Below are positions 1 through 64,000 of a DNA stretch of 64,000 nucleotides, in pieces (positions within the stretch are counted from its first letter, which is position 1; each line of letters starts with the position of its first letter). Source of the stretch: an uncultured Paracoccaceae bacterium. Lineage in GTDB: Bacteria > Pseudomonadota > Alphaproteobacteria > Rhodobacterales > Rhodobacteraceae. Where the stretch lies: positions 58,612 to 122,611 of the forward strand of contig CANKVU010000016.1 of the NCBI GenBank assembly GCA_947487205.1. The letters are read 5' to 3'. The notes beneath the pieces were generated by a model, which saw only the letters and a list, made by a program, of their open reading frames with translations, was not told the DNA's origin and did not search any database. A program made the translations under genes and the position numbers.

Positions 1-147
1 GTCGCGGTCGGCACGATCAAGAGCCGCGCCAATCGCGGCCGCCGGCGCCTGGCCGAGCTGATGGGGCTCGACCCGAACGAGGACCCGGTGATCGGCGACA
101 CGACGAACGATTCCGTCATGACGGCCTCACTCTCGCGCCAAGGGTAG
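1..147 (+). CDS. ECF sigma factor, C-terminal end (EcfG-like), partial
   Basis: The window opens inside this gene; 48 residues remain before the TAG stop. The visible part reads VGTIKSRANRGRRRLAEL, the recognition helix of sigma region 4 that contacts the -35 element in extracytoplasmic-function sigma factors. The next gene, a HisKA_2-type kinase, starts three bases after the stop. In Alphaproteobacteria that pairing is typical of the general stress response module (EcfG, NepR, PhyR and a HWE/HisKA_2 kinase), so an EcfG identity is likely. The diagnostic N-terminal part and any nepR/phyR genes lie outside the window, so the assignment is inference. Confidence 0.8.
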   Translation, partial: VAVGTIKSRANRGRRRLAELMGLDPNEDPVIGDTTNDSVMTASLSRQG

Positions 148-150
148 CGC

Positions 151-1866
151 ATGCTGAGTCCCGGGCGCGGAATCGAGGGGCTGGACCGGCTGGACATCCG
201 GCTTGTCGCGCTGCTGGGTCTGGCGCTGCTGCCGATCGGTCTGATCGCGATGGTGCAGACATATCGCGTGATCTCGGAGGCGGACCGCAACGCCGAGGCG
301 GCGCTGACCGGGGCGACGCTGGCCGCCGCCACCAACGAGCGCGAGGACATCCTGCACGTGCGCGGCGCGGCGCAGATCGCCGCGTCGATCATGCCCTCCC
401 TGCTCGACGACCCGGACATGTGCTCGGACGAGATGGAGACCTTCGTCGCCAACAATCCCGACGTGACCTTCGCGGGCTTCATCTCCACCAGCGGGATCGT
501 GGAATGCGGCTCGGACGGGGCCGGGGCGGATGTGAGCGAATCGCCGATCTTCCGCAGCTTCCTCGAAGATCCGGTGCCCGCGATCGACGCGGTGATCGGC
601 CAGATCTCGAACCGCAGCGTGATCGCGGTGACCCAGCCGGTGCTCGTCGAGGGCGAGCTGGCGGGCTATGTCGCGCTGTCGGTCCCGCAGCGGGCGCTGA
701 GCCTCACCTCGGAGGGGGTGGCGGACCTGAAGCCGCTGGTCTCGGTCATCTTCACCGCCGAGGGCCGGGTGCTGTGGGCCCCCGACGGTATCGACGAGAT
801 CGAGAGCGCGCTGCCGCGGCACCGGGCGCTGCAGGCGCTGGCCGGCAGCGAGCCGCTGACCATGCGCGCCAGTTCCGCGTCGGGGCCGGCCCGCATCTAT
901 ACCATCGCGCCCCTGGTGCCGGGCGAGATCTATGCCATGGCCGTCTGGCCGGAGGATGCCGTCCGCACGTCGGGGCTGACCGCGGCCAGCGCCATCCTGT
1001 TCCCGCTGCTGATGTGGCTCGTCTCGATCGGGGTGGCGTATTTCGCTGTCCACCGCCTGGTGGTCCGCCATATCCGCTATCTGCGGATGCGGATCCGGGC
1101 CTTCACCGCGAACCGGCGCATCCTGCGGCCCGAATACGGCGCCGACACCCCGTCGGAGATGCGCGAGGTGATCGAGACCTTCCACCAGATGACGGAGCGC
1201 ATCGTCCGCGACGAGGCGGATCTGGAGAACAGCCTGCACGAGAAGGACGTCCTGCTGAAGGAGGTCCACCACCGGGTGAAGAACAACCTGCAGCTCATCG
1301 CGTCGATGATGAACATGCAGCTGCGCAAGGCGAATTCGGGCGAGACGCGGTTCGTGCTGCGCCGCCTGCAGGACCGGGTGCTCGGGCTGGCGACGATCCA
1401 TCGCAACCTGTACCAGGCGACGGTGCTGAGCCGCGTCGAATCGGGCCGCCTGATCGAGGAACTGGTGACGCAGAGCCTGCGAAACACCGAGGCCCGGGAA
1501 CAGGGGGTCGAGGTCAACGTCGCGGTGGAGGATGTCGCGCTCTATCCCGACCAGGCCGTGCCGCTGTCGCTGCTGGTGACCGAGACGATCACCAATGCAC
1601 TAAAATACGTGGGTATTCCTGAGAATGGCTCGCCGTGGGTCGAGCTGACGCTGGAGAAGCTGCCGAGCGGCGACGTGAAGCTGCGGGTGGCCAATTCCAT
1701 GGGTCGGCCGGTCAGCGACGAGGCCTCGATCTCCACCGGGCTCGGCACGCAGTTGATGAGCGCCTTCGCGATGCAGCTCGACGCGGAAACCGAGATGGGC
1801 GAGCGCGACGGCATTTTCGTGGTCGAAGCGATCTTCCGCCCCAGCGATTTCGGAGATGAGCCGTGA
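151..1866 (+). CDS. Membrane sensor histidine kinase, HisKA_2/HWE type
   Basis: This is a 571-residue sensor kinase. A transmembrane segment near residues 16-40 is followed by an extracytoplasmic sensor region to about residue 275. A second membrane segment (about 276-300) and a HAMP-like linker come next. The phospho-acceptor motif HHRVKNNLQ lies at about 373-381, which is typical of HisKA_2. A C-terminal ATPase follows, with N-box TNALKY and a glycine-rich STGLGTQ. An AAGGG ribosome site precedes the ATG. In Alphaproteobacteria such kinases usually phosphorylate PhyR to release the EcfG sigma factor, and the preceding gene is an ECF sigma factor, so a general-stress role is inferred. The N-box codons are unusually AT-rich (see findings). 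The stop overlaps the next start. Confidence 0.9.
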   Translation: MLSPGRGIEGLDRLDIRLVALLGLALLPIGLIAMVQTYRVISEADRNAEAALTGATLAAATNEREDILHVRGAAQIAASIMPSLLDDPDMCSDEMETFVANNPDVTFAGFISTSGIVECGSDGAGADVSESPIFRSFLEDPVPAIDAVIGQISNRSVIAVTQPVLVEGELAGYVALSVPQRALSLTSEGVADLKPLVSVIFTAEGRVLWAPDGIDEIESALPRHRALQALAGSEPLTMRASSASGPARIYTIAPLVPGEIYAMAVWPEDAVRTSGLTAASAILFPLLMWLVSIGVAYFAVHRLVVRHIRYLRMRIRAFTANRRILRPEYGADTPSEMREVIETFHQMTERIVRDEADLENSLHEKDVLLKEVHHRVKNNLQLIASMMNMQLRKANSGETRFVLRRLQDRVLGLATIHRNLYQATVLSRVESGRLIEELVTQSLRNTEAREQGVEVNVAVEDVALYPDQAVPLSLLVTETITNALKYVGIPENGSPWVELTLEKLPSGDVKLRVANSMGRPVSDEASISTGLGTQLMSAFAMQLDAETEMGERDGIFVVEAIFRPSDFGDEP

Positions 1867-3401
1867 CCGGCGATATCGAGTATCACCTGACCGCCGAAGA
1901 GGCCTGGCCGGCGCTCGAGCGCCATGTCCTGTCGGCCCGGTCCCGGATCGTCGCGGGGTTCCGGATCTTCGACCCGGCCACGCAGCTGCGCACGGAGGCC
2001 GCGCGCGAGGTGGGGGAGGACTGGTTCGACCTTCTGGTGCATGTCCTGCAGCGCGGGGTGCGGGTGGACATGATCCTGTCGGATTTCGACCCGATCATCG
2101 CCCCCGACATGCACCAGACCTCGTGGTCGAGCATGCGGAAGTTCGCGGCGATCCGCGAGGCCGCCGGCCCGGAGGCGCGGCTGAGCGTCATTCCCGCCCT
2201 GCACCCCGCCGAGGCCGGACGGGTGGCCGAGATCGGCCTCTGGCCCAAAGTGCAGAACGAGCTCGGCGACCTGCGCGACATGCTGAACGCGCTCGATCCG
2301 GAGGAACGGCGCAACGCCTGGATCGACCTGCCCGGCACCCATGACTGGTTGGTCATCGACGAGGACGGGCAAGCCCGGACCCAGCTTGCCGGGGCGCCGC
2401 CGCTCCATACCGTGTCCCACCACCACAAGATCGCGGTGATCGACGGGCGGATCCTCTATGTCGGCGGGCTCGACCTCAATCCGCGCCGCTACGATTCGCC
2501 CCGCCACCACCGCGCGGCGGAGGAGACCTGGCACGACGTGCAGGTTTCGGTGGAAGGCGATGTCGCCGCGGTGGCGGAACGCCATCTCGACACGCTGCTC
2601 GACGTGGTGTCGGGCCGCGCCGACCCGGTGGAGGAGGCGCATGGCCTGCGCATGACCGTGTCGGCCGGCAAGAGCAACTGGATCGCCATGTCGCCCCGGA
2701 TCGTGCGGCGTTCGATCGCCGAGACCCATTCCGAGCGGATCGCCCAAGCGGAGCGCCTGCTCTATTTCGAGACGCAGTTCTTCCGCGACCGGGACCTGTC
2801 GCGGCAGATCGCCGCACGCGCCGCCGAGGCACCGGAGCTGGAACTGCTCGTGATCCTGCCCGCCGCGCCCGAGGTCGTGGCCTTCGACAAGCGCACCAAG
2901 CTCGACGCGCGGTTCGGCGAATACCTGCAGGCCGATTGCGTGAACCGGGTCTTCGACGCGTTCGGGGAGCGGACGTTCTTCGCGTCGCCGGCGCAGAAGC
3001 GCGACGCGGCGCCGGAACGGATCGCGGCGGCCGACCGCTCGACCTTTCGCGGGGCGCCGCTCGTCTATGTCCACGCCAAGGTGTCGGTGTTCGACCGCGA
3101 GGCGGTCATGGTGTCCTCCGCCAACCTCAACAGCCGGTCGCTGTCCTGGGATACCGAGGCGGGGCTCTACCGCGAGGATGCCGATTTCGCGCGGCTGGTC
3201 CTCGGCCGGTCGCTCGGGCATTGGCTGCCCGAGACGGAGGTGGACATCGACGGCTCGCTCGTGGCGCAGGTGCGCGAGCAGGCCGAGCGCGACGCGGTGC
3301 GCCAGCCCGACCACCGGTCGGGGTTCCTGCTGCCCTACGACGTGTCGGTGGCCGAGGAATTCGGCGTCAACCTTCCCGGCATACCGGCCGAGCTGGTCTA
3401 G
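1863..3401 (+). CDS. Phospholipase D-like protein with two HKD motifs
   Basis: This 512-residue protein has the two catalytic HxK(x)4D motifs of the phospholipase D superfamily: HHKIAVID at about residues 187-194 and HAKVSVFD at about 404-411. Each is followed by the usual small/polar stretch (GGLDLN and SSANLNSRS). Two HKD motifs in one chain form a complete active site for phosphodiester hydrolysis or transfer, most often on phospholipids. No signal peptide is evident, so it probably acts in the cytoplasm or on the inner leaflet. Its ATG overlaps the kinase stop by four bases, so the two are translationally coupled and it may belong to the stress regulon. The substrate is unknown. Confidence 0.88.
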   Translation: MTGDIEYHLTAEEAWPALERHVLSARSRIVAGFRIFDPATQLRTEAAREVGEDWFDLLVHVLQRGVRVDMILSDFDPIIAPDMHQTSWSSMRKFAAIREAAGPEARLSVIPALHPAEAGRVAEIGLWPKVQNELGDLRDMLNALDPEERRNAWIDLPGTHDWLVIDEDGQARTQLAGAPPLHTVSHHHKIAVIDGRILYVGGLDLNPRRYDSPRHHRAAEETWHDVQVSVEGDVAAVAERHLDTLLDVVSGRADPVEEAHGLRMTVSAGKSNWIAMSPRIVRRSIAETHSERIAQAERLLYFETQFFRDRDLSRQIAARAAEAPELELLVILPAAPEVVAFDKRTKLDARFGEYLQADCVNRVFDAFGERTFFASPAQKRDAAPERIAAADRSTFRGAPLVYVHAKVSVFDREAVMVSSANLNSRSLSWDTEAGLYREDADFARLVLGRSLGHWLPETEVDIDGSLVAQVREQAERDAVRQPDHRSGFLLPYDVSVAEEFGVNLPGIPAELV

Positions 3402-3434
3402 GGAACGAAGCCCGCCGGGGGGCGTTGCCGCGCC

Positions 3435-4391
3435 ATGACCGAGATCGCCGCCCTGCCCGTCCCGACCCGCCACGACGGATCGCCCCGCAGGGTCGGGATC
3501 GAGGTCGAGTGCGGCGGCCTGACGGAGGCCCGCGTCGCCGAGATCGTGGCGCACCGCCTGGGCGGCCGGGCGCAGAAGACCGGACCCTACGCCTATACCG
3601 CCGAGGGCACCGAGATCGGGGACGTGGAGGTGCTGCTCGACACCGCGCTCCGCGAGCGGGTCGACGGCGCCGTGGCCCGGGCGGGGCTCGACCTCGGCCG
3701 CGCGGTGATCCCGGTGGAGTTCGTGACCGAGCCGATCGCGCCCGAGCGGATCCCCGAGATCGACGCGCTGTGCGGCGCGCTGGCCGCCGCCGGCGCCTTC
3801 GGCACCCAGGACGGCATCGCCCTGGGGTTCGGATTGCACCTGAACGTGGCGCTGCCGGGCATGCAGATCGACGACATCCTGCCGACCCTCACCGCCTTCG
3901 CGCTAATCGAGGATTGGCTGCGCGCGCGCATGGACCTCGACCCGTCGCGCCGGCTTCTGCCGTTTGTCGATCCGTATCCCGCGCCGCTGCTCGACCGCCT
4001 GTGCGATCCCACCACGGAATGGAGCCTCGATCGCCTGACGGGGGTCTACCTGGACACGGCCGGAAGCCGGAACCACGCGCTCGACGCGCTGCCGATCCTG
4101 AAGGAGGCCTATCCCGACCGGATCGTCGCGGCGGTGGCGCAGATGGGCCACAAATCCGCCCGCCCCGCCTGGCATTACCGCCTGCCCGACGCGCGGATCG
4201 ACGACCCGCATTGGTCGATCGCGCGGGAATGGAACCGCTGGTGCCTGGTCGAGCGGGTGGCCGCCGACCGCGAGCTGACCGCGCGGCTGGCGGCGCGGTG
4301 GCGCGATTATCGCGGCCGGGCGCTGCCGATCCCCGGCCAGTGGGCCTCGGTCTCGGCCGAGATCCTGGACGAGGCGGTGACGCTGCCATGA
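3435..4391 (+). CDS. Amidoligase family protein
   Basis: This 318-residue protein matches the amidoligase family (a glutamine-synthetase/glutamate-cysteine-ligase-like fold). It has the N-terminal signature GIEVECGG at about residues 18-25 and the following GDVEVLLD metal/ATP-type strand. FGLHLNVALPG near the middle and a late arginine- and tryptophan-rich region are also family-like. Members are predicted to form an amide bond between a carboxylate and an amine using ATP; the substrate here is unknown. The gene overlaps the next one, a class I glutamine amidotransferase/peptidase C26, in ATGA fashion. That partner is repeatedly described beside amidoligases and suggests a linked ligation and hydrolysis activity. 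Confidence 0.82.
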   Translation: MTEIAALPVPTRHDGSPRRVGIEVECGGLTEARVAEIVAHRLGGRAQKTGPYAYTAEGTEIGDVEVLLDTALRERVDGAVARAGLDLGRAVIPVEFVTEPIAPERIPEIDALCGALAAAGAFGTQDGIALGFGLHLNVALPGMQIDDILPTLTAFALIEDWLRARMDLDPSRRLLPFVDPYPAPLLDRLCDPTTEWSLDRLTGVYLDTAGSRNHALDALPILKEAYPDRIVAAVAQMGHKSARPAWHYRLPDARIDDPHWSIAREWNRWCLVERVAADRELTARLAARWRDYRGRALPIPGQWASVSAEILDEAVTLP

Positions 4392-5107
4392 GGCCCGTGA
4401 TCGGCGTGACGACATCGCGGCGCTCGGGCTGGCGGATCTTTCCGCTGGTGGCCTTCAACGTCTGGCTGGCCGGGGGGCGGGCGATCCGCTGGGTCGCCGG
4501 CGCGCCGTCGGACGTGTCCGGGGTGGACGGGATCATCATCGGCGGCGGCGACGACATCTCGCCCGACCTCTACGAGGGCAGCCTCATCACCTCGTCCCGG
4601 CTCGATCCCGACCGCGACGCCATGGAAGAGACGCTCGTCCGCGCCGCGATGGCGGAGGGAAAGCCGGTGCTGGGCATCTGCCGCGGCAGCCAGATGCTGA
4701 ACGTGGCGCTCGGCGGCCGGCTCGACCAGGACGCCTATCAAACCTACCAGGCCTCGGAGCATCACTGGACGATCCTGCCCAAGAAATCGGTGGAGGTCGT
4801 CCCCTACACGCGTCTCGCCGCGCATGCCGGCACCGCGCCCATGAAGGTCAACGCGCTTCATTCCCAGGCCGTCTCGACGCTGGGGCGCGGGTTGCGGGTC
4901 GCCGCGCGGGACGGGGGCGGAATGATCCAGGCCATCGAGCGGACCGAGGAGCCCTTCGCGCTCGGGGTGCAATGGCACCCCGAACACCTGTTCTATGCCC
5001 GCCGGCAGCGGGCGATCTTCCGCGCGCTGGTCAACGCGGCGCGGGCCCGCCGCAGCCGCGATCCGCAATTGCCGCAGATCGACCGGCAGGCGCCGAACCC
5101 GGCCTGA
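4388..5107 (+). CDS. Class I glutamine amidotransferase / gamma-glutamyl hydrolase-like protein (peptidase C26)
   Basis: This 239-residue protein starts at the ATG that overlaps the amidoligase stop; the longer ORF in the track is only an open extension. It has the glutaminase triad: nucleophile Cys98 in GICRGSQ, and His197 and Glu199 in WHPEH. An oxyanion-type GGGDDISPDLYE loop typical of PuuD-like gamma-glutamyl-GABA hydrolases is also present. It could cleave the amide made by the upstream ligase or supply ammonia to it. It ends 40 bases before the convergent ahcY, with a palindromic terminator in the gap. Confidence 0.85.
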   Translation: MRPVIGVTTSRRSGWRIFPLVAFNVWLAGGRAIRWVAGAPSDVSGVDGIIIGGGDDISPDLYEGSLITSSRLDPDRDAMEETLVRAAMAEGKPVLGICRGSQMLNVALGGRLDQDAYQTYQASEHHWTILPKKSVEVVPYTRLAAHAGTAPMKVNALHSQAVSTLGRGLRVAARDGGGMIQAIERTEEPFALGVQWHPEHLFYARRQRAIFRALVNAARARRSRDPQLPQIDRQAPNPA

Positions 5108-5119
5108 CCGGCCGGGCCC

Positions 5120-5140
5120 CGATTTTTCGACGAAAAATCG
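5120..5140. terminator. Bidirectional palindromic terminator
   Basis: CGATTTTTCG and CGAAAAATCG form a perfect 10-bp inverted repeat with a single central base. It sits in the 39-bp gap between two convergent genes (amidotransferase and ahcY). The A- and T-rich arms give a U-run on either strand, so it can end transcription in both directions. Confidence 0.7.
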
Positions 5141-5146
5141 CGCGCC

Positions 5147-6538
<1,392 letters not shown>

Positions 6539-6619
6539 CTTTCCATCCTGTGATAGGCGCGCGTCCAGCGCCCCTTAGCATCCGGGGGCCCCGCCCTCAA
6601 CGCCGCGAAAGGTCCGCCC

Positions 6620-7216
6620 ATGCCCCGCAGACAGCCCCGCGCCTGGCAACGCATGCTGTCGGGGCGGCGGCTGGACCTTCTGGACCCGACGCCCGTCGAC
6701 ATCGAGATCGGCGACATCGCCCATGGCCTGGCCTTCGTCGCGCGCTGGAACGGGCAGACGCGGGGCGATCACCCCTATTCGGTGGCCGAGCATTCCCTGC
6801 TGGTGGAGGCGCTGTTCTCGCGCCGCGACCCGCAGGCCGATCCGCGCTGGAAGCTGGCCGCGCTGCTGCACGATGCGCCGGAATACGTGATCGGGGACAT
6901 GATCTCGCCGGTGAAGGCGGCGGTGGGCCCGGAATACGAAGCCCTGGACGACCGCCTGGCGGCGGCGATCCACATCAGGTTCGGCCTGCCCGCCGCGCTG
7001 CCCGTGCGGGTGAAACGGGCCATCAAGGCCGCCGACCGGGTGTCGGCGTGGATGGAGGCGGTGCAGATCGCGGGGTTCTCGGACGTCGAGGCGACGCGCT
7101 TCTTCGGCCGGCCCGATCCGGACCTGACGGCGGGGCTCGACATCGTGCTGCGCCCGCCCAGGGAGGTGCGTGCCGACTTCACCCGTCGGCACGCGGACCT
7201 GATCGCGGCCTGCTGA
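6620..7216 (+). CDS. HD-domain phosphohydrolase (YfbR-like)
   Basis: This 198-residue protein has the HD metal-binding pattern: His in VAEHSLLVEAL, the HD pair in LLHDAPEYVIGD at about residues 88-99, and a late Asp in KAADRVSAWMEA. The layout resembles YfbR-type 5'-deoxynucleotidases and other small HD hydrolases acting on nucleotides. It is a soluble protein with no extra domain. It is divergent from ahcY and its stop abuts the stop of a tiny leftward ORF. The substrate is inferred only from the family. Confidence 0.85.
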   Translation: MPRRQPRAWQRMLSGRRLDLLDPTPVDIEIGDIAHGLAFVARWNGQTRGDHPYSVAEHSLLVEALFSRRDPQADPRWKLAALLHDAPEYVIGDMISPVKAAVGPEYEALDDRLAAAIHIRFGLPAALPVRVKRAIKAADRVSAWMEAVQIAGFSDVEATRFFGRPDPDLTAGLDIVLRPPREVRADFTRRHADLIAAC

Positions 7217-7357
7217 TCACGCGCGCTTGCGCGGCGACAGCGTCAGGCCGCCGGTGCGGACCTGCGCCAGCGGGTTGACGGCCCCGGCCTCGCGGCGGGG
7301 GGCGGTCGGCTGCCGCAGGGTGGCGGCCATCAGGGTATTGGCGAAAATCGACAACAT
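7217..7357 (-). CDS. Small ORF, 46 aa, function unknown
   Basis: This ORF is too short for the ORF track. It starts MLSIFANTLMAATLRQ and ends LSPRKRA. An AAGGAGA Shine-Dalgarno lies eight bases before the ATG. It is hydrophobic at the N-terminus and strongly basic at the C-terminus. Its stop abuts the stop of the HD hydrolase without overlap, and it lies 15 bases after a second tiny ORF with an even better ribosome site. The two together look like a small leftward operon divergent from the LysR gene. I do not recognise the protein. Coding status rests on the ribosome site and layout. Confidence 0.5.
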   Translation of the reverse strand: MLSIFANTLMAATLRQPTAPRREAGAVNPLAQVRTGGLTLSPRKRA

Positions 7358-7371
7358 CGCGCGTCTCCTTC

Positions 7372-7455
7372 TCAACGGTGCGCCCAAATGGACAGGGAAG
7401 CCCGGCGCCCACGGTGCCAGGACGTAACGAGTTTGTTAATCATGGTAATGATCAT
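7372..7455 (-). CDS. Micro-ORF, 27 aa, possible leader peptide
   Basis: The sequence AGGAGGTCCGCCATG gives a near-perfect Shine-Dalgarno with ideal spacing. The encoded peptide MIITMINKLVTSWHRGRRAS... ends at a TGA 14 bases before the next tiny ORF's start. It has a short hydrophobic start and a basic middle. It could be a regulatory leader peptide or a real micro-protein in a two-gene unit. It is divergent from the LysR regulator at 7620, which may control it. No function can be assigned. Confidence 0.45.
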   Translation of the reverse strand: MIITMINKLVTSWHRGRRASLSIWAHR

Positions 7456-7619
7456 GGCGGACCTCCTGTGCATCGATCCTTCAATCCAGATAGGCATCGG
7501 GGCGTGTTCCTGCGAGTCAGGAAGTTTTCCCAATTGTAAGCCTGCCTTTAAGTTCCATGGATCGGCGGTCGCGGTCGGGCGGCGCTGGTAGGCGGCCGGT
7601 CGCGGCCTATGCTCGGGGC
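7456..7619. promoter_or_regulatory. Divergent intergenic region between micro-ORFs and LysR gene
   Basis: This gap must hold the promoter of the leftward micro-ORF pair and that of the LysR gene. LysR proteins usually act on exactly such a divergent region. The central part (about 7510-7555) is AT-richer than its surroundings. I see no unambiguous LysR box or consensus promoter by eye. Confidence 0.45.
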
Positions 7620-8489
7620 ATGGACTGGCAGCACGTTCCCTCCCTCCAGGCGCTTCGCGGGTTCGAGGCCGCTGCGCGGCGCGGCGGCTATTCCGCCGCG
7701 GCGCGGGAACTGAACGTGACCCATGCCGCCATCGCGCAGCATGTCCGGCGGCTGGAGGCCCATTTCGGCTGCGTGCTGATGGTGCGGGAGGGCGCGGGGA
7801 TGCGGCCGACGGAAGAGGGGCGGCAACTGGCCGCGGCCCTGACCGAGGGTTTCGGCGTCATCGCCGGCGCGGCGGCCGACCTGGCCGACCGCGACGTGGC
7901 CAAGCCGCTCCGGATCTCGCTTACCCCCTCGCTCGCGGCGAACTGGCTGATGCCGCGGATCGGCGATTTCTGGGCCCGGCATCCGGGGATCGAGCTGGAA
8001 CTGGTCCCCTCGCCCGACCTGGTCGAGATCCGGGCGCAGAACTTCGACCTGGCGCTGCGCTACGGGCGCGGGCCCTGGCCGGGCGTCACCTGCGAACGGC
8101 TGATGGATGCGGGCCACGCGGTCGTGGCGCGGACCGGCATGATCCGCGCCCCCGTCGCGGACCTGTCGGAGCTGGCCGGCTACGACTGGCTGACCGAGCA
8201 GATGAACACCGAGGACATCCTGTGGGCGCGGCAGAACGGGCTCGACCCGGAGCGGGTGTCGCTCCGCAGCTTCCCGACCATCACCATGGCGCTGGAAGCG
8301 GTGCGGTCGGGGTATGGCGTGGGCATCCTGCCGCGCGTCATCGCCCAGGCGGACATCGACCGCGGCCAGGTGGAGGTCCTGTACGAGGAGGCCGACAGCG
8401 ACTTGGCCTATCACATGCTGACGCGGGAGAACCGCGTCTCGGCCCCGCTGCGGATCCTGATGGGGTGGCTCAGGCGTCAGGCGGGCTGA
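7620..8489 (+). CDS. LysR-family transcriptional regulator (GcvA/HvrB-like)
   Basis: This 289-residue protein starts at ATG 7620 (MDWQHVPSLQALRGF). The N-terminal winged helix-turn-helix spans about residues 8-67 and contains AARELNVTHAAIAQHVRRLE. A LysR substrate-binding domain of the GcvA type fills the rest. In Rhodobacter capsulatus a LysR gene, hvrB, lies near regA and ahcY and activates ahcY together with a small orf. The same neighbourhood here makes this a candidate HvrB counterpart, by inference only. The likely target is the divergent micro-ORF unit. Confidence 0.88.
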   Translation: MDWQHVPSLQALRGFEAAARRGGYSAAARELNVTHAAIAQHVRRLEAHFGCVLMVREGAGMRPTEEGRQLAAALTEGFGVIAGAAADLADRDVAKPLRISLTPSLAANWLMPRIGDFWARHPGIELELVPSPDLVEIRAQNFDLALRYGRGPWPGVTCERLMDAGHAVVARTGMIRAPVADLSELAGYDWLTEQMNTEDILWARQNGLDPERVSLRSFPTITMALEAVRSGYGVGILPRVIAQADIDRGQVEVLYEEADSDLAYHMLTRENRVSAPLRILMGWLRRQAG

Positions 8490-8496
8490 CGGGCGT

Positions 8497-9051
8497 TCAG
8501 CGCGGGCTGCGCTTGGCCAGGATGCGCTGCAGGGTCCGGCGATGCATCGACAGGCGCCGCGCCGTCTCGGACACGTTGCGGTCGCATTGCTCGTAGATGC
8601 GCTGGATGTGCTCCCACCGGACGCGGTCGGCCGACATCGGGTTCTCCGGCGGCGGCGGCAGGTCCTCTCCGCCGGTCAGGAGGGCGGCGGTGATCTGGTT
8701 GGCGTCGGCGGGCTTCGACAGGTAGTCGGTGGCGCCGATCTTGACCGCCGCGACGGCGGTGGCGATGGCGCCGTACCCGGTCAGGACCACGATGCGGGCA
8801 TCGGCGCGCTTCTCGCGGATCGCCTCCACCACGTCGAGGCCGTTCCCGTCCCCCAGCCGCAGGTCCACCACGGCGAAGGCGGGCGGACGCCGCATCGCCG
8901 AGGCCCGGCCCGACGACACGCCGTCGGCCATCTCGACCTCGAAGCCGCGCTTCTCCATCGCCCGTGCCAGACGGCGGACGAAAGCCTCGTCGTCATCCAC
9001 GAGCAGCAATGTCTTGTCCGGGCCGATATCGGGCGTTTCGGTCAGATCCAT
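8497..9051 (-). CDS. regA: Redox response regulator RegA (ActR/PrrA)
   Basis: This 184-residue response regulator has a receiver domain with the acidic pair DDD at about residues 19-21 and phospho-acceptor Asp63 in VVDLRLGDG. Asp63 is the same number as in Rhodobacter RegA. A proline linker (PPPPEN) precedes a C-terminal Fis-type helix-turn-helix, SETARRLSMHRRTLQRILAK, which is nearly invariant in this family. It is a global regulator of respiration, photosynthesis, carbon and nitrogen fixation in response to redox state. It lies downstream of senC on the same strand and is divergent from its kinase gene regB. Confidence 0.97.
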   Translation of the reverse strand: MDLTETPDIGPDKTLLLVDDDEAFVRRLARAMEKRGFEVEMADGVSSGRASAMRRPPAFAVVDLRLGDGNGLDVVEAIREKRADARIVVLTGYGAIATAVAAVKIGATDYLSKPADANQITAALLTGGEDLPPPPENPMSADRVRWEHIQRIYEQCDRNVSETARRLSMHRRTLQRILAKRSPR

Positions 9052-9123
9052 GAGGCTCCCTCTCTCGCAGCGGAGCTAGCTGCCGGCCACGTCCCGTCAA
9101 TTGACGTGCCGATCACGCGCCGA

Positions 9124-9762
9124 TCACGCCTTTTCAAGATAGCAGGCGGCCTCGTCCGCGACCTCCTCGGCGGTGACGCCCGCGCCTTGCGCGCCCGGCG
9201 CGCCGCGAAAGAGCGTGACGAAGCCCCGCTCGGGCAGGACGAGGTAGCTGAACACCGTGTGGTCCATCAGGTAGGTGTCCGCCTCCTCGCCGCGGCGGGC
9301 GTAGTAGACGCGGTAGGCCGCGGCCGCCTCGCGCACCTGCTCGGGGCTTCCGGTCAGGCCCAGCATGTCGGGATGCATGTAATCGGTGTACTCGGCCAGG
9401 ATCGCGGGCGTGTCGCGCGCGGGGTCGATGGTGATGAAGACCGGCTTCACCTCGTGGCCCCGCTCCGCCAGCAGGTCCACCGCGCGGGCGTTGCGCGCCG
9501 CGTCGAGCGGGCAGACATCGGGGCAGAACGTGTAGCCGAAATAGATCAGGGTCGGCCGGTCCACCACCTCGGCCGCGGTCACCGTCCGGCCGGTCTCGTC
9601 CACCAGCGTGAAATCGCCGCCGATCGCGGCCTCGCCCGTCACCGTCCCGGCGGTGCACGCGGCGAAACGGTCGACCCCGCGTCCGAGCCAGACATAGGCC
9701 GCCGTGCCCCCCAGCAGGGCGACGAGGGCGATCGCGGCGAGAATGGCGACGAGGCGGGTCAT
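9124..9762 (-). CDS. senC: SenC/Sco1 copper chaperone (PrrC)
   Basis: This 212-residue protein begins MTRLVAILAAIALVALLGG, a signal anchor that places the domain in the periplasm. The copper-binding motif FCPDVCP gives Cys80 and Cys84, and the third ligand His168 lies in MDHTVF. Sco/SenC proteins deliver copper to the CuA site of cytochrome oxidase. The open frame extends upstream, but this start fits the signal anchor and leaves 67 bp to the divergent regB. It probably shares a transcript with regA, consistent with the regB-senC-regA arrangement in Rhodobacter. Confidence 0.95.
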   Translation of the reverse strand: MTRLVAILAAIALVALLGGTAAYVWLGRGVDRFAACTAGTVTGEAAIGGDFTLVDETGRTVTAAEVVDRPTLIYFGYTFCPDVCPLDAARNARAVDLLAERGHEVKPVFITIDPARDTPAILAEYTDYMHPDMLGLTGSPEQVREAAAAYRVYYARRGEEADTYLMDHTVFSYLVLPERGFVTLFRGAPGAQGAGVTAEEVADEAACYLEKA

Positions 9763-9829
9763 GGCGGCTCCGGTGCGGATCAATGGCGGCATTGATCGCG
9801 CCAAGCGGTGGCCCTTACAAGGGCGGCAC

Positions 9830-11242
9830 ATGACCGAACCGGGCTTCATTCCCGCGACAGATGCGCTCGACCCCCGCTATGCCTTCGACCGGCGGGCGAA
9901 CTGGGTGCGCGTGCGCACGCTGGCGCTGCTGCGGTGGATCGCCATCTCGGGGCAGATCGCGGCGGTGCTGGTGGGCCATGTCGTGTTCGGCCTGTCGCTG
10001 GCGCTGGGTCCGATCGGGGCCGCGATCGGGGCGGCGGCGATCACCAACATCATGGCGATCACCATCTGGCCGAAGACGCGCCGCCTGTCCGAGGCGGAAC
10101 TGGCCGGGACCCTCATCTTCGACATGGTGCAGCTCTCCTCGCTGCTGGCGCTGACGGGGGGGCTGCACAATCCCTTCGCGCTGCTGATCCTGGCGCAGGT
10201 GGCGATCTCGGCCGCCGCGCTGGGGCGCCGGCAGACGCGGATCGTGTGCACGGTGGCGGCCGGCCTGATCACCGCGCTGCTGTTCGTCCACCTGCCGCTC
10301 ACCACCCGGTCGGGCGAGGTGCTGCACCTTCCGGATCTGTTCCTGGCGGGGTTCTGGACCGCGCTCCTGATCGGCATCGTGTTCCAGGCCTCCTATGCCC
10401 GCCGGGTCACCGCCGAGGTCACCGCGATGGGCGACGCGCTCGCCGCCACGCAGATGGCCCTGGCCCGCGAGCAGAAGCTGACCGACCTGGGCGGGGTGAT
10501 CGCGGCGGCGGCGCACGAGCTGGGAACGCCGCTGGCCACCATCGCGCTCGTCTCGGCGGAACTGGTGGACGAGGCCGACGACGCGGACACCCGCGCCGAC
10601 GCGCAGCTGATCCGCGACCAGGCGGAGCGCTGCCGCCAGATCCTGCGCGACATGGGCCGCGCCGGAAAGCAGGACCGGCACGTTCGCCTGGCCCCGATCT
10701 CGTCGGTGATCGAGGAGGCGGCGGGGCCCCACCGCGACCGCGGCATCGACCTGCGCGTCACCTGCCGGGCCGAGCCGGGCAGCGACGACCGCCAGCCGAG
10801 CGTCGCGCGCCGCCCCGAACTGATCCACGGATTGCGGAACCTGGTGCAGAACGCCGTCGATTTCGCCCGCACGCGGGTCTGGATCGACGTGCGCTGGAAC
10901 GAGACGGTGGTCGCCGTGCGGATCGCCGATGACGGGCCCGGCTATCCGCCCGACACGCTGTCGCGGCTGGGCGATCCGTTCCTGCGCCGGCGGCGCGAGA
11001 CCGGGCCGGATCCCAGCCGGCCCGGCTACGAGGGGATGGGGCTCGGCCTGTTCATCGCCAAGACGCTGCTGGAACGCTCCGGCGCCGAGATCACCTTCGC
11101 CAACGGGCAGGACGGGTTCGGCCCGGCCACCGCCGACCGCGACCGCTGCGGCGCGCTCGTCACGCTGACCTGGGCGCGCGACCAGGTCGCGGTGACCACG
11201 GACCGGGCGCCGCTTGGCGAGAACGACGCCGTGTCGGGGTGA
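9830..11242 (+). CDS. regB: Redox sensor histidine kinase RegB (ActS/PrrB)
   Basis: This 470-residue inner-membrane kinase has about six transmembrane segments between residues 30 and 190. It carries the quinone-sensing motif GGLHNPFALL at about 110-119. The H-box AAAAHELGTPLATI gives His229. A cysteine at position 268 in AERCRQIL corresponds to the redox-active cysteine of Rhodobacter RegB. The ATPase domain with N-box LVQNAVDFA and a GMGLGLF box ends the protein. It phosphorylates RegA when the quinone pool and oxidase activity signal low oxygen. The start at MTEPGF is chosen because it is the last good ATG before the first membrane segment. Confidence 0.96.
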   Translation: MTEPGFIPATDALDPRYAFDRRANWVRVRTLALLRWIAISGQIAAVLVGHVVFGLSLALGPIGAAIGAAAITNIMAITIWPKTRRLSEAELAGTLIFDMVQLSSLLALTGGLHNPFALLILAQVAISAAALGRRQTRIVCTVAAGLITALLFVHLPLTTRSGEVLHLPDLFLAGFWTALLIGIVFQASYARRVTAEVTAMGDALAATQMALAREQKLTDLGGVIAAAAHELGTPLATIALVSAELVDEADDADTRADAQLIRDQAERCRQILRDMGRAGKQDRHVRLAPISSVIEEAAGPHRDRGIDLRVTCRAEPGSDDRQPSVARRPELIHGLRNLVQNAVDFARTRVWIDVRWNETVVAVRIADDGPGYPPDTLSRLGDPFLRRRRETGPDPSRPGYEGMGLGLFIAKTLLERSGAEITFANGQDGFGPATADRDRCGALVTLTWARDQVAVTTDRAPLGENDAVSG

Positions 11243-11315
11243 TCCGGGGGCCGGACTTAACCGCAAATTAACGAAGCTGCGCAAGGTTTCGGAAAGGTTT
11301 TTCCGAGGCGATCGC

Positions 11316-12863
11316 GTGACATACGAACTCATCTGGATGGTCGCGGTCGCGGTCGCGGCGTCGGTGGCCAGCGGCGGCCTGTCGGTCCTGTGGCTGACCA
11401 CGCGACGGGCGCCGCGGATCATCGCCACCGACCCCCGCCGCGAGACCGCGTTCCTGATCGAGCACGGCCGCGTCGTCGACGCGACCCGGTCGGGGCGGGC
11501 CATCCTCGACGGGCTGGGCGCGGAAGGCACGCGGGCCGACCGGCTGATCCGGTGGCTGTCGGACGCCTTTCCCGGCCTGGCGGAGGCGATCCGCGCCATG
11601 CCCGACACCGCCGAACGCACGATCACCGCCCGCGACGGGATCGGCCGGCTGGCCCTGTCCAAGGAGCGCGGCCTGCTCAGGATCGCCCTGGGCGACGACG
11701 AGAACGCGCGGGTGGAAATCGACCGCGTCTGCCAGACCGCCGTGCAGGCCGAGCTCGAGACGCTGCGCGCGATCGGCGACGCCCTGCCCTACCCGGTCTG
11801 GCGCGAGGACCGGGAGGGCCGGATCCGCTGGGTGAACCGCGCCTATCTCGACATCCTGGCCACGCAGGACCGCGCCGCCGCCGAGGCCTGGCCGCCCCGG
11901 GCCCTGTTCGAGGGCGAGATCCTGATCCCCGGCGTCTCCAAGCGCCTGTCGGCCATGGGGCGCTGGTTCGAATGCCACGCCGTCTCCTCGGGGGAGGAGA
12001 CGCTGGTCTCGGCCGTGCCGGCCGACGCGCTGGTCAAGGCGGAGACCGCGCTCGACACCTTCCGCCAGACGATGTCGCGCACCTTCGCGAACCTGACCGT
12101 GGGCCTCGCCATCTTCGACGAGGAGCGCCGTCTGACGGTGTTCAATCCCGCGCTGACCGACATGACGACGCTGCCGATCGACGTGCTGATCGGGCGGCCG
12201 ACGCTGGAAAGCTTCCTCGACGCGCTGCGCGCCCGGCAGATGATCCCCGAGCCGCGCGATTACGGATCGTGGCGGGAACGGGTGGCCGACGTGGAACATT
12301 CGGCGCGCAACGGCACCTATTCGGAGGTCTGGCACCTGCCCGGCAGCCGCACCTATCGCATCACCGGGCGGCCGCAGCCCGACGGCGCCTTCGCGCTGCT
12401 GATGGAGGACATCTCGGCGGAGATGGGCCTCACCCGCCGCTTCCGCAGCCAGATCGAGACCGGCAACGCCGTGCTCGACGCCCTGCCCGAGGCGATCGCC
12501 GTCTTCGACGAGGCGGGCACGCTGGTGGTGTCGAACGAGGCCTACGACGACTTGTGGCAGATCGACCAGCGCCAGGGCATGACGCAGCTGACGCTGGCCG
12601 ACGCGATCGGCTTCTGGCGCGAACGCTCGCACCCGACGCCGTTCTGGGACCAGCTGACCCTGCCGGCCGCCGCGTCCTCCGAGGGCGCGGGGGCGGTGGA
12701 GCGCGTCCGGCTGGACGACGGGCGCCTGGTCTGGGCGGCGCGGCAGCACCTGTCGGGCGGCGCGGTCATGGTCCGCTTCCTGCCCCACTCGGCGGAGGTC
12801 AGCCCCCTCATGCCCGCGACCAAGCGCCGGCTGGAGGATCGCCGGGCCGCCGGGACCCCGTGA
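11316..12863 (+). CDS. divL: PAS-domain membrane protein, DivL-like, without kinase domain
   Basis: The GTG start gives a 515-residue protein with one N-terminal membrane anchor (LIWMVAVAVAASVASGGLS). Three PAS-like units follow, recognisable at PYPVWREDREGRIRWVNRAY, LAIFDEERRLTVFNPAL and IAVFDEAGTLVVSNEAY. It ends shortly after the last PAS with no H-box or ATPase domain. It lies directly before tsaE, the position divL has in other Alphaproteobacteria as far as I recall. In Rhodobacter capsulatus a PAS-domain DivL acts on the CckA-ChpT-CtrA pathway. The name is therefore inference from architecture and position. The ORF track's upstream ATG has no better ribosome site. Confidence 0.7.
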   Translation: MTYELIWMVAVAVAASVASGGLSVLWLTTRRAPRIIATDPRRETAFLIEHGRVVDATRSGRAILDGLGAEGTRADRLIRWLSDAFPGLAEAIRAMPDTAERTITARDGIGRLALSKERGLLRIALGDDENARVEIDRVCQTAVQAELETLRAIGDALPYPVWREDREGRIRWVNRAYLDILATQDRAAAEAWPPRALFEGEILIPGVSKRLSAMGRWFECHAVSSGEETLVSAVPADALVKAETALDTFRQTMSRTFANLTVGLAIFDEERRLTVFNPALTDMTTLPIDVLIGRPTLESFLDALRARQMIPEPRDYGSWRERVADVEHSARNGTYSEVWHLPGSRTYRITGRPQPDGAFALLMEDISAEMGLTRRFRSQIETGNAVLDALPEAIAVFDEAGTLVVSNEAYDDLWQIDQRQGMTQLTLADAIGFWRERSHPTPFWDQLTLPAAASSEGAGAVERVRLDDGRLVWAARQHLSGGAVMVRFLPHSAEVSPLMPATKRRLEDRRAAGTP

Positions 12864-12921
12864 TCCCGGCGCCGCCGCAATCGACTTGATACCGAGGCGC
12901 GCAGTGGACATCCTGCGCCCC

Positions 12922-13398
12922 ATGTCCGGGCTGTCCCTGTTCCTTGCCGATGCGCGCGCCACCGACCGTCTGGGCCGGGCGCTGGCGGATCGCCTGCACC
13001 CCGGCGACACCGTGCTGCTGGAGGGCGAGCTGGGCGCGGGCAAGAGCCACCTCGCCCGCGCCGTGATCCAGTCGATGCAGGCCCGGACGGGGCCGGTGGA
13101 GGACGTGCCCTCGCCCACCTACACGCTGGTCCAGACCTACAGCGCCGGCGGGGCGGAGATCGTCCATGCCGACCTCTACCGGCTGGGCGACCCGTCCGAG
13201 CTGGACGAGCTGGGGCTGGAGGAGGCGATGGGCCAGGCGGTCTGCCTGATCGAGTGGCCCGATCGGCTGGACCGGGTGCCGCCGGACGCGCTGCGCGTGG
13301 CGCTGTCGGCCGAGGGCGAGGGGCGGCGCGCCCGCCTGTCCGGCGCGGCGGGCTGGGAGGCGCGCCTTGCCGCGCTGCGGGAGGTCGCCGGTGCCTGA
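12922..13398 (+). CDS. tsaE: tRNA threonylcarbamoyladenosine biosynthesis ATPase TsaE
   Basis: This 158-residue ATPase is required, with TsaB and TsaD, for the t6A modification at position 37 of ANN-decoding tRNAs. The Walker A motif GELGAGKSHLAR is at about residues 35-46. The family segment SPTYTLVQTY and the Walker B-like HADLYRLGD follow, and the protein ends in the expected IEWPDRL region. The start at MSGLSLF fits the family length. It overlaps the next gene by eight bases and begins a run of tightly coupled genes through addA. Confidence 0.93.
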   Translation: MSGLSLFLADARATDRLGRALADRLHPGDTVLLEGELGAGKSHLARAVIQSMQARTGPVEDVPSPTYTLVQTYSAGGAEIVHADLYRLGDPSELDELGLEEAMGQAVCLIEWPDRLDRVPPDALRVALSAEGEGRRARLSGAAGWEARLAALREVAGA

Positions 13399-14332
13399 CA
13401 CGATTGCCCGCGACCTGCTCGAGCGGCATGGCTGGGCCGGGGCGTGGTCCCTGCCGCTGGCCGGGGATGCCTCGGGCCGGGCCTATGCGCGCCTCAGGCG
13501 GGCCGACGGGTCGACGGCGATCCTGATGGAACGGGGCGGCGATACCGGCCCGTTCCTGCGCGCCGCCCGGCACCTGGCCGATCTGGGCCTGTCCACACCC
13601 GCGATCCTCGGCGCGGCGGGCGAGTGCGTGCTGATGGAGGATCTGGGCGACGCGCTGCTGGCGACGCTCACCCGCGATCCCGCGCTGGAAGACCCGCTCT
13701 ATGCGCTGGCGACCGACGTTCTGGTGGCGCTGCACGGCCATCCCGCGCCCGACTGGGCGGCCCCCTACGGCCCCTCGGAGATGGTCGCGGCGCTGGACCC
13801 GTTCTGGCGCCATTACGCGGCCGCCGCCCCGAAGGGCGCGCGCGATCGGGTGGAGGCGGCGCTCGGCGACCTGCTGGAGGCGCATGACGGGGCGCCGGTC
13901 CTGCTCCACCGCGACTATCACGCGCAGAACCTCATCCACCTGCCGGGCCGGGAGGGGGTGGCCGCGCTCGGCCTGCTCGATTTCCAGGATGCCTGCGCCG
14001 GGCATCGGGCCTACGACCTCGCCTCGCTTCTGCAGGATGCGCGCCGCGACGTGGACCCGGCGCTCGAGTCGCGGATGATCGCGCGCTACGCCGCCGCGAC
14101 CGCGCGCGACGCCGAGGCGTTCGACGCCGCCTACACGCTCCAGGCGCTGCAGCGGCACCTGCGTATCCTCGGCATCTTCGCGCGGCTGGGGACCGAGGGG
14201 GGCAAGCCCGGATATCTCGACCTGGTGCCGCGGGTCCGCGCCCATGTGGAGCGGTGCCTGGCCCATCCGGTCGCGGCGCCGCTGGCCGCGCCGATGGCGC
14301 AGGTCCTGGCGGCGGAGGCGCCGGCGCGATGA
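13391..14332 (+). CDS. amgK: Anomeric sugar kinase AmgK (aminoglycoside phosphotransferase fold)
   Basis: The GTG start overlapping tsaE gives 313 residues. The kinase signature LHRDYHAQNLI and the metal-binding LLDFQDA identify the aminoglycoside-phosphotransferase fold. With MurU encoded next door, it fits AmgK, which phosphorylates N-acetylmuramic acid and N-acetylglucosamine at C1 in the recycling route that bypasses de novo UDP-MurNAc synthesis. The start is coupled to tsaE and the stop overlaps murU in ATGA fashion. A general phosphotransferase name would also fit; the pairing with MurU favours AmgK. Confidence 0.88.
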   Translation: MPDTIARDLLERHGWAGAWSLPLAGDASGRAYARLRRADGSTAILMERGGDTGPFLRAARHLADLGLSTPAILGAAGECVLMEDLGDALLATLTRDPALEDPLYALATDVLVALHGHPAPDWAAPYGPSEMVAALDPFWRHYAAAAPKGARDRVEAALGDLLEAHDGAPVLLHRDYHAQNLIHLPGREGVAALGLLDFQDACAGHRAYDLASLLQDARRDVDPALESRMIARYAAATARDAEAFDAAYTLQALQRHLRILGIFARLGTEGGKPGYLDLVPRVRAHVERCLAHPVAAPLAAPMAQVLAAEAPAR

Positions 14333-15006
14333 CCCGGCCGCTCCTGATCTTCGCCGCCGGGTTCGGCACCCGGATGGGCGCGCTGACGAAGGACCGCCCC
14401 AAGCCCATGGTCGAGGTCGCGGGCCGGCCGCTCGTCGATCACGCCATCGAGATCGGCCGCGCCGCCGGCTGCGCGCCGATCGTCGCCAATACCCATTACC
14501 TGCGCGGGGCGATCGAGCCGCACCTGGCCGCGCGGGGCGTCGTCGCCTCGCCCGAGGAGGACGCGATCCTCGATACCGGCGGCGGCCTGCGCCACGCGCT
14601 GCCCCGGCTCGGGCCCGGCCCTGTCTTCACCCTGAATTCCGACGCGCTCTGGACCGGGCCGAACCCGCTCGACACGCTGGAGGCCGCCTGGGAGGGCGAG
14701 GGAGACGGCGCGCTCCTGCTCTGCGTGCCGCGCGAGCGTGCCGTGGGCCGGGACGGGCCGGGCGATTTCGCGATGGCCCCGGACGGGCGCCTGACGCGCG
14801 GGGGGCCGTTCGTCTATACCGGGGCGCAGATCATCGATCCCGCGGTGCTCGCGCCGGAGGCGGGCCCCGTCTTCTCCCTGTCGCGGGTCTGGACCCGGCT
14901 GGCGGCCGCGGGGCGCCTCAGGGGCATCGTCCATGCCGGTGGCTGGGCCGATGTGGGCCATCCGGGCGGCATCGCCGCGGCCGAGGACATGCTCGCCCGT
15001 GCTTGA
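14329..15006 (+). CDS. murU: N-acetylmuramate-1-phosphate uridylyltransferase MurU
   Basis: This 225-residue nucleotidyltransferase has the sugar-nucleotide signature FAAGFGTRMGALT with KDRPKPMVEV at residues 7-30. A metal-binding Asp in TLNSDALW and the sugar-site YTGAQI follow. MurU makes UDP-MurNAc from MurNAc-1-phosphate supplied by AmgK, completing the cell-wall recycling shunt. Its ATG overlaps the amgK stop, and the GTG of addB overlaps its end by eight bases, so all three are translationally coupled. Confidence 0.9.
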   Translation: MTRPLLIFAAGFGTRMGALTKDRPKPMVEVAGRPLVDHAIEIGRAAGCAPIVANTHYLRGAIEPHLAARGVVASPEEDAILDTGGGLRHALPRLGPGPVFTLNSDALWTGPNPLDTLEAAWEGEGDGALLLCVPRERAVGRDGPGDFAMAPDGRLTRGGPFVYTGAQIIDPAVLAPEAGPVFSLSRVWTRLAAAGRLRGIVHAGGWADVGHPGGIAAAEDMLARA

Positions 15007-17938
15007 GACGGACCCGGCCCCGCGGCTTTACGGGCTGCCGCCCGGCGCCGACTTCCCCGCGGAACTGATCCGGGGGCTGGAGGCGCGGCTGGCCGGCCGG
15101 CCGCCCGAAGAATGGGCGCGGGTGGAGATCCTGGTGAACACCGCCCGGATGCAGCGCCGCCTGACCCGCCTGTTCGCGGAGGGGCCGCCGCGGCTACTGC
15201 CCCGGATCCGGCTGCTGACGCGGATCGCCGACGACCATGCCCTGCCCGAGCTGCCCCCCGCCCTGCCCGACCTGCGCCGCAAGCTGGACCTGGCGCAGCT
15301 GGTCCGCCGGCTGGTCGAGGCCGATCCGACGCTCGCGCCCCGCAGTGCCGTCCACGACCTGGCCGACAGCCTGGCCGCGATTTTCGAGGAGATGGCCTCC
15401 GAAGGGGTCGAGCCCGAGGCGCTCGAACGGCTCGACGTGGGGGGGCTGTCGGATCACTGGGCGCGGGCGCTGCGTTTCCTGACCATCGCGGGCACGGTGA
15501 CGCGCGCCGAGCCCCGGCCGGCGGCGGCCGAGCGCCTGCGCCGCGCGGCCGAGGCGCTGGCCGACCGCTGGCGCACCGACCCGCCGGACCACCCGGTGAT
15601 CGTCGCCGGCTCCACCGGATCGCGGGGTCCGGTGCAGCTTCTGATGCGGGCGGTGGCGGGCCTGCCGCAGGGCGCCGTGGTCCTGCCCGGCGTCGATGTC
15701 CACATGCCTGCGGACATCTGGGACGGGCTGGGCGACGCGATGAGCGCCGAGGACCACCCCCAGTACCGCTATGCCGACCTGTGCCGCCGCCTGGGCGTCC
15801 ATCCGGCCGCCATCGGGCGGTGGAGCGACGCCGACCCCGTGCCGGCGCGCAACGCGCTGCTGTCCATGGCGCTGCGTCCCGCGCCGGTGACCGATCGCTG
15901 GATGCGCGACGGTCCGGGATTGGGCGACTTGGAGGCGGCGACCCGCGACATCGACCTGATCGAGGCGGCCGACCCGGCCGAAGAGGCCGCCGCCATCGCC
16001 ATCCGCCTGCGCCGCGCGGTGGAGGACGGCGACACCGCCGCGCTCGTGACGCCGGACCGGATGCTGACGCGGCGGGTGGAGGCGGCGCTCGACCGTTGGG
16101 GGATCGTGGCCGACGACAGCGCCGGCGTGCCGCTCCAGCAGACGGCGCCGGGGCGCCTCTTGCGGCAGACCGCCCAGATCATGGCAGAGCCACCGGGGGC
16201 GGAGGCGCTGCTGGCGCTTCTGAAGCACCCGCTGTGCCATTCGGGGGCGGAGCGGAACCGCCACCTGCTGTGGACGCGGGAGCTCGACCTGTGGTTGCGC
16301 CACGCGCCCCCGCCCGAGATAGGGGCGGATACGCTCGCGGCCTTCGCCGAGGCGCATCCCGAGGCGGCGGAGTGGGCGGAGTGGGTGGCGGCCCTGCTGC
16401 CCGCGCCGCGGGAGGAGGCGCCCCTCGACACGCTCGCCGCGCGGCATCTCGACCTGTCGGAATGCGCGGCCGGGGGGCCCGGGGGCGGCAGCGGCGGCCT
16501 GTGGCAGGAAGCGCCGGGACGCGCCGCCCGCGAGCTGATGGACGAGCTGCTGGCCGAGGCGGCCGGCGGCGGCACCGCGATCCCGCGCGACTACGCCGAC
16601 CTCGTCGGGTCGCTCCTGTCCGCGCAGGAGGTCCGCCGCCCCGACGAGGGCCGGGCGGACGTGATGATCTGGGGCACGCTGGAGGCGCGGGTCCAGGGCG
16701 CGGACCTGGTGATCCTGGCCGGGCTGTCGGAGGGGACCTGGCCCGAGGTCCCGGCCCCCGACCCGTGGCTGAACCGGAAGATGCGGCGCGATGCCGGATT
16801 GCTGCTGCCCGAACGCCAGATCGGGCTCAGCGCCCACGATTTCCAGCAGGCCGCCGCCGCCCCGCGCGTGGTCCTGAGCCGGGCCCGCCGCGACGCCGAG
16901 GCCGAGACGGTCGCCGCCCGCTGGCTGAACCGTCTGACGAACCTTCTGGGCGGATTGCCGGGCACGGGCGGCCGCCAGGCGCTCGAACACATGCGGGGGC
17001 GCGGCGACGTGTGGATCGGCTATGCCCGGGCGGCGGCCGCCCGCCGGCAATCCGCCGCCCCGGCGCCGCGGCCCGCGCCCTGCCCGCCGGTGGCGGCAAG
17101 GCCCGACCGCCTGTCGGTGACGCAGGTGCAGACCCTGATCCGCGACCCCTACGCGATCTATGCCCGGCGCATCCTGGATCTGTCGCCGCTCGCGCCGCTC
17201 AGGCCCGAACCGGACGCGCCGCTTCGGGGGGTCGTGCTCCACCGCATCTTCGAGCGGTTCGTCCAGGACGGCCCCGGCCCCGGCCCCGGGGACCCGGAGG
17301 CCGAGGCGCGGCTGCGCGCCATCGCGGCGGCGGAACTGGCCGCGATCCCGTGGCGGGCCGCCCGCGCCATGTGGCAGGCCCAGATCGACCGGCTGGCGCC
17401 CTGGTTCGTGGAGGGAGAGGTCCGCCGCCGGGCGGAGGTCGCGCAGATCGCCACCGAGGCGCGGGGCCGGTTCGACGTGCCGGGCACCGGCGTCACGCTG
17501 ACCGGCACCGCCGACCGCATCGACCGCCGCACCGACGGGCGGCTGGTGGTCTATGACTACAAGACCGGAACGGTCCCCTCCGACAAGGCGATCCGCCATT
17601 TCGACCGGCAGCTTCTGCTGGAGGCGGCGATGGCCGAGGCCGGCGCCTTCGAGGCCGTGCCGCGCGCGCCGGTGGCCGAAATCTGCCATATCGGGCTCGG
17701 CGCCCAGCGCCGCGCCGATCCCCTGCGGCTGCGCGATCCGGACGGCGACGCGATGCTCGACCCCGACGCCACGATCCTGGAGCTGCGCCGCCTGCTGGGC
17801 GCCTGGGCGGAGCGGTCGCGGGGCTATACTTCGCTCCGCGCGATGCAGACCATGACCGATTACAGCGACTACGCCCATCTGGCCCGGTTCGGCGAATGGA
17901 CGCTCGACGACGATCCCGCCCCGCAGGAGGTGGGATGA
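14999..17938 (+). CDS. addB: Double-strand break repair protein AddB
   Basis: This 979-residue alphaproteobacterial AddB is the nuclease/helicase-like partner of AddA in the RecBCD-equivalent enzyme. The N-terminus (ILVNTARMQRRL) is the short, degenerate helicase-like domain of this lineage. The C-terminal RecB-type nuclease is clear: GTADRIDRR, then VYDYKTG with the catalytic Asp and Lys, preceded by a GVVLHRIFE helix. A GTG start is used, inside the murU end. The stop overlaps the addA ATG by four bases, consistent with stoichiometric production of the complex. Confidence 0.95.
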   Translation: MLETDPAPRLYGLPPGADFPAELIRGLEARLAGRPPEEWARVEILVNTARMQRRLTRLFAEGPPRLLPRIRLLTRIADDHALPELPPALPDLRRKLDLAQLVRRLVEADPTLAPRSAVHDLADSLAAIFEEMASEGVEPEALERLDVGGLSDHWARALRFLTIAGTVTRAEPRPAAAERLRRAAEALADRWRTDPPDHPVIVAGSTGSRGPVQLLMRAVAGLPQGAVVLPGVDVHMPADIWDGLGDAMSAEDHPQYRYADLCRRLGVHPAAIGRWSDADPVPARNALLSMALRPAPVTDRWMRDGPGLGDLEAATRDIDLIEAADPAEEAAAIAIRLRRAVEDGDTAALVTPDRMLTRRVEAALDRWGIVADDSAGVPLQQTAPGRLLRQTAQIMAEPPGAEALLALLKHPLCHSGAERNRHLLWTRELDLWLRHAPPPEIGADTLAAFAEAHPEAAEWAEWVAALLPAPREEAPLDTLAARHLDLSECAAGGPGGGSGGLWQEAPGRAARELMDELLAEAAGGGTAIPRDYADLVGSLLSAQEVRRPDEGRADVMIWGTLEARVQGADLVILAGLSEGTWPEVPAPDPWLNRKMRRDAGLLLPERQIGLSAHDFQQAAAAPRVVLSRARRDAEAETVAARWLNRLTNLLGGLPGTGGRQALEHMRGRGDVWIGYARAAAARRQSAAPAPRPAPCPPVAARPDRLSVTQVQTLIRDPYAIYARRILDLSPLAPLRPEPDAPLRGVVLHRIFERFVQDGPGPGPGDPEAEARLRAIAAAELAAIPWRAARAMWQAQIDRLAPWFVEGEVRRRAEVAQIATEARGRFDVPGTGVTLTGTADRIDRRTDGRLVVYDYKTGTVPSDKAIRHFDRQLLLEAAMAEAGAFEAVPRAPVAEICHIGLGAQRRADPLRLRDPDGDAMLDPDATILELRRLLGAWAERSRGYTSLRAMQTMTDYSDYAHLARFGEWTLDDDPAPQEVG

Positions 17939-20900
17939 CCGACGACGCCTCCCTCCGCCAGATCGCGGCGGCGCGGCCCGACCGGTCCACGTGGCTGTCG
18001 GCCAATGCCGGGTCGGGCAAGACCCGCGTCCTGACCGATCGGGTGGCGCGGCTTCTGCTGCACGGGGCGGACCCGCAGAACATCCTGTGCCTGACCTATA
18101 CCAAGGCCGCCGCCTCGGAGATGCAGAACCGCCTGTTCAAGCGGCTCGGCGAATGGGCGATGATGGCCGAGGACGAGCTGACGCGGACCCTTGCCCGGCT
18201 GGGCGAGACGGACCGCTCCGCCCCCCGCCTCGCCTCGGCGCGGCGGCTCTTCGCCCAGGCGATCGAGACGCCGGGGGGCCTGCGGATCCAGACGATCCAT
18301 TCGTTCTGCGCCAGCCTGTTGCGCCGCTTTCCGCTGGAGGCCGGGGTCAGCCCCCGCTTCGCCGAGATGGACGACGCCTCGGCCGCCGGGCTGCGCGCCG
18401 ATTGCCTCGAACGGCTGGCCGAGCGCGACCCCGACCTCTTCGGCGCGTTCGCGGCCGGCATCCCGGCGGGGTCGCTCGACGGGCTCGCGGCCGAGATCGC
18501 CCGGGGGCGCGGCCAGTTCATCCCCGCCGCCGGGGCCGAAATCCGGCGGGCGCTCGGCCTCGATCCCGGAGACGACGTGGCACGGCTTCTGTCCGATACG
18601 TTCCTCGGCGGCGAGGCCGACCTGCTGGCGGCCTGCCGCGGGGCGATGGAGGGGGCCGGCCCCCAGGACCGGAAGGCCGCGGACCGGCTGGCGGCCCTCG
18701 CCCCGCCCTGGACCACCGCGGACCTCGCGGCGCTCGAATCCGTCCTACTCTTTGGCGAGGGCGCGAAGGAGCCCTTCGGGCCCAAGACCGGCAAGTTCCC
18801 GACCAAGGCGTCGCGCGGCCGGCTCGGCCCCGATTGCGCCGCGCTCGACCAGCTGATCGAGCGGGTGGCGGCGGCCCGGCCGCGCCGGATGGCACTGGAC
18901 CTGGCGGAGAGGTCGGAGATCCTGAACCGGTTCTCGGCCGCCTTCCTCGACCTCTACGCGCGGGCGAAGGAGGCGCGCGGCTGGCTCGACTTCGACGACC
19001 TGATCCTGGGCGCCCGATCGCTGCTGTCGCGGGGCGACGTGGCCGAATGGGTGCTCTACCGGCTGGACGGGGGGCTGGACCACATCCTGGTGGACGAGGC
19101 GCAGGATACGAGCCCGCCGCAATGGCAGGTGATCGAGGCGCTGACCCGGGAATTCGCCGCCGGCCACGGGGTGCGGGCGACGCCGCGCACGCTGTTCGTC
19201 GTGGGCGACCGCAAGCAGTCGATCTATTCCTTCCAGGGTGCCGATCCGGAGGGGTTCGAGCGCATGCACGACCGCTTCGCCGCGCGGGCGGGCCCGGAGG
19301 CGCTGGCGCGTCTGGAACTGCGCCATTCGTTCCGCTCCGCCCCGGCGATCCTGAGCGCCGTCGACGCGACCTTCGCCACCGCGATGGGCGGGGACGTGGC
19401 GCATGTGCCGTTCAAGTCCGACCTGCCCGGCCGCGTCGACCTGTGGCCGCTGGTGGAGCCGGAGGACGAGCCCGACCCGGCCGAATGGCACGACCCGGTC
19501 GACCGGCCCTCGCCGCGCGGCGCCGACATCCGGCTGGCAGAGGACATCGCGACGTGGGTCCGGGGCCTGATCGACACCAAGGCGACGATCCCGGACCGGG
19601 ACGTGCCCGGCCGCCGACGGCCCGTCCATGCGGGCGACATCCTGGTGCTGGTGCGGGGCCGGGGCGGGATCTTTCACCCGCTGATCCGGGCCTGCAAGGC
19701 GGCGGGCATCGACATCGCCGGCGCCGACGTGCTGCGGCTGGAGGACGACCTGGCGGTGAAGGACATCCTGTCGCTGCTGCGCGTCCTGGCCCTGCCCGAG
19801 GACGACCTGTCGCTGGCCGAGGCACTGCGCTCGCCGCTCTTCGGGCTGGACGAGGGGGACCTCTACCGGCTCGCGCACGGGCGCGGGGGACGGCGCCTGT
19901 GGCAGGTGCTGCGGGGCGCGCGCGACGCGTTCCCCGGCCCGATGGCGATGCTCGACGACCTGATGGCGCGGGCCGATTACCTGCGCCCGTTCGAACTGAT
20001 CGACCGCATCCTGCTGCGCCATGGCGGGCGGGAACGCCTGATCGGACGGCTGGGGCCCGAATCGGTCGATGCCATCGACGCGCTCCTGGCCGAGGCGCTG
20101 ACCTACGAGCGCACGGAAGCGCCCTCGCTCACCGGCTTCCTGGCGTGGTTCGCGCGTGACGATGTCACCGTCAAGCGGCAGGCGGAGGGCGCGGGCAGGC
20201 GATTGCGCGTGATGACGGTGCACGGTGCCAAGGGGCTGGAGGCGCCGGTGGTGATCCTGCCCGACACGATGCGGACCGACCCCCCCGACCGCGATCGCAT
20301 CCTGCACCTGGATGGCGGCCCGACGATCTGGAAGCCGAACAAGGCCGGGCGGCCGCCCGTCCTCGACCCCGTCGCCGCGGCCCGCGACGCCGCGCGGCGG
20401 GCCGAGCGCGACCGGCTGCTCTATGTCGCGATGACGCGCGCCGAGACGTGGCTCGTCGTCTGCGGCGCGGGCAAGGCGGCGGACGCCGATCGGGCCTGGT
20501 ACGGCCAGGTCGCGGCAGGCCTCGCCTCGGTCGCGACCGAGCCGCTCGACACCCCGGCGGGACCGGGACTGCGCCATGCGGTCAATTCCCTGGACAGGCT
20601 CGACACCGTCGACACGCCGGACCGGGAGGGGACGGACGGGGCGACGCTGTTGCCCGCGTGGTTCGACGGCGCCGCCGCCCCGGCCCGCGCCCCGGCGCGC
20701 ATCCTCTCCCCGTCCGATCTCGGCGGGGCGAAGGCGCTGCCGGGGGCGGCGGGCGACGACGAGGGGACGGCGACCCTGCGCGGCACGGGCCTGCACCTGC
20801 TGCTCGAACACCTGCCCGGGTTGCCGCGCGCGGAATGGGACGCGGCCGCGCCGCGGATCCTGGGCGCCGATCCCGACCTCGCGCCCCTGGCCCCGGCGCT

Positions 20901-21270
20901 GCTGGCGGAGGCATGCGGCGTGCTCGACGATCCCGAGACCGGGCCGCTCCTGCGCGCGGGCGCGCTGAGCGAGGTGGCGCTCGCCGCGCCGCATCCGTCG
21001 GGGGCGCATGTCGCGGGAACGGTGGACCGCCTGGAGGTCGGCCCGGACCGGGTGCGCGCCATCGACTTCAAGTCGAACCGGGTCGTGCCCGACGAGGCCG
21101 CCGCGGTGCCCGACGGCCTGCTGCGCCAGATGGGCGCCTATGCCTTCGCGCTCGGGCGGATCTATCCCGGCCGGCACATCGAGCTGGCCCTTCTGTGGAC
21201 GGTCGGGCCGCGGCTGATGCCTCTCGATACGGCGACCGCGCTGCGCGCCTTCGAACAGGGGCTGGCTTGA
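17935..21270 (+). CDS. addA: Double-strand break repair helicase AddA
   Basis: This 1111-residue UvrD/RecB-family helicase-nuclease has Walker [16 protein letters not shown] near residues 22-36. Motif [11 protein letters not shown] follows, then the DEAQDTSP motif [15 protein letters not shown] motif III and [15 protein letters not shown] motif [11 protein letters not shown] is motif VI. The C-terminal nuclease shows GTVDRLEV and AIDFKSNR with the catalytic residues. With AddB it resects double-strand ends and loads RecA. The start is the ATG overlapping addB; trxA follows after 56 bases. Confidence 0.96.
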
Positions 21271-21326
21271 CGGGTTCCGGGCCTCTCCTTACCTACCGGC
21301 CTCAAGCGCAGCCAAGGAGACACGTC

Positions 21327-21647
21327 ATGGCCACCGTTGCCGTCACCGACGACACCTTCGACACCGAGGTCCGTCAGTCGGACATTCCCGTCGTGGTCGA
21401 TTTCTGGGCCGAGTGGTGCGGCCCCTGCAAGCAGATCGGCCCGGCGCTGGAAGAGATCGCGGCCGAGATGGACGGGCAGGTGAAGATCGCCAAGGTCAAT
21501 GTCGACGAGAACCCGAACTCCCCCGCGCAGCTGGGCGTTCGCGGCATCCCGGCGCTGTTCCTGTTCAAGGACGGGCAGGTCGTGTCGAACAAGGTCGGCG
21601 CCGCGCCGAAGGCGTCGCTCGAAAGCTGGATCAAGGGCGAGATCTGA
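21327..21647 (+). CDS. trxA: Thioredoxin
   Basis: This 106-residue thioredoxin has the active site WCGPC (Cys31 and Cys34) and the cis-proline loop GIPALFLF. Length and sequence are those of classical thioredoxin 1, the cytoplasmic disulfide reductase for ribonucleotide reductase, PAPS reductase and Msr enzymes. An AAGGAG ribosome site precedes the ATG. It follows addA on the same strand with its own short gap, so it may be both co-transcribed and independently expressed. Confidence 0.97.
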
Positions 21648-21728
21648 TCCACGCCCCATGCCCCGGAGCCACACAGGCCCCGGGGCCGCACACGGTGGAG
21701 TGGTGTCCCGGCTGCGGCGATGCTAGTC

Positions 21729-21746
21729 CCTCGGGCGACCCCGAGG
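21729..21746 (+). terminator. Short hairpin after trxA
   Basis: CCTCGGG-CGAC-CCCGAGG forms a perfect seven-base-pair stem just before the ribosome site of the following glycosyltransferase. It has no U-run, so it may attenuate or process the transcript rather than end it outright. Confidence 0.35.
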
Positions 21747-21766
21747 CCTGGAAGGGAGCCTGATCC

Positions 21767-23029
21767 GTGTCGCAGAAATCCGAGGGACCCCGCGCCCGGT
21801 TCGTCATCTCCGATGCCCACGACATCTTCTGGTCCAAGGCCTCGCGCTTCGCGCGGAGCCCGCGGCGCGACGTGACCGCCACGGCGCCGCTGCACCGGGG
21901 CGGGGTGATCGACGCGGACGTGGTCATCGTCACCAATTGCACGTTCCCCGGCGGCAACGCGGCCACCACGCTCACCGAATTGCGCGCCTTCGAGGCGGCG
22001 GGATTGTCGGTGGTGATCGTGAACTGCTCGATCAAGCGGTCACGGTGGAAGTGGAACTGGATTTCCGACAGGTACCTGCCGGTGGCCGACCGCCTCGTCT
22101 CCGCCCACCGGGTGGAGCGCATCACCTGCCGCACGGCGATCATCCGCGGACCGCGGATGATGATGACCCGCAATTTCGAGCGCTTCGCCCGCAAGGTGCG
22201 GCCCGAGCACGCCATCTTCGTCGTCAACAATTCCGCCTGGAACGAGAACGGCCGCCCCGTCTTTCCCTGGCCGGACCTGCACACGCTGATCGGCACGCTC
22301 GACTGGCCGCGGGTGGAACTGTGCCCCACCGGCCCGATCATCCGCGCGGAATCGGACCGCGACCTGCAAGGCACCGGCATCGCGTCCTACCTGTCCGACC
22401 GAGACTGGCCCCCGGTCATGGACCAGGAGGACTTTCCCTTCGTGCCGCGCGCCCGGCTCGATCCGCCGATCGTCATCGGGCGCCACGCGCGGGACCATCC
22501 CGGCAAGTGGCTGTCGAACCGCGACGAGCTTCTGGCGGTCTATCCCGACACGGACCCCGATATCCGGGTCTCGATCCTGGGCGGCGCCGACACCGTGGGC
22601 CGGCAGATCGGCGGCATTCCCGAGGGCTGGCAGGTCATGCCGTTCGGCCTTGACGGGGTGCAGGATTACCTTGCGGAGCTCGACGTCTTCGTCAACTTCC
22701 CCTCGCCGGAGCGCCACGAGGCCTTCGGGCGCACCATCGTCGAGGCGATCCTGTCCGGCCTGCCGGTGATCCTGCCGCATCGCTTCGCGGCGACCTTCGG
22801 CGATCTGGCCTTCTATTGCGAGCCCCGGGAGGTCCGGGGCGTGATCGACCGGCTCGCCGCCGACGATTCCGGTCGTCTCGCCTATCTAGAGGCGGCGCGC
22901 GACCTTGCCGCCGACCTCTATTGCACGCCGAGCCTCGTGCGGCGGTTGCGGGACGGCGGGGCGATCCCGACGCCGGTCCTGCCCGAACCGGCCGCCACCT
23001 GGCGGCGCGGAATCCTGCCTCAGGCGTAA
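21767..23029 (+). CDS. Glycosyltransferase, GT-B type (family 1/4-like)
   Basis: A GTG start preceded by AAGGGAG gives 420 residues. The C-terminal half has the GT-B donor-binding layout, with FVNFPSPERHEAFGRTIVEAILSG carrying the conserved Glu-rich motif that holds the nucleotide sugar. The N-terminal half contains a Rossmann-like DADVVIVTNCTFPGGNA strand. No membrane segment is seen. Together with the convergent Stealth phosphotransferase and ABC exporter next door, it probably builds a surface polysaccharide. The exact sugar is unknown. Its 3' end overlaps that of the Stealth gene by ten bases. Confidence 0.82.
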   Translation: MSQKSEGPRARFVISDAHDIFWSKASRFARSPRRDVTATAPLHRGGVIDADVVIVTNCTFPGGNAATTLTELRAFEAAGLSVVIVNCSIKRSRWKWNWISDRYLPVADRLVSAHRVERITCRTAIIRGPRMMMTRNFERFARKVRPEHAIFVVNNSAWNENGRPVFPWPDLHTLIGTLDWPRVELCPTGPIIRAESDRDLQGTGIASYLSDRDWPPVMDQEDFPFVPRARLDPPIVIGRHARDHPGKWLSNRDELLAVYPDTDPDIRVSILGGADTVGRQIGGIPEGWQVMPFGLDGVQDYLAELDVFVNFPSPERHEAFGRTIVEAILSGLPVILPHRFAATFGDLAFYCEPREVRGVIDRLAADDSGRLAYLEAARDLAADLYCTPSLVRRLRDGGAIPTPVLPEPAATWRRGILPQA

Positions 23030-23946
23030 TGGGCCTCGAGCGCGGCCAGGACCACCGCCCGGTCGGCGGGGGTCATCCGGTCGAGGCTCTGCACGCAGAA
23101 CGAGGCGAAGCCGCCCGCCCTCAGCCGCGCCATCACCGCCTCCAGGGCCCGGCCCGTGGGCCGACCCGGGCGGACATAGCCCGCATCGACGACGGGAGCG
23201 ACGCGCGCGCCCGCCGCCAGTTCCAGATGCATGGCCAGTCCCACCGGGGAAAGCTGGCCGGCGTCGCGGAACCGGAACCCCGCCTGCCGGCGCAGCGCCT
23301 CGGGCCGGTCGGCGTAATGGGCCGCGAGCGTGTCGCGGCGCAGGGCATGGGGCGTATGTTCCAGCATCAGGAAATCCCGCCGCCGGCCCAGGGACCGCGC
23401 CGCGGCGCGCTGCGCCATGCCGTATCCGGGCCGCTCCGGGCGGAGCCGTCGCCGGGCCCAGGCGAGTGCGGGATGGGGGAGGCGCGCCATCCGGCCCCGC
23501 AGCACCGGGCGGTCGCCATCGAAGAACTCCGCCTCGTGCCGCGGCCGGCCGACGAAGATGTCGTCGTTGAGGTAGAGGAACCGGTCGGCCAGCCCGGGAA
23601 TGCGGTGGATCATCGTCTCGATCGAGCGGGAGGAGAAAACCGGCAGGAGGTCGGCGTGCTCGCCGTAGATCGCCCGGTGATCCACCACCCGCACCCGGTC
23701 GGCGACGGCCCGGTCCGCCAATAGCGGGTCGAGCGGGGCGGGATGCTGGGCGTCGGTGACGACATGGATGCGCCGCACGAAGGGGCAGAACCGCAGGAGC
23801 GATCCGACGGCATAGCGCAGCTCTCCGCTGCTGGCGAAGCGCGTGGCCGCGGTGGCGTCCGCGGCGGCACCGTCGCCGAAGCGGGCCCGCGCCGCCCGAT
23901 GAGCCGGATCGGCGCCATCGACCCAGGTGACGACCGCGTCGATCAT
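23020..23946 (-). CDS. Stealth-family capsular polysaccharide phosphotransferase
   Basis: This 308-residue protein has the Stealth conserved regions. CR1 is IDAVVTWVDGADP at the very N-terminus. CR2 is SRSIETMIHRIPGLADRFLYLNDDIF with the LNDD motif, and CR3/CR4-type His and Asp segments follow. Stealth proteins transfer hexose-1-phosphate units to make phosphodiester-linked capsule or cell-surface glycans. The start at MIDAVV fits the family exactly. The ABC exporter gene ends four bases upstream on the same strand, so the two form one leftward unit. Confidence 0.88.
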   Translation of the reverse strand: MIDAVVTWVDGADPAHRAARARFGDGAAADATAATRFASSGELRYAVGSLLRFCPFVRRIHVVTDAQHPAPLDPLLADRAVADRVRVVDHRAIYGEHADLLPVFSSRSIETMIHRIPGLADRFLYLNDDIFVGRPRHEAEFFDGDRPVLRGRMARLPHPALAWARRRLRPERPGYGMAQRAAARSLGRRRDFLMLEHTPHALRRDTLAAHYADRPEALRRQAGFRFRDAGQLSPVGLAMHLELAAGARVAPVVDAGYVRPGRPTGRALEAVMARLRAGGFASFCVQSLDRMTPADRAVVLAALEAHYA

Positions 23947-23950
23947 TGCC

Positions 23951-25756
23951 CTAGCCGGTGGTGGCGTATTCGTGGAAGCCCTCGAACTGCTGGTCGAAGA
24001 GGTCGCGGAACCGCCCCTGATGGCCCAGAAGCTCCTGGACCGGGCCGCTTTCGACCACCGTGCCATCGTCGATCACGTGCACCCTGTCGGCTTCCAGGAT
24101 GGTGGAGAGACGGTGGGCAATCACGATCGTCGTCGTGTTCTCGGTCAGGCGGGCCAGCGCCTCCTTGACCAGGCCCTCGGAGGTGGCGTCGAGCGCGCTC
24201 GTGGCCTCGTCCAGAAGCAGGATCTCGCTCCTCCTCAGGATCGCGCGGGCGATGGCGACGCGCTGGCGCTGTCCGCCGGATAGGAACAGGCCGTTCTCGC
24301 CGACCTCGGTCTCGTAGCCCTTGTCGAGGTTCAGGATGAAATCGTGCGCGTTGGCGGCCTGCGCGGCCTCCTCGACCTCGGCATCGGTCGCCTCGGGGCG
24401 GGAGAAGCGGATGTTCTCGCGCACGGTGGTGGAGAAGAGGAACGTGTCCTGCCCCACGAAGGAGATCCGCTCCCGCAGCGATTCGAAGGTGGTCCGCGAG
24501 ATGTCCTGCCCGTCGATCGTCACCCGGCCCGATTTCGGATCGTAGAGCCGCATGATCAGGTTCAGGATCGTCGACTTGCCGCCCCCCGACGGCCCCACCA
24601 GCGCCGTCGTCTTCTTGGCCGGGAAGGTGAGGTCCAGGTTCCGGATCACCGTCGATTTCTTGCCGTAGCCGAAGGTCACGTCCTCGAAGGCGACCTCTCC
24701 GCGGCCGGCGGCGAGGGCCACGGCATCGGGCGCCTCGACCAGCAATTCCTCGTAATCGAGGAGCTCGAACATCATCCGGACGCCGACCATCGCCGTCTCC
24801 AGCTTGACGCGGACCCGCGACAGGCGCTTGGCGGGCTCGTAGGCCATCATGAAGGCGGTGATGAAGGACATCAGCTCGCCCGGCGTCGTCGGCTCCCCCC
24901 CGAAGATCGAGAAGGCGCTGACCGCCACGATCCCGGCGATGGCGAACCCGGCCAGCGTCTCCATCAACGGCGAGGTCACGGCGCCGATCCGCGCGATGGC
25001 ATTGCGGCGCCGCTCCACGTTCCGTACGGCCGAACCCATCCGGCCCTGCATCTGGTCCTCGAGCGAGAAGACCTTGACGACGTGGATGCCCTTCGACGTC
25101 TCCTGGATGACCTTCATGATCTCGGCCGCCGAGGAGGCCTCGGAGCGCATGATCTCGCGCACCTCCTTGAGCAGCCGCCGCACCCCGAAGATCGCCGCCG
25201 GCCCCACGAGCAGGGCGAACAGCGACAGGAACGGCGCCTGATAGATCATCACCCCCAGAAGGCCGACCAGCATCAGCGCGTCGCGGCTGATCGAGGCGAC
25301 GATGAGCTCGATCACCTGCTGCGCGGCCGTCGCGCCCTTGGTGAGCCGCATCAGGATGTTCGACGATTCCTGCATGTTGAAGAAGGACACGCCGTTGGCG
25401 ATCAACTTGCGGTACAGGTCCTCCTGCTGGTTGGCGACGATCCGGTTGCCGGCCCGCGACATCGCCACGGTCTGGACGTAATTCGCCGCCCCCTTCACGG
25501 TGAAGGTCAGCGCCACCGCGCCCGCGACCAGGAGCGCGATGCGGCGATCGTCATAGGCCGTCATCGCATCGACGATGAATTCCATCAGGTAGGCCGTCAG
25601 CGCGGTGGTCGCGGCCACCACGACCATCGCGCCCGCGGCCAGGAAATACCACTTCTTCTGCGACGCGGCCTGCTCGGACATGAGACGGCGCACCATCTCG
25701 GTCCGCTCCGGGTCCGGGACCAGCCATTCGAGAAGACGTTGGCGCAATCGTGTCAT
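23951..25756 (-). CDS. ABC transporter, fused permease and ATPase (MsbA/LipidA-exporter-like)
   Basis: This 601-residue half-transporter has six membrane segments between about residues 35 and 320. The ATPase has Walker A GPSGGGKST, signature LSGGQRQR, Walker B LLLDEATSALD and H-loop IAHRL. It resembles MsbA and other lipid or polysaccharide flippases, and should work as a homodimer. The start at MTRLRQRLL is chosen over longer frames because those add only an unlikely Arg-rich tail. Co-orientation with the Stealth gene suggests export of the lipid-linked glycan or its carrier. Confidence 0.9.
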   Translation of the reverse strand: MTRLRQRLLEWLVPDPERTEMVRRLMSEQAASQKKWYFLAAGAMVVVAATTALTAYLMEFIVDAMTAYDDRRIALLVAGAVALTFTVKGAANYVQTVAMSRAGNRIVANQQEDLYRKLIANGVSFFNMQESSNILMRLTKGATAAQQVIELIVASISRDALMLVGLLGVMIYQAPFLSLFALLVGPAAIFGVRRLLKEVREIMRSEASSAAEIMKVIQETSKGIHVVKVFSLEDQMQGRMGSAVRNVERRRNAIARIGAVTSPLMETLAGFAIAGIVAVSAFSIFGGEPTTPGELMSFITAFMMAYEPAKRLSRVRVKLETAMVGVRMMFELLDYEELLVEAPDAVALAAGRGEVAFEDVTFGYGKKSTVIRNLDLTFPAKKTTALVGPSGGGKSTILNLIMRLYDPKSGRVTIDGQDISRTTFESLRERISFVGQDTFLFSTTVRENIRFSRPEATDAEVEEAAQAANAHDFILNLDKGYETEVGENGLFLSGGQRQRVAIARAILRRSEILLLDEATSALDATSEGLVKEALARLTENTTTIVIAHRLSTILEADRVHVIDDGTVVESGPVQELLGHQGRFRDLFDQQFEGFHEYATTG

Positions 25757-25947
25757 CGACCGTTTTTCCCTCGGACCCATGCCTGCCCCGAACCTAGTCG
25801 CCATGGCGCCGGATTGCGATAGACGGGCGCATCGTAGCCCCGCCGCGGAGCGACGTCCCCGGCCTCGTCCGTCAACGGGCCGGACCTTGGTTGGCAATCG
25901 CCTCCGGCACCGCCATATCGGGCCGGACGCACGAGAGAAGGACAGCC

Positions 25948-26508
25948 ATGATGGCCGAGAGCAGGTTTCCGGGGTGGCACGGCACGACGATCGTCGGCAT
26001 CCGCAAGGGCGGCAAGGTGGTGATCGCGGGCGACGGGCAAGTCAGCCTGGGCGACACCGTGATCAAGGGCACGGCGCGCAAGGTCCGCCGCCTGTCCCCG
26101 GGCGGATCGGACGTGATCGCGGGTTTCGCGGGATCGACCGCCGACGCCTTCGCGCTGCTGGAGCGGCTGGAGACGAAGCTGGAGGCGACGCCGGGACAGT
26201 TGCAGCGCGCGGCCGTGGAGCTGGCCAAGGACTGGCGCACCGACAAGTACCTGCAGAAGCTCGAGGCGATGCTGATCGTGTCGGACGGACGCGAGCTTTA
26301 CGTGATCACGGGGGCGGGCGACGTGCTGGAACCCGAGCACGACATCGCCGCGATCGGGTCGGGCGGCAATTACGCTCTGGCCGCCGCGCGGGGCCTCTAC
26401 GACACCGACATGGACGCCGAGGCGATCGCGCGCCGCGCGATGGAGATCGCGGCCGATATCTGTGTCTATACCAATGGCAGCCTGACGATCGAGACGCTGG
26501 CGGCGTGA
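25948..26508 (+). CDS. hslV: ATP-dependent protease subunit HslV
   Basis: This 186-residue protease subunit starts at ATG 25948 (ATG 25951 is possible) after GAGAAGGA. The proteasome-type catalytic threonine follows the propeptide, in [12 protein letters not shown], so processing exposes Thr13. The GDGQVSLG and [11 protein letters not shown] segments are typical. HslV forms the double hexamer core of the HslUV heat-shock protease. Its partner hslU is 3.7 kb away on the other strand, with six genes between. A strong terminator follows the gene. Confidence 0.97.
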
Positions 26509-26542
26509 GATAGGCACGGCCGCCCCGGCGTCCCGACAAGGG

Positions 26543-26566
26543 AAAGCCGGCCCCGGGGCCGGCTTT
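26543..26566. terminator. Palindromic bidirectional terminator between hslV and secB
   Basis: AAAGCCGGCCCC-GGGGCCGGCTTT is a perfect 24-bp palindrome between convergent hslV and secB. Flanking GACAA and TTGTC extend the symmetry, and the T-runs on each strand suit bidirectional termination. Confidence 0.85.
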
Positions 26567-26589
26567 GTCATGCGCGGGGCGCCGCGGGA

Positions 26590-27114
26590 TCAGGCGTTGC
26601 CCGTGGTCCCGGATTGCTCGGCCTGGGCCTTCTGCCGCTGCGCCAGGCCCTGGCGGTAGAGCTTGACGAAGTCGATCGGTTCCAGGTTCAGCGGCGGGAA
26701 GCCGCCGTCATGGGTCACGTCCGACACGATGCGGCGGATATAGGGGAACATCAGCCGCGGCGCCTCGATCAGGAGGAACGGGTGGAGCTGCTCCTCCGAG
26801 ACGTTCGACACCTGGAAGATGCCGCCATATTCCAACTCCAGCAGGAAGAGGATGTCCTCGGATTCCTTGTTCTTGGAGCGGACGGTGAACTTGCCGAGGA
26901 CCTCGTACTGGTTTTCCTGGTCGCGCTTCTTGGCGTCCAGGCTGACCTGCACCGAGACGTCGGGCTGGACCTGACCCTTCATCCCCTTCTGGGCGAGGAC
27001 GTTCTCGAACGAGAGGTCGCGGATATATTGCGCCATCGGGCGGATCTGCGGCATCTGCGGCTGCTGCGCGCCGTTCGTGGCGGAACCCTGCGTCGTCTCT
27101 GTCTCGTCGGCCAT
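26590..27114 (-). CDS. secB: Protein-export chaperone SecB
   Basis: This 174-residue tetrameric chaperone holds preproteins unfolded for SecA. Family segments are clear: IRDLSFENV, YEVLGKFTV, EYGGIFQV and the C-terminal APRLMFPYIRRIVSDVT, with GGFPPLNLEPIDF near the end. A disordered Gln/Thr-rich N-terminus (MADETETTQGS) is typical of Alphaproteobacteria. The start at MADETE is chosen over the upstream ATG. It lies 22 bases downstream of fxsA on the same strand. Confidence 0.97.
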   Translation of the reverse strand: MADETETTQGSATNGAQQPQMPQIRPMAQYIRDLSFENVLAQKGMKGQVQPDVSVQVSLDAKKRDQENQYEVLGKFTVRSKNKESEDILFLLELEYGGIFQVSNVSEEQLHPFLLIEAPRLMFPYIRRIVSDVTHDGGFPPLNLEPIDFVKLYRQGLAQRQKAQAEQSGTTGNA

Positions 27115-27136
27115 GGCGTCTCTCCCCGGGGGTTTT

Positions 27137-27658
27137 CTAGTCGCGCCGGGACCTATCATCGCCGCCGGTCCTGGTCCAGCCGGAGGGGCGCCGTCCGGGA
27201 TCGGGCTCGGTGATCTCGACCTCCTGCGCCTCGCCCTCGATCACGCCGTCGCGGCGTTGCGGGCGGTCGGCCCCGTCGGGGCGGCGGGGATCGCCATAGG
27301 TCATCGTCTGCACGCGCACGCGGGAGCGCAGCTCGGTGAAGAGACGCTTCTGGATTGCGGGCACGAGCAGGGCGAAGCCCACCGCGTCGGTGAAGAAGCC
27401 GGGCGTGAGCAGCAGCGCGCCGGCAAAGAGCACCATCGCCCCCTTGGCGAGCGGCTCGGCCGGATCGCGAAGGTCGCGGAACGACGCCTTCAGCTCGGCC
27501 AGCGCATGCGCGCCGCGCGAGCGCACGAGCGCCGTGCCCACGATCGCCGTGACGACCACGATCAGCAGCGTCGGCCAGAGCCCGATCAACCCGCCGACCT
27601 GGATGAACAGGGCGATCTCGATCAGGGGAACGGCGATGAAAGCCGCAAGTATCCACAT
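27137..27658 (-). CDS. fxsA: FxsA family membrane protein
   Basis: This 173-residue inner-membrane protein has three hydrophobic segments: WILAAFIAVPLIEIALFIQVG, then LWPTLLIVVVTAIVG, then the GALLLTPGFFTDAVGF region. These are the FxsA family core. In E. coli FxsA overproduction relieves F-plasmid exclusion of phage T7; its normal role is unknown. The C-terminal 50 residues are polar and disordered. It is divergent from the Tim44-like gene and leads the fxsA-secB unit. Confidence 0.92.
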   Translation of the reverse strand: MWILAAFIAVPLIEIALFIQVGGLIGLWPTLLIVVVTAIVGTALVRSRGAHALAELKASFRDLRDPAEPLAKGAMVLFAGALLLTPGFFTDAVGFALLVPAIQKRLFTELRSRVRVQTMTYGDPRRPDGADRPQRRDGVIEGEAQEVEITEPDPGRRPSGWTRTGGDDRSRRD

Positions 27659-27768
27659 TCCGGGGCACCTCTTTGTCGCGAGCGGGGCGGTGGACTTGGA
27701 CCGCCCCGCCGCTTAGATAGGAACGGAGCGTGGACGTTGCCATCATTCATCCGTTTCCCAGAGGTTTC

Positions 27769-28434
27769 ATGAGCTCTGCCGTCATCCAGCTTCTAGTCCT
27801 CGCCGGGATCGCGATCTTCCTGATCCTGCGGCTTCGCAACGTTCTTGGAACGCGCGACGGGTTCGAGAAACCGACCGTCGCCCGCGGAGACGAGCCCCGG
27901 CGGGCGCAGCAGCGCCCCGAATTCGAGGTGATCGAGGGCGGTCCGGACCGCGACATCACCGACCATGTCGAGGACGAATCCGACAACGCCAAGGCGCTGG
28001 CCGCGATGAAGATGGCCGAACCGGGATTTTCGGTCGGCGAGTTCCTGCAGGGCGCGCGCCAGGCCTACGAGATGATCCTGACCGCGTTCGAGCGCGGCGA
28101 CATCTCCGAGGTGCGGGGCTTCCTGCATCCCGAGGTGGCCGAGGCCTTCGACCAGGTGATCGCCGACCGCACCGAGAAGGGCCTGACGGTGGAGAGCGAG
28201 ATCGTGGGGGTCCGGGACGTGGAACTCTACCGCGCGACCTTCGACCGCGACAGCCGCGAGGCGGAGATCACCGTGCGGTTTCTGGCCGAGGTGACGACGG
28301 TGGTGAAGGACGCCCAGGGCGAGATCATCGAGGGCGACCCGAACGAGATCCGCCGCCAGCGCGACAGCTGGACCTTCGGACGCCGGATGGGCGTGGACGA
28401 CCCGAACTGGCAGTTGATCGCCACGGGGGAGTGA
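27769..28434 (+). CDS. Tim44-domain membrane-associated protein (TimA-like)
   Basis: This 221-residue protein has one N-terminal membrane helix (VIQLLVLAGIAIFLILRL), a charged linker and a C-terminal Tim44 domain. The domain runs from about residue 85 to the end, with FLQGARQAYEMILTAFERGD and a beta-rich RDVELYRATFDRDSREAEITVRF. Alphaproteobacterial members of this family are related to mitochondrial Tim44 and bind the inner membrane. Start at ATG 27769. It overlaps mltA by one base and is co-transcribed with it. Confidence 0.9.
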   Translation: MSSAVIQLLVLAGIAIFLILRLRNVLGTRDGFEKPTVARGDEPRRAQQRPEFEVIEGGPDRDITDHVEDESDNAKALAAMKMAEPGFSVGEFLQGARQAYEMILTAFERGDISEVRGFLHPEVAEAFDQVIADRTEKGLTVESEIVGVRDVELYRATFDRDSREAEITVRFLAEVTTVVKDAQGEIIEGDPNEIRRQRDSWTFGRRMGVDDPNWQLIATGE

Positions 28435-29456
28435 TGCGCGGCTGGATGCGGGCGATCTGCGTGGCGGCGGCCTTCGGCGGCACCGCCGCGGGCGCCGGCT
28501 CCCACACGATCCTCGACTATGCCGACCTGTCGGGCTGGGACGCGGACGACCATCGCGCCGCGCTCGACGTGTTCCTGTCGACCTGCCGCGACATGGACGA
28601 TCCCGACTGGACCACGCTCTGCCGCATCGGGGCGGAGACCGAAGATCCCCGCCGCTTCTTCGAGATCCATTTCGCGCCGACGCTGGTCGAGGATGGCACG
28701 CCCACGCTTTTCACCGGATATTTCGAGCCGGAGCTCGACGGCGCGCGCCATCGCGGCGGACCCTATCAATACCCGATCCATGCCCTGCCCGAGGAAGCCG
28801 ACGGCGACGAATGGCTGACGCGGGCCGAGATCGAGAAATCCGGCGCGCTGGACGGCCGCGGCCTGGAGATCGCGTGGCTCGACGATCCGGTGGACGCCTA
28901 TTTCCTGCACGTGCAGGGATCGGGCCGCGTCCGGCTGCAGGACGGCACGGCGATCCGCGTCGGATATGCCGGCAAGAACGGCCATTCCTACCGCTCCATC
29001 GGCAAGGAGCTGGTGCGCCGCGGGATCCTGGGCGAGCACGAGGTCAGCATCGACCGGATCCGGGACTGGGTGGCTGAGAACGGCGCCGAAGGCCGCGAGA
29101 TCCTGCGCCACAATCCCTCCTACGTCTTTTTCCGCGAGGTCAGCCACGTCCCCGCCGACCGCGGTCCGCTGGGGGCGATGAACCGGTCGCTGACCGGGCT
29201 GCGATCGGTGGCGGTCGACCCCGCCCATGTCCCGCTCGGCGCCCCGGTCTGGGTGGAGAAGGCGGGACGTGCGCCGATCCGGGCGCTGATGGTCGCGCAG
29301 GATACCGGCGCGGCGGTCGAGGGGGCGCAGCGCGCCGACATCTTCTTCGGGACGGGCGAGGCGGCCGGCCGGACGGCGGGAACGATCCGGGATGGCGGGC
29401 GGATGGTCGTCCTGCTGCCGATCCAGCGCGCCTATGCCCTGGCCGAGGCGCTGTGA
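28434..29456 (+). CDS. mltA: Membrane-bound lytic murein transglycosylase A
   Basis: This 340-residue protein has a signal-peptide-like N-terminus (MRAICVAAAFGGTAAGA) and the MltA barrel domain. The C-terminal 3D domain is visible in VAVDPAHVPLGAPVW and QDTGAAVEGAQRADIFFG, whose aspartates are catalytic. It cleaves peptidoglycan glycan strands with anhydro-product formation. There is no clear lipobox, so it may be soluble or loosely anchored in the periplasm. Its ATG overlaps the Tim44 gene stop; the Smr gene follows four bases after its stop. Confidence 0.93.
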   Translation: MRGWMRAICVAAAFGGTAAGAGSHTILDYADLSGWDADDHRAALDVFLSTCRDMDDPDWTTLCRIGAETEDPRRFFEIHFAPTLVEDGTPTLFTGYFEPELDGARHRGGPYQYPIHALPEEADGDEWLTRAEIEKSGALDGRGLEIAWLDDPVDAYFLHVQGSGRVRLQDGTAIRVGYAGKNGHSYRSIGKELVRRGILGEHEVSIDRIRDWVAENGAEGREILRHNPSYVFFREVSHVPADRGPLGAMNRSLTGLRSVAVDPAHVPLGAPVWVEKAGRAPIRALMVAQDTGAAVEGAQRADIFFGTGEAAGRTAGTIRDGGRMVVLLPIQRAYALAEAL

Positions 29457-29460
29457 TCGG

Positions 29461-30048
29461 GTGGCCCGCAAGCGCCGACACCTGACGCCGGAGGAGGCGG
29501 AGCTGTGGGGACGGATCAAGCGCACCGCCGTTCCGCTGCGCCCCGAGAAGCCCGACCGCGCCCGACCGGCCGCGGCGGAACCGGCCCCGCCCGATCCCCC
29601 TGCCCCACCGGCATCGAAACCCGTGCCGGATCTGTCGGATATCGGCATCGGCACGCGAAGCCGCGGCCCGACGCCGCGTGCGTCCCGCCCCGCGCCGCCC
29701 GTCCGTATGGATGCGAAGGCCTACGGCCGCATGCGGCGCGGCAAGCTGCCGGTGGATGCGCGCATCGACCTGCACGGGGTGACGCTGGCCGAGGCGCATC
29801 CCCGGCTGGTGTCCTTCGTGCTGTCCTCGCACGCGGCGGGGCGGCGGCTGATCCTCGTCATCACCGGAAAGGGAGGCCACGAGGGAACCGACGGCGACCC
29901 GGTCGCACCCGGCCGGGGGGTCCTGCGCCGGCAGGTGCCGCATTGGCTGTCCTCGGCGCCCTTGCGGGGCGTCGTGCTGCAGGTCGACGCGGCGCATCGT
30001 CGCCATGGAGGCCTGGGCGCGATCTATGTCTACCTGCGTCGGAAGTGA
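29461..30048 (+). CDS. Smr domain protein (MutS2 C-terminal-like nuclease)
   Basis: The GTG start five bases after mltA gives 195 residues. The C-terminal Smr domain has IDLHGVTLAEA and the TGKGGHEG loop, ending HGGLGAIYVYLRR. The N-terminal half is proline- and alanine-rich and probably disordered. Free-standing Smr proteins have nicking endonuclease activity and are linked to ribosome rescue or DNA repair. It forms the end of the Tim44-mltA-smr operon and is convergent with hslU across a 178-base gap containing weak hairpins. Confidence 0.85.
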   Translation: MARKRRHLTPEEAELWGRIKRTAVPLRPEKPDRARPAAAEPAPPDPPAPPASKPVPDLSDIGIGTRSRGPTPRASRPAPPVRMDAKAYGRMRRGKLPVDARIDLHGVTLAEAHPRLVSFVLSSHAAGRRLILVITGKGGHEGTDGDPVAPGRGVLRRQVPHWLSSAPLRGVVLQVDAAHRRHGGLGAIYVYLRRK

Positions 30049-30226
30049 TCCACGGACAAAGGGGAGCCGATCCCGAAGGGCGCCGCGGGCGACATGAAGT
30101 TGATGTTCGGGCGGGGATGTGGCGCGGGCGCGTCCACACCCCCCTGTCCGGGCGAGATGGACCCCAAGAGAGGGGAACGCGACGGCGGGATCCGGACGGC
30201 CGGTCGGGCCCCCCTGGATCCGCCGC

Positions 30227-31531
30227 TCAGAGCACGTAGCGGCTGATATCGACCGATCGGCTGAGTTCGCCCAGGTGACGCTCCACGAAGGCATCGTCCA
30301 CGGTCACCGCCTCGCCCGCCTTGTCGGGCGCCTCGAACGACAATTCCTCGAAGACGCGCTCCATCACCGTGTAGAGCCGCCGGGCGCCGATATTCTCCAC
30401 CGACTGGTTCACCTCCGCCGCGATCCGCGCGAGCGCGGCGATGCCGTCCTCGGTGAAGGTGACGCTCACATCCTCCGTGCCCAGAAGCGCGGCGTATTGC
30501 CGGGTCAGGGCATTGTCGGTCTCGGTCAGGATTCGGACGAAATCCTCCTCGGTCAGGGCGCGGAGTTCCACCCGGATGGGCAGGCGCCCCTGCAATTCTG
30601 GCAGAAGGTCCGAGGGCTTGGCGACGTGGAACGCGCCGCTGGCGATGAACAGGATATGGTCCGTCTTGACCGGGCCGTACTTGGTGGAGACGACCGTCCC
30701 CTCGATCAGCGGCAGCAGGTCGCGCTGCACGCCCTCGCGGCTGACTTCGCCGCCGCGGGCGTCCTGCCGGGCGCAGACCTTGTCGATCTCGTCGAGGAAG
30801 ACGATGCCGTTCTCCTCCACCGTCCTGAGGGCCTCCTTGTTCACGGCCTCGTCGTCGAGGAGCTTGTCGGCCTCCTCGCTCAGGAGGATGGTGTAGCTCT
30901 CGGCCACGGTCATCGTCTTGCGGACCTTGCGCCCCTGGAACGCCTTGCCGAAGAGGTCGCCGAGGTTCATGCCGCCCTGCCCCGGCTGCATCCCCGGGAT
31001 CTCCATGTTGCCCATCGGGTTCGAGGTGTCGGCGACCTCGAGCGTGATCTCGGTGGCGTCGAGCTCGCCCGCATGCAGCTTCTTGCGGAACATCTCGCGG
31101 GTGCCGTCGCGGGCGTTCTCCCCGGCGATGGCCGCGATCACGCGCTCCTCGGCATTGGCCTCGGCGCGGGCCTTCACGTCCTCGCGCATGAAGTCGCGGG
31201 TCATCGTGATCGACTGCTCGACCAGGTCGCGGATGATCTGCTCGACGTCGCGACCCACATAGCCGACCTCGGTGAACTTCGTCGCCTCGACCTTGAGGAA
31301 GGGGGCGCGGGCCAGCTTGGCCAGGCGGCGCGAGATCTCGGTCTTGCCGACGCCGGTGGGGCCGATCATCAGGATGTTCTTGGGATAGACCTCGTCCTGC
31401 ATCTCGGGCGCCAGCTGGCGGCGGCGCCAGCGGTTCCGGAGCGCGACCGACACGGCACGCTTGGCGTCCTTCTGGCCGATGATGAAGCGGTCGAGCTCGG
31501 AGACGATCTCGCGGGGGGTCAGGTCGGTCAT
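30227..31531 (-). CDS. hslU: HslU ATPase subunit of the HslUV protease
   Basis: This 434-residue AAA+ unfoldase has [15 protein letters not shown] at the N-terminus and Walker [10 protein letters not shown] at about residues 58-66. Walker [10 protein letters not shown], the intermediate I-domain and the C-terminal LSRYVL-type tail that docks into HslV (here [10 protein letters not shown]) are also present. The start at [10 protein letters not shown] removes a nine-residue upstream frame. It works with HslV encoded 3.7 kb away in the opposite direction. Confidence 0.97.
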
Positions 31532-31593
31532 GGCATCCTCTCGATGGTGCCGAGGCACGTAGAGGGGCGGCGCGCGAATTTAAAGGCCGCGCC

Positions 31594-32277
31594 TCAGCGG
31601 GGCCAGAGCGAGTCCGCGCCCAGCGAGTCCACCAAAGCGGCATGGGCCGCCGCCTCTTCGGGCGTGATGCGCGGAGGCAGAGGCGTGGGGCGCGGTTCGG
31701 GGCGCCAGGCGGTCGACGCGACCGGACCGCCCTGCCCTTCGCCGGCGCCCAGGCCGAAATCGGGCTGCCGGCCGCCGATCAGCTCCAGGTAGACCTCGGC
31801 GAGGATCTCGGCATCGAGAAGCGCGCCGTGGTAGGTGCGGCTGGAATTGTCGATCCCGAAGCGGCGGCAGAGCGCATCGAGAGAGGACGGCGCGCCGGGA
31901 AAGCGACGCCGGGCGATGGCCAGCGTGTCGATGGCCTGATCCATGGGCAGCGGCGCCATGTTGAGCCAGCCGAGTTCGGCATTGAGGAATTTCATGTCGA
32001 ACGCGGCGTTGTGGATCACCAGCTTCGCGTCACCCACGAAATCCACGAAGGCTTGCGCCACGTCGCGGAACAGCGGCTTGTCGCGCAGGAAGTCGTCGCC
32101 GAGGCCGTGGACCTCGAACGCGCCCTGCGGCATGGACCGCTCGGGATTGAGGTATTCGTGGAAGCTGCGGCCCGTCGGCATGTGGCCATTGAGCTCCACC
32201 GCGCCGATCTCGACCACGCGGTCGCCGGTTTCGGGGTCGAAGCCCGTCGTCTCGGTGTCGAGGGAGATCTCACGCAT
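31594..32277 (-). CDS. dnaQ: DNA polymerase III epsilon subunit (proofreading exonuclease)
   Basis: This 227-residue DEDDh exonuclease has Exo[11 protein letters not shown], Exo[15 protein letters not shown] and Exo[17 protein letters not shown] with the catalytic His and Asp. It proofreads within the DNA polymerase III core. The C-terminus carries a proline-rich tail that in the family binds the alpha subunit. It is the last gene of the maf-aroE-coaE-dnaQ operon and overlaps coaE by eight bases. It lies on the leftward leading strand next to the probable origin. Confidence 0.96.
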
Positions 32278-32863
32278 TCCGGGTCCTCAGATCCTGCACC
32301 AGGCGGTCGACATGATCCCGTGTCTCTTGCATCGAGACGGTCGGCACAACCACATCGGCACGCGCGCGCTTGTCGGCGTCGGGAACCTGCTTGGACAGGA
32401 TCGCGGCGAATTCCGCCTCGGTCATCGTGCCGCGGGACAGGACCCTCTGGCGCTGGATCTCGGGCGGGGCCGAGACGACGACGACGAGGTCCATCTCGGC
32501 CGCGAGGCCGGTTTCGAAGAGAAGCGGGATGTCGAGGACGACCAGATCGTCCCCGGCCTGGGCGACGAAGCGGGCGCGATCCGCGGCCACGAGCGGATGG
32601 ACCACGCCCTCGATACGGGAAAGCGCCGTCGCATCCTTGGCGATCCAGCGTTTCAGGGCCGCGCGGTCGACGGCGCCGTCGCGGACCGCGGCCGGATGGA
32701 GCGCGGCGATCGGCTCCACCGCGGCGCCGCCCCGGGCATAGAGCCGCGCCACCGCCGCATCGGCGTCCCAGACCGGCACGCCGGCATCGCGGAACATGGC
32801 CGCGGTGGTGGACTTGCCCATGCCGATGGAGCCGGTGAGCCCGATCCGCAGCTTCCCCGTCAC
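32270..32863 (-). CDS. coaE: Dephospho-CoA kinase
   Basis: This 197-residue P-loop kinase has [11 protein letters not shown] at residues 8-18, followed by the [10 protein letters not shown] acceptor-site helix. It phosphorylates the ribose 3' position of dephospho-CoA, the last step of coenzyme A synthesis. A GTG start overlaps the aroE TGA as GTGA, so translation is coupled. The longer frame in the track reads through aroE in another phase and is not real. Confidence 0.94.
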
Positions 32864-33690
32864 GGTGCCAGAACCGCGGCGCGAAGATGCCGATCGACCG
32901 CGGGGCGCGTCCCGAACCATCGCGCGAACCCCGGCACGGCCTGGTGGAGCAGCATGCCGACCCCGTCGACGGTGCGGCATCCCAGATCCCGCGCGGAGGC
33001 GAGGAACCCCGTTTCGAGCGGGGTATAGACGAGGTCGTTGACCACGGCGTCCGGCGACAACCGGTCGAGCGGGACGTCGAAGGGCGCCTTGCCGGTCATG
33101 CCGAGGGAGGTCGTGTTGATCGCGGTCGCCGCACCGTCGAGCATGGCGCCGGCCCGGTCCCAGTCGTGAACGGCGATCCGGGCGCCGAACTCGCGCGCCA
33201 GCGCCTCGGAGCGGTCGCGCGTGCGGTTGGCCAGCCGGATTTCGGGCGCCCCGTCGTCCAGAAGCGAGACGATGACAGCGCGGGCCGCGCCGCCGGCGCC
33301 GAAGATCGCGGCCGGCCCGTCCGTCGCCCGCCACCCCGGCGCGTTGCGGCGCAGATTTTCGAGGAACCCCTCGCCGTCGGTGTTGTCGGCCCGGACGCCA
33401 TCGGGCCCGAAGACGAGCGTGTTCGCCGCGCCGATGCGGCGCGCGCGGTCGGTGGCCGTCCGCGAAAGCTCCAGCGCCGCCACCTTGTGCGGGATCGTGA
33501 CGTTGCAGCCGACGAAACCGGCGCGGGGCAGGGTGCGCAGAACCTCGGCGAGGTCGCCCTCCTCGACATGGAGGGGAACGTAATGCCCCGCGATCCCGTA
33601 CCGCGACAGCCAATGGCCGTGCAGCGCCGGCGACCTGCTATGGGCGATGGGGCATCCGACGACGCCGGCGAGGGGGATCCGATCGGTCAT
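32860..33690 (-). CDS. aroE: Shikimate dehydrogenase
   Basis: This 276-residue NADPH enzyme reduces 3-dehydroshikimate in the shikimate pathway. The substrate site PIAHSRSPALHGHW, catalytic Lys in NVTIPHK, and cofactor loop FGAGGAARAVI with the LANRTRDR motif for NADPH are all present. The C-terminal DGVGMLLHQAVPGF is typical. Its ATG overlaps the maf stop and its stop overlaps the coaE start. Confidence 0.96.
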   Translation of the reverse strand: MTDRIPLAGVVGCPIAHSRSPALHGHWLSRYGIAGHYVPLHVEEGDLAEVLRTLPRAGFVGCNVTIPHKVAALELSRTATDRARRIGAANTLVFGPDGVRADNTDGEGFLENLRRNAPGWRATDGPAAIFGAGGAARAVIVSLLDDGAPEIRLANRTRDRSEALAREFGARIAVHDWDRAGAMLDGAATAINTTSLGMTGKAPFDVPLDRLSPDAVVNDLVYTPLETGFLASARDLGCRTVDGVGMLLHQAVPGFARWFGTRPAVDRHLRAAVLAP

Positions 33691-34280
33691 GCGGCGAGGT
33701 AACCGCGGTCGATCATCCACGACAAGAGCGGCAGCATCGGCATTCCCTGGACGGAGAAGAAATCGCCCTCGACCGCGGTGAAGAGGCGCATTCCCTCTTC
33801 CTCCAGCCGGTAGGCGCCGGGGGAGCCGCCGATCTCGGGCCAGTTTCGGGCCACGTATTCCTCGATGTAACCCCCGCTCAGCGGTCGCATCGTCAGCCGG
33901 ACGCTGGTCAGGTGGCGCCATACGGGCTCTGCGTCCTCGTAGGCGACGATCGCGGTGTGCAGGCGGTGACGTCGCCCCGAGAGGCGCGCGATCTGGGCGC
34001 GCGCGGCGTCGGGATCGGCGGGTTTCGACAGGATCTCGCCGTCGAGATCGAAGACCTGGTCGGATCCGATGGTCACGGCGTCGGGATGACGGGACGAGAC
34101 CTTGCGCGCCTTCGCCTCGGCCAGGGCGTCCGCGATGTCGCGGGGCGAAACCCCTTCGACCTGGAGCGCGGTGCGGATCGTCTCTTCGTCGACGCGCGGC
34201 AGGTCGGTTTCGAAGTCGAGACCGGCGGCGCGGAACAGCCGCGCCCGCGTGGTCGATCCGGAGGCCAGAACGATCTTCAT
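33687..34280 (-). CDS. maf: Maf family nucleotide pyrophosphatase
   Basis: This 197-residue Maf protein begins MKIVLASGSTTRARLF, the family signature. It carries the catalytic Asp in TIGSDQVFDL, then LSKPADPD and GRRHRLHTAIV. Maf proteins hydrolyse non-canonical or methylated nucleoside triphosphates. It leads the leftward operon aroE-coaE-dnaQ. Its upstream region is the probable replication origin, with a near-consensus DnaA box ten bases before its start codon. Confidence 0.94.
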   Translation of the reverse strand: MKIVLASGSTTRARLFRAAGLDFETDLPRVDEETIRTALQVEGVSPRDIADALAEAKARKVSSRHPDAVTIGSDQVFDLDGEILSKPADPDAARAQIARLSGRRHRLHTAIVAYEDAEPVWRHLTSVRLTMRPLSGGYIEEYVARNWPEIGGSPGAYRLEEEGMRLFTAVEGDFFSVQGMPMLPLLSWMIDRGYLAA

Positions 34281-34289
34281 GGACAACCC

Positions 34290-34298
34290 TGTGGATAG
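34290..34298 (-). promoter_or_regulatory. DnaA box, one mismatch
   Basis: The plus strand reads TGTGGATAG, the complement of a TTATCCACA box with one mismatch at the end. It lies ten bases from the maf start, inside the probable origin. Confidence 0.6.
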
Positions 34299-34451
34299 CT
34301 GCGGCAATGGCATGGCGACAAGTCGGCCGCCACGCCCCGGGGCGGGATAACGCAGCCATCCGTCCGGTTCCACACGGGATCCATCCCCGTGGATCCTTCG
34401 ACGTCGGGACAAACGGCAGGGCATCCCGTCAAGAGAAACGAATCCACATCT

Positions 34452-34460
34452 TTATCCACA
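34452..34460 (+). promoter_or_regulatory. Perfect DnaA box
   Basis: TTATCCACA is the consensus DnaA-ATP binding site. A degenerate copy (GAATCCACA) starts twelve bases upstream in the same orientation, followed downstream by the AT-rich stretch suited to unwinding. Confidence 0.75.
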
Positions 34461-34659
34461 GGACGTCAGCAGAGTTTTCCGCTTATAAGTCTTTGATTCA
34501 AATAGTCGAGATGGAGGAGGAGCGTTCCGGCAACCTGCAAGACCTCCCACAGGAGCGGAATCGGTATGAACCGGTGGAAAAGTTGAGTCGTCCGGTTTTC
34601 CCCAGCACTCACAACAACCAAATCCTTTCTTCCTTAAAGTTATGAGGTAAGGAGGCGCC

Positions 34660-35109
34660 ATGTCCGACCTGCTCCTGCCCCTCGTTCCCTGGCTGAAATC
34701 CCTCCACGTGATCTCGTTCGTGGCCTGGATGGCCGGCCTGTTCTATTTGCCGAGGCTCTTCGTGTATCACGTGGAATCGGTCGACCGCGGCTCCGGGACC
34801 GAGACGCTGTTCCGGACCATGGAAAACAAGCTGTTGAAATTTATCATGAATCCGGCGATGATCGCGACCTGGGCGTTCGGCCTGCTGCTGGTCGCGTCGG
34901 GTGTCGTGGACTGGTCCGCGATCTGGCCCTATGCGAAGGCGGCCGGGGTGCTGGGAATGACCGGATTCCATATGTGGTGCGCCCGCCAGAGGCGGCAGCT
35001 CGCGGCCGGCGCGCCGGGCCTTCCGGGGCGGCGGTACCGGCTCATGAACGAGGTTCCGACGATCCTCCTGATCGTCATCGTGATCGCGGTTGTCGCACGG
35101 CCGATCTGA
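34660..35109 (+). CDS. hemJ: Protoporphyrinogen oxidase HemJ
   Basis: This 149-residue membrane protein has four hydrophobic segments and the conserved N-terminal pattern [26 protein letters not shown]. The invariant His and Arg bind haem. A second family segment [15 protein letters not shown] follows. HemJ oxidises protoporphyrinogen IX in haem and chlorophyll synthesis. A GGAGG ribosome site precedes the ATG, within the right part of the probable origin. Alphaproteobacterial origins commonly lie next to hem genes. Confidence 0.94.
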
Positions 35110-35231
35110 CGCGCCGGTGCGCGGCCACGTTGACTCCGAACTCGCTTGGGGCTAGACGACCAAGCGGCCGTCCGGCCACGATCCTTCCACAAGACTTGAG
35201 ATGCGGCCCTGCATGCGGGGTTCGAAAGGGC

Positions 35232-36506
35232 ATGATGACCGAAGATCGCGTGAACCTCTCCGACCTCAAGGCCCAGAGCCCCAAGGATCTGCTGGCCCTC
35301 GCGGAGGAACTGGAGATCGAGAACGCCTCGACCATGCGCAAGGGCGAGATGATGTTCTCGATCCTGAAGGAGCGCGCGGACGAGGACTGGATCATCGGCG
35401 GCGACGGCGTGCTGGAGGTCCTGCAGGACGGGTTCGGGTTCCTGCGCTCGACCGAGGCGAACTACCTTCCGGGGCCGGACGACATCTATGTGAGCCCCGA
35501 GATGATCCGCCGTTACGCGCTGAGGACCGGTGACACGGTGTCGGGCGTCATCAGGGGGCCGGACGAGAACGAGCGCTATTTCGCCCTCACGGACGTGGAG
35601 AGCATCAATTTCGAGGAGCCGACGCGTGCCCGCCACAAGGTCGCCTTCGACAACCTGACGCCGCTCTATCCTGACGAGCGCTTGACGATGGAGATCGAGG
35701 ACCCGACCATCAAGGACCGATCGGCCCGGGTGATCGACCTCGTGTCGCCGATCGGAAAGGGGCAACGGTCCCTGATCGTCGCGCCGCCGCGGACCGGCAA
35801 GACGGTGCTCCTTCAGAACATCGCGCATTCGATCGCGGAGAATCACCCCGAATGCTACCTGATCGTGTTGCTGATCGACGAGCGACCTGAGGAGGTCACC
35901 GACATGCAGCGTTCGGTCAAGGGCGAGGTGGTGAGCTCGACCTTCGACGAGCCGGCCTCCCGCCACGTGGCGGTGTCGGACATGGTGATCGAGAAGGCCA
36001 AGCGGCTGGTCGAGCACAAGCGAGATGTTGTTATACTTCTCGACTCTATCACAAGACTTGGTAGGGCTTTCAATACGACCGTGCCGTCCTCCGGCAAGGT
36101 CCTGACCGGCGGGGTCGACGCGAACGCCCTGCAGCGGCCCAAGCGGTTCTTCGGGGCGGCGCGGAACATCGAGGAAGGCGGGTCACTGACCATCATCGCC
36201 ACGGCGCTGATCGACACCGGCAGCCGGATGGACGAGGTCATCTTCGAGGAGTTCAAAGGCACCGGCAACAGCGAGATCGTGCTCGACCGGAAGGTGGCGG
36301 ACAAGCGCGTCTATCCGGCGATGGACATCCTGAAATCCGGTACGCGCAAGGAGGACCTGCTGGTCGACAAGACCGACCTGCAGAAAACCTACGTGCTGCG
36401 GCGCATCCTGAACCCGATGGGCACCACGGATGCGGTCGAGTTCCTGCTGTCGAAACTGAAACAGACGAAGACGAATTCCGAGTTCTTCGATTCAATGAAC
36501 ACCTGA
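35232..36506 (+). CDS. rho: Transcription termination factor Rho
   Basis: This 424-residue hexameric RNA helicase ends factor-dependent transcripts. An N-terminal helical and RNA-binding OSB domain ([23 protein letters not shown]) precedes Walker [13 protein letters not shown]. The Q-loop and R-loop lie near [12 protein letters not shown] and [19 protein letters not shown] 35232 and 35235 are both possible; the GAAAGGG ribosome site better suits 35235. The gene starts 122 bases after hemJ. A 60-base AT-rich, rare-codon patch covers the [16 protein letters not shown] region (see findings), and an 11-base sequence is shared with the leader. Confidence 0.97.
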
Positions 36507-36522
36507 GGATGACCCGCCTGCC

Positions 36523-37791
36523 ATGGACACGATCTTTGCCCAGGCCACGGCGCCGGGAAAGGCGGGCGTGGCTATCATCCGTATTTCAGGTGCCTCCGCC
36601 TTCGAGGGCTGCGCGCGGCTGACGGGGCCGATGCCGGCACCGCGACTGGCGAGCCTGAGGACGATACGGGATCTCGCGGGCGAGGTGCTGGATACCGGGC
36701 TCGTGCTCGCTTTTCCCGAGGGTGCCAGTTTCACCGGTGAACCGGTGGTGGAGTTCCAGGTCCATGGCTCGGTCGCGGTGGTTCGGTCCATCCTGTCGGT
36801 GCTGGGGCAGATCCCCGGATTCCGCGCCGCTGACGCCGGCGAGTTCACCCGGCGCGCCCTGGAGAACCAGCGCCTCGACCTGACGCAGGTGGAAGGGCTG
36901 GCGGACCTAGTCGATGCGGAGACGGACCTGCAGCGACGCCAGGCGCAGGCCGTGATGACCGGCGAATTGTCGAACCGTGTGCAGGCCTGGCGGCGCAACC
37001 TGGTCGACGCCGCGTCCTTGCTGACTGCAACGCTCGACTTTGCCGACGAAGACGTTCCCGTGGACGTGATGCCGGACGTCCAGGCCCTGCTTGAGGCCGT
37101 AGCCGACGACCTGAAGGTGCAGTTGGCCGGTGCCGTGGCCGCCGAGCGCATCCGGGACGGGTTCGAGGTCGCGATCATGGGCCCGCCGAATGCGGGGAAA
37201 TCGACGCTGATGAACGCGATCGCCCGGCGTCAGGTGGCGCTCACCTCGTCGCTCGCGGGAACGACGCGGGATGTTCTGGAGCTGCGGATCGACCTGCAGG
37301 GAATTCCGGTGACGTTGCTCGACACGGCGGGATTGCGGGAGACGACCGATCCCCTGGAATCGGCCGGGATCGACCTGGCGAGATCACGAGCCCGTGAAGC
37401 GGACCTGCGGATCTGGCTGTCTGTCGATAAGAGCGACGTCCCCCCGGATGTCGACTTGAGCTATGTTGCGCAAGACGATGAGGGGCGCTCCTCCGGGATC
37501 TCCGGCAAAACCGGGCGTGGCGTTCCGGAACTTTTGTCACAAATTCACGTAATCCTGTCAAGTCGGATATCGCCGGATCGGCTGGCCATTCGCGATCGGC
37601 ACCGGCGCGGTATGCAGGCGGCGGCAACGCATCTCGATGAGGCGTTTGCCATGATCCGAGCGAATTCCGATATAGAATTGGTCGCAGAAGAGGTCGCTCG
37701 GTCTGCGGGCGCCCTTGCCGAAATGATCGGAGCCGTGGGAGTAGAGGACTTGCTGGAAACCATCTTCTCCCGGTTCTGCATCGGAAAGTAG
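36523..37791 (+). CDS. mnmE: tRNA modification GTPase MnmE
   Basis: This 422-residue GTPase, with MnmG, installs the 5-carboxymethylaminomethyl group on wobble uridine 34. The N-terminal tetrahydrofolate-binding domain begins TIFAQATAPGKAGVAIIRISG. The G domain has G1 GPPNAGKST, G2 TTRDVLE and G3 DTAGLRE. The C-terminal catalytic CIGK is intact. The gene is slightly shorter than E. coli MnmE. It ends three bases before mnmG and starts 16 bases after rho. Codon use is less GC-biased than in flanking genes. Confidence 0.97.
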   Translation: MDTIFAQATAPGKAGVAIIRISGASAFEGCARLTGPMPAPRLASLRTIRDLAGEVLDTGLVLAFPEGASFTGEPVVEFQVHGSVAVVRSILSVLGQIPGFRAADAGEFTRRALENQRLDLTQVEGLADLVDAETDLQRRQAQAVMTGELSNRVQAWRRNLVDAASLLTATLDFADEDVPVDVMPDVQALLEAVADDLKVQLAGAVAAERIRDGFEVAIMGPPNAGKSTLMNAIARRQVALTSSLAGTTRDVLELRIDLQGIPVTLLDTAGLRETTDPLESAGIDLARSRAREADLRIWLSVDKSDVPPDVDLSYVAQDDEGRSSGISGKTGRGVPELLSQIHVILSSRISPDRLAIRDRHRRGMQAAATHLDEAFAMIRANSDIELVAEEVARSAGALAEMIGAVGVEDLLETIFSRFCIGK

Positions 37792-37793
37792 GA

Positions 37794-39662
37794 GTGTTTC
37801 ACGTGAAACATCGAGTCATCGTTGTCGGTGGTGGACACGCGGGTGTGGAAGCGGCCAGCGCCGCGAAGCGCCAGGGCGCGGAGGTGATCCTTGTCACCAT
37901 GACCGCGCGGGATATCGGCACGATGTCCTGCAACCCGGCGATCGGCGGGGTAGGGAAAGGCCATCTGGTCCGCGAGGTCGACGCTCTGGGTGGAGTTATG
38001 GCGCTTGCCGGGGACTCGGCCGGAATTCAATATCGGTTGCTGAACAGCAGCAAGGGCCCGGCGGTGCAGGGTCCAAGGGCGCAGATGGATCGCCGGCTGT
38101 ACAGGTCTGCGGTGCAGGACGCCGTTCGCCGCCTTGGGATCGAGGTTATCGAAGCTCAGGTCCGCGACATCATTGTCGATCGGGGCGTGGCCGCTGGCGT
38201 CGTTACGGAGGCGGGCGACACGATCCGTGCGAATGCCGTCGTCTTGACCACGGGAACGTTCCTGCGGGGAACGATCCATATCGGCGATCACACGGAATCC
38301 GGGGGTCGGGTCGGTGAATCGGCGGCGAACGAGCTTGGCTGCCGACTTTACGATATGGGCCTGCGGATGGGGCGCCTGAAGACCGGCACGCCGCCGCGAC
38401 TCGATGGGCGCACCATCGCTTGGGACAGGTTGGATGCCCAACCCGGTGACGATCGACCCACGATGCTCTCATTCCTGAATGACGCACCTGCGGCACGGCA
38501 AGTCGATTGCGCGATCACGGAGACGAACGAGGCAACGCACGACGTCATACGTAGAAACCTGCATCGCTCAGCCATGTACTCCGGAAATATTTCGGGCAAG
38601 GGGCCCAGATATTGCCCGTCCATCGAGGACAAGATCGGTCGGTTCCCCGACAAAACCTCCCACCAGGTCTTCCTGGAACCTGAAGGATTGGACGACCACA
38701 CGATCTACCCGAACGGGATATCGACCTCTCTGCCGGTTTCTGTTCAGGAGGAGTATGTCCGGACGCTGACCGGCCTCGAGAACGTGAGCATCCTGCAACC
38801 CGGATACGCCATCGAATATGATTACGTCGATCCGAGATCGCTGAACGAAAGCCTCGAGTTGCTGGACCTGCCGGGGCTGTGGCTGGCGGGCCAGATCAAC
38901 GGCACGACCGGATACGAAGAGGCTGCGGCTCAGGGACTTGTCGCTGGCCTGAACGCGGCGAGGCGGTGCCTGGAAATGGAGAGCGTCATATTCTCCAGGG
39001 CGTCCTCGTATATCGGGGTCTTGATCAACGATCTCACGATCCGGGGGGTCACGGAGCCCTACAGGATGTTCACGTCGCGCGCCGAGTTTCGCTTGTCGCT
39101 GCGGGCGGACAACGCGGATCAACGCTTGACCCCGCTTGCGGCATCATGGGGCATTCTCGACGATACGCGTCTCAGGGCGGTCGAGTGGAAGAGTTCCGCC
39201 CTGGACGCGGCGCGTGCGGTGCTGAGCCGCCAATCTTTCACCGCTCGGGAGGCGAGAGGGGCGGGAATTCAGGTGTCGGGCGACGGAGCGCGGCGGACCG
39301 CGATGTCGCTCCTGTCGATACCGGGGGTTGAGATAGACAATGTCATAGAACTCGAACCCGAGGTAAAACACGTTGCTCCAGAGATCCTGGCCCAGATTGC
39401 GCGTGAATGCATCTATCTGAACTATGTCGAGCGACAATCCGCGGAGGTCGAGCGCCTGCGGCGTGACGAGGCTCGCGCCATTCCGGAGGATTTCGACATT
39501 GGCGCTATCCATGGTCTCAGTTCCGAGTTGCGGGAGAAGCTGCGACGCAGTCGTCCGACCACGATTGCATCGGCGCAGAGGATCGAGGGCATGACGCCGG
39601 CTGCAATGAACGCGCTACTTCTTGCCCTTCGAGCTCGAGAACGGCGTTCGGCTACCAGATGA
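37794..39662 (+). CDS. mnmG: tRNA uridine-5-carboxymethylaminomethyl synthesis enzyme MnmG
   Basis: This FAD protein is the partner of MnmE. The Rossmann FAD site VVVGGGHAGVEAASAAKRQG is at the N-terminus, followed by MSCNPAIGGVGKGHLVREVDALGG, and the C-terminal helical domain ends in REKL and RIEGMTPAAMNALL. Length is about 622 residues. Two GTG starts are possible: 37794 gives VFHVKHRV, with the parS site inside the codons. GTG 37803 gives VKHRVIVV and has the better placed AGGAG (eight-base spacing). Homologs usually show FHVKH at the start, so 37794 is listed. Codon use is noticeably AT-richer than elsewhere in the window. Confidence 0.96.
   Translation: MFHVKHRVIVVGGGHAGVEAASAAKRQGAEVILVTMTARDIGTMSCNPAIGGVGKGHLVREVDALGGVMALAGDSAGIQYRLLNSSKGPAVQGPRAQMDRRLYRSAVQDAVRRLGIEVIEAQVRDIIVDRGVAAGVVTEAGDTIRANAVVLTTGTFLRGTIHIGDHTESGGRVGESAANELGCRLYDMGLRMGRLKTGTPPRLDGRTIAWDRLDAQPGDDRPTMLSFLNDAPAARQVDCAITETNEATHDVIRRNLHRSAMYSGNISGKGPRYCPSIEDKIGRFPDKTSHQVFLEPEGLDDHTIYPNGISTSLPVSVQEEYVRTLTGLENVSILQPGYAIEYDYVDPRSLNESLELLDLPGLWLAGQINGTTGYEEAAAQGLVAGLNAARRCLEMESVIFSRASSYIGVLINDLTIRGVTEPYRMFTSRAEFRLSLRADNADQRLTPLAASWGILDDTRLRAVEWKSSALDAARAVLSRQSFTAREARGAGIQVSGDGARRTAMSLLSIPGVEIDNVIELEPEVKHVAPEILAQIARECIYLNYVERQSAEVERLRRDEARAIPEDFDIGAIHGLSSELREKLRRSRPTTIASAQRIEGMTPAAMNALLLALRARERRSATR
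37795..37810. promoter_or_regulatory. parS site, perfect 16-bp palindrome
   Basis: TGTTTCACGTGAAACA matches the universal ParB-binding site at every base. It lies across the first codons of mnmG, so the same bases encode FHVKH. ParB-CTP loads here and spreads to form the partition complex near oriC. Confidence 0.95.
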
Positions 39663-40240
39663 TCAATGTTTCACGTGAAACAGCCATCCGACTGGATACG
39701 TTCGAAGCGCTGGTCAGGAAGTGGAACCCGACGGTCAACCTGGTCGCGTCGGCCGATCTGCCTCGCTTGAGGGCGCGACACACCTTGGATAGCGGACAAC
39801 TTGCCGAATTTGCACCAGCCGCACGGACCTGGTGCGATCTGGGGAGCGGAGGAGGATTCCCCGGGATCGTCATCGCGATCCTCCGTCCGGACCTTGATAT
39901 GGTTCTGATCGAGTCGGATCAACGCAAGGCGGCTTTTCTTCGATCCATGATCCGCAGCCTGTCCCTGTCGTGCAAGGTCCTGACCGAGCGGATCGAGCAA
40001 GTCACCCCGCAGCAAACGGATGTCGTTTCGGCCCGCGCCCTTGCGCCCCTTTCCAGGTTGATCGAGATCGCCAGCCGGCACGGGACGCCGGATACGACAT
40101 ATGTCTTCCCAAAAGGGATCCACTACCTCGATGAAATCGACGCCGCCAAAGAAAGGTGGAAGTTCGACGTTGACGTTCGCCCCAGCAAGACGGAGAAGGG
40201 GTCCGTCATCCTGACACTGGAGAACATCGCGCGTGTCTGA
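39659..40240 (+). CDS. rsmG: 16S rRNA (guanine527-N7) methyltransferase RsmG
   Basis: This 193-residue SAM-dependent methyltransferase (GidB) has the glycine-rich WCDLGSGGGFPGIV SAM-binding loop. VLIESDQRKAAFL follows, and VVSARALAPL is the post-II motif. It methylates G527 in the 530 loop; loss confers low-level streptomycin resistance in other bacteria. The ATG overlaps the mnmG stop as ATGA. Its codons 3-8 coincide with a parS site and spell NVSRET. It overlaps parA by eight bases. Confidence 0.95.
   Translation: MINVSRETAIRLDTFEALVRKWNPTVNLVASADLPRLRARHTLDSGQLAEFAPAARTWCDLGSGGGFPGIVIAILRPDLDMVLIESDQRKAAFLRSMIRSLSLSCKVLTERIEQVTPQQTDVVSARALAPLSRLIEIASRHGTPDTTYVFPKGIHYLDEIDAAKERWKFDVDVRPSKTEKGSVILTLENIARV
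39667..39682. promoter_or_regulatory. parS site, second perfect copy
   Basis: A second exact TGTTTCACGTGAAACA, 1.87 kb from the first, sits inside rsmG codons 3-8. Two consensus copies close to parAB and oriC form a standard chromosomal partition region. Confidence 0.95.
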
Positions 40241-41030
40241 CGTTCACAGCGGACGGCCTAAAGTCGTCGCCATCGTCAACCAGAAGGGCGGGGTGGGAAA
40301 GACCACCACGGCCATCAATTTGGGCGCGGCGCTCGCCGAGGCGGGAAAGAAGGTCGTGATCATCGATCTGGACCCCCAGGGAAACGCGTCGACCGGCCTT
40401 GGAATCGAACTCGAAGATCGCCACTCGACCACGTATGATCTGATCCTCGAGGGCATGGATCTGATCGATGCCCTGCAGGGGACGCGGATTCCGAACCTTT
40501 TCGTGGTTCCGGCAACCTCGGATTTGAGCTCGGCCGATATCGAGATGTTGTCCAAGGGGCAACGGACCGCCCTGTTGAAGATGGCGCTCGCCACCGACCG
40601 GATCGAAGCGATCGGGCTGGACTTCGTGTTCATCGATTGCCCGCCATCGCTGTCGCTTCTGACAGTTAACGCGATGGTCGCGGCGGATTCCGTTCTCGTC
40701 CCCTTGCAAAGCGAGTTCTTCGCGCTGGAGGGCCTGTCCCAGCTGATGTTGACGGTGCGGGAGGTGCGACAATCGGCCAACCCGAACCTGTCAATCGAAG
40801 GGGTGGTCTTGACGATGTATGACGGCCGGAACAAGCTGGCGCAGGGAGTGCTGGCCGATGCCAAGGAGACGCTGGGCGAACTGGTCTTCCATACGATCAT
40901 TCCGCGTAACGTGCGCGTGAGCGAGGCGCCGTCCTATGCACAGCCAGTGACGGAGTACGACCCGGCATCGAAGGGAAGTATCGCGTATCGTGCCTTGGCA
41001 GACGAATTCGTGGCGCGGCACCGGATCTGA
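40233..41030 (+). CDS. parA: Chromosome partitioning ATPase ParA
   Basis: This 265-residue Walker-type ATPase has the deviant P-loop KGGVGKTTT at residues 18-26. FIDCPPSLSLL is the Walker B-type motif, and the DLDPQGNAST switch follows the P-loop. ParA binds DNA non-specifically in its ATP state and drags the ParB-parS complex apart. A GTG start overlaps rsmG. parB begins ten bases after the stop. It shares the operon with the tRNA/rRNA-modification genes, as in many Alphaproteobacteria. Confidence 0.97.
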   Translation: MSDVHSGRPKVVAIVNQKGGVGKTTTAINLGAALAEAGKKVVIIDLDPQGNASTGLGIELEDRHSTTYDLILEGMDLIDALQGTRIPNLFVVPATSDLSSADIEMLSKGQRTALLKMALATDRIEAIGLDFVFIDCPPSLSLLTVNAMVAADSVLVPLQSEFFALEGLSQLMLTVREVRQSANPNLSIEGVVLTMYDGRNKLAQGVLADAKETLGELVFHTIIPRNVRVSEAPSYAQPVTEYDPASKGSIAYRALADEFVARHRI

Positions 41031-41039
41031 GGGGAAGAC

Positions 41040-41924
41040 ATGTCGGAACGCAGGGAACGACGCGGGCTCGGGCGGGGACTGTCCGCCCTCATGGCTGATA
41101 TCGACGTGGCGTCGTCCGATTCGTCGGACGGGGAGGCGCCGCGGCCCGAAGCTCTCGTGCCCATCGAGCGGATCGAGGCGAACCCGGACCAGCCGCGCCG
41201 CTCGTTCAACACCGAGAGCCTTGAGGAACTTGCCGGTTCGATTGCCCAGAGGGGCATCATCCAGCCTCTCATTCTGCGCCAGCATCCTGAAAAAAATGAA
41301 CATTATCAGATAGTTGCGGGTGAGCGGAGGTGGCGGGCCGCGCAGATGGCGCAGCTTCACGAAGTGCCCGCGATCATCCGTGAATTCGACGATATCGAGG
41401 TCCTCGAGGTCGCGATCATCGAGAACATCCAGCGCGCGGATCTCAACCCGGTGGACGAGGCGTCTGGGTACCGGCAGCTCATGGACCGCTTCGGCCATAC
41501 GCAGGAGAAGATGGCGGAAGCCCTCGGCAAGAGCCGATCGCATATCGCCAATGCGCTGCGGCTCCTGAATCTCCCGCAGGACGTGCAGGGCCACCTTGCC
41601 GAAGGACGGCTGTCGGCGGGTCATGCCCGTGCTCTTGTCGCGAATCCGAACGCGTCCGAACTGGCGCAACAGATCCTGAAGAAGGGCCTGTCCGTGCGCG
41701 AGACCGAGGCGCTCGTCCGCAAGCCTGAGGGGAGGTCGGGCCCCAAGGCGGGCACGGTGGAGAAGGATGCGGATACCCGGGTTCTGGAACAGGAGCTCAG
41801 CTCCGCGCTCGGGTTGCGGGTCAGCATCGATCACAAGGCAGGCACAGCCGGCGGCAAGATGACGATCAGCTACCGCTCCCTGGAACAGCTCGACGATCTT
41901 TGCCGCCGCCTTTCGGGCGACTAG
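41040..41924 (+). CDS. parB: Chromosome partitioning protein ParB
   Basis: This 294-residue ParB/Spo0J-type CTPase binds parS. The N-terminal ParA-binding motif is MSERRERRGLGRGLSALM. The CTP-binding region includes ANPDQPRRSF and the VAGERRWRAAQ box, and the central helix-turn-helix includes MAEALGKSRSHIANALRLL. The C-terminal dimer domain ends near LDDLCRRL. An AT-rich codon patch precedes the GERR box (see findings). Its stop overlaps that of convergent hemW by four bases. Confidence 0.97.
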   Translation: MSERRERRGLGRGLSALMADIDVASSDSSDGEAPRPEALVPIERIEANPDQPRRSFNTESLEELAGSIAQRGIIQPLILRQHPEKNEHYQIVAGERRWRAAQMAQLHEVPAIIREFDDIEVLEVAIIENIQRADLNPVDEASGYRQLMDRFGHTQEKMAEALGKSRSHIANALRLLNLPQDVQGHLAEGRLSAGHARALVANPNASELAQQILKKGLSVRETEALVRKPEGRSGPKAGTVEKDADTRVLEQELSSALGLRVSIDHKAGTAGGKMTISYRSLEQLDDLCRRLSGD

Positions 41925-43039
41925 GCGAGCAATTCGCGCAGGATCGCGTCGAGGATCGGGCGACCGGATCGCGTCAGCCGCAATCGGCCGTCGCGCCGCT
42001 CCACCAGCCCCATCTCCTCCAGCGGCGCGGTTCGGGCCGGGGGGAACGGTACCTCGGAAAGCGGCACGCCCTCTGCGATCCGGAGGCCCATCATCAGCCG
42101 CTCTTCGGCCACGTCCCGCCGCGTCAGCGCGCGCCACGTATCCGGACGCGCGTCCGAGGCCACGGCGGACAGCCAGGCGGTGGGGGACGCAGGCGCCTCC
42201 GTCGCGTGCCGGATCGCGTCGAGCGTCACCCGGCCATGGGCGCCGGGACCGATCCCGATATAATCGCCTCCGGTCCAGTAGATCAGGTTGTGGCGGGATT
42301 CGGAGCCGGGTCGGGCGTGGTTCGACACCTCGTAGGCGGGCAGGCCCGCGGCGGCGGTCAGATCCTGCGTGATGTCCCACAGATCGGCCCCGAGATCTTC
42401 GTCGGGCAGGCCGCCAAGCCGTCCGGCGGCGCGCCGGTCGCCGAAGGCGGTCCCGTCCTCCACCGTCAGCTGGTAGAGGGAGAGATGATCGGCGGCGAGC
42501 GACAGGGCGGTTTCCAGTTCCGCCTTCCATGCCCGGGCGCTCTGATGCTGGCGCGCGTAGATGAGGTCGAAGCTGGCGCGGTCGAAGGTCCGGCGGGCCA
42601 CGTCGAACGCCGCGCGCGCCTCGGCGGCGCTGTGGAGCCGGCCGAGCCGCCGGAGATCGGCATCGTTCAATGCCTGGATGCCGACGGAAACCCTGTTCAC
42701 GCCGGCGGCGCGATACTCCCTGAAGCGGTCGGCCTCGGTCGATGTCGGGTTCGCCTCGAGCGTGATCTCCACATCGTTGGCGAACCGCCACGTCCGCTGG
42801 ATGCGGTCGATGATGTGCGCGACGGTGCGGGCCTCCATCAGGCTGGGGGTTCCGCCGCCGAAGAAGATGGACTCGATCTCCACATCGGGGAGGAGGGCCC
42901 CGTACCGCGCGATCTCGTCCGCGTAGGCCTGCCGCCATCGCGCCTGGTCCACCGACCGCACGACGTGGGAATTGAAGTCGCAATACGGACACTTGGCCTG
43001 ACAGAACGGCCAATGGACGTAGATCCCGACCCTAGGCAA
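41921..43039 (-). CDS. hemW: Radical SAM haem chaperone HemW
   Basis: This 372-residue radical SAM protein (formerly annotated as an oxygen-independent coproporphyrinogen oxidase) has the cluster motif CQAKCPYC, with Cys13, Cys17 and Cys20 and YVHWPF just before. [10 protein letters not shown] and the [10 protein letters not shown] strand follow. The HemN-specific extra Cys is absent, which marks HemW, a haem-delivery chaperone. It overlaps parB 3' to 3' by four bases and rdgB by eight. Confidence 0.93.
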
Positions 43040-43643
43040 AGGACCCCGCGATCAGGCGCGCAAAGGCGTCTGCACGGTGGGAGATGCGATTCTTGGCCCA
43101 GCGGTCCATTTCACCGAAAGTCCGGTCGTATCCGTCGGGCAGGAAGATCGGATCGTATCCGTGCCCTTGGTCGCCCCGCATGGGCCAGACGAACCGTCCC
43201 TCGACCCGCCCGGGAAAAACCTCGTCATGCCCGTCCGGCCAGGCGAGGACGAGGGTGCAGCAAAATCGTGCCCGCCAGGGTTCGGCCGCGCCGGAGGCGA
43301 TCAGCGCCGCGTGCGCCCGGCCCATGGCGAGCGCGAAATCCCGGCCCGACCCGGTTTCGGCCCAATCGGCGGTGTAGACGCCGGGCTGCCCGTCGAGCGG
43401 GTCGATCTCGATGCCCGAATCGTCCGCCAGAGCCGGAAGCCCGGTGGCCGCGACCGCCGCGTGGGCCTTGATCCGGGCATTCTCGGCGAAGGTCGTGCCG
43501 GTCTCGTCGGGTTCCGGCAGGCCGTGATCGGCGTTCGACGTCACGCTCAGCCCGTAGGGCGACAGCAATTCCCGAATCTCTTCGAGCTTTCCCTGGTTGT
43601 GCGTGGCGACGACAAGCCGCTCGCCCGTGAAGGTCCGGGTCAC
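43032..43643 (-). CDS. rdgB: Non-canonical purine NTP pyrophosphatase RdgB
   Basis: This 203-residue RdgB/HAM1 protein hydrolyses dITP, XTP and related triphosphates to protect DNA and RNA. The N-terminal [13 protein letters not shown] loop, [25 protein letters not shown] and the late [10 protein letters not shown] with RISHRADA are all family motifs. A GTG start overlaps the rph stop in GTGA fashion. Longer upstream frames run through rph in a different phase. Confidence 0.93.
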
Positions 43644-44350
43644 GAGATGGCGGTCCGCTGGGCGGTGACGAGGTCGGCCACGCCGGCTTCGGCGAGATCC
43701 AGAAGGCCCGCCATCTGGTCGCGGCTGAACGTGGCGCCTTCCCCCGACATCTGCACCTCGATCAGGCGATTGCTTCCCGTCAGGACGAAGTTCCCGTCGA
43801 CCGCCGCCTCGCTGTCCTCGGGGTAGTCGAGATCGAGCACCGTCTGGCCGGCATAGACCCCGCAGGACACGGCCGCGACGTGGTCGGTGATCGGATCGGT
43901 CACCACATCGCCCGCCTTCATCAGTTTCATCACCGCCAGCTTCAGCGCCACCCAGCCCCCGGTGATCGAGGCGCACCGCGTGCCCCCATCCGCCTGGATC
44001 ACGTCGCAATCGACGGTGATCTGGCGCTCTCCCAGGGCATTGCGGTCCACGGCGGCGCGCAGAGACCGGCCGATCAGGCGCTGGATCTCCTGCGTGCGGC
44101 CGGATTGGCCGTTCTTCGCCTCGCGCCGTCCCCGCGTATGGGTGGCCCGCGGAAGCATCCCGTATTCGGCCGTCACCCAGCCCTGTCCCGAATTCTTCAG
44201 GAAGGGCGGGACGCGGGGCTCGATGCTCGCCGTGCACAGGACATGGGTGTCGCCCATCCGGATCATGCACGACCCCTCGGCGTGACGGGTGACGCCGGTT
44301 TCGATTGAAATCGGGCGCATTTCGCTTAGCTTGCGGGCGGACGGACGCAT
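43640..44350 (-). CDS. rph: Ribonuclease PH
   Basis: This 236-residue phosphorolytic 3'-5' exoribonuclease trims tRNA 3' ends. Signature segments are [32 protein letters not shown] (phosphate-binding Arg), [28 protein letters not shown], and the C-terminal [12 protein letters not shown]. Start is the ATG 75 bases from the divergent hrcA. It leads the rph-rdgB-hemW unit, in which all genes overlap. Confidence 0.96.
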
Positions 44351-44425
44351 GATACCACCTTTTGAGGACTTTGCGCCTGATATGCCTCTGCCGATCCGGG
44401 GCGCAACCCCGAAGCCTGTGAGCGG

Positions 44426-45496
44426 ATGACGGAGCCGACGCGCGGACAGACCGTCATCGAGGAGATGAACGAGCGCACCCGCGAGGTGTTTCGCCGGGTG
44501 GTCGAGGGCTACCTCGAAACCGGCGGACCCGTCGGTTCGCGGACGCTGACGCGGACGATGTCCGAGAAGGTGTCGGCGGCCACGATCCGGAACGTCATGC
44601 AGGATCTGGAATTTCTCGGGCTGCTTGATTCTCCGCACGTCTCGGCCGGGCGGGTACCCACGCAGATGGGCCTTCGGCTTTTCGTCGACGGGTTGCTCGA
44701 GGTGGGGGATCTGGACCTCGGCGATCGTCATGCCCTGGACGCGACGCTGGGCTTCAACGAACGGGACGTGGGCACGCTTCTCGACCGGGTCGGGTCGGCG
44801 TTGTCGGGCGTGACCGCGGGGGCGAGCCTTGTCCTCGCGCCCAAGCACGAGGCGCCGATCCGGCACATCGACTTCGTGTCCCTGGGCCCCGACCGGGCGC
44901 TCGTGGTGCTCGTCTTCGCGGATGGGCACGTGGAGAACCGGGTCTTCGCCCCGCCGCCCGGGCAGACCCCGTCATCGATGCGCGAGGCGGCGAACTTCCT
45001 CAACGCCATGGCCGAAGGGCGGACCCTGAGCGAGTTGCGCGACCACATGGTCGTGGAGATATCGCGGCGCCGGCAGGAGCTCGACTCGCTGGCGCAGGTG
45101 ATGGTCGATGCCGGCCTGGCCGTGTGGCAGAACGAGGGCGAACCCCATGAGCGGCTGATCGTGCGGGGACGCGCGAACCTTCTGGGCCAGGTGAGCGAGG
45201 AGGATCTTGAACGGATCCGCACGCTGTTCGACGACCTGGAGCGCAAGCGCGATATCGCGGAATTCCTGGAACTGGCCGACGAGGGGCAGGGGGTGCGGAT
45301 CTTCATCGGCTCCGAAAACAAGCTCTTCTCACTTTCGGGTTCATCTTTGGTGGTCTCTCCATATATGAACGCGGACCGTAAGATCATCGGCGCGGTGGGT
45401 GTGATCGGCCCCACTCGTCTCAATTACGGACGAATCGTGCCGATCGTGGATTACACGGCCCAGATGGTGGGAAAGCTGCTGTCGGGTCGGAGCTGA
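44426..45496 (+). CDS. hrcA: Heat-inducible transcription repressor HrcA
   Basis: This 356-residue repressor has an N-terminal winged helix ([19 protein letters not shown]) that binds CIRCE operators. A GAF-like core and the conserved C-terminal region [20 protein letters not shown] follow. It represses groESL and related chaperone genes. grpE follows twelve bases after the stop. No CIRCE element is visible in the 75-base gap upstream. The C-terminal segment is coded by an AT-rich patch (see findings). Confidence 0.95.
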
Positions 45497-45508
45497 ACGG
45501 ATGGATAC

Positions 45509-46177
45509 ATGGCGAACGAGAACGAACGCGACGACATCGAGGCCGCCATCGAGGAGATGCTGAAGGGGGAGACCCAGGGCGATACGGGGCCGTCTGAGGC
45601 GGACAAGGTGAAGCGCAAGTCCCAGCCCCGGGGCGACGACGAACCGATGGACCTCGATACGCTGGCGGGCGAGGAGCCGCCCGTGGTCCAGGAGGACGAC
45701 GGCATCGCCGCCGAGATCGAGGCACTGCGGGCCGAGCGGGACGATCTGAAGAGCCGGTTCACCCGGGCGCTCGCCGACGCCGAGAACGCGCGCAAGCGGG
45801 CCGACCGGGAACGCCGCGAAGCCGAGATGTATGGCGGGTCGAAGATGGCGCGCGACATGCTGCCGGTCTACGACAACCTGCAGCGGGCCGTCGCCGCCAT
45901 CCCCGAAGAGAACCGGGAGGCCAATGCCGCCCTGATCGAGGGGGTCGAGCTGACCTTGCGGGAATTGCAGAATGTGTTCCGCAAGCACGGCGTCGATGTC
46001 CTGGAACCCGCCGTCGGGGAGCGGTTCGATCCCAAGATCCACGAAGCCATGTTCGAGGCGCCCGTGCCGGGCTCGAAATCGGGCGACATCATCCAGGTGA
46101 TGACCGTGGGCTTCATGCTGCACGACCGCTTGCTGCGCGCGGCCCAGGTCGGCGTCAGTTCCACCCCGAAGGAATGA
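45509..46177 (+). CDS. grpE: Nucleotide exchange factor GrpE
   Basis: This 222-residue DnaK co-chaperone has a long acidic, disordered N-terminus and a coiled coil (EIEALRAERDDLKSRFTRALADAENARKRADRER). The C-terminal beta domain includes VLEPAVGERFDPKIHEAMFEAPV. It releases ADP from DnaK. It is co-transcribed with hrcA and ends 13 bases before the convergent mutS. Confidence 0.95.
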   Translation: MANENERDDIEAAIEEMLKGETQGDTGPSEADKVKRKSQPRGDDEPMDLDTLAGEEPPVVQEDDGIAAEIEALRAERDDLKSRFTRALADAENARKRADRERREAEMYGGSKMARDMLPVYDNLQRAVAAIPEENREANAALIEGVELTLRELQNVFRKHGVDVLEPAVGERFDPKIHEAMFEAPVPGSKSGDIIQVMTVGFMLHDRLLRAAQVGVSSTPKE

Positions 46178-46190
46178 GGCGCGCGGGCGC

Positions 46191-48830
46191 TCAGCCGTCC
46201 TCCGCCAGCCCCTTCAATTCGTAGAGCAGATCGAGCGCGGCGCGCGGCGACAGGTCGTCGGGATGGACCGACGACAGCCGCAGCTCGCATTCGGACGGCC
46301 CGCGCGGGGCGGGGCGCGGCACGGCCTGCGGCGCCGAGAAGAGCGGGAGGTCGTCGATGAGGGCGGCCTTGCGTCCGTCGGCCTCGCCACTCTCCAGTGC
46401 CGAGAGGACCGATTGCGCCCGCGCCACCACGGTGGCGGGCAGGCCCGCCAGCTTGGCGACCTGCACCCCGTAGGACCGGTCGGCCGTGCCCTTGCGGACC
46501 TCGTGGAGGAACACGACCTCGCCCTCCCATTCCTTGACCGCGACGGTGGCGTTCTGGACGCCCTCCAGCCGTTCGGCCAGGCGGGTCAGTTCATGGTAAT
46601 GGGTGGCGAAGAGCGCCCGGCAGCGATTCACGTCGTGGAGGTGCTCGAATGTGGCCCAGGCGATGGAGAGGCCGTCATAGGTCGCCGTGCCGCGGCCGAT
46701 CTCGTCGAGTATGACGAGGGCGCGGTCGTCGGCCTGGTTCAGGATCGCGGCCGTCTCGACCATCTCGACCATGAAGGTCGAGCGTCCGCGCGCAAGGTCG
46801 TCGGCCGCGCCGACGCGGCTGAAGAGCTGGCTGACCAGCCCGATCCGGGCCCTGTCCGCGGGGACGAAGGCCCCGATCTGCGCCAGAAGGGCGATGACCG
46901 CGTTCTGCCGCAAGAACGTCGACTTGCCCGCCATGTTCGGCCCGGTCAGAAGCCACAGGGCGGCTCCGTCGCCGTCCGAGAGGTCGCAATCGTTGGCGAT
47001 GAAGGGGCCCGCGCCCTGCACCTTCAGGGCGCGCTCGACCACCGGATGGCGGCCCCCCTCGACCTGGAACCGGCGGCCCTCCTCCACGTCCGGCCGGGTC
47101 CAGTCCTCGGACCTGGCCAGATCGGCCAGGGCGGTCATGAGGTCCAGCTCGGCCAGCGCGCCGGATGCCTCGCCGATCGCCGCTGCGGCCTCGACCACCT
47201 CGGCACAGAGACCGGCGAAGAGCCTGCGCTCGATCTCCAGGGCGCGGGATCCTGCGTTGAGGATCTTCGTCTCCAGGTCCGACAATTCGACGGTGGTGAA
47301 GCGGACCGCATTGGCGGTGGTCTGGCGATGGATGAAGCGCTCCGACAGGGGCGGCGCCATCATTCGGTCGGCATGGGTGGCCGTGACTTCGATGAAATAG
47401 CCCAGGACGTTGTTGTGCTTCACCTTGAGCGAGGCGATGCCGGCCTCGTCGGCGTATTCGGCCTGCATCCTTGCGATGATCCCGCGCCCTTCGTCGCGTA
47501 GCTTCCGGGCCTCGTCGAGATCGGGATCGAGGTCCGGTGCGATGAACCCGCCATCGCGGACCAGGAGCGGCGGCTCGGCCACGAGGGCGGCGTCGAGACG
47601 GTCGATCAGGGCGTCGTGACCCGCGAGCGCGCCGGCCGCGTCGCGGACCAGGTCCGGAAGCTCGGCCCCCGAGAGGACCTTGGCCAGTTCGTCGGCGCGC
47701 GTCAGCCCGTCGCGGATCGCGGCGAGATCGCGCGGCCCGCCCCGGTCGAGCGCCAGGCGGGACAGGGCGCGGTCCATGTCCGGGGCGTGCCTGAGGGCGT
47801 CGCGGATCCGGTCGGACAGACCGGAGTCCTGCGTGAAACAGGCGGTGGCCGCCTGCCGCCGCCTGATGGTGGAAAGGTCCATGGAGGGCGACGTCACCCG
47901 GCGTTCCAGCAGGCGCCCGCCGCCGGCGGTCACGGTGCGGTCGATGGCATGGAGAAGCGATCCCTGCCGCCCCCCCGACAGGGAATGCGTCAATTCCAGA
48001 TTGCGCCGGGTGGCGGCGTCGATCTGCATCACCGCCGCCGCATCCTCGCGCAGAGGCGGGCGCAGCAGGGGCAGCTTGCCCCGCTGGGTGATCTCCAGAT
48101 AATCGACGAGCGCGGCCATGGCCGAGATCTCGGCCCGGTCGAAGGTTCCGAACGCGTCGAGGGAACTGACGCGGTAGAGCCGGCAGAGCCGCGCCTGCCC
48201 GGCGACGCTGTCGAAGGAGGATCGGGCAAGGGCGGTGATCGATCCGCCGAGCTCGCGGATGAGGGGTTCGAGCTCGGGATCGGAGGCCTCCGACAGGAGG
48301 ACCTCGCGCGGGGCGAGCCGCGCCAGTTCCGGCCCGATGCGGATGCGCGGACAGGGGGTCACGCGGATCTCTCCGGTGGAGATGTCGGCCCATGCCATCG
48401 CCCCGTCGCCCCGGACATCCGCCCAGGCGGCGAGGTAATTGTGACGCCGCGCGTCGAGCAGGCTTTCCTCGGTCAGCGTGCCGGGGGTGACGAGGCGCAC
48501 GACCTCCCGGTTGACCACGGATTTCGAGCCGCGCTTCCGGGCGGCGGCGGGATCCTCCGTCTGTTCGCAGACGGCGACGCGGAAACCCTTGCGGATGAGG
48601 GTCAGCAGGTAGCCCTCGGCGGCGTGGACCGGCACCCCGCACATCGGGATGTCCGCGCCGAGGTGCTTGCCGCGTTTCGTCAGGGCGATGTCGAGCGCCG
48701 CCGCCGCTGCCGCGGCGTCGTCGAAGAACAGCTCGTAGAAATCGCCCATCCGGTAGAACAGGAGGGCGTCGGGATGCTCCTCCTTGATCCGGAGGTATTG
48801 CGCCATCATCGGCGTGGTCGTGTCGGCCAT
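46191..48830 (-). CDS. mutS: DNA mismatch repair protein MutS
   Basis: This 879-residue MutS has the mismatch-binding [15 protein letters not shown] (Phe-x-Glu wedge) near residues 25-39. Connector, lever and clamp domains follow, then the ATPase with Walker [17 protein letters not shown] and Walker [17 protein letters not shown]. The C-terminus holds the helix-u-turn-helix dimerisation region. The ATG follows a GGGGAG ribosome site. The very long frame in the ORF track is this gene plus an open extension. ppa lies 56 bases upstream on the same strand. Confidence 0.97.
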
Positions 48831-48886
48831 GCTGCTCCCCCGGCACCGGTCCGGCCCGTCTAGCAAAGCCGTGCGGAACGGTGAAG

Positions 48887-49414
48887 TCAGCGCGCCGCCG
48901 CCTCGGCCTCTTCGAGCATCCGCATCGCCTCGTCCCGTTCGCCGCGCCCGACGACGTTGAAGGGACGCTCGATCATGTCGTTGTAGGTCTCGAAGAACTC
49001 CTCGACGTCCCAGGCGAATCCGTGGCGCATGTCGTTCAGGGTCTCCACCCCGGTGAAGAACCGCGACATGTTCGCCACCGCCACCACCCGGTCGTTGCGC
49101 CGCATGCCGTCGGTTTCCTCGTTCTCCATCTTCAACACCCCGATCAGCCGGGATTCGATCAACGCCCCGGCCGGAACCGACCCCGCCGTCAGGAGGACGA
49201 TGTCGAGCGCGTCGCCGTCCGGGGCCTTCGTGTTCGGCACGAAGCCGAAGGAGCAGGGAAAGGTCACCCCTTCGGGCAGTTCGAGCGCGATGCGGAACAG
49301 CCCGCTCCGGTCGAGGTCGTATTTGTGTCGGCTGCCCTTCGGGGTTTCCACGAAGACGTTTATCGCGCCGTCGTCGGTTCGGGGAGAAACGGAATGAAGG
49401 GCGTGGCTGAACAT
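48887..49414 (-). CDS. ppa: Inorganic pyrophosphatase
   Basis: This 175-residue family I pyrophosphatase-like protein hydrolyses PPi made by biosynthetic reactions. The active-site Asp-rich motif [10 protein letters not shown] (DxxDxx) and the substrate-binding YDLDRSG and [14 protein letters not shown] segments are present. It is close to the usual family length. The ATG lies 79 bases from the divergent maeB TTG. mutS follows downstream. Confidence 0.9.
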
Positions 49415-49493
49415 CTTGGACGGTCCTTTTTACGGTGGTGGCGCGGCGTGCTCTCGTGCCACCTAGTCCACGGGACGGGAGAGGGAGGAACTC

Positions 49494-51746
49494 TTGGGCA
49501 AGAAATTCACCGACGACGAAGCGCTGGCGTTCCACATGAATCCGCGCCCGGGAAAGTTCGACATCGCCGCGAGCGTGCCGATGTCGACCCAGCGCGACCT
49601 GTCGCTCGCCTATTCGCCCGGCGTCGCCGTGCCCTGCGCGCGCATCGCCGACGATCCCGGGCAGGCCTACGATTTCACCAACAAGGGCAACCTCGTCGCC
49701 GTGATCTCGAACGGGACGGCAGTGCTGGGCCTGGGCAATCTCGGCGCGCTGGCCTCCAAGCCGGTGATGGAGGGCAAGTCGGTGCTCTTCAAGCGCTTCG
49801 CCGACGTGAATTCCATCGATATCGAGCTCGACACCACCGACCCGGACGCCTTCTGCGCGGCGGTCAAGCTGATGGAGCCGACCTTCGGCGGCATCAACCT
49901 CGAAGACATCAAGGCGCCCGAATGCTTCGAGATCGAGAGTCGGCTGAAGGACGAGATGGACATCCCCGTCTTTCACGACGACCAGCACGGCACGGCGGTG
50001 ATCTGCGCCGCCGGCCTCATCAACGCACTGCACATCTCGGGCAAGCGCATCGAGGATGTGCGGATCGTCCTGAACGGCGCCGGCGCAGCCGGGATCGCCT
50101 GCCTGGAACTGCTGAAGGCGATGGGCGCGCGGCACGACAATTGCATCCTGTGCGACACGAAGGGGGTGATCTATCGCGGCCGGACCGAGGGGATGAACCA
50201 GTGGAAGTCCGCCCACGCCGCCGCGACCGACCTGCGGACGCTGAAGGAGGCGATGGCGGGCGCGGACGTGTTCCTCGGCGTGTCGGTCCGCGGGGCGGTG
50301 ACGCAGGACATGGTCGAAAGCATGGCCAAGGACGCCGTGATCTTCGCCATGGCCAATCCCGATCCCGAGATCACGCCCGAGGAGGTGCATGCCGTTCGGG
50401 AGGATGTGATCGTTGCCACGGGCCGGTCGGATTATCCCAACCAGGTCAACAACGTGCTGGGGTTCCCGTACCTCTTTCGCGGCGCACTGGATATCCATGC
50501 GCGCGCGATCAACGACCGCATGAAGATCGCCTGCGCCGAGGCGCTGGCGGCCCTCGCCCGAGAGGACGTGCCCGACGAGGTCGCGCTCGCCTATGGCCGC
50601 AGCCTGAAATTCGGGCGCGACTACATCATTCCGACGCCGTTCGACCCCCGGCTGATCTGGCGCATTCCCCCGGCGGTCGCGCGGGCCGGCATGGATACCG
50701 GCGCGGCGCGGCGCCCGATCGTGGACATGGACGGCTACGAGCAGGCGCTGAAGGCGCGGATGGACCCCACCGCGTCGATCCTGCAGGGAATCTATGCCCG
50801 GGCGCGGGCGGCGCAAGCGCGGATGATCTTTGCCGAAGGGGACGATATCCGGGTGCTGCGCGCCGCCATCGCCTATCGCCGCGAGGGGCTGGGCGATCCG
50901 ATCGTCGTGGGGCGGGATGCCGATATAAGGCGGAAACTGTCGGAGGAGGGGATCCTCGACGCGTTCGAGGGGATCGCGGTCGTCAACGCCGCCACCACCG
51001 AGCATCTGGAGACGTACAAGGATTTCCTCTACGGGCGCCTTCAGCGGAAGGGATACGATCGGTCCGACATCCACCGCATGGCGGCCCGGGACCGGCATGT
51101 CTTCTCCGCCTGCATGCTGGCGCATGGACATGGCGACGCGATGGTGACGGGGGCGACGCGCAAATCGGCCCATGTCCTCGACCAGATCAACATGGTCTTC
51201 GACGCGCGGGCCGAGGATGGCGCGGTGGGGATCACCGCCCTCCTGCGCCGGAACCGGATCGTCCTGATCGCCGATACCCTGGTCCACGAATGGCCCGACG
51301 AGCACGACCTGGCCAACATCGCCGAGCGCGGCGCGGATGTGGCGCGGATTCTCGGGCTGGTGCCGCGGGTGGCCTTCGTCAGTTTCTCGACCTTCGGCTA
51401 CCCGGTTTCCGAACGGGCGGCGAAGATGCACCTGGCGCCCGAGATCCTGGACCGGCGCGGAGTCGATTTCGAGTATGACGGCGAAATGACCGTCGATGTC
51501 GCGCTGAACGCGGAGGTGATGCGCTCCTATCCGTTCTGCAGGCTGACGGGCCCGGCCAACATCCTGGTCGTGCCCGCCCGGCATTCGGCGTCGATCTCGG
51601 TCAAGCTGATGCAGGAGATGGGCGAGGCCACCGTGCTGGGGCCGATCCTGACGGGGCTCGACCGGCCCGTGCAGATCGCCTCCACCGGGATGGGCGTCGT
51701 CGATATCCTGAACCTGGCCGCAATCGCGGCCTGCGACATGGCGTGA
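49494..51746 (+). CDS. maeB: NADP-dependent malic enzyme with phosphotransacetylase-like domain (MaeB)
   Basis: This 750-residue two-domain enzyme has an N-terminal malic domain with [12 protein letters not shown] and [15 protein letters not shown]-like [11 protein letters not shown]. The NAD(P)-binding [15 protein letters not shown] follows, and a C-terminal phosphotransacetylase-like domain runs from about residue 430. It oxidatively decarboxylates malate to pyruvate, supplying NADPH and pyruvate. The PTA domain is thought to be regulatory. The start is a TTG with a GGGAGG ribosome site, which is unusual. Confidence 0.96.
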
Positions 51747-51749
51747 GGT

Positions 51750-52400
51750 TCAGCTGCCCGGTTCGGGGAGGAACGGCGCGTCGTCGCCCCAGATCTGGCG
51801 TACCCGCTGGTCCCGCCCGCAGCCTTGCCGGTACCGCTCGTAGGCCACGGCCTTGGGAACGGCCAATCCGACGGAACTGAATGCGATCCGGTCCTGCGAC
51901 TTGTAATAATCCTGGTGGTAGGCGTCGACGGGATAGAATTCGCCGACCGACCGGATCGGGGTGACGACCTCGCGGCCGAGTTCCTGTTCGGCCGCGGCGA
52001 TCGCGGCTTCGGCCGCGGCGCGCTGTTCGTCGTTCTCCACGTAGATCGCCGTGGTGTATTCGAGGCCCCGGTCGCAGAACTGACCCCTTGCATCGAAGGG
52101 ATCGATCGAGCGGAGAAAGAGATCGTAGATCTCTCGGTAGCCGATCTGATCGTCGTCGAAGGGGACCTTCGCCGCCTCGATATGGTCACCGGACGCGCCA
52201 TAGGTCGGATCGGCGGTCGTCCCCCCGGTGAAGCCCGAGACCACGTCGCCCACACCCTGCACCTTCTCGAAATCGGCCTCGACGCACCAGAAGCAGCCCC
52301 CCGACAGATAGGCCGTCTGCTGGGCCGCCGCCGCGATCCCGGGGGGGATCGCGATCGCGGCGCATAGGGGAAGGATCGCTCGGATCATGGCGTTTGGCAT
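51750..52400 (-). CDS. msrA: Peptide methionine sulfoxide reductase MsrA, exported
   Basis: This 216-residue MsrA has an N-terminal signal peptide (ILPLCAAIAIPPGIAAAA) before the catalytic domain. The active site GCFWCVEADF carries the nucleophilic Cys, and TTADPTYGASGDHIEAAKV and YYPVDAYHQDYY complete the fold. It repairs methionine-S-sulfoxide in periplasmic proteins. The start at MPNAMIRA has a GGAGG site, although ATG 52388 (MIRAIL) is also possible. It is convergent with maeB with three bases between stops. Position and signal suggest a role in envelope oxidative repair. Confidence 0.92.
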   Translation of the reverse strand: MPNAMIRAILPLCAAIAIPPGIAAAAQQTAYLSGGCFWCVEADFEKVQGVGDVVSGFTGGTTADPTYGASGDHIEAAKVPFDDDQIGYREIYDLFLRSIDPFDARGQFCDRGLEYTTAIYVENDEQRAAAEAAIAAAEQELGREVVTPIRSVGEFYPVDAYHQDYYKSQDRIAFSSVGLAVPKAVAYERYRQGCGRDQRVRQIWGDDAPFLPEPGS

Positions 52401-52512
52401 CTGTGTCCTCCGTTTGACGGGGAAGGTCGACGCCCCACGCCGCGTGATCAAGTCATAGGCCCGTGATTTCACGTCGGGGTGACGCATGGCAGAGATGACG
52501 GGGCGTGACGCC

Positions 52513-52522
52513 TTGTATACAA
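52513..52522. promoter_or_regulatory. Palindromic operator candidate TTGTATACAA
   Basis: This perfect 10-bp palindrome resembles sites bound by GntR-family repressors. It lies 110 bases upstream of the msrA start and 280 bases before the sulfotransferase-like gene. It could control either one. No GntR gene is in the window. Confidence 0.4.
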
Positions 52523-52555
52523 CACAAATGCGTGATCTGGTCACTCCGAAGCAGC

Positions 52556-52596
52556 GACGTCGCGCCCGTCTTGCGGGTGGCGTCCGGCGCGACGTC
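52556..52596. repeat. 11-bp inverted repeat, hairpin
   Basis: GACGTCGCGCC and GGCGCGACGTC pair perfectly over eleven bases with a 19-base loop, followed by CCCC and a short T-rich stretch. It is stable enough for a terminator or small-RNA stem. Confidence 0.45.
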
Positions 52597-52801
52597 CCCC
52601 GCTGAAATTTTCCTTCGGCGACTGCCAAGGCCCTTAACACTACCAAAGATTGAATTACGCTTCTGGGCGCGATGCCGGTATGACTGAAAATTGCAGACCA
52701 CCGGCGGCATTGCGTGAACGTGATCGCATTCCCTCCACGCGCGGCCTCGGACCCGGGCTGGTCGGCATGGCGAAAACAGAAATCGGCGAGAGGAGCGTTC
52801 G

Positions 52802-53497
52802 ATGAAGATCGCGTCCTGGTCCGGCCCCCGGAACATCTCCACGGCCCTGATGTATTCGTTCGCCGCGCGGGGCGACACGCTGGTGCAGGACGAGCCGTTC
52901 CATGCGTCCTACCTGGCGATGGCGGGAATCGACCCGCCCGCCCGGTCCCGGATCCTTTCTGCCGCGGAGAACGATCCGCGCCGGGTGATCGCGCGCTTCG
53001 ACCGGGGGACGCCGCATCTCTACCTGAAGCTCATGGCGCAGCACATGATCGACGGGATCGACCTCGACTGGGCCGAGGAGTTCTCTCACCTGCACCTCGT
53101 CCGTCATCCCGCTCGGGTGATCGCGAGCTATGCCGCCAAGCGGCAGCTGCCCGCCCTGGAGGAACTCGGATATCCGCGTCAGCTCGAGATCTTCGAGAGG
53201 TTCGGGGGCGTGGTCGTGCTGACCTCCGACATCCGCGCGCAGCCCGAGAAGATGTTGCGGCGGATCTGCGACCGGATCGGGCTGGAATTCACCCCCCGGA
53301 TGCTCCGCTGGCCGCCGGGTGGGCACATCGCGGGCGGAAGCTGGGCCACGCACCGGTACGGCGGCAGCACCGCGTCGAGCACCTTCCTGGGGGCCGAGGG
53401 AGATGTTCCCGAACTGGAGGGGGACGAGGCGCATGTCTGTGCCGACGCGATGGCCTATTACGATGCCCTGGGCGCGCATCGCCTGTCACCGGACTGA
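52802..53497 (+). CDS. Sulfotransferase-like protein
   Basis: This 231-residue protein starts MKIASWSGPRNISTALMYSF, the P-loop-like PAPS-binding signature of the sulfotransferase family with the SGPRNISTAL pattern. A later HLHLVRHPARVIASY is the 3'-phosphate-binding strand and helix. No signal or membrane segment is seen. The family acts on diverse hydroxyl or amine acceptors and some members have lost catalysis, so the substrate is open. GAGGAG precedes the ATG. It sits alone between two intergenic gaps. Confidence 0.72.
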   Translation: MKIASWSGPRNISTALMYSFAARGDTLVQDEPFHASYLAMAGIDPPARSRILSAAENDPRRVIARFDRGTPHLYLKLMAQHMIDGIDLDWAEEFSHLHLVRHPARVIASYAAKRQLPALEELGYPRQLEIFERFGGVVVLTSDIRAQPEKMLRRICDRIGLEFTPRMLRWPPGGHIAGGSWATHRYGGSTASSTFLGAEGDVPELEGDEAHVCADAMAYYDALGAHRLSPD

Positions 53498-53527
53498 ACC
53501 GCCCAGGGCCGCGGCCGGGCCGGGCGG

Positions 53528-53995
53528 CTAGTCCCGGCGATCCCCTCCCGCCCGGCCGGGCGACTTTCGCTCCCGCGGCACGTCCTGCAATCCCTGGGCG
53601 AGTTTGCGGGCGCGCAGGAACCTGTAGAAGGGGGCCGTGAAGATGCTGAACTGGACCCTCTCGGCCTCGGGGATCGCCCTGTAGACCGCCTTGAGGCTGA
53701 AATAGCATGCGAGGGTGACGAGGATGTGGAACACGATGTTGATGGCGACGCCGCGGGTCATGTCCCGCCATGCCGCCCAGATCTCCGGCGGAATCCATCG
53801 CGGCAGCACGTCCCAATAGATCGTCCGCAGGAAGACCGTCAGATAGAGGAGGAGGAACCCGAGGGTCAGGTACTTCACCACGCCGTTGGCGTAGAAGGCG
53901 ACCTGCATGAAGCCCAAGGTTACGAGGGCGGTCATCAGGCTGACCAGATAGGGCATCGCCACATGCGCGGCGAAGAAAACGTCCCAGACACTCAT
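53528..53995 (-). CDS. Unknown membrane protein, 155 aa
   Basis: I do not recognise this 155-residue protein. It has three or four hydrophobic segments (AHVAMPYLVSLMTALVTLGF, then VVKYLTLGFLLLYLTVFL, then AINIVFHILVTLACYF). The C-terminal tail is long and strongly basic (FYRFLRARKLAQGL, then PRERKSPGRAGGDRRD). The start codon shares a base with the stop of the small upstream ORF (TGATG), which supports both as coding. Possible roles include envelope protein or phage-derived membrane protein. It lies between a sulfotransferase-like gene and pgsA. Confidence 0.65.
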   Translation of the reverse strand: MSVWDVFFAAHVAMPYLVSLMTALVTLGFMQVAFYANGVVKYLTLGFLLLYLTVFLRTIYWDVLPRWIPPEIWAAWRDMTRGVAINIVFHILVTLACYFSLKAVYRAIPEAERVQFSIFTAPFYRFLRARKLAQGLQDVPRERKSPGRAGGDRRD

Positions 53996-54183
53996 CAGTT
54001 ATTCTCCGTAGAGGTCAGGTGAACCAGCATCTCGTGAAGAGCCTGGAGGAGGTCGTCCTGGGCATGGGCATTCCGGACGGTCGCGAATTCGAGATTGTCC
54101 GCGTCACCCTTCGGCTCTGCGGGGCAGGGCCCCTCGAAGTCGCGTCGCCGCACAGTCGTGATCTCCTTTCTGCGGTCGACCAT
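53995..54183 (-). CDS. Small protein, 62 aa, function unknown
   Basis: This 62-residue ORF reads MVDRRKEITTVRRRDFEGPC and ends LLQALHEMLVHLTSTENN. It is predicted soluble with a helical C-terminus. Its stop overlaps the start of the membrane protein gene (TGATG), so they are translated together. A longer frame starts upstream with GTG, but the ATG has a GGATGGGG region before it. No family is recognised. It would be a cytoplasmic partner of the membrane protein. Confidence 0.5.
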   Translation of the reverse strand: MVDRRKEITTVRRRDFEGPCPAEPKGDADNLEFATVRNAHAQDDLLQALHEMLVHLTSTENN

Positions 54184-54398
54184 TGAACCCCATCCGTCTT
54201 GCAATCCGAGCGAGAATGGACCGAGCTTCGACGCCACGGATCATTCCCGGGCAAACGGACCGCTCCGTGCGTTGACCGTTTCCTGACACCCCGGCACGGC
54301 CCGGGCCTCCCGCTTGGCACCGGGCCGCCGCCGTCGATCTCCGCGCTCCTGCGCGGGTGCCCTTTCCCCGCCTGCGCCAAGGGCATATGTGTGGGGAT

Positions 54399-55064
54399 AT
54401 GCGATGGACCCTGCCCAACATTCTGACTGTGCTCAGGCTTCTGGCTGCCCCGGGAGTGGCGGTCGCATTCCTCTATTTCACCCGGCCCTGGGCCGACTGG
54501 TTCGCGCTGGTCCTGTTTCTCAGCGCGGCGGTGACGGATTGGTTCGACGGGCACATCGCCCGCACATGGAAGCTCGAAAGCCGATTCGGCGCCATGCTAG
54601 ACCCGATCGCGGACAAGGCCATGGTGATCATCGCGCTTCTGGTGATCGTGGGGTATTCGTCGATGTCGCCCTGGCTGGTCCTGCCGGCGACGATGATCGT
54701 GTTCCGCGAGGTCTTCGTTTCGGGTCTCAGGGAATTCCTCGGCGCGCAGGCAAAGCTGCTGAGCGTGACGAAGCTGGCCAAGTGGAAGACCACGGCGCAG
54801 ATGGTCGCGATCGCGGTGCTGTTTTCGCGCGACATCTTTCTCTACCACATGGTGGAACGGATGCAGGGCATGAATGGTGCCAGCGTCGAGGCGGTGCTGT
54901 CGGGCGCCCTTCCGGACGAGGCCGGCATCATGTGGCTGGCCCAATTGCGCGACGTGGCCGGCGTCGTCGGCGTCGCGCTGCTCTGGATCGCGGCGGCGCT
55001 CACCCTCGCCACCGGGTGGGATTACTTCCGCAAGGCCATTCCCTTCCTGAAGGAGACGGCATGA
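54399..55064 (+). CDS. pgsA: CDP-diacylglycerol-glycerol-3-phosphate 3-phosphatidyltransferase
   Basis: This 221-residue membrane enzyme makes phosphatidylglycerophosphate, the precursor of phosphatidylglycerol and cardiolipin. It has the CDP-alcohol phosphotransferase motif DWFDGHIARTWKLESRFGAMLDPIADK with its conserved aspartates near residues 47-73. Four to five membrane segments follow. Start is at MRWTLPNILT, the family N-terminus. moaD overlaps the stop by four bases. No uvrC gene precedes it here, unlike some relatives. Confidence 0.95.
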   Translation: MRWTLPNILTVLRLLAAPGVAVAFLYFTRPWADWFALVLFLSAAVTDWFDGHIARTWKLESRFGAMLDPIADKAMVIIALLVIVGYSSMSPWLVLPATMIVFREVFVSGLREFLGAQAKLLSVTKLAKWKTTAQMVAIAVLFSRDIFLYHMVERMQGMNGASVEAVLSGALPDEAGIMWLAQLRDVAGVVGVALLWIAAALTLATGWDYFRKAIPFLKETA

Positions 55065-55312
55065 GGATCGAGGTGCTCTATTTCGCATGGTTGCGGGAAC
55101 GGATCGGCGTGCCGCGCGAACGCGTGGAGACCGAGGCCGGAACCGTGCGGGATCTCGTTGCGGAGCTTCGTGCCCGCGAGGAGCGCTATGACGCCGCCTT
55201 CTCCGACGTGTCCGCGGTTCGTGTGGCCCTCGACCAGGAACTCTCCGACTTCGACGCCGCGCTCGGAGATGCGCGGGAGGTGGCGTTCTTTCCACCGATG
55301 ACGGGGGGCTGA
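55061..55312 (+). CDS. moaD: Molybdopterin synthase small subunit MoaD
   Basis: This 83-residue ubiquitin-like sulfur carrier begins MRIEVLYFAWLRERIGV and ends FFPPMTGG. The terminal Gly-Gly is thiocarboxylated and donates sulfur to make molybdopterin. ATG overlaps pgsA; the moaE ATG follows in a TGATG overlap, so both subunits are coupled. Confidence 0.95.
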   Translation: MRIEVLYFAWLRERIGVPRERVETEAGTVRDLVAELRAREERYDAAFSDVSAVRVALDQELSDFDAALGDAREVAFFPPMTGG

Positions 55313-55758
55313 TGCCTGTCGTCGTCCAAGAGGATCCTTTCGATCCGGGCGCCGAATTGTCGCGCCTCGTGGCGGGCCGGCGCGACATGGGCGCGATGGT
55401 CACCTTCACGGGCCTCGTGCGCGACACCGGTGCGGGCGACCTTCGGCACATGGAGATCGAGCATTACCCGGGCATGACGGTGCGTGCGATCGAGGGAATG
55501 GTCGCGCATGCCACGGAGCGCTGGACCCTCGGGGCGGCGCATGTCGTCCATCGCTATGGCCGGATGGCGGTCGGGGAGGCGATCATGATGGTCGCCACCG
55601 CCGCGCCCCATCGCGGGGACGCCTTCGCGGCGGCGGAGTTCCTGATGGATTACCTGAAATCCCGCGCGCCCTTCTGGAAGAAGGAGGTCACCGACCGGGG
55701 AGAGGATTGGGTGACGGCGCGGGCCGAGGACGAGGCCGCGCTCGGCCGCTGGTCCTAA
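55312..55758 (+). CDS. moaE: Molybdopterin synthase catalytic subunit MoaE
   Basis: This 148-residue protein is the large subunit that converts cyclic pyranopterin monophosphate into molybdopterin with sulfur from MoaD. Family motifs are MGAMVTFTGLVRD, YPGMTVRAIEGM, VHRYGRMAVGE and the catalytic Lys region SRAPFWKKE. It is coupled to moaD. Its stop overlaps the stop of the convergent coiled-coil gene by four bases. Confidence 0.95.
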   Translation: MPVVVQEDPFDPGAELSRLVAGRRDMGAMVTFTGLVRDTGAGDLRHMEIEHYPGMTVRAIEGMVAHATERWTLGAAHVVHRYGRMAVGEAIMMVATAAPHRGDAFAAAEFLMDYLKSRAPFWKKEVTDRGEDWVTARAEDEAALGRWS

Positions 55759-56084
55759 CCCCCCGCCTGCATCCGCTCGACGTAGTCGCGCAACCGCCCG
55801 TTTTCCGCGCGGGCATCCTGAAGCGCGCTCATCGCGGCCCGATACTCGGCGTCGAGGGACTGGATCTCGGCGCCAAGCTGTCCTTCCCGTTCCTCGAGAT
55901 AGGAGATGGCCTCGTCCCGGGCCGTCTCGGCCTGGTGGACCGTTTGCGCCATGCGTTCGAGCTCGCCGATATCGGCCGGGCTGACGCGCGTCAGGCGGTG
56001 GACCAGCCAATTGGCGAACCAGCCCAGCATGAAGGCGGCGAACAGGATCGCAGCCGTCGCGATCACGAATTCGGAGCGGCTCAT
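55755..56084 (-). CDS. Membrane-anchored coiled-coil protein, function unknown
   Basis: This 109-residue protein has one N-terminal membrane helix (FVIATAAILFAAFMLGWFANWLVH) followed by an uninterrupted helical region. That region is rich in Glu, Ala and Arg (ELERMAQTVHQAETARDEAI, then AEYRAAMSALQDARAENGRL) and likely forms a coiled coil in the cytoplasm or periplasm. It overlaps the OmpA-family gene by four bases, so the two act in the same unit. A scaffolding or envelope role is a guess. Confidence 0.75.
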   Translation of the reverse strand: MSRSEFVIATAAILFAAFMLGWFANWLVHRLTRVSPADIGELERMAQTVHQAETARDEAISYLEEREGQLGAEIQSLDAEYRAAMSALQDARAENGRLRDYVERMQAGG

Positions 56085-57934
56085 TCGTCGACGTCCTCGT
56101 CCGGGGAGGCCTGCGCGGTGTCCGCCCCGGCATCGTCCTCCAGCAGGAGGAACTCGATCCGCCGGTTCGCCTCGCGGCCCGCTTCGGTCGCGTTGTCGGC
56201 GATGGGCGTACTCTCTCCGTACCCCACCGCCTTCAGGTCGCCGACGGGCACCCGCAGGGACAGAAGCGCGGTCAGGACCGCTTCGGCGCGGGTCTGGCTG
56301 AGCTGGCGGTTCATCTCTTCGCTGCCCTGGCTGTCGGTATGGCCGCCGACCTCCATCGCCACGCCGTCGCATTTGCGCAGGATCGCGCCGATCGCGTCGA
56401 CGCTGTCGCGGGATTCGGGAGCGATCGTGCCCGAGCCGGGATCGAAGGTGATCTGCCGGTCGGACAGGATGCCGTTGATCTGCTCCACGCATTCCGCCGG
56501 GGTCGGCGGCGTCATGTCCCGATTGAGCCGTTCGTCGTAGCGCACGTCGATGCGATAATCCGCGCCCTCGCCCAGGCGGCCCGAGAGGAGTTGCGCCAGA
56601 TCGCTCTGTATCTCCGGGTTGCCGGATGTTCCCGAGATTCGGATGTCGTCCTCGTCCACGGTGACGGCGCCGTTGTTCACGATCGACAGCCCGTCGAGCG
56701 CCGCGAGCACCCTCGGCGACCAGTTTTCCGGCACGGCGGACGAGACCTCGATGGCGGTTTCGACATGCGAGCTTCCGAAGAGCGCCTTGCCGAAGCTCGT
56801 GACGACCGAGCCGGACCGCTCGGTGCCCATCCGGCCGCGCATCTGGACGAGCCCCTCGGGATTGCGGGTGGCGATGAATTCCGCCGGCCCCGCGTCGGCG
56901 GCGACCTCCTCGATATCCGCCTGCGTGGCGGCGAGGGTGAACTCGCTTGGAAGCCGACGCTCCAGATCGGCGACGACACGGCCGAACTGCGGCACCTGGG
57001 GGCCGGCCTCGATCCGCACGTCGAGATTCGACATCGAGAGGGTGCCGGTCTCGAGGCGGTGCATCGCGGCCAGAGCCTCTGCCGCGGCGCGACTCCAGTC
57101 GGGCGACGGGGCGCCGAGGCCGATCCGGCAGCGCGGCGCCGGAATGTCGAGATCCCGCGCAGCCGTGAGAATCCGCTCGCGGCCCTCCGCATCGGGCGCC
57201 GAACAGGCGACGAGGGACGTGGATTCGGGCGACCGCGACAACCGCAGGACGAAGGGCGCGATGACCGGGCGCGGGACTGCCACGTCGAGCGCCAACGTCA
57301 CCGAATCCGGCGCCAGCCGGGTCAGGTCGCGTTCGAGAAGGGCCCGCTCCCCCGGGTCGGCGGCCATGGTCGTGAGGGCCACCCGGTCCGGGGTGATCGA
57401 CACCTTGGCCTTCTCGCTGCGCGATAGCGCCTCGAGCCCCAGTTCGAGCGCCTCGGGCCAGCTTTCCGGGGCGTCGTGCCGCGAGACTTCGAGCAGGTCG
57501 GTGACGGGAAGGCCACCGGATTGCTCGGCGATCCTGGTCGCCAGCCGCTCCCGGTCGGTGGTCGCCGGGACCAGCCCGATCAGCGTCACGCCTTCGCTGG
57601 CGCGCAGGATCTCCACCGAGAATCGGGGCGCGGCCACCGGCTCGGGCTGCACCACGTCCATCGCGTCGACCACGCGGGTCCCGTCGACGACCGATCCCGC
57701 CGCGGTCAGCGCCCGGAAACGGGTCGCCTCGTCCGGCGCGGTGCCGGACAGTTCCACCCTGAGGCCGTCGGCATCGACCGATGCCCAGGCAAGTCCCTGC
57801 TCCGACAGGGCGCGATCCACGGCGCGGGCGGAGCGTTCCTCGATCCGATCGACGGCGAGGGTCGCCGCCCCGACCGAAAGCGCCCCGGCCGCGCCGAAGG
57901 TGACCAGGACCGCGAGAAGCGTTCTTTTTCTCAT
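56081..57934 (-). CDS. OmpA family protein with N-terminal BON-like repeats
   Basis: This 617-residue protein has a signal-type N-terminus (RTLLAVLVTFGAAGALSVGAA). A long region of repeated alpha/beta units follows that resembles BON domains (for example VELSGTAPDEATRFRAL and RISGTSGNPEIQSDLAQLL). The C-terminal OmpA-like peptidoglycan-binding domain includes VGGHTDSQGSEEMNRQLSQ and GEANRR-type AGREANRRIEF. It is probably periplasmic and attached to the cell wall. It is coupled to the coiled-coil membrane protein downstream. The exact role is unknown. Confidence 0.88.
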   Translation of the reverse strand: MRKRTLLAVLVTFGAAGALSVGAATLAVDRIEERSARAVDRALSEQGLAWASVDADGLRVELSGTAPDEATRFRALTAAGSVVDGTRVVDAMDVVQPEPVAAPRFSVEILRASEGVTLIGLVPATTDRERLATRIAEQSGGLPVTDLLEVSRHDAPESWPEALELGLEALSRSEKAKVSITPDRVALTTMAADPGERALLERDLTRLAPDSVTLALDVAVPRPVIAPFVLRLSRSPESTSLVACSAPDAEGRERILTAARDLDIPAPRCRIGLGAPSPDWSRAAAEALAAMHRLETGTLSMSNLDVRIEAGPQVPQFGRVVADLERRLPSEFTLAATQADIEEVAADAGPAEFIATRNPEGLVQMRGRMGTERSGSVVTSFGKALFGSSHVETAIEVSSAVPENWSPRVLAALDGLSIVNNGAVTVDEDDIRISGTSGNPEIQSDLAQLLSGRLGEGADYRIDVRYDERLNRDMTPPTPAECVEQINGILSDRQITFDPGSGTIAPESRDSVDAIGAILRKCDGVAMEVGGHTDSQGSEEMNRQLSQTRAEAVLTALLSLRVPVGDLKAVGYGESTPIADNATEAGREANRRIEFLLLEDDAGADTAQASPDEDVDE

Positions 57935-57994
57935 CGAAGGCCGCCGTCTGACTGCATCCCCGGCGGGTCTACCGGGCAATTCCGGGCTGGTCCA

Positions 57995-58951
57995 TCAAAG
58001 CGCCACCGAAAGGGCGAGAAACAGCGCAGCCAGAAGGCCCGCGTCGCGATTCGAGCGGAAGAGGCGCAGACACGTCTCGGTCAGGGCCGGATCGAACCGC
58101 GACAATTGCCAGACCATGTGCGCCGCCATCGCCACCGGCGCGCACAGCGCCACGAGGAGGGCGGAGGAGGCCGCGGGCGCCGCCGCGAGGAGGATCGCCA
58201 GGGCCATCAATCCCGCCGCGCCGGCGGTGAAGCCGCGCAGCCAGGGAAGCGGCCGGTCCGCGAACAGCCGGGCGGTGGATTTCACGCCGATCAGCGCGTC
58301 GTCCTCCGCGTCCTGATAGGCATAGATGGTGTCGTAGAACAGCGTCCAGCAGATCCCGGAGAGATAGAGGATCACGGCCGGCCATCCGAGCGAGCCGGCC
58401 TGCGCCGTCCATGCGAGGAGCGCGCCCCAGTTGAACGCGAGGCCCAGAAAGATCTGCGGCCACCATGTGAAGCGCTTGGCGAACGGATAGACCGCGACCG
58501 TCGCGAGCGACAAGATCCCCATCAGGATCGCATTCGCATTAAAGGTCAGCAGGATGCCCATGGCCACCAGCGCCTGCGCCACGAGCCATCCCATGGCGCG
58601 CGCCACGTCGACCTGGCCCGACGGGATCGGCCGGGAGCGGGTGCGGGCCACGCCCGAATCGATGTGGCGGTCGGTGATGTCGTTCCACGTGCAGCCCGCG
58701 CCGCGCATCAGGACCGCGCCGATCCCGCATCCGACGGCGATCCACAGCCCGCGCCAGCCGAATGCGCCGGTCGAGAGCGAGGCGAGGAGCACCCCCCACC
58801 AGCAGGGCAGGAGCAGGAGCCACGTCCCGATCGGCCTGTCGGCCCGCGACAGGCGGAGATACGGACGCAGGCCGCGGGGGGCGCGGCGGTCGACCCAGTT
58901 GCCCTTGACGGCATCGGCCACCTGGCCTTTCGTCGCCTGACTGTCAGACAC
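57995..58951 (-). CDS. ubiA: 4-hydroxybenzoate polyprenyltransferase UbiA
   Basis: This 318-residue membrane prenyltransferase joins the polyprenyl tail to 4-hydroxybenzoate in ubiquinone synthesis. The two Asp-rich motifs are NDITDRHIDSGVARTRSRP (first) and YQDAEDDALIGVKSTA (second), with about eight membrane helices. A GTG start preceded by AAGGA is used; the ORF track's longer frame continues through the opposite-strand rsmE. The start codon is only 18 bases from the divergent rsmE ATG. Confidence 0.94.
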   Translation of the reverse strand: MSDSQATKGQVADAVKGNWVDRRAPRGLRPYLRLSRADRPIGTWLLLLPCWWGVLLASLSTGAFGWRGLWIAVGCGIGAVLMRGAGCTWNDITDRHIDSGVARTRSRPIPSGQVDVARAMGWLVAQALVAMGILLTFNANAILMGILSLATVAVYPFAKRFTWWPQIFLGLAFNWGALLAWTAQAGSLGWPAVILYLSGICWTLFYDTIYAYQDAEDDALIGVKSTARLFADRPLPWLRGFTAGAAGLMALAILLAAAPAASSALLVALCAPVAMAAHMVWQLSRFDPALTETCLRLFRSNRDAGLLAALFLALSVAL

Positions 58952-58969
58952 GGGGGTTCGTCCTTCCTT

Positions 58970-59695
58970 ATGGCCTCGACGATCCGGCTTCATGTAGAAC
59001 ATGCCGTGGGTGCAGGGCAAACGGTCCCGCTGGCGCCGGGCCAGGCGCATTACCTCTTCGGGGTGATGCGCCGCGGCCCCGGCGACATGGTCGAGGTCTT
59101 CGACGGCCGCAACGGCGGCTGGTCGGCCGAGATCGTCGAGGCGCGCAAGAAGGCGGGCACCCTGCGATGCGTGGCGCAGGTCGCGCCGCAACGCGATCCG
59201 CCCGACCTGTGGCTCTGCTTCGCCCCGATCAAGAAAGGGCGCACGGACTTCATCGTCGAGAAGGCCGCGGAGCTCGGCGCGGCCCGGATCTGCCCCGTCC
59301 AGACCGAGTTCACAAATTCCGAGCGGATCAGGCGGGATCGGTTGCAGGCCCATGCCGTGGAGGCGGCCGAGCAATGCGGCGGCACCTTCGTTCCCGAGGT
59401 GGCCGACCTCGTGCCGCTCGGCCGGGTGCTCGACCGCTGGGAGGCGGGGCGGCGGCTGATGTTCTGCGACGAGGGATCGGCGGGACCCGCGAACGCGCCC
59501 GGCCCGGAAACGCGGGGTGAGCCCTGGGCCATCCTGGTCGGACCCGAGGGCGGCTTCTCGCAGGCCGAGCGCCAGAGGCTCTCGACATTCGAGGGGGCCG
59601 CGCCCGCGAGCCTCGGGCCCCGCATCCTGCGCGCCGACACCGCCGCCGTGGCCGCGATGGTGTTGTGGCAGAGCGCGCTCGGGGATTGGACGTGA
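58970..59695 (+). CDS. rsmE: 16S rRNA (uracil1498-N3)-methyltransferase RsmE
   Basis: This 241-residue SPOUT methyltransferase has an N-terminal PUA-like domain (HYLFGVMRRGPGDMVEVFDG). The C-terminal trefoil-knot domain has ILVGPEGGFSQAE and ILRADTAAVAAM, the SAM-binding knot. It methylates U1498 in the ribosomal decoding centre. ATG at 58970 is the only start near the PUA domain. A small membrane protein gene overlaps its end. Confidence 0.93.
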   Translation: MASTIRLHVEHAVGAGQTVPLAPGQAHYLFGVMRRGPGDMVEVFDGRNGGWSAEIVEARKKAGTLRCVAQVAPQRDPPDLWLCFAPIKKGRTDFIVEKAAELGAARICPVQTEFTNSERIRRDRLQAHAVEAAEQCGGTFVPEVADLVPLGRVLDRWEAGRRLMFCDEGSAGPANAPGPETRGEPWAILVGPEGGFSQAERQRLSTFEGAAPASLGPRILRADTAAVAAMVLWQSALGDWT

Positions 59696-60213
59696 TGCGG
59701 AATTTCATCCGCCCGCAGGCGCTGAAGCGGATCCTGCTGTGGCGCGAAGTTCTCGTTGGAGCGGGGGCGTCGGCGCTCGGCCTGTGGTGGGCCGCGGGCG
59801 GCGCCGGGATCATGCGGTGGGTCGGTGTGGCGCTGGCCTTCGGGGGGGTCGCGATCCTGCGCGAAGGGCTCTTGCGGCTACGCCGGCCGCCGGACGGAGG
59901 CGGCGCCGGTATCGTCTCGGTGACCGAGCGCCAGATCACCTATCTGTCCGGTCCGGGCGGGGGGGCGGTCTCGGTCGACCGGCTCGGCCTCGTTGCCATC
60001 GAGTGCTCCGCCGGGGGTGCGGCGGTCTGGCATCTGGCCGACCGGGACGGGAACAATGTCGCCATCCCCGCCGATGCCGAGAATGCCGGGGCGCTCTATG
60101 ATGCGCTCTCGCCGCTTCCCGGCCTCGGGCAGGAGGAGCTGCTCAGGGCCGCCCGCGAGCAGGGGGCGGGGCGGCGGGTATTGTGGCGTGCCACCCCCGA
60201 TAGGCTCGGTTGA
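59695..60213 (+). CDS. Unknown inner-membrane protein, 172 aa
   Basis: I do not recognise this 172-residue protein. It has two membrane helices at about residues 18-60 (VLVGAGASALGLWWAAGGAG and MRWVGVALAFGGVAILREG). A beta-rich cytoplasmic domain resembling a small PH-like or YcxB-type fold follows (IVSVTERQITYLSGPGGG). Its ATG overlaps the rsmE stop, so it is coupled, and gshA follows after 54 bases. Function is open. Confidence 0.75.
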   Translation: MRNFIRPQALKRILLWREVLVGAGASALGLWWAAGGAGIMRWVGVALAFGGVAILREGLLRLRRPPDGGGAGIVSVTERQITYLSGPGGGAVSVDRLGLVAIECSAGGAAVWHLADRDGNNVAIPADAENAGALYDALSPLPGLGQEELLRAAREQGAGRRVLWRATPDRLG

Positions 60214-60267
60214 CTTCGCCGGGACGGCCCTCCACTTGCGGGATCGTGCGGCAATGACGGGGGACGC

Positions 60268-61638
60268 ATGTCCATTCCACAGAACGGCGGCGGCCCGATC
60301 GAGCGCCACGAGCAGATGGCCGAATATCTCGCCGCCGGGTGCAAGCCGAAGGACGAATGGCGCATCGGCACGGAGCACGAGAAGTTCGGCTATTGCCGCG
60401 ACAGCCTCAAGCCGCTGCCCTTCGAGGGCGAACGGTCGATCCATGCGGTGCTCTCGGGTCTGAAGGACGAATTCGGCTGGGCGCCGGTGGAGGAGCACGG
60501 CCACCTGATCGGATTGGAGAAGGAGGGCGCGAACATCTCCCTCGAGCCGGGGGGGCAGCTGGAATTGTCCGGTGCGCCGCTCGAGACCATCCACGAGACC
60601 TGCGACGAGGTGAACGACCACCTCGCGCAGGTGAAGGCGGTGGCCGACCGGATCGGCGTCGGCTTCATCGGGCTCGGCGCCGCGCCGCACTGGAGCCAGG
60701 ACCAGATGCCGTTGATGCCCAAGGGGCGCTACAAGCTGATGGACGGCTACATGCGCAAGGTGGGCAGCCTCGGGATCGACATGATGCGGCGGACCTGCAC
60801 CGTTCAGGTCAACCTCGACTTCGCATCCGAGGCCGACATGGTGAAGAAGCTGCGGGTCGGCCTGGCCCTGCAACCGGTGGCGACGGCGCTCTTTGCCAAT
60901 TCGCCCTTCCTCGACGGCAAGCCGAACGGTCACAAGTCCTGGCGGAGCCGGATCTGGCGGGATCTCGACGCCGATCGCACGGGGATGCTGCCCTTCGTCT
61001 TCGAGGACGGTTTCGGGTTCGAACGCTGGGTGGAATACGCGCTCGATGTGCCGATGTATTTCGTCTATCGCGACGGGCGCTATATCGACGCCCTCGGCCA
61101 GTCCTTCCGCGACTTCCTGAAGGGCGAGCTGCCCGCGCTGCCGGGCGAGCGGCCGACGCTCAGCGATTGGGCCGACCACCTGACCACGATTTTCCCGGAG
61201 GCGCGGATCAAGAAGTTCATCGAGATGCGGGGCGCCGATGGCGGGCCGTGGCGGCGGCTCTGCGCGCTGCCGGCCTTCTGGGTCGGGTTGATGTACGACC
61301 AGACCGCGCTCGACGCCGCGTGGGATGTCTGCCGCACCTGGGACGCGGAAACCCGCGAGGGGCTGCGCGTCGCGGCCTCCATCGACGGCCTGCAGGCGCA
61401 GGTCGACGGCCTCAGGATGGAAGAGATCGCCGCGGAATGCGTCGAGATCGCGGATGCGGGGCTTCGGGCGCGGGGGCGGATGGGGGCCGGCGGCATGATC
61501 CCGGACGAGACCCACTTCCTCAATACGCTGAAGGAGAGCATCGAGAGCGGCCGCGTCCCCGCCGACGATCTTCTGGAGCATTACCGCACCGATTGGGACG
61601 GCGACGTGACCCATGTCTTCGGCGCCTATTCCTACTGA
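60268..61638 (+). CDS. gshA: Glutamate-cysteine ligase, alphaproteobacterial/plant type
   Basis: This 456-residue ATP-dependent ligase makes gamma-glutamylcysteine, the first step of glutathione synthesis. It belongs to the GCS2 family of Alphaproteobacteria and plants. The conserved IGTEHEKFGY, EPGGQLELSG and RTCTVQVNLDF segments are present, as is the late FIEMRGADGGPW. There is no redox-regulatory extension. It is the last gene of the rsmE-membrane protein-gshA run. Confidence 0.94.
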   Translation: MSIPQNGGGPIERHEQMAEYLAAGCKPKDEWRIGTEHEKFGYCRDSLKPLPFEGERSIHAVLSGLKDEFGWAPVEEHGHLIGLEKEGANISLEPGGQLELSGAPLETIHETCDEVNDHLAQVKAVADRIGVGFIGLGAAPHWSQDQMPLMPKGRYKLMDGYMRKVGSLGIDMMRRTCTVQVNLDFASEADMVKKLRVGLALQPVATALFANSPFLDGKPNGHKSWRSRIWRDLDADRTGMLPFVFEDGFGFERWVEYALDVPMYFVYRDGRYIDALGQSFRDFLKGELPALPGERPTLSDWADHLTTIFPEARIKKFIEMRGADGGPWRRLCALPAFWVGLMYDQTALDAAWDVCRTWDAETREGLRVAASIDGLQAQVDGLRMEEIAAECVEIADAGLRARGRMGAGGMIPDETHFLNTLKESIESGRVPADDLLEHYRTDWDGDVTHVFGAYSY

Positions 61639-61746
61639 CTGCCCTTGCGTCACGGAGCGGAATCCAGCGCATTTTATCTAATAACGTTGGACCCCTGCCC
61701 GGGGATCGATAGTTTCACGGTCAGCGTTTTCTGGAGGTATAAAACG

Positions 61747-62016
61747 ATGAAGAAGCTTTTGATCGCGGTTCCGGTCATGGCGCTGCTGGCGGGCTGCCAG
61801 ACCGGCGGCGGGAACAGCAATCAGGGCGCGCTGACCGGCGCGGCTCTCGGTGCGGCGACTGGCGCCGCGGTTTCCGGCAGTGACGACCGCGTGGCCGGCG
61901 CCCTGATCGGCGGCGCGGTCGGCGCGGCCGCCGGAAACTACATCGGACAGACCAATAACGGCAATTGCGTGTACGAGAACCGGTACGGTGAGCGGTACAC
62001 GGCCTCCTGCCCGTAA
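61747..62016 (+). CDS. Small glycine-zipper lipoprotein
   Basis: This 89-residue outer-membrane-type lipoprotein has signal peptide MKKLLIAVPVMALLAGCQ, with the lipobox LAGC and lipidation Cys17. A glycine-zipper region (GALTGAALGAATGAAVSG and GALIGGAVGAAAGNYIG) follows, and a short Cys-containing tail (NCVYENRYGERYTASCP) ends it. Such YMGG/17-kDa antigen-like proteins insert in or span the outer membrane. A hairpin pair follows the gene. Confidence 0.88.
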   Translation: MKKLLIAVPVMALLAGCQTGGGNSNQGALTGAALGAATGAAVSGSDDRVAGALIGGAVGAAAGNYIGQTNNGNCVYENRYGERYTASCP

Positions 62017-62025
62017 GACATGCGA

Positions 62026-62058
62026 TGCGAACCGGCGGGCCAGCCCCGCCGGTTCGCA
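62026..62058. terminator. Strong hairpin after the glycine-zipper gene
   Basis: TGCGAACCGGCGGG and CCCGCCGGTTCGCA form a perfect 14-bp stem with a 5-base loop, between convergent genes. There is no U-run, so termination may involve stalling or Rho. Confidence 0.7.
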
Positions 62059-62065
62059 GCAGCGT

Positions 62066-62085
62066 CCCGACCCGAGCGGGTCGGG
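62066..62085. terminator. Second hairpin between convergent genes
   Basis: CCCGACCCG-AG-CGGGTCGGG is a perfect 9-bp stem with a 2-base centre, directly after the first hairpin. Paired stems may serve each direction of transcription. Confidence 0.6.
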
Positions 62086-62111
62086 GAACACGATCTCGCG
62101 CTACTCGTCTA

Positions 62112-62693
62112 TCATTTGCCCTTGCCGATCCGCGGCTCCGTTCCGGCCATCAAGCGGATGATGTTCGCCTTGTGCCGAAGGAAGATCACCGCGGCCATCA
62201 GCACCAGGCCCGCCGCGAGCGCCTGGCTTCCGAACATGAGCGCATAGATCGGAGATAGTCCGGCCGCGACCAGCGCGGCCAGTGACGAAATGCGCGTCGC
62301 CGCGGCGATGGCGATCCATGTCGCGCAGACGGCAAGGCCGATCGGCCAGACAAGGGCGAGGACCGTCCCGAGGAAGGTCGCCACGCCCTTGCCGCCGCGG
62401 AACGCCAGGTAGACCGGATAGCAATGCCCCGCGAAGGCGGCGACGCCTGCCACCTGCCCCGCAGTGTCGCCGAAGAGCAGGCGGGCGACGATCACGGCGG
62501 CCGCACCTTTTCCCACGTCGCAGACAAGCGTCGCCAGCGCGGCCGGCTTGGACCCCGTCCGCAGTACATTCGTGGCGCCGATGTTTCCCGACCCGATCTG
62601 ACGGAGATCGCCAAGCCCCATCGCCCGGGTGATGACCAATCCGAACGGCACCGAGCCCAGGAGGAAAGAGACGATGGCGACGGCGATCAGCAT
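62112..62693 (-). CDS. plsY: Glycerol-3-phosphate acyltransferase PlsY
   Basis: This 193-residue membrane enzyme transfers an acyl group from acyl-phosphate to glycerol-3-phosphate, starting phospholipid synthesis. It has five or six membrane segments and the family motifs GSGNIGATNVLR, GHCYPVYLAFRGGKGVAT and the C-terminal HKANIIRLMAGTE. Start at MLIAVAIV fits the first membrane helix. It is convergent with the glycine-zipper gene and divergent from the histidine phosphatase gene. Confidence 0.95.
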   Translation of the reverse strand: MLIAVAIVSFLLGSVPFGLVITRAMGLGDLRQIGSGNIGATNVLRTGSKPAALATLVCDVGKGAAAVIVARLLFGDTAGQVAGVAAFAGHCYPVYLAFRGGKGVATFLGTVLALVWPIGLAVCATWIAIAAATRISSLAALVAAGLSPIYALMFGSQALAAGLVLMAAVIFLRHKANIIRLMAGTEPRIGKGK

Positions 62694-62916
62694 GGTGCGA
62701 CTCCCGGGAAAGGCATGGCGGAACCTTGGGTCCCGACGGATGCAAGGTAAAGGATCGCGTGATTGTGCACTCATGCAGGGAACCGTGTACCATTCCTGCC
62801 CTTTGTGCGGCAATCGCCGGGCATACGTTCCTTACGTGACACCGTCGACCCGTCCCGGGCGCCTGCCCCGGGGCAGAAACGGACGGTCATCCGTGCAGAA
62901 ACGGAAAGGATATCTC

Positions 62917-63726
62917 GTGAAGCGCATTTTCTATCCCGCTGCCTTCCTGCTCGTCGCGGCGGCGACGGCGCAGGCCGAACCGGATCGCGATGCGGTCACC
63001 AAAATCAGCGATACCGTGGGCGAGATGACGATGACCATGCCCGGGGACGATGCGGATGACCGCGGCATCGAGAACTCGCTCCGGTTCGAACCAATCCAGA
63101 ATTTCGACGAGATGTTCCTGCGCGACGACGTCGTCTTCCTGATGCGGCACGGTCCGACCGACTGGTCGAAGCTGGACGAAAAGGACGTGGCGCCCGGGGA
63201 CTGCGCGGATCAGCGCGTCCTGTCCGATCAGGGCCGTCAGGACATGCGCGACCTTGGGGCGCTCCTGGCACATAACGATATCCGGTTCGGCCGCGTGGTC
63301 GTCAGCGAATGGTGCCGCAATCAGCAGACCGTCGACGAGATGCGAACCGGATTCGACGCGTACGCGGGCGAATCCCTGAACGGCGTTCCGGTCGAAACCG
63401 CCGCTGATCTGAACTTGCTTCTCTCGCTCCAGGGCGCCCGCGATGTCGAGGGCCTGCGCGACCTCGTGTCGTCTTGGGACGGCGGTACAGGAGAAGGCCC
63501 GCTGCTGGTGGTCAGCCACTTCACGAACATACAGGAGCTGACCCAGTTCTCGGTCTATGAAGGGGAGATCCTGGTCATCGACCCGGACCGGAACAACCGG
63601 GTTCTCGGCTACCTTCGCCTGAAGACCGCCGAACCCGACGTGGGACATTTCGACGTCGAGGCGGACATGACGCCGGTTGAGCCCGATTCCGCCGCGGACC
63701 AGCCGGCCAAGGCGGCCACGAACTGA
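62917..63726 (+). CDS. Exported histidine phosphatase family protein
   Basis: The GTG start, preceded by AAAGGA, gives a 269-residue protein with a signal peptide (YPAAFLLVAAATAQAEP). The phosphatase core has the catalytic RHG in VFLMRHGPTDWS. A phosphate-binding Arg region follows (VVVSEWCRNQQT), and a second His lies in LVVSHFTN. This is the periplasmic branch of the phosphoglycerate-mutase-like superfamily. The C-terminal tail is acidic and disordered. The substrate is unknown. It is divergent from plsY across a 220-base gap. Confidence 0.85.
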   Translation: MKRIFYPAAFLLVAAATAQAEPDRDAVTKISDTVGEMTMTMPGDDADDRGIENSLRFEPIQNFDEMFLRDDVVFLMRHGPTDWSKLDEKDVAPGDCADQRVLSDQGRQDMRDLGALLAHNDIRFGRVVVSEWCRNQQTVDEMRTGFDAYAGESLNGVPVETAADLNLLLSLQGARDVEGLRDLVSSWDGGTGEGPLLVVSHFTNIQELTQFSVYEGEILVIDPDRNNRVLGYLRLKTAEPDVGHFDVEADMTPVEPDSAADQPAKAATN

Positions 63727-64000
63727 CGCCCGTTCGCGGGATTCGATGGCCTTCCGCCTGTTGAGTCTCGATGAGCCGGAGGGACGTTCGCGGCTCTGTT
63801 CCGTTCCGAGTAAGGATTGCGCACATTCACGGGCGGAAGCGCTCACAAAATTTCCGCATCGAGGCTACTGCCCGAATATTGCTGTTCGATGACGCTTTTT
63901 CGTCGGAACCGCGAAAAAAGCTCTTGCGGGGTTGGATTGGTATCCGTAGATAGCGCTTCACCGGCGGCGCTGAGGCGCTGGCGGGGCGCTGCGGGAGCCG
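63727..64000. other. Right-edge intergenic region, no gene seen
   Basis: This 274-base stretch has no supported ORF. It contains a near-palindrome GCTTTTTCG/CGAAAAAAGC around 63,889-63,922 and, just downstream, a consensus-like promoter. The last 50 bases are GC-rich with repeated GGCGCTG, as in structured RNA leaders. It could be the leader of an rRNA operon that continues past the window. Confidence 0.45.
63924..63952 (+). promoter_or_regulatory. Sigma-70 promoter candidate, possibly for an rRNA operon
   Basis: TTGCGG, a 17-base spacer and TAGATA form a good housekeeping promoter, with an A-rich AAAAAAG UP-element-like run just upstream. Nothing protein-coding follows before the window ends. 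Confidence 0.55.

Follow-up and report, generated by a model that had tools for sequence, protein, structure and literature searches.

The question raised by this locus is whether the short gap between the divergent genes maf and hemJ is the replication origin (oriC) of the main chromosome, as proposed by a first-pass annotation. Origins near parAB have already been predicted in the Rhodobacteraceae (PMC6699656, PMC8116508). These comprise Ori-Finder predictions for 101 genomes of the family, for which DnaA boxes, the GC minimum, skew and the proximity of parAB served as curation criteria (PMC6699656), and an order-wide set (PMC8116508). The genome studied here lies outside these closed-genome sets because it is a draft.

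Sequences and scoring

The window, that is, the whole stretch of DNA analysed, comprises 64,000 nucleotides (positions 58612-122611 of contig C16) of the draft genome G000, which has 82 contigs and 4.18 Mb. Relatives of the locus, recruited through hemJ, were Rhodobacteraceae. DnaA boxes were scored by mismatches against TTATCCACA. The family count covers 77 Rhodobacteraceae loci in which maf or aroE stands on the left side of hemJ, and scores the 400 bp before hemJ in each. GC skew of G000 was computed on contig C16 alone (123 kb) and that of the relatives from sampled stretches.

The gap and its gene neighbourhood

The gap is of 378-379 bp, depending on the gene starts (34281 for maf, 34660 for hemJ), and its features are collected in Table 1. 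Gene calls place maf, aroE, coaE and dnaQ leftward of it and hemJ, rho, mnmE, mnmG, rsmG, parA and parB rightward, which is exactly the switch of orientation, four genes against seven, described in the first-pass annotation. The hem gene, rho, parAB and parS that it had reported within a few kb were also found: hemJ and rho adjoin the gap, and exact parS sites number just two in the 4.18-Mb genome, both at 5.1 kb or less from it and followed by parA and parB. In the five other genomes checked a parS site was present near hemJ in every case. Both parS palindromes are contained in coding sequence, in the first codons of mnmG (37794-37810) and of rsmG (39659-39682). The locus was not found as a plasmid-borne unit, the plasmid collection giving rho-like matches only; judged by these matches, the maf-hemJ locus is not carried by plasmids as one unit. 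In another part of the window, a stretch of about 10 kb (12000-22000), the GC content climbs to 0.74-0.76 and clearly exceeds that of the remainder.

Table 1. Features of the predicted origin and its surroundings, in window coordinates.
Feature	Position	Strand	Remarks
Predicted oriC, maf/hemJ intergenic gap	34282..34659	.	DnaA-box cluster, skew minimum of complete relative at same place, family conservation
maf, left flank	33687..34281	-	Pfam PF02545
hemJ (UPF0093), right flank	34660..35109	+	Pfam PF03653
DnaA box CTATCCACA, 1 mismatch, maf-proximal	34290-34298	-	match to TTATCCACA
Weak DnaA box GAATCCACA, 2 mismatches	34440-34448	+	match to TTATCCACA
Perfect DnaA box TTATCCACA, 0 mismatches	34452-34460	+	similar position recurs in many genus members
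Second low-stability AT-rich stretch	34470..34519	.	stability scan, 50-bp stretches
Weak DnaA box TTTTCCACC, 2 mismatches	34573-34581	-	match to TTATCCACA
Weak DnaA box TTTTCCCCA, 2 mismatches	34596-34604	+	aligns with family-conserved hem-proximal box
Probable unwinding element, degenerate version of family tract CCCTACAaCATCATCATC-T-rich	34605..34640	+	in window's second least stable 50-bp stretch
parS TGTTTCACGTGAAACA	37795..37810	.	exact match; overlaps mnmG start
parS TGTTTCACGTGAAACA	39667..39682	.	exact match; within rsmG 5' end
parA and parB	40233..41924	+	Pfam

DnaA boxes in the gap and across the family

All the boxes announced by the first-pass annotation were located, one perfect, one with a single mismatch and several weaker ones, these last being three with two mismatches. 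Like the maf-proximal box of the window, a minus-strand box is present at about -340 to -376 in roughly half of the genus members. In the gap, two boxes have no more than one mismatch against 0.06 expected, a count reached by 1 of 2000 dinucleotide shuffles, and a perfect box was obtained in 5 of 2000. Only four copies of TTATCCACA are present in the entire genome (4.18 Mb), and the chance of finding one in the gap is about 4 x 379/4.18 Mb = 4e-4. Nowhere else in the 64-kb window are boxes clustered so densely, the weighted score of the gap being 8 against a mean of 0.34. A box cluster beyond chance, as looked for in an oriC, is therefore present here.

The same enrichment was identified throughout the family. 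The 77 gaps contain 25 perfect boxes against 0.23 expected and 196 boxes with at most one mismatch against 8.1 expected, a 24-fold excess; at least one of the latter is present in 75 of the 77, and the mean is 2.55 boxes per gap compared with 0.03 per control interval from the same loci. Chance is ruled out by this excess over both the expectation and the control intervals.

AT-rich stretches and the hem-proximal module

The GC content of the gap is 0.556, and that of the 2-kb bins elsewhere in the window 0.61 to 0.76. When the 50-bp stretches of the window are ranked by stability, two of the lowest three fall in the gap (at 34606 and 34470), so the AT-rich stretches noted earlier are present and the gap contains the easily opened DNA expected of an oriC.

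Adjoining the hem gene, the family consensus is TaATCCcC-atTaTCCaC.G.CCCTACAaCAtCATCATCtTTTcTTT. This module, formed by tandem boxes, a GC-rich spacer, ATC repeats and a T tract, is kept across the family and is degenerate in the window, where the copy is TTTTCCCCAGCACTCACAACAACCAAATCC. Boxes, a GC-rich spacer and trinucleotide repeats are also the published arrangement of the BUS (PMC8287927). As in the bacterial BUS with its DnaA boxes and DnaA-trios (PMC8287927, PMC6669920), many family gaps combine one or more boxes with a short GC-rich spacer and with trinucleotide repeats oriented towards hemJ; however, the family repeats are ATC on the top strand (3'-TAG-5') whereas the usual BUS has 3'-GAT-5', and the copy of the window fails the rule applied. 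This rule, modelled on the published one, asks for a DnaA box with three or more 3'-NAN-5' trios no further than 16 bp from it. In its strict form it is passed by 36 of 93 family gaps against 1.1 in shuffles, and in the opposite direction by 22 of 93. No such trios were identified in the gap of the window on either strand, even allowing two mismatches in the box. The family module, with its CCC spacer, might be an unwinding module of a variant kind, with DnaA gripping the 3'-TAG-5' repeats, that has decayed in the lineage of the window, so that opening there would need the few weak boxes or the second AT-rich stretch; this reading is speculative and is regarded as somewhat unlikely. A strict 33-base pattern of the module gave no hit in 42 genomes that lack a close hemJ match, a result that is uninformative because the pattern catches only 10 of the 93 known gaps.

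Other sites were few. The full CtrA site TTAA-N7-TTAA is present in 13% of the family gaps and absent from that of the window, unlike Cori of Caulobacter crescentus with its five CtrA sites (PMC1914354). Related origins without CtrA sites are reported in the same work, and such sites are therefore not required for an oriC. The sole other initiator-type site in the gap is one IHF-like match at 34486. GANTC occurs four times, which is not significant for the composition (P about 0.15), and it is not enriched in the relatives.

Derivation of the gene order

The experimentally mapped origin of Caulobacter is flanked by COG1806 and hemE (PMC1914354). The same order, COG1806 (PF03618), boxes, hemE and then hemJ and rho, was identified in two genomes of other families (G033 and G036) and in one of the Rhodobacteraceae (G018). 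In G000, G006, G008 and G017 COG1806 was not found and hemE is distant from hemJ. G018 (locus L020, 1-470) is a Rhodobacteraceae genome that retains the ancestral order, COG1806, origin and hemE-hemJ-rho.

A Cori-type origin is located between hemE and COG1806 or in a position derived from it, with parAB and parS close by; the gap occupies the derived position and has both partition elements nearby. Traced through hemE and COG1806, the homology of its position to the mapped Caulobacter origin is supported. The likeness to Cori comprises the syntenic place, as seen in the outgroups and the one family member, together with the DnaA boxes, a stretch rich in AT and a parABS system in the vicinity; the genome of the window differs in the altered position of hemE and the absence of COG1806. 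In an ancestor the origin stood between these two genes, and the loss of COG1806 and the relocation of hemE left maf and hemJ as its flanks. Read from these gene orders, the origin stayed put and both classical flanking genes left it, giving the arrangement maf, oriC, hemJ.

The same gene orders bear on another explanation of the boxes, in which the gap is a mere divergent promoter of maf and hemJ, with DnaA as a transcription regulator, and replication starts at another place, such as dnaA. Two divergent genes do need promoters in the gap. However, in G018 the boxes and the hem-proximal module precede hemE and not hemJ, so they are independent of the hemJ promoter and are assigned to the origin. 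The place of the origin that this explanation would require is considered in the next section, and as a whole it is judged very improbable.

GC skew and the position of dnaA

The clearest skew was obtained in the complete relative G017, where the sampled skew declines over one arm and reverses its course at the hemJ locus. In contiguous sequence its cumulative minimum is at 3,475,899, about 2 kb from the maf/hemJ gap, which lies just past hemJ (3,477,020-3,477,457, minus strand); dnaA is at position 316, about 82 kb off round the circle. An origin at dnaA might be read from the complete records of several relatives, which start at that gene, but this is an assembler convention. Within 20 kb around the dnaA of G000 no box with at most one mismatch was identified, and with the minimum of G017 placed at the gap an origin at dnaA is rejected.

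The skew test proposed by the first-pass annotation gave a mixed picture, with agreement in G017 and broadly in G008, where the sign changes in the same 100-kb zone as the hemJ locus although the change is broad. The minimum of G125 is broad and includes dnaA, hemJ being close to its left edge. G233 has a complex whole-chromosome skew that switches sharply, on a local scale, in the gap at 2,927,741, 450 bp before hemJ; its dnaA is 1.58 Mb away. On C16 the weak skew keeps its sign across the gap. Clean skew support is that of G017 alone, since local skew changes are confounded by divergent transcription.

The skew of C16 could indicate an origin near the gap and outside it, tens of kb to the left: the cumulative minimum of the contig is at C16:38,964, about 54 kb leftward, and the skew at fourfold sites agrees, becoming positive at about 40-50 kb. 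A skew of 0.02 to 0.04 over a 123-kb contig is, however, poor evidence. The minimum also sits in a block (C16:17.7-63.6 kb) that looks inserted or rearranged because G008 and G017 lack it between the corresponding genes, and no box cluster accompanies it, only one box with at most one mismatch (C16:52,492) within 20 kb. Such a displaced origin is likewise judged very improbable.

Several differences from the relatives in gene order were seen on this arm. The block of about 46 kb (C16:17700-63600, covering the window up to about 5.0 kb) is missing from the interval between the equivalent flanking genes of G008 and G017. The sequence at its right end (C16:57.1-63.7 kb) is inverted and lies across the origin in G008 (3,147-3,154 kb), a placement that resembles symmetric inversions about an origin. 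Next to dnaQ, a block of about 5 kb with hslU-like and mltA-like genes (26590-31558) is inverted with respect to G008 and G017, its flanks being colinear. Left of the origin (window 1-34000) the skew is weakly positive and in colinear relatives negative; the weakly positive left arm of C16 probably reflects rearrangement.

Predicted origin and its significance

The maf/hemJ gap is, with high confidence, the predicted oriC of the main chromosome. Initiation at this place, as first proposed, is supported by the box enrichment, the skew minimum of G017 and the Caulobacter-homologous position, the exact points of initiation and unwinding being predictions from the sequence. DnaA would bind the box cluster, most strongly at 34452 and 34290, and would then extend over the weak boxes adjoining hemJ. 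The DNA would open in one of the two AT-rich stretches, at about 34605-34655 or at 34470, the helicase would be loaded and two forks would depart in opposite directions. ParB at the two parS sites 3-5 kb rightward would separate the newly copied origins.

This origin is the same as in the relatives; it is ordinary and not a discovery. It resembles the origins predicted with Ori-Finder in the same family in having boxes, low GC and parAB, whereas maf or hem genes as flanks are unmentioned in the main text of PMC6699656. Its value is that an origin position is assigned for a draft genome lacking a closed chromosome. The arrangement maf, oriC, hemJ with parS 3-5 kb away is a simple landmark for many Rhodobacteraceae, useful where origin finders at times give several candidates. 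The locus also illustrates the remodelling of the classical hemE/COG1806 origin neighbourhood, and the conserved hem-proximal module is a concrete target for testing how DnaA opens alphaproteobacterial origins.
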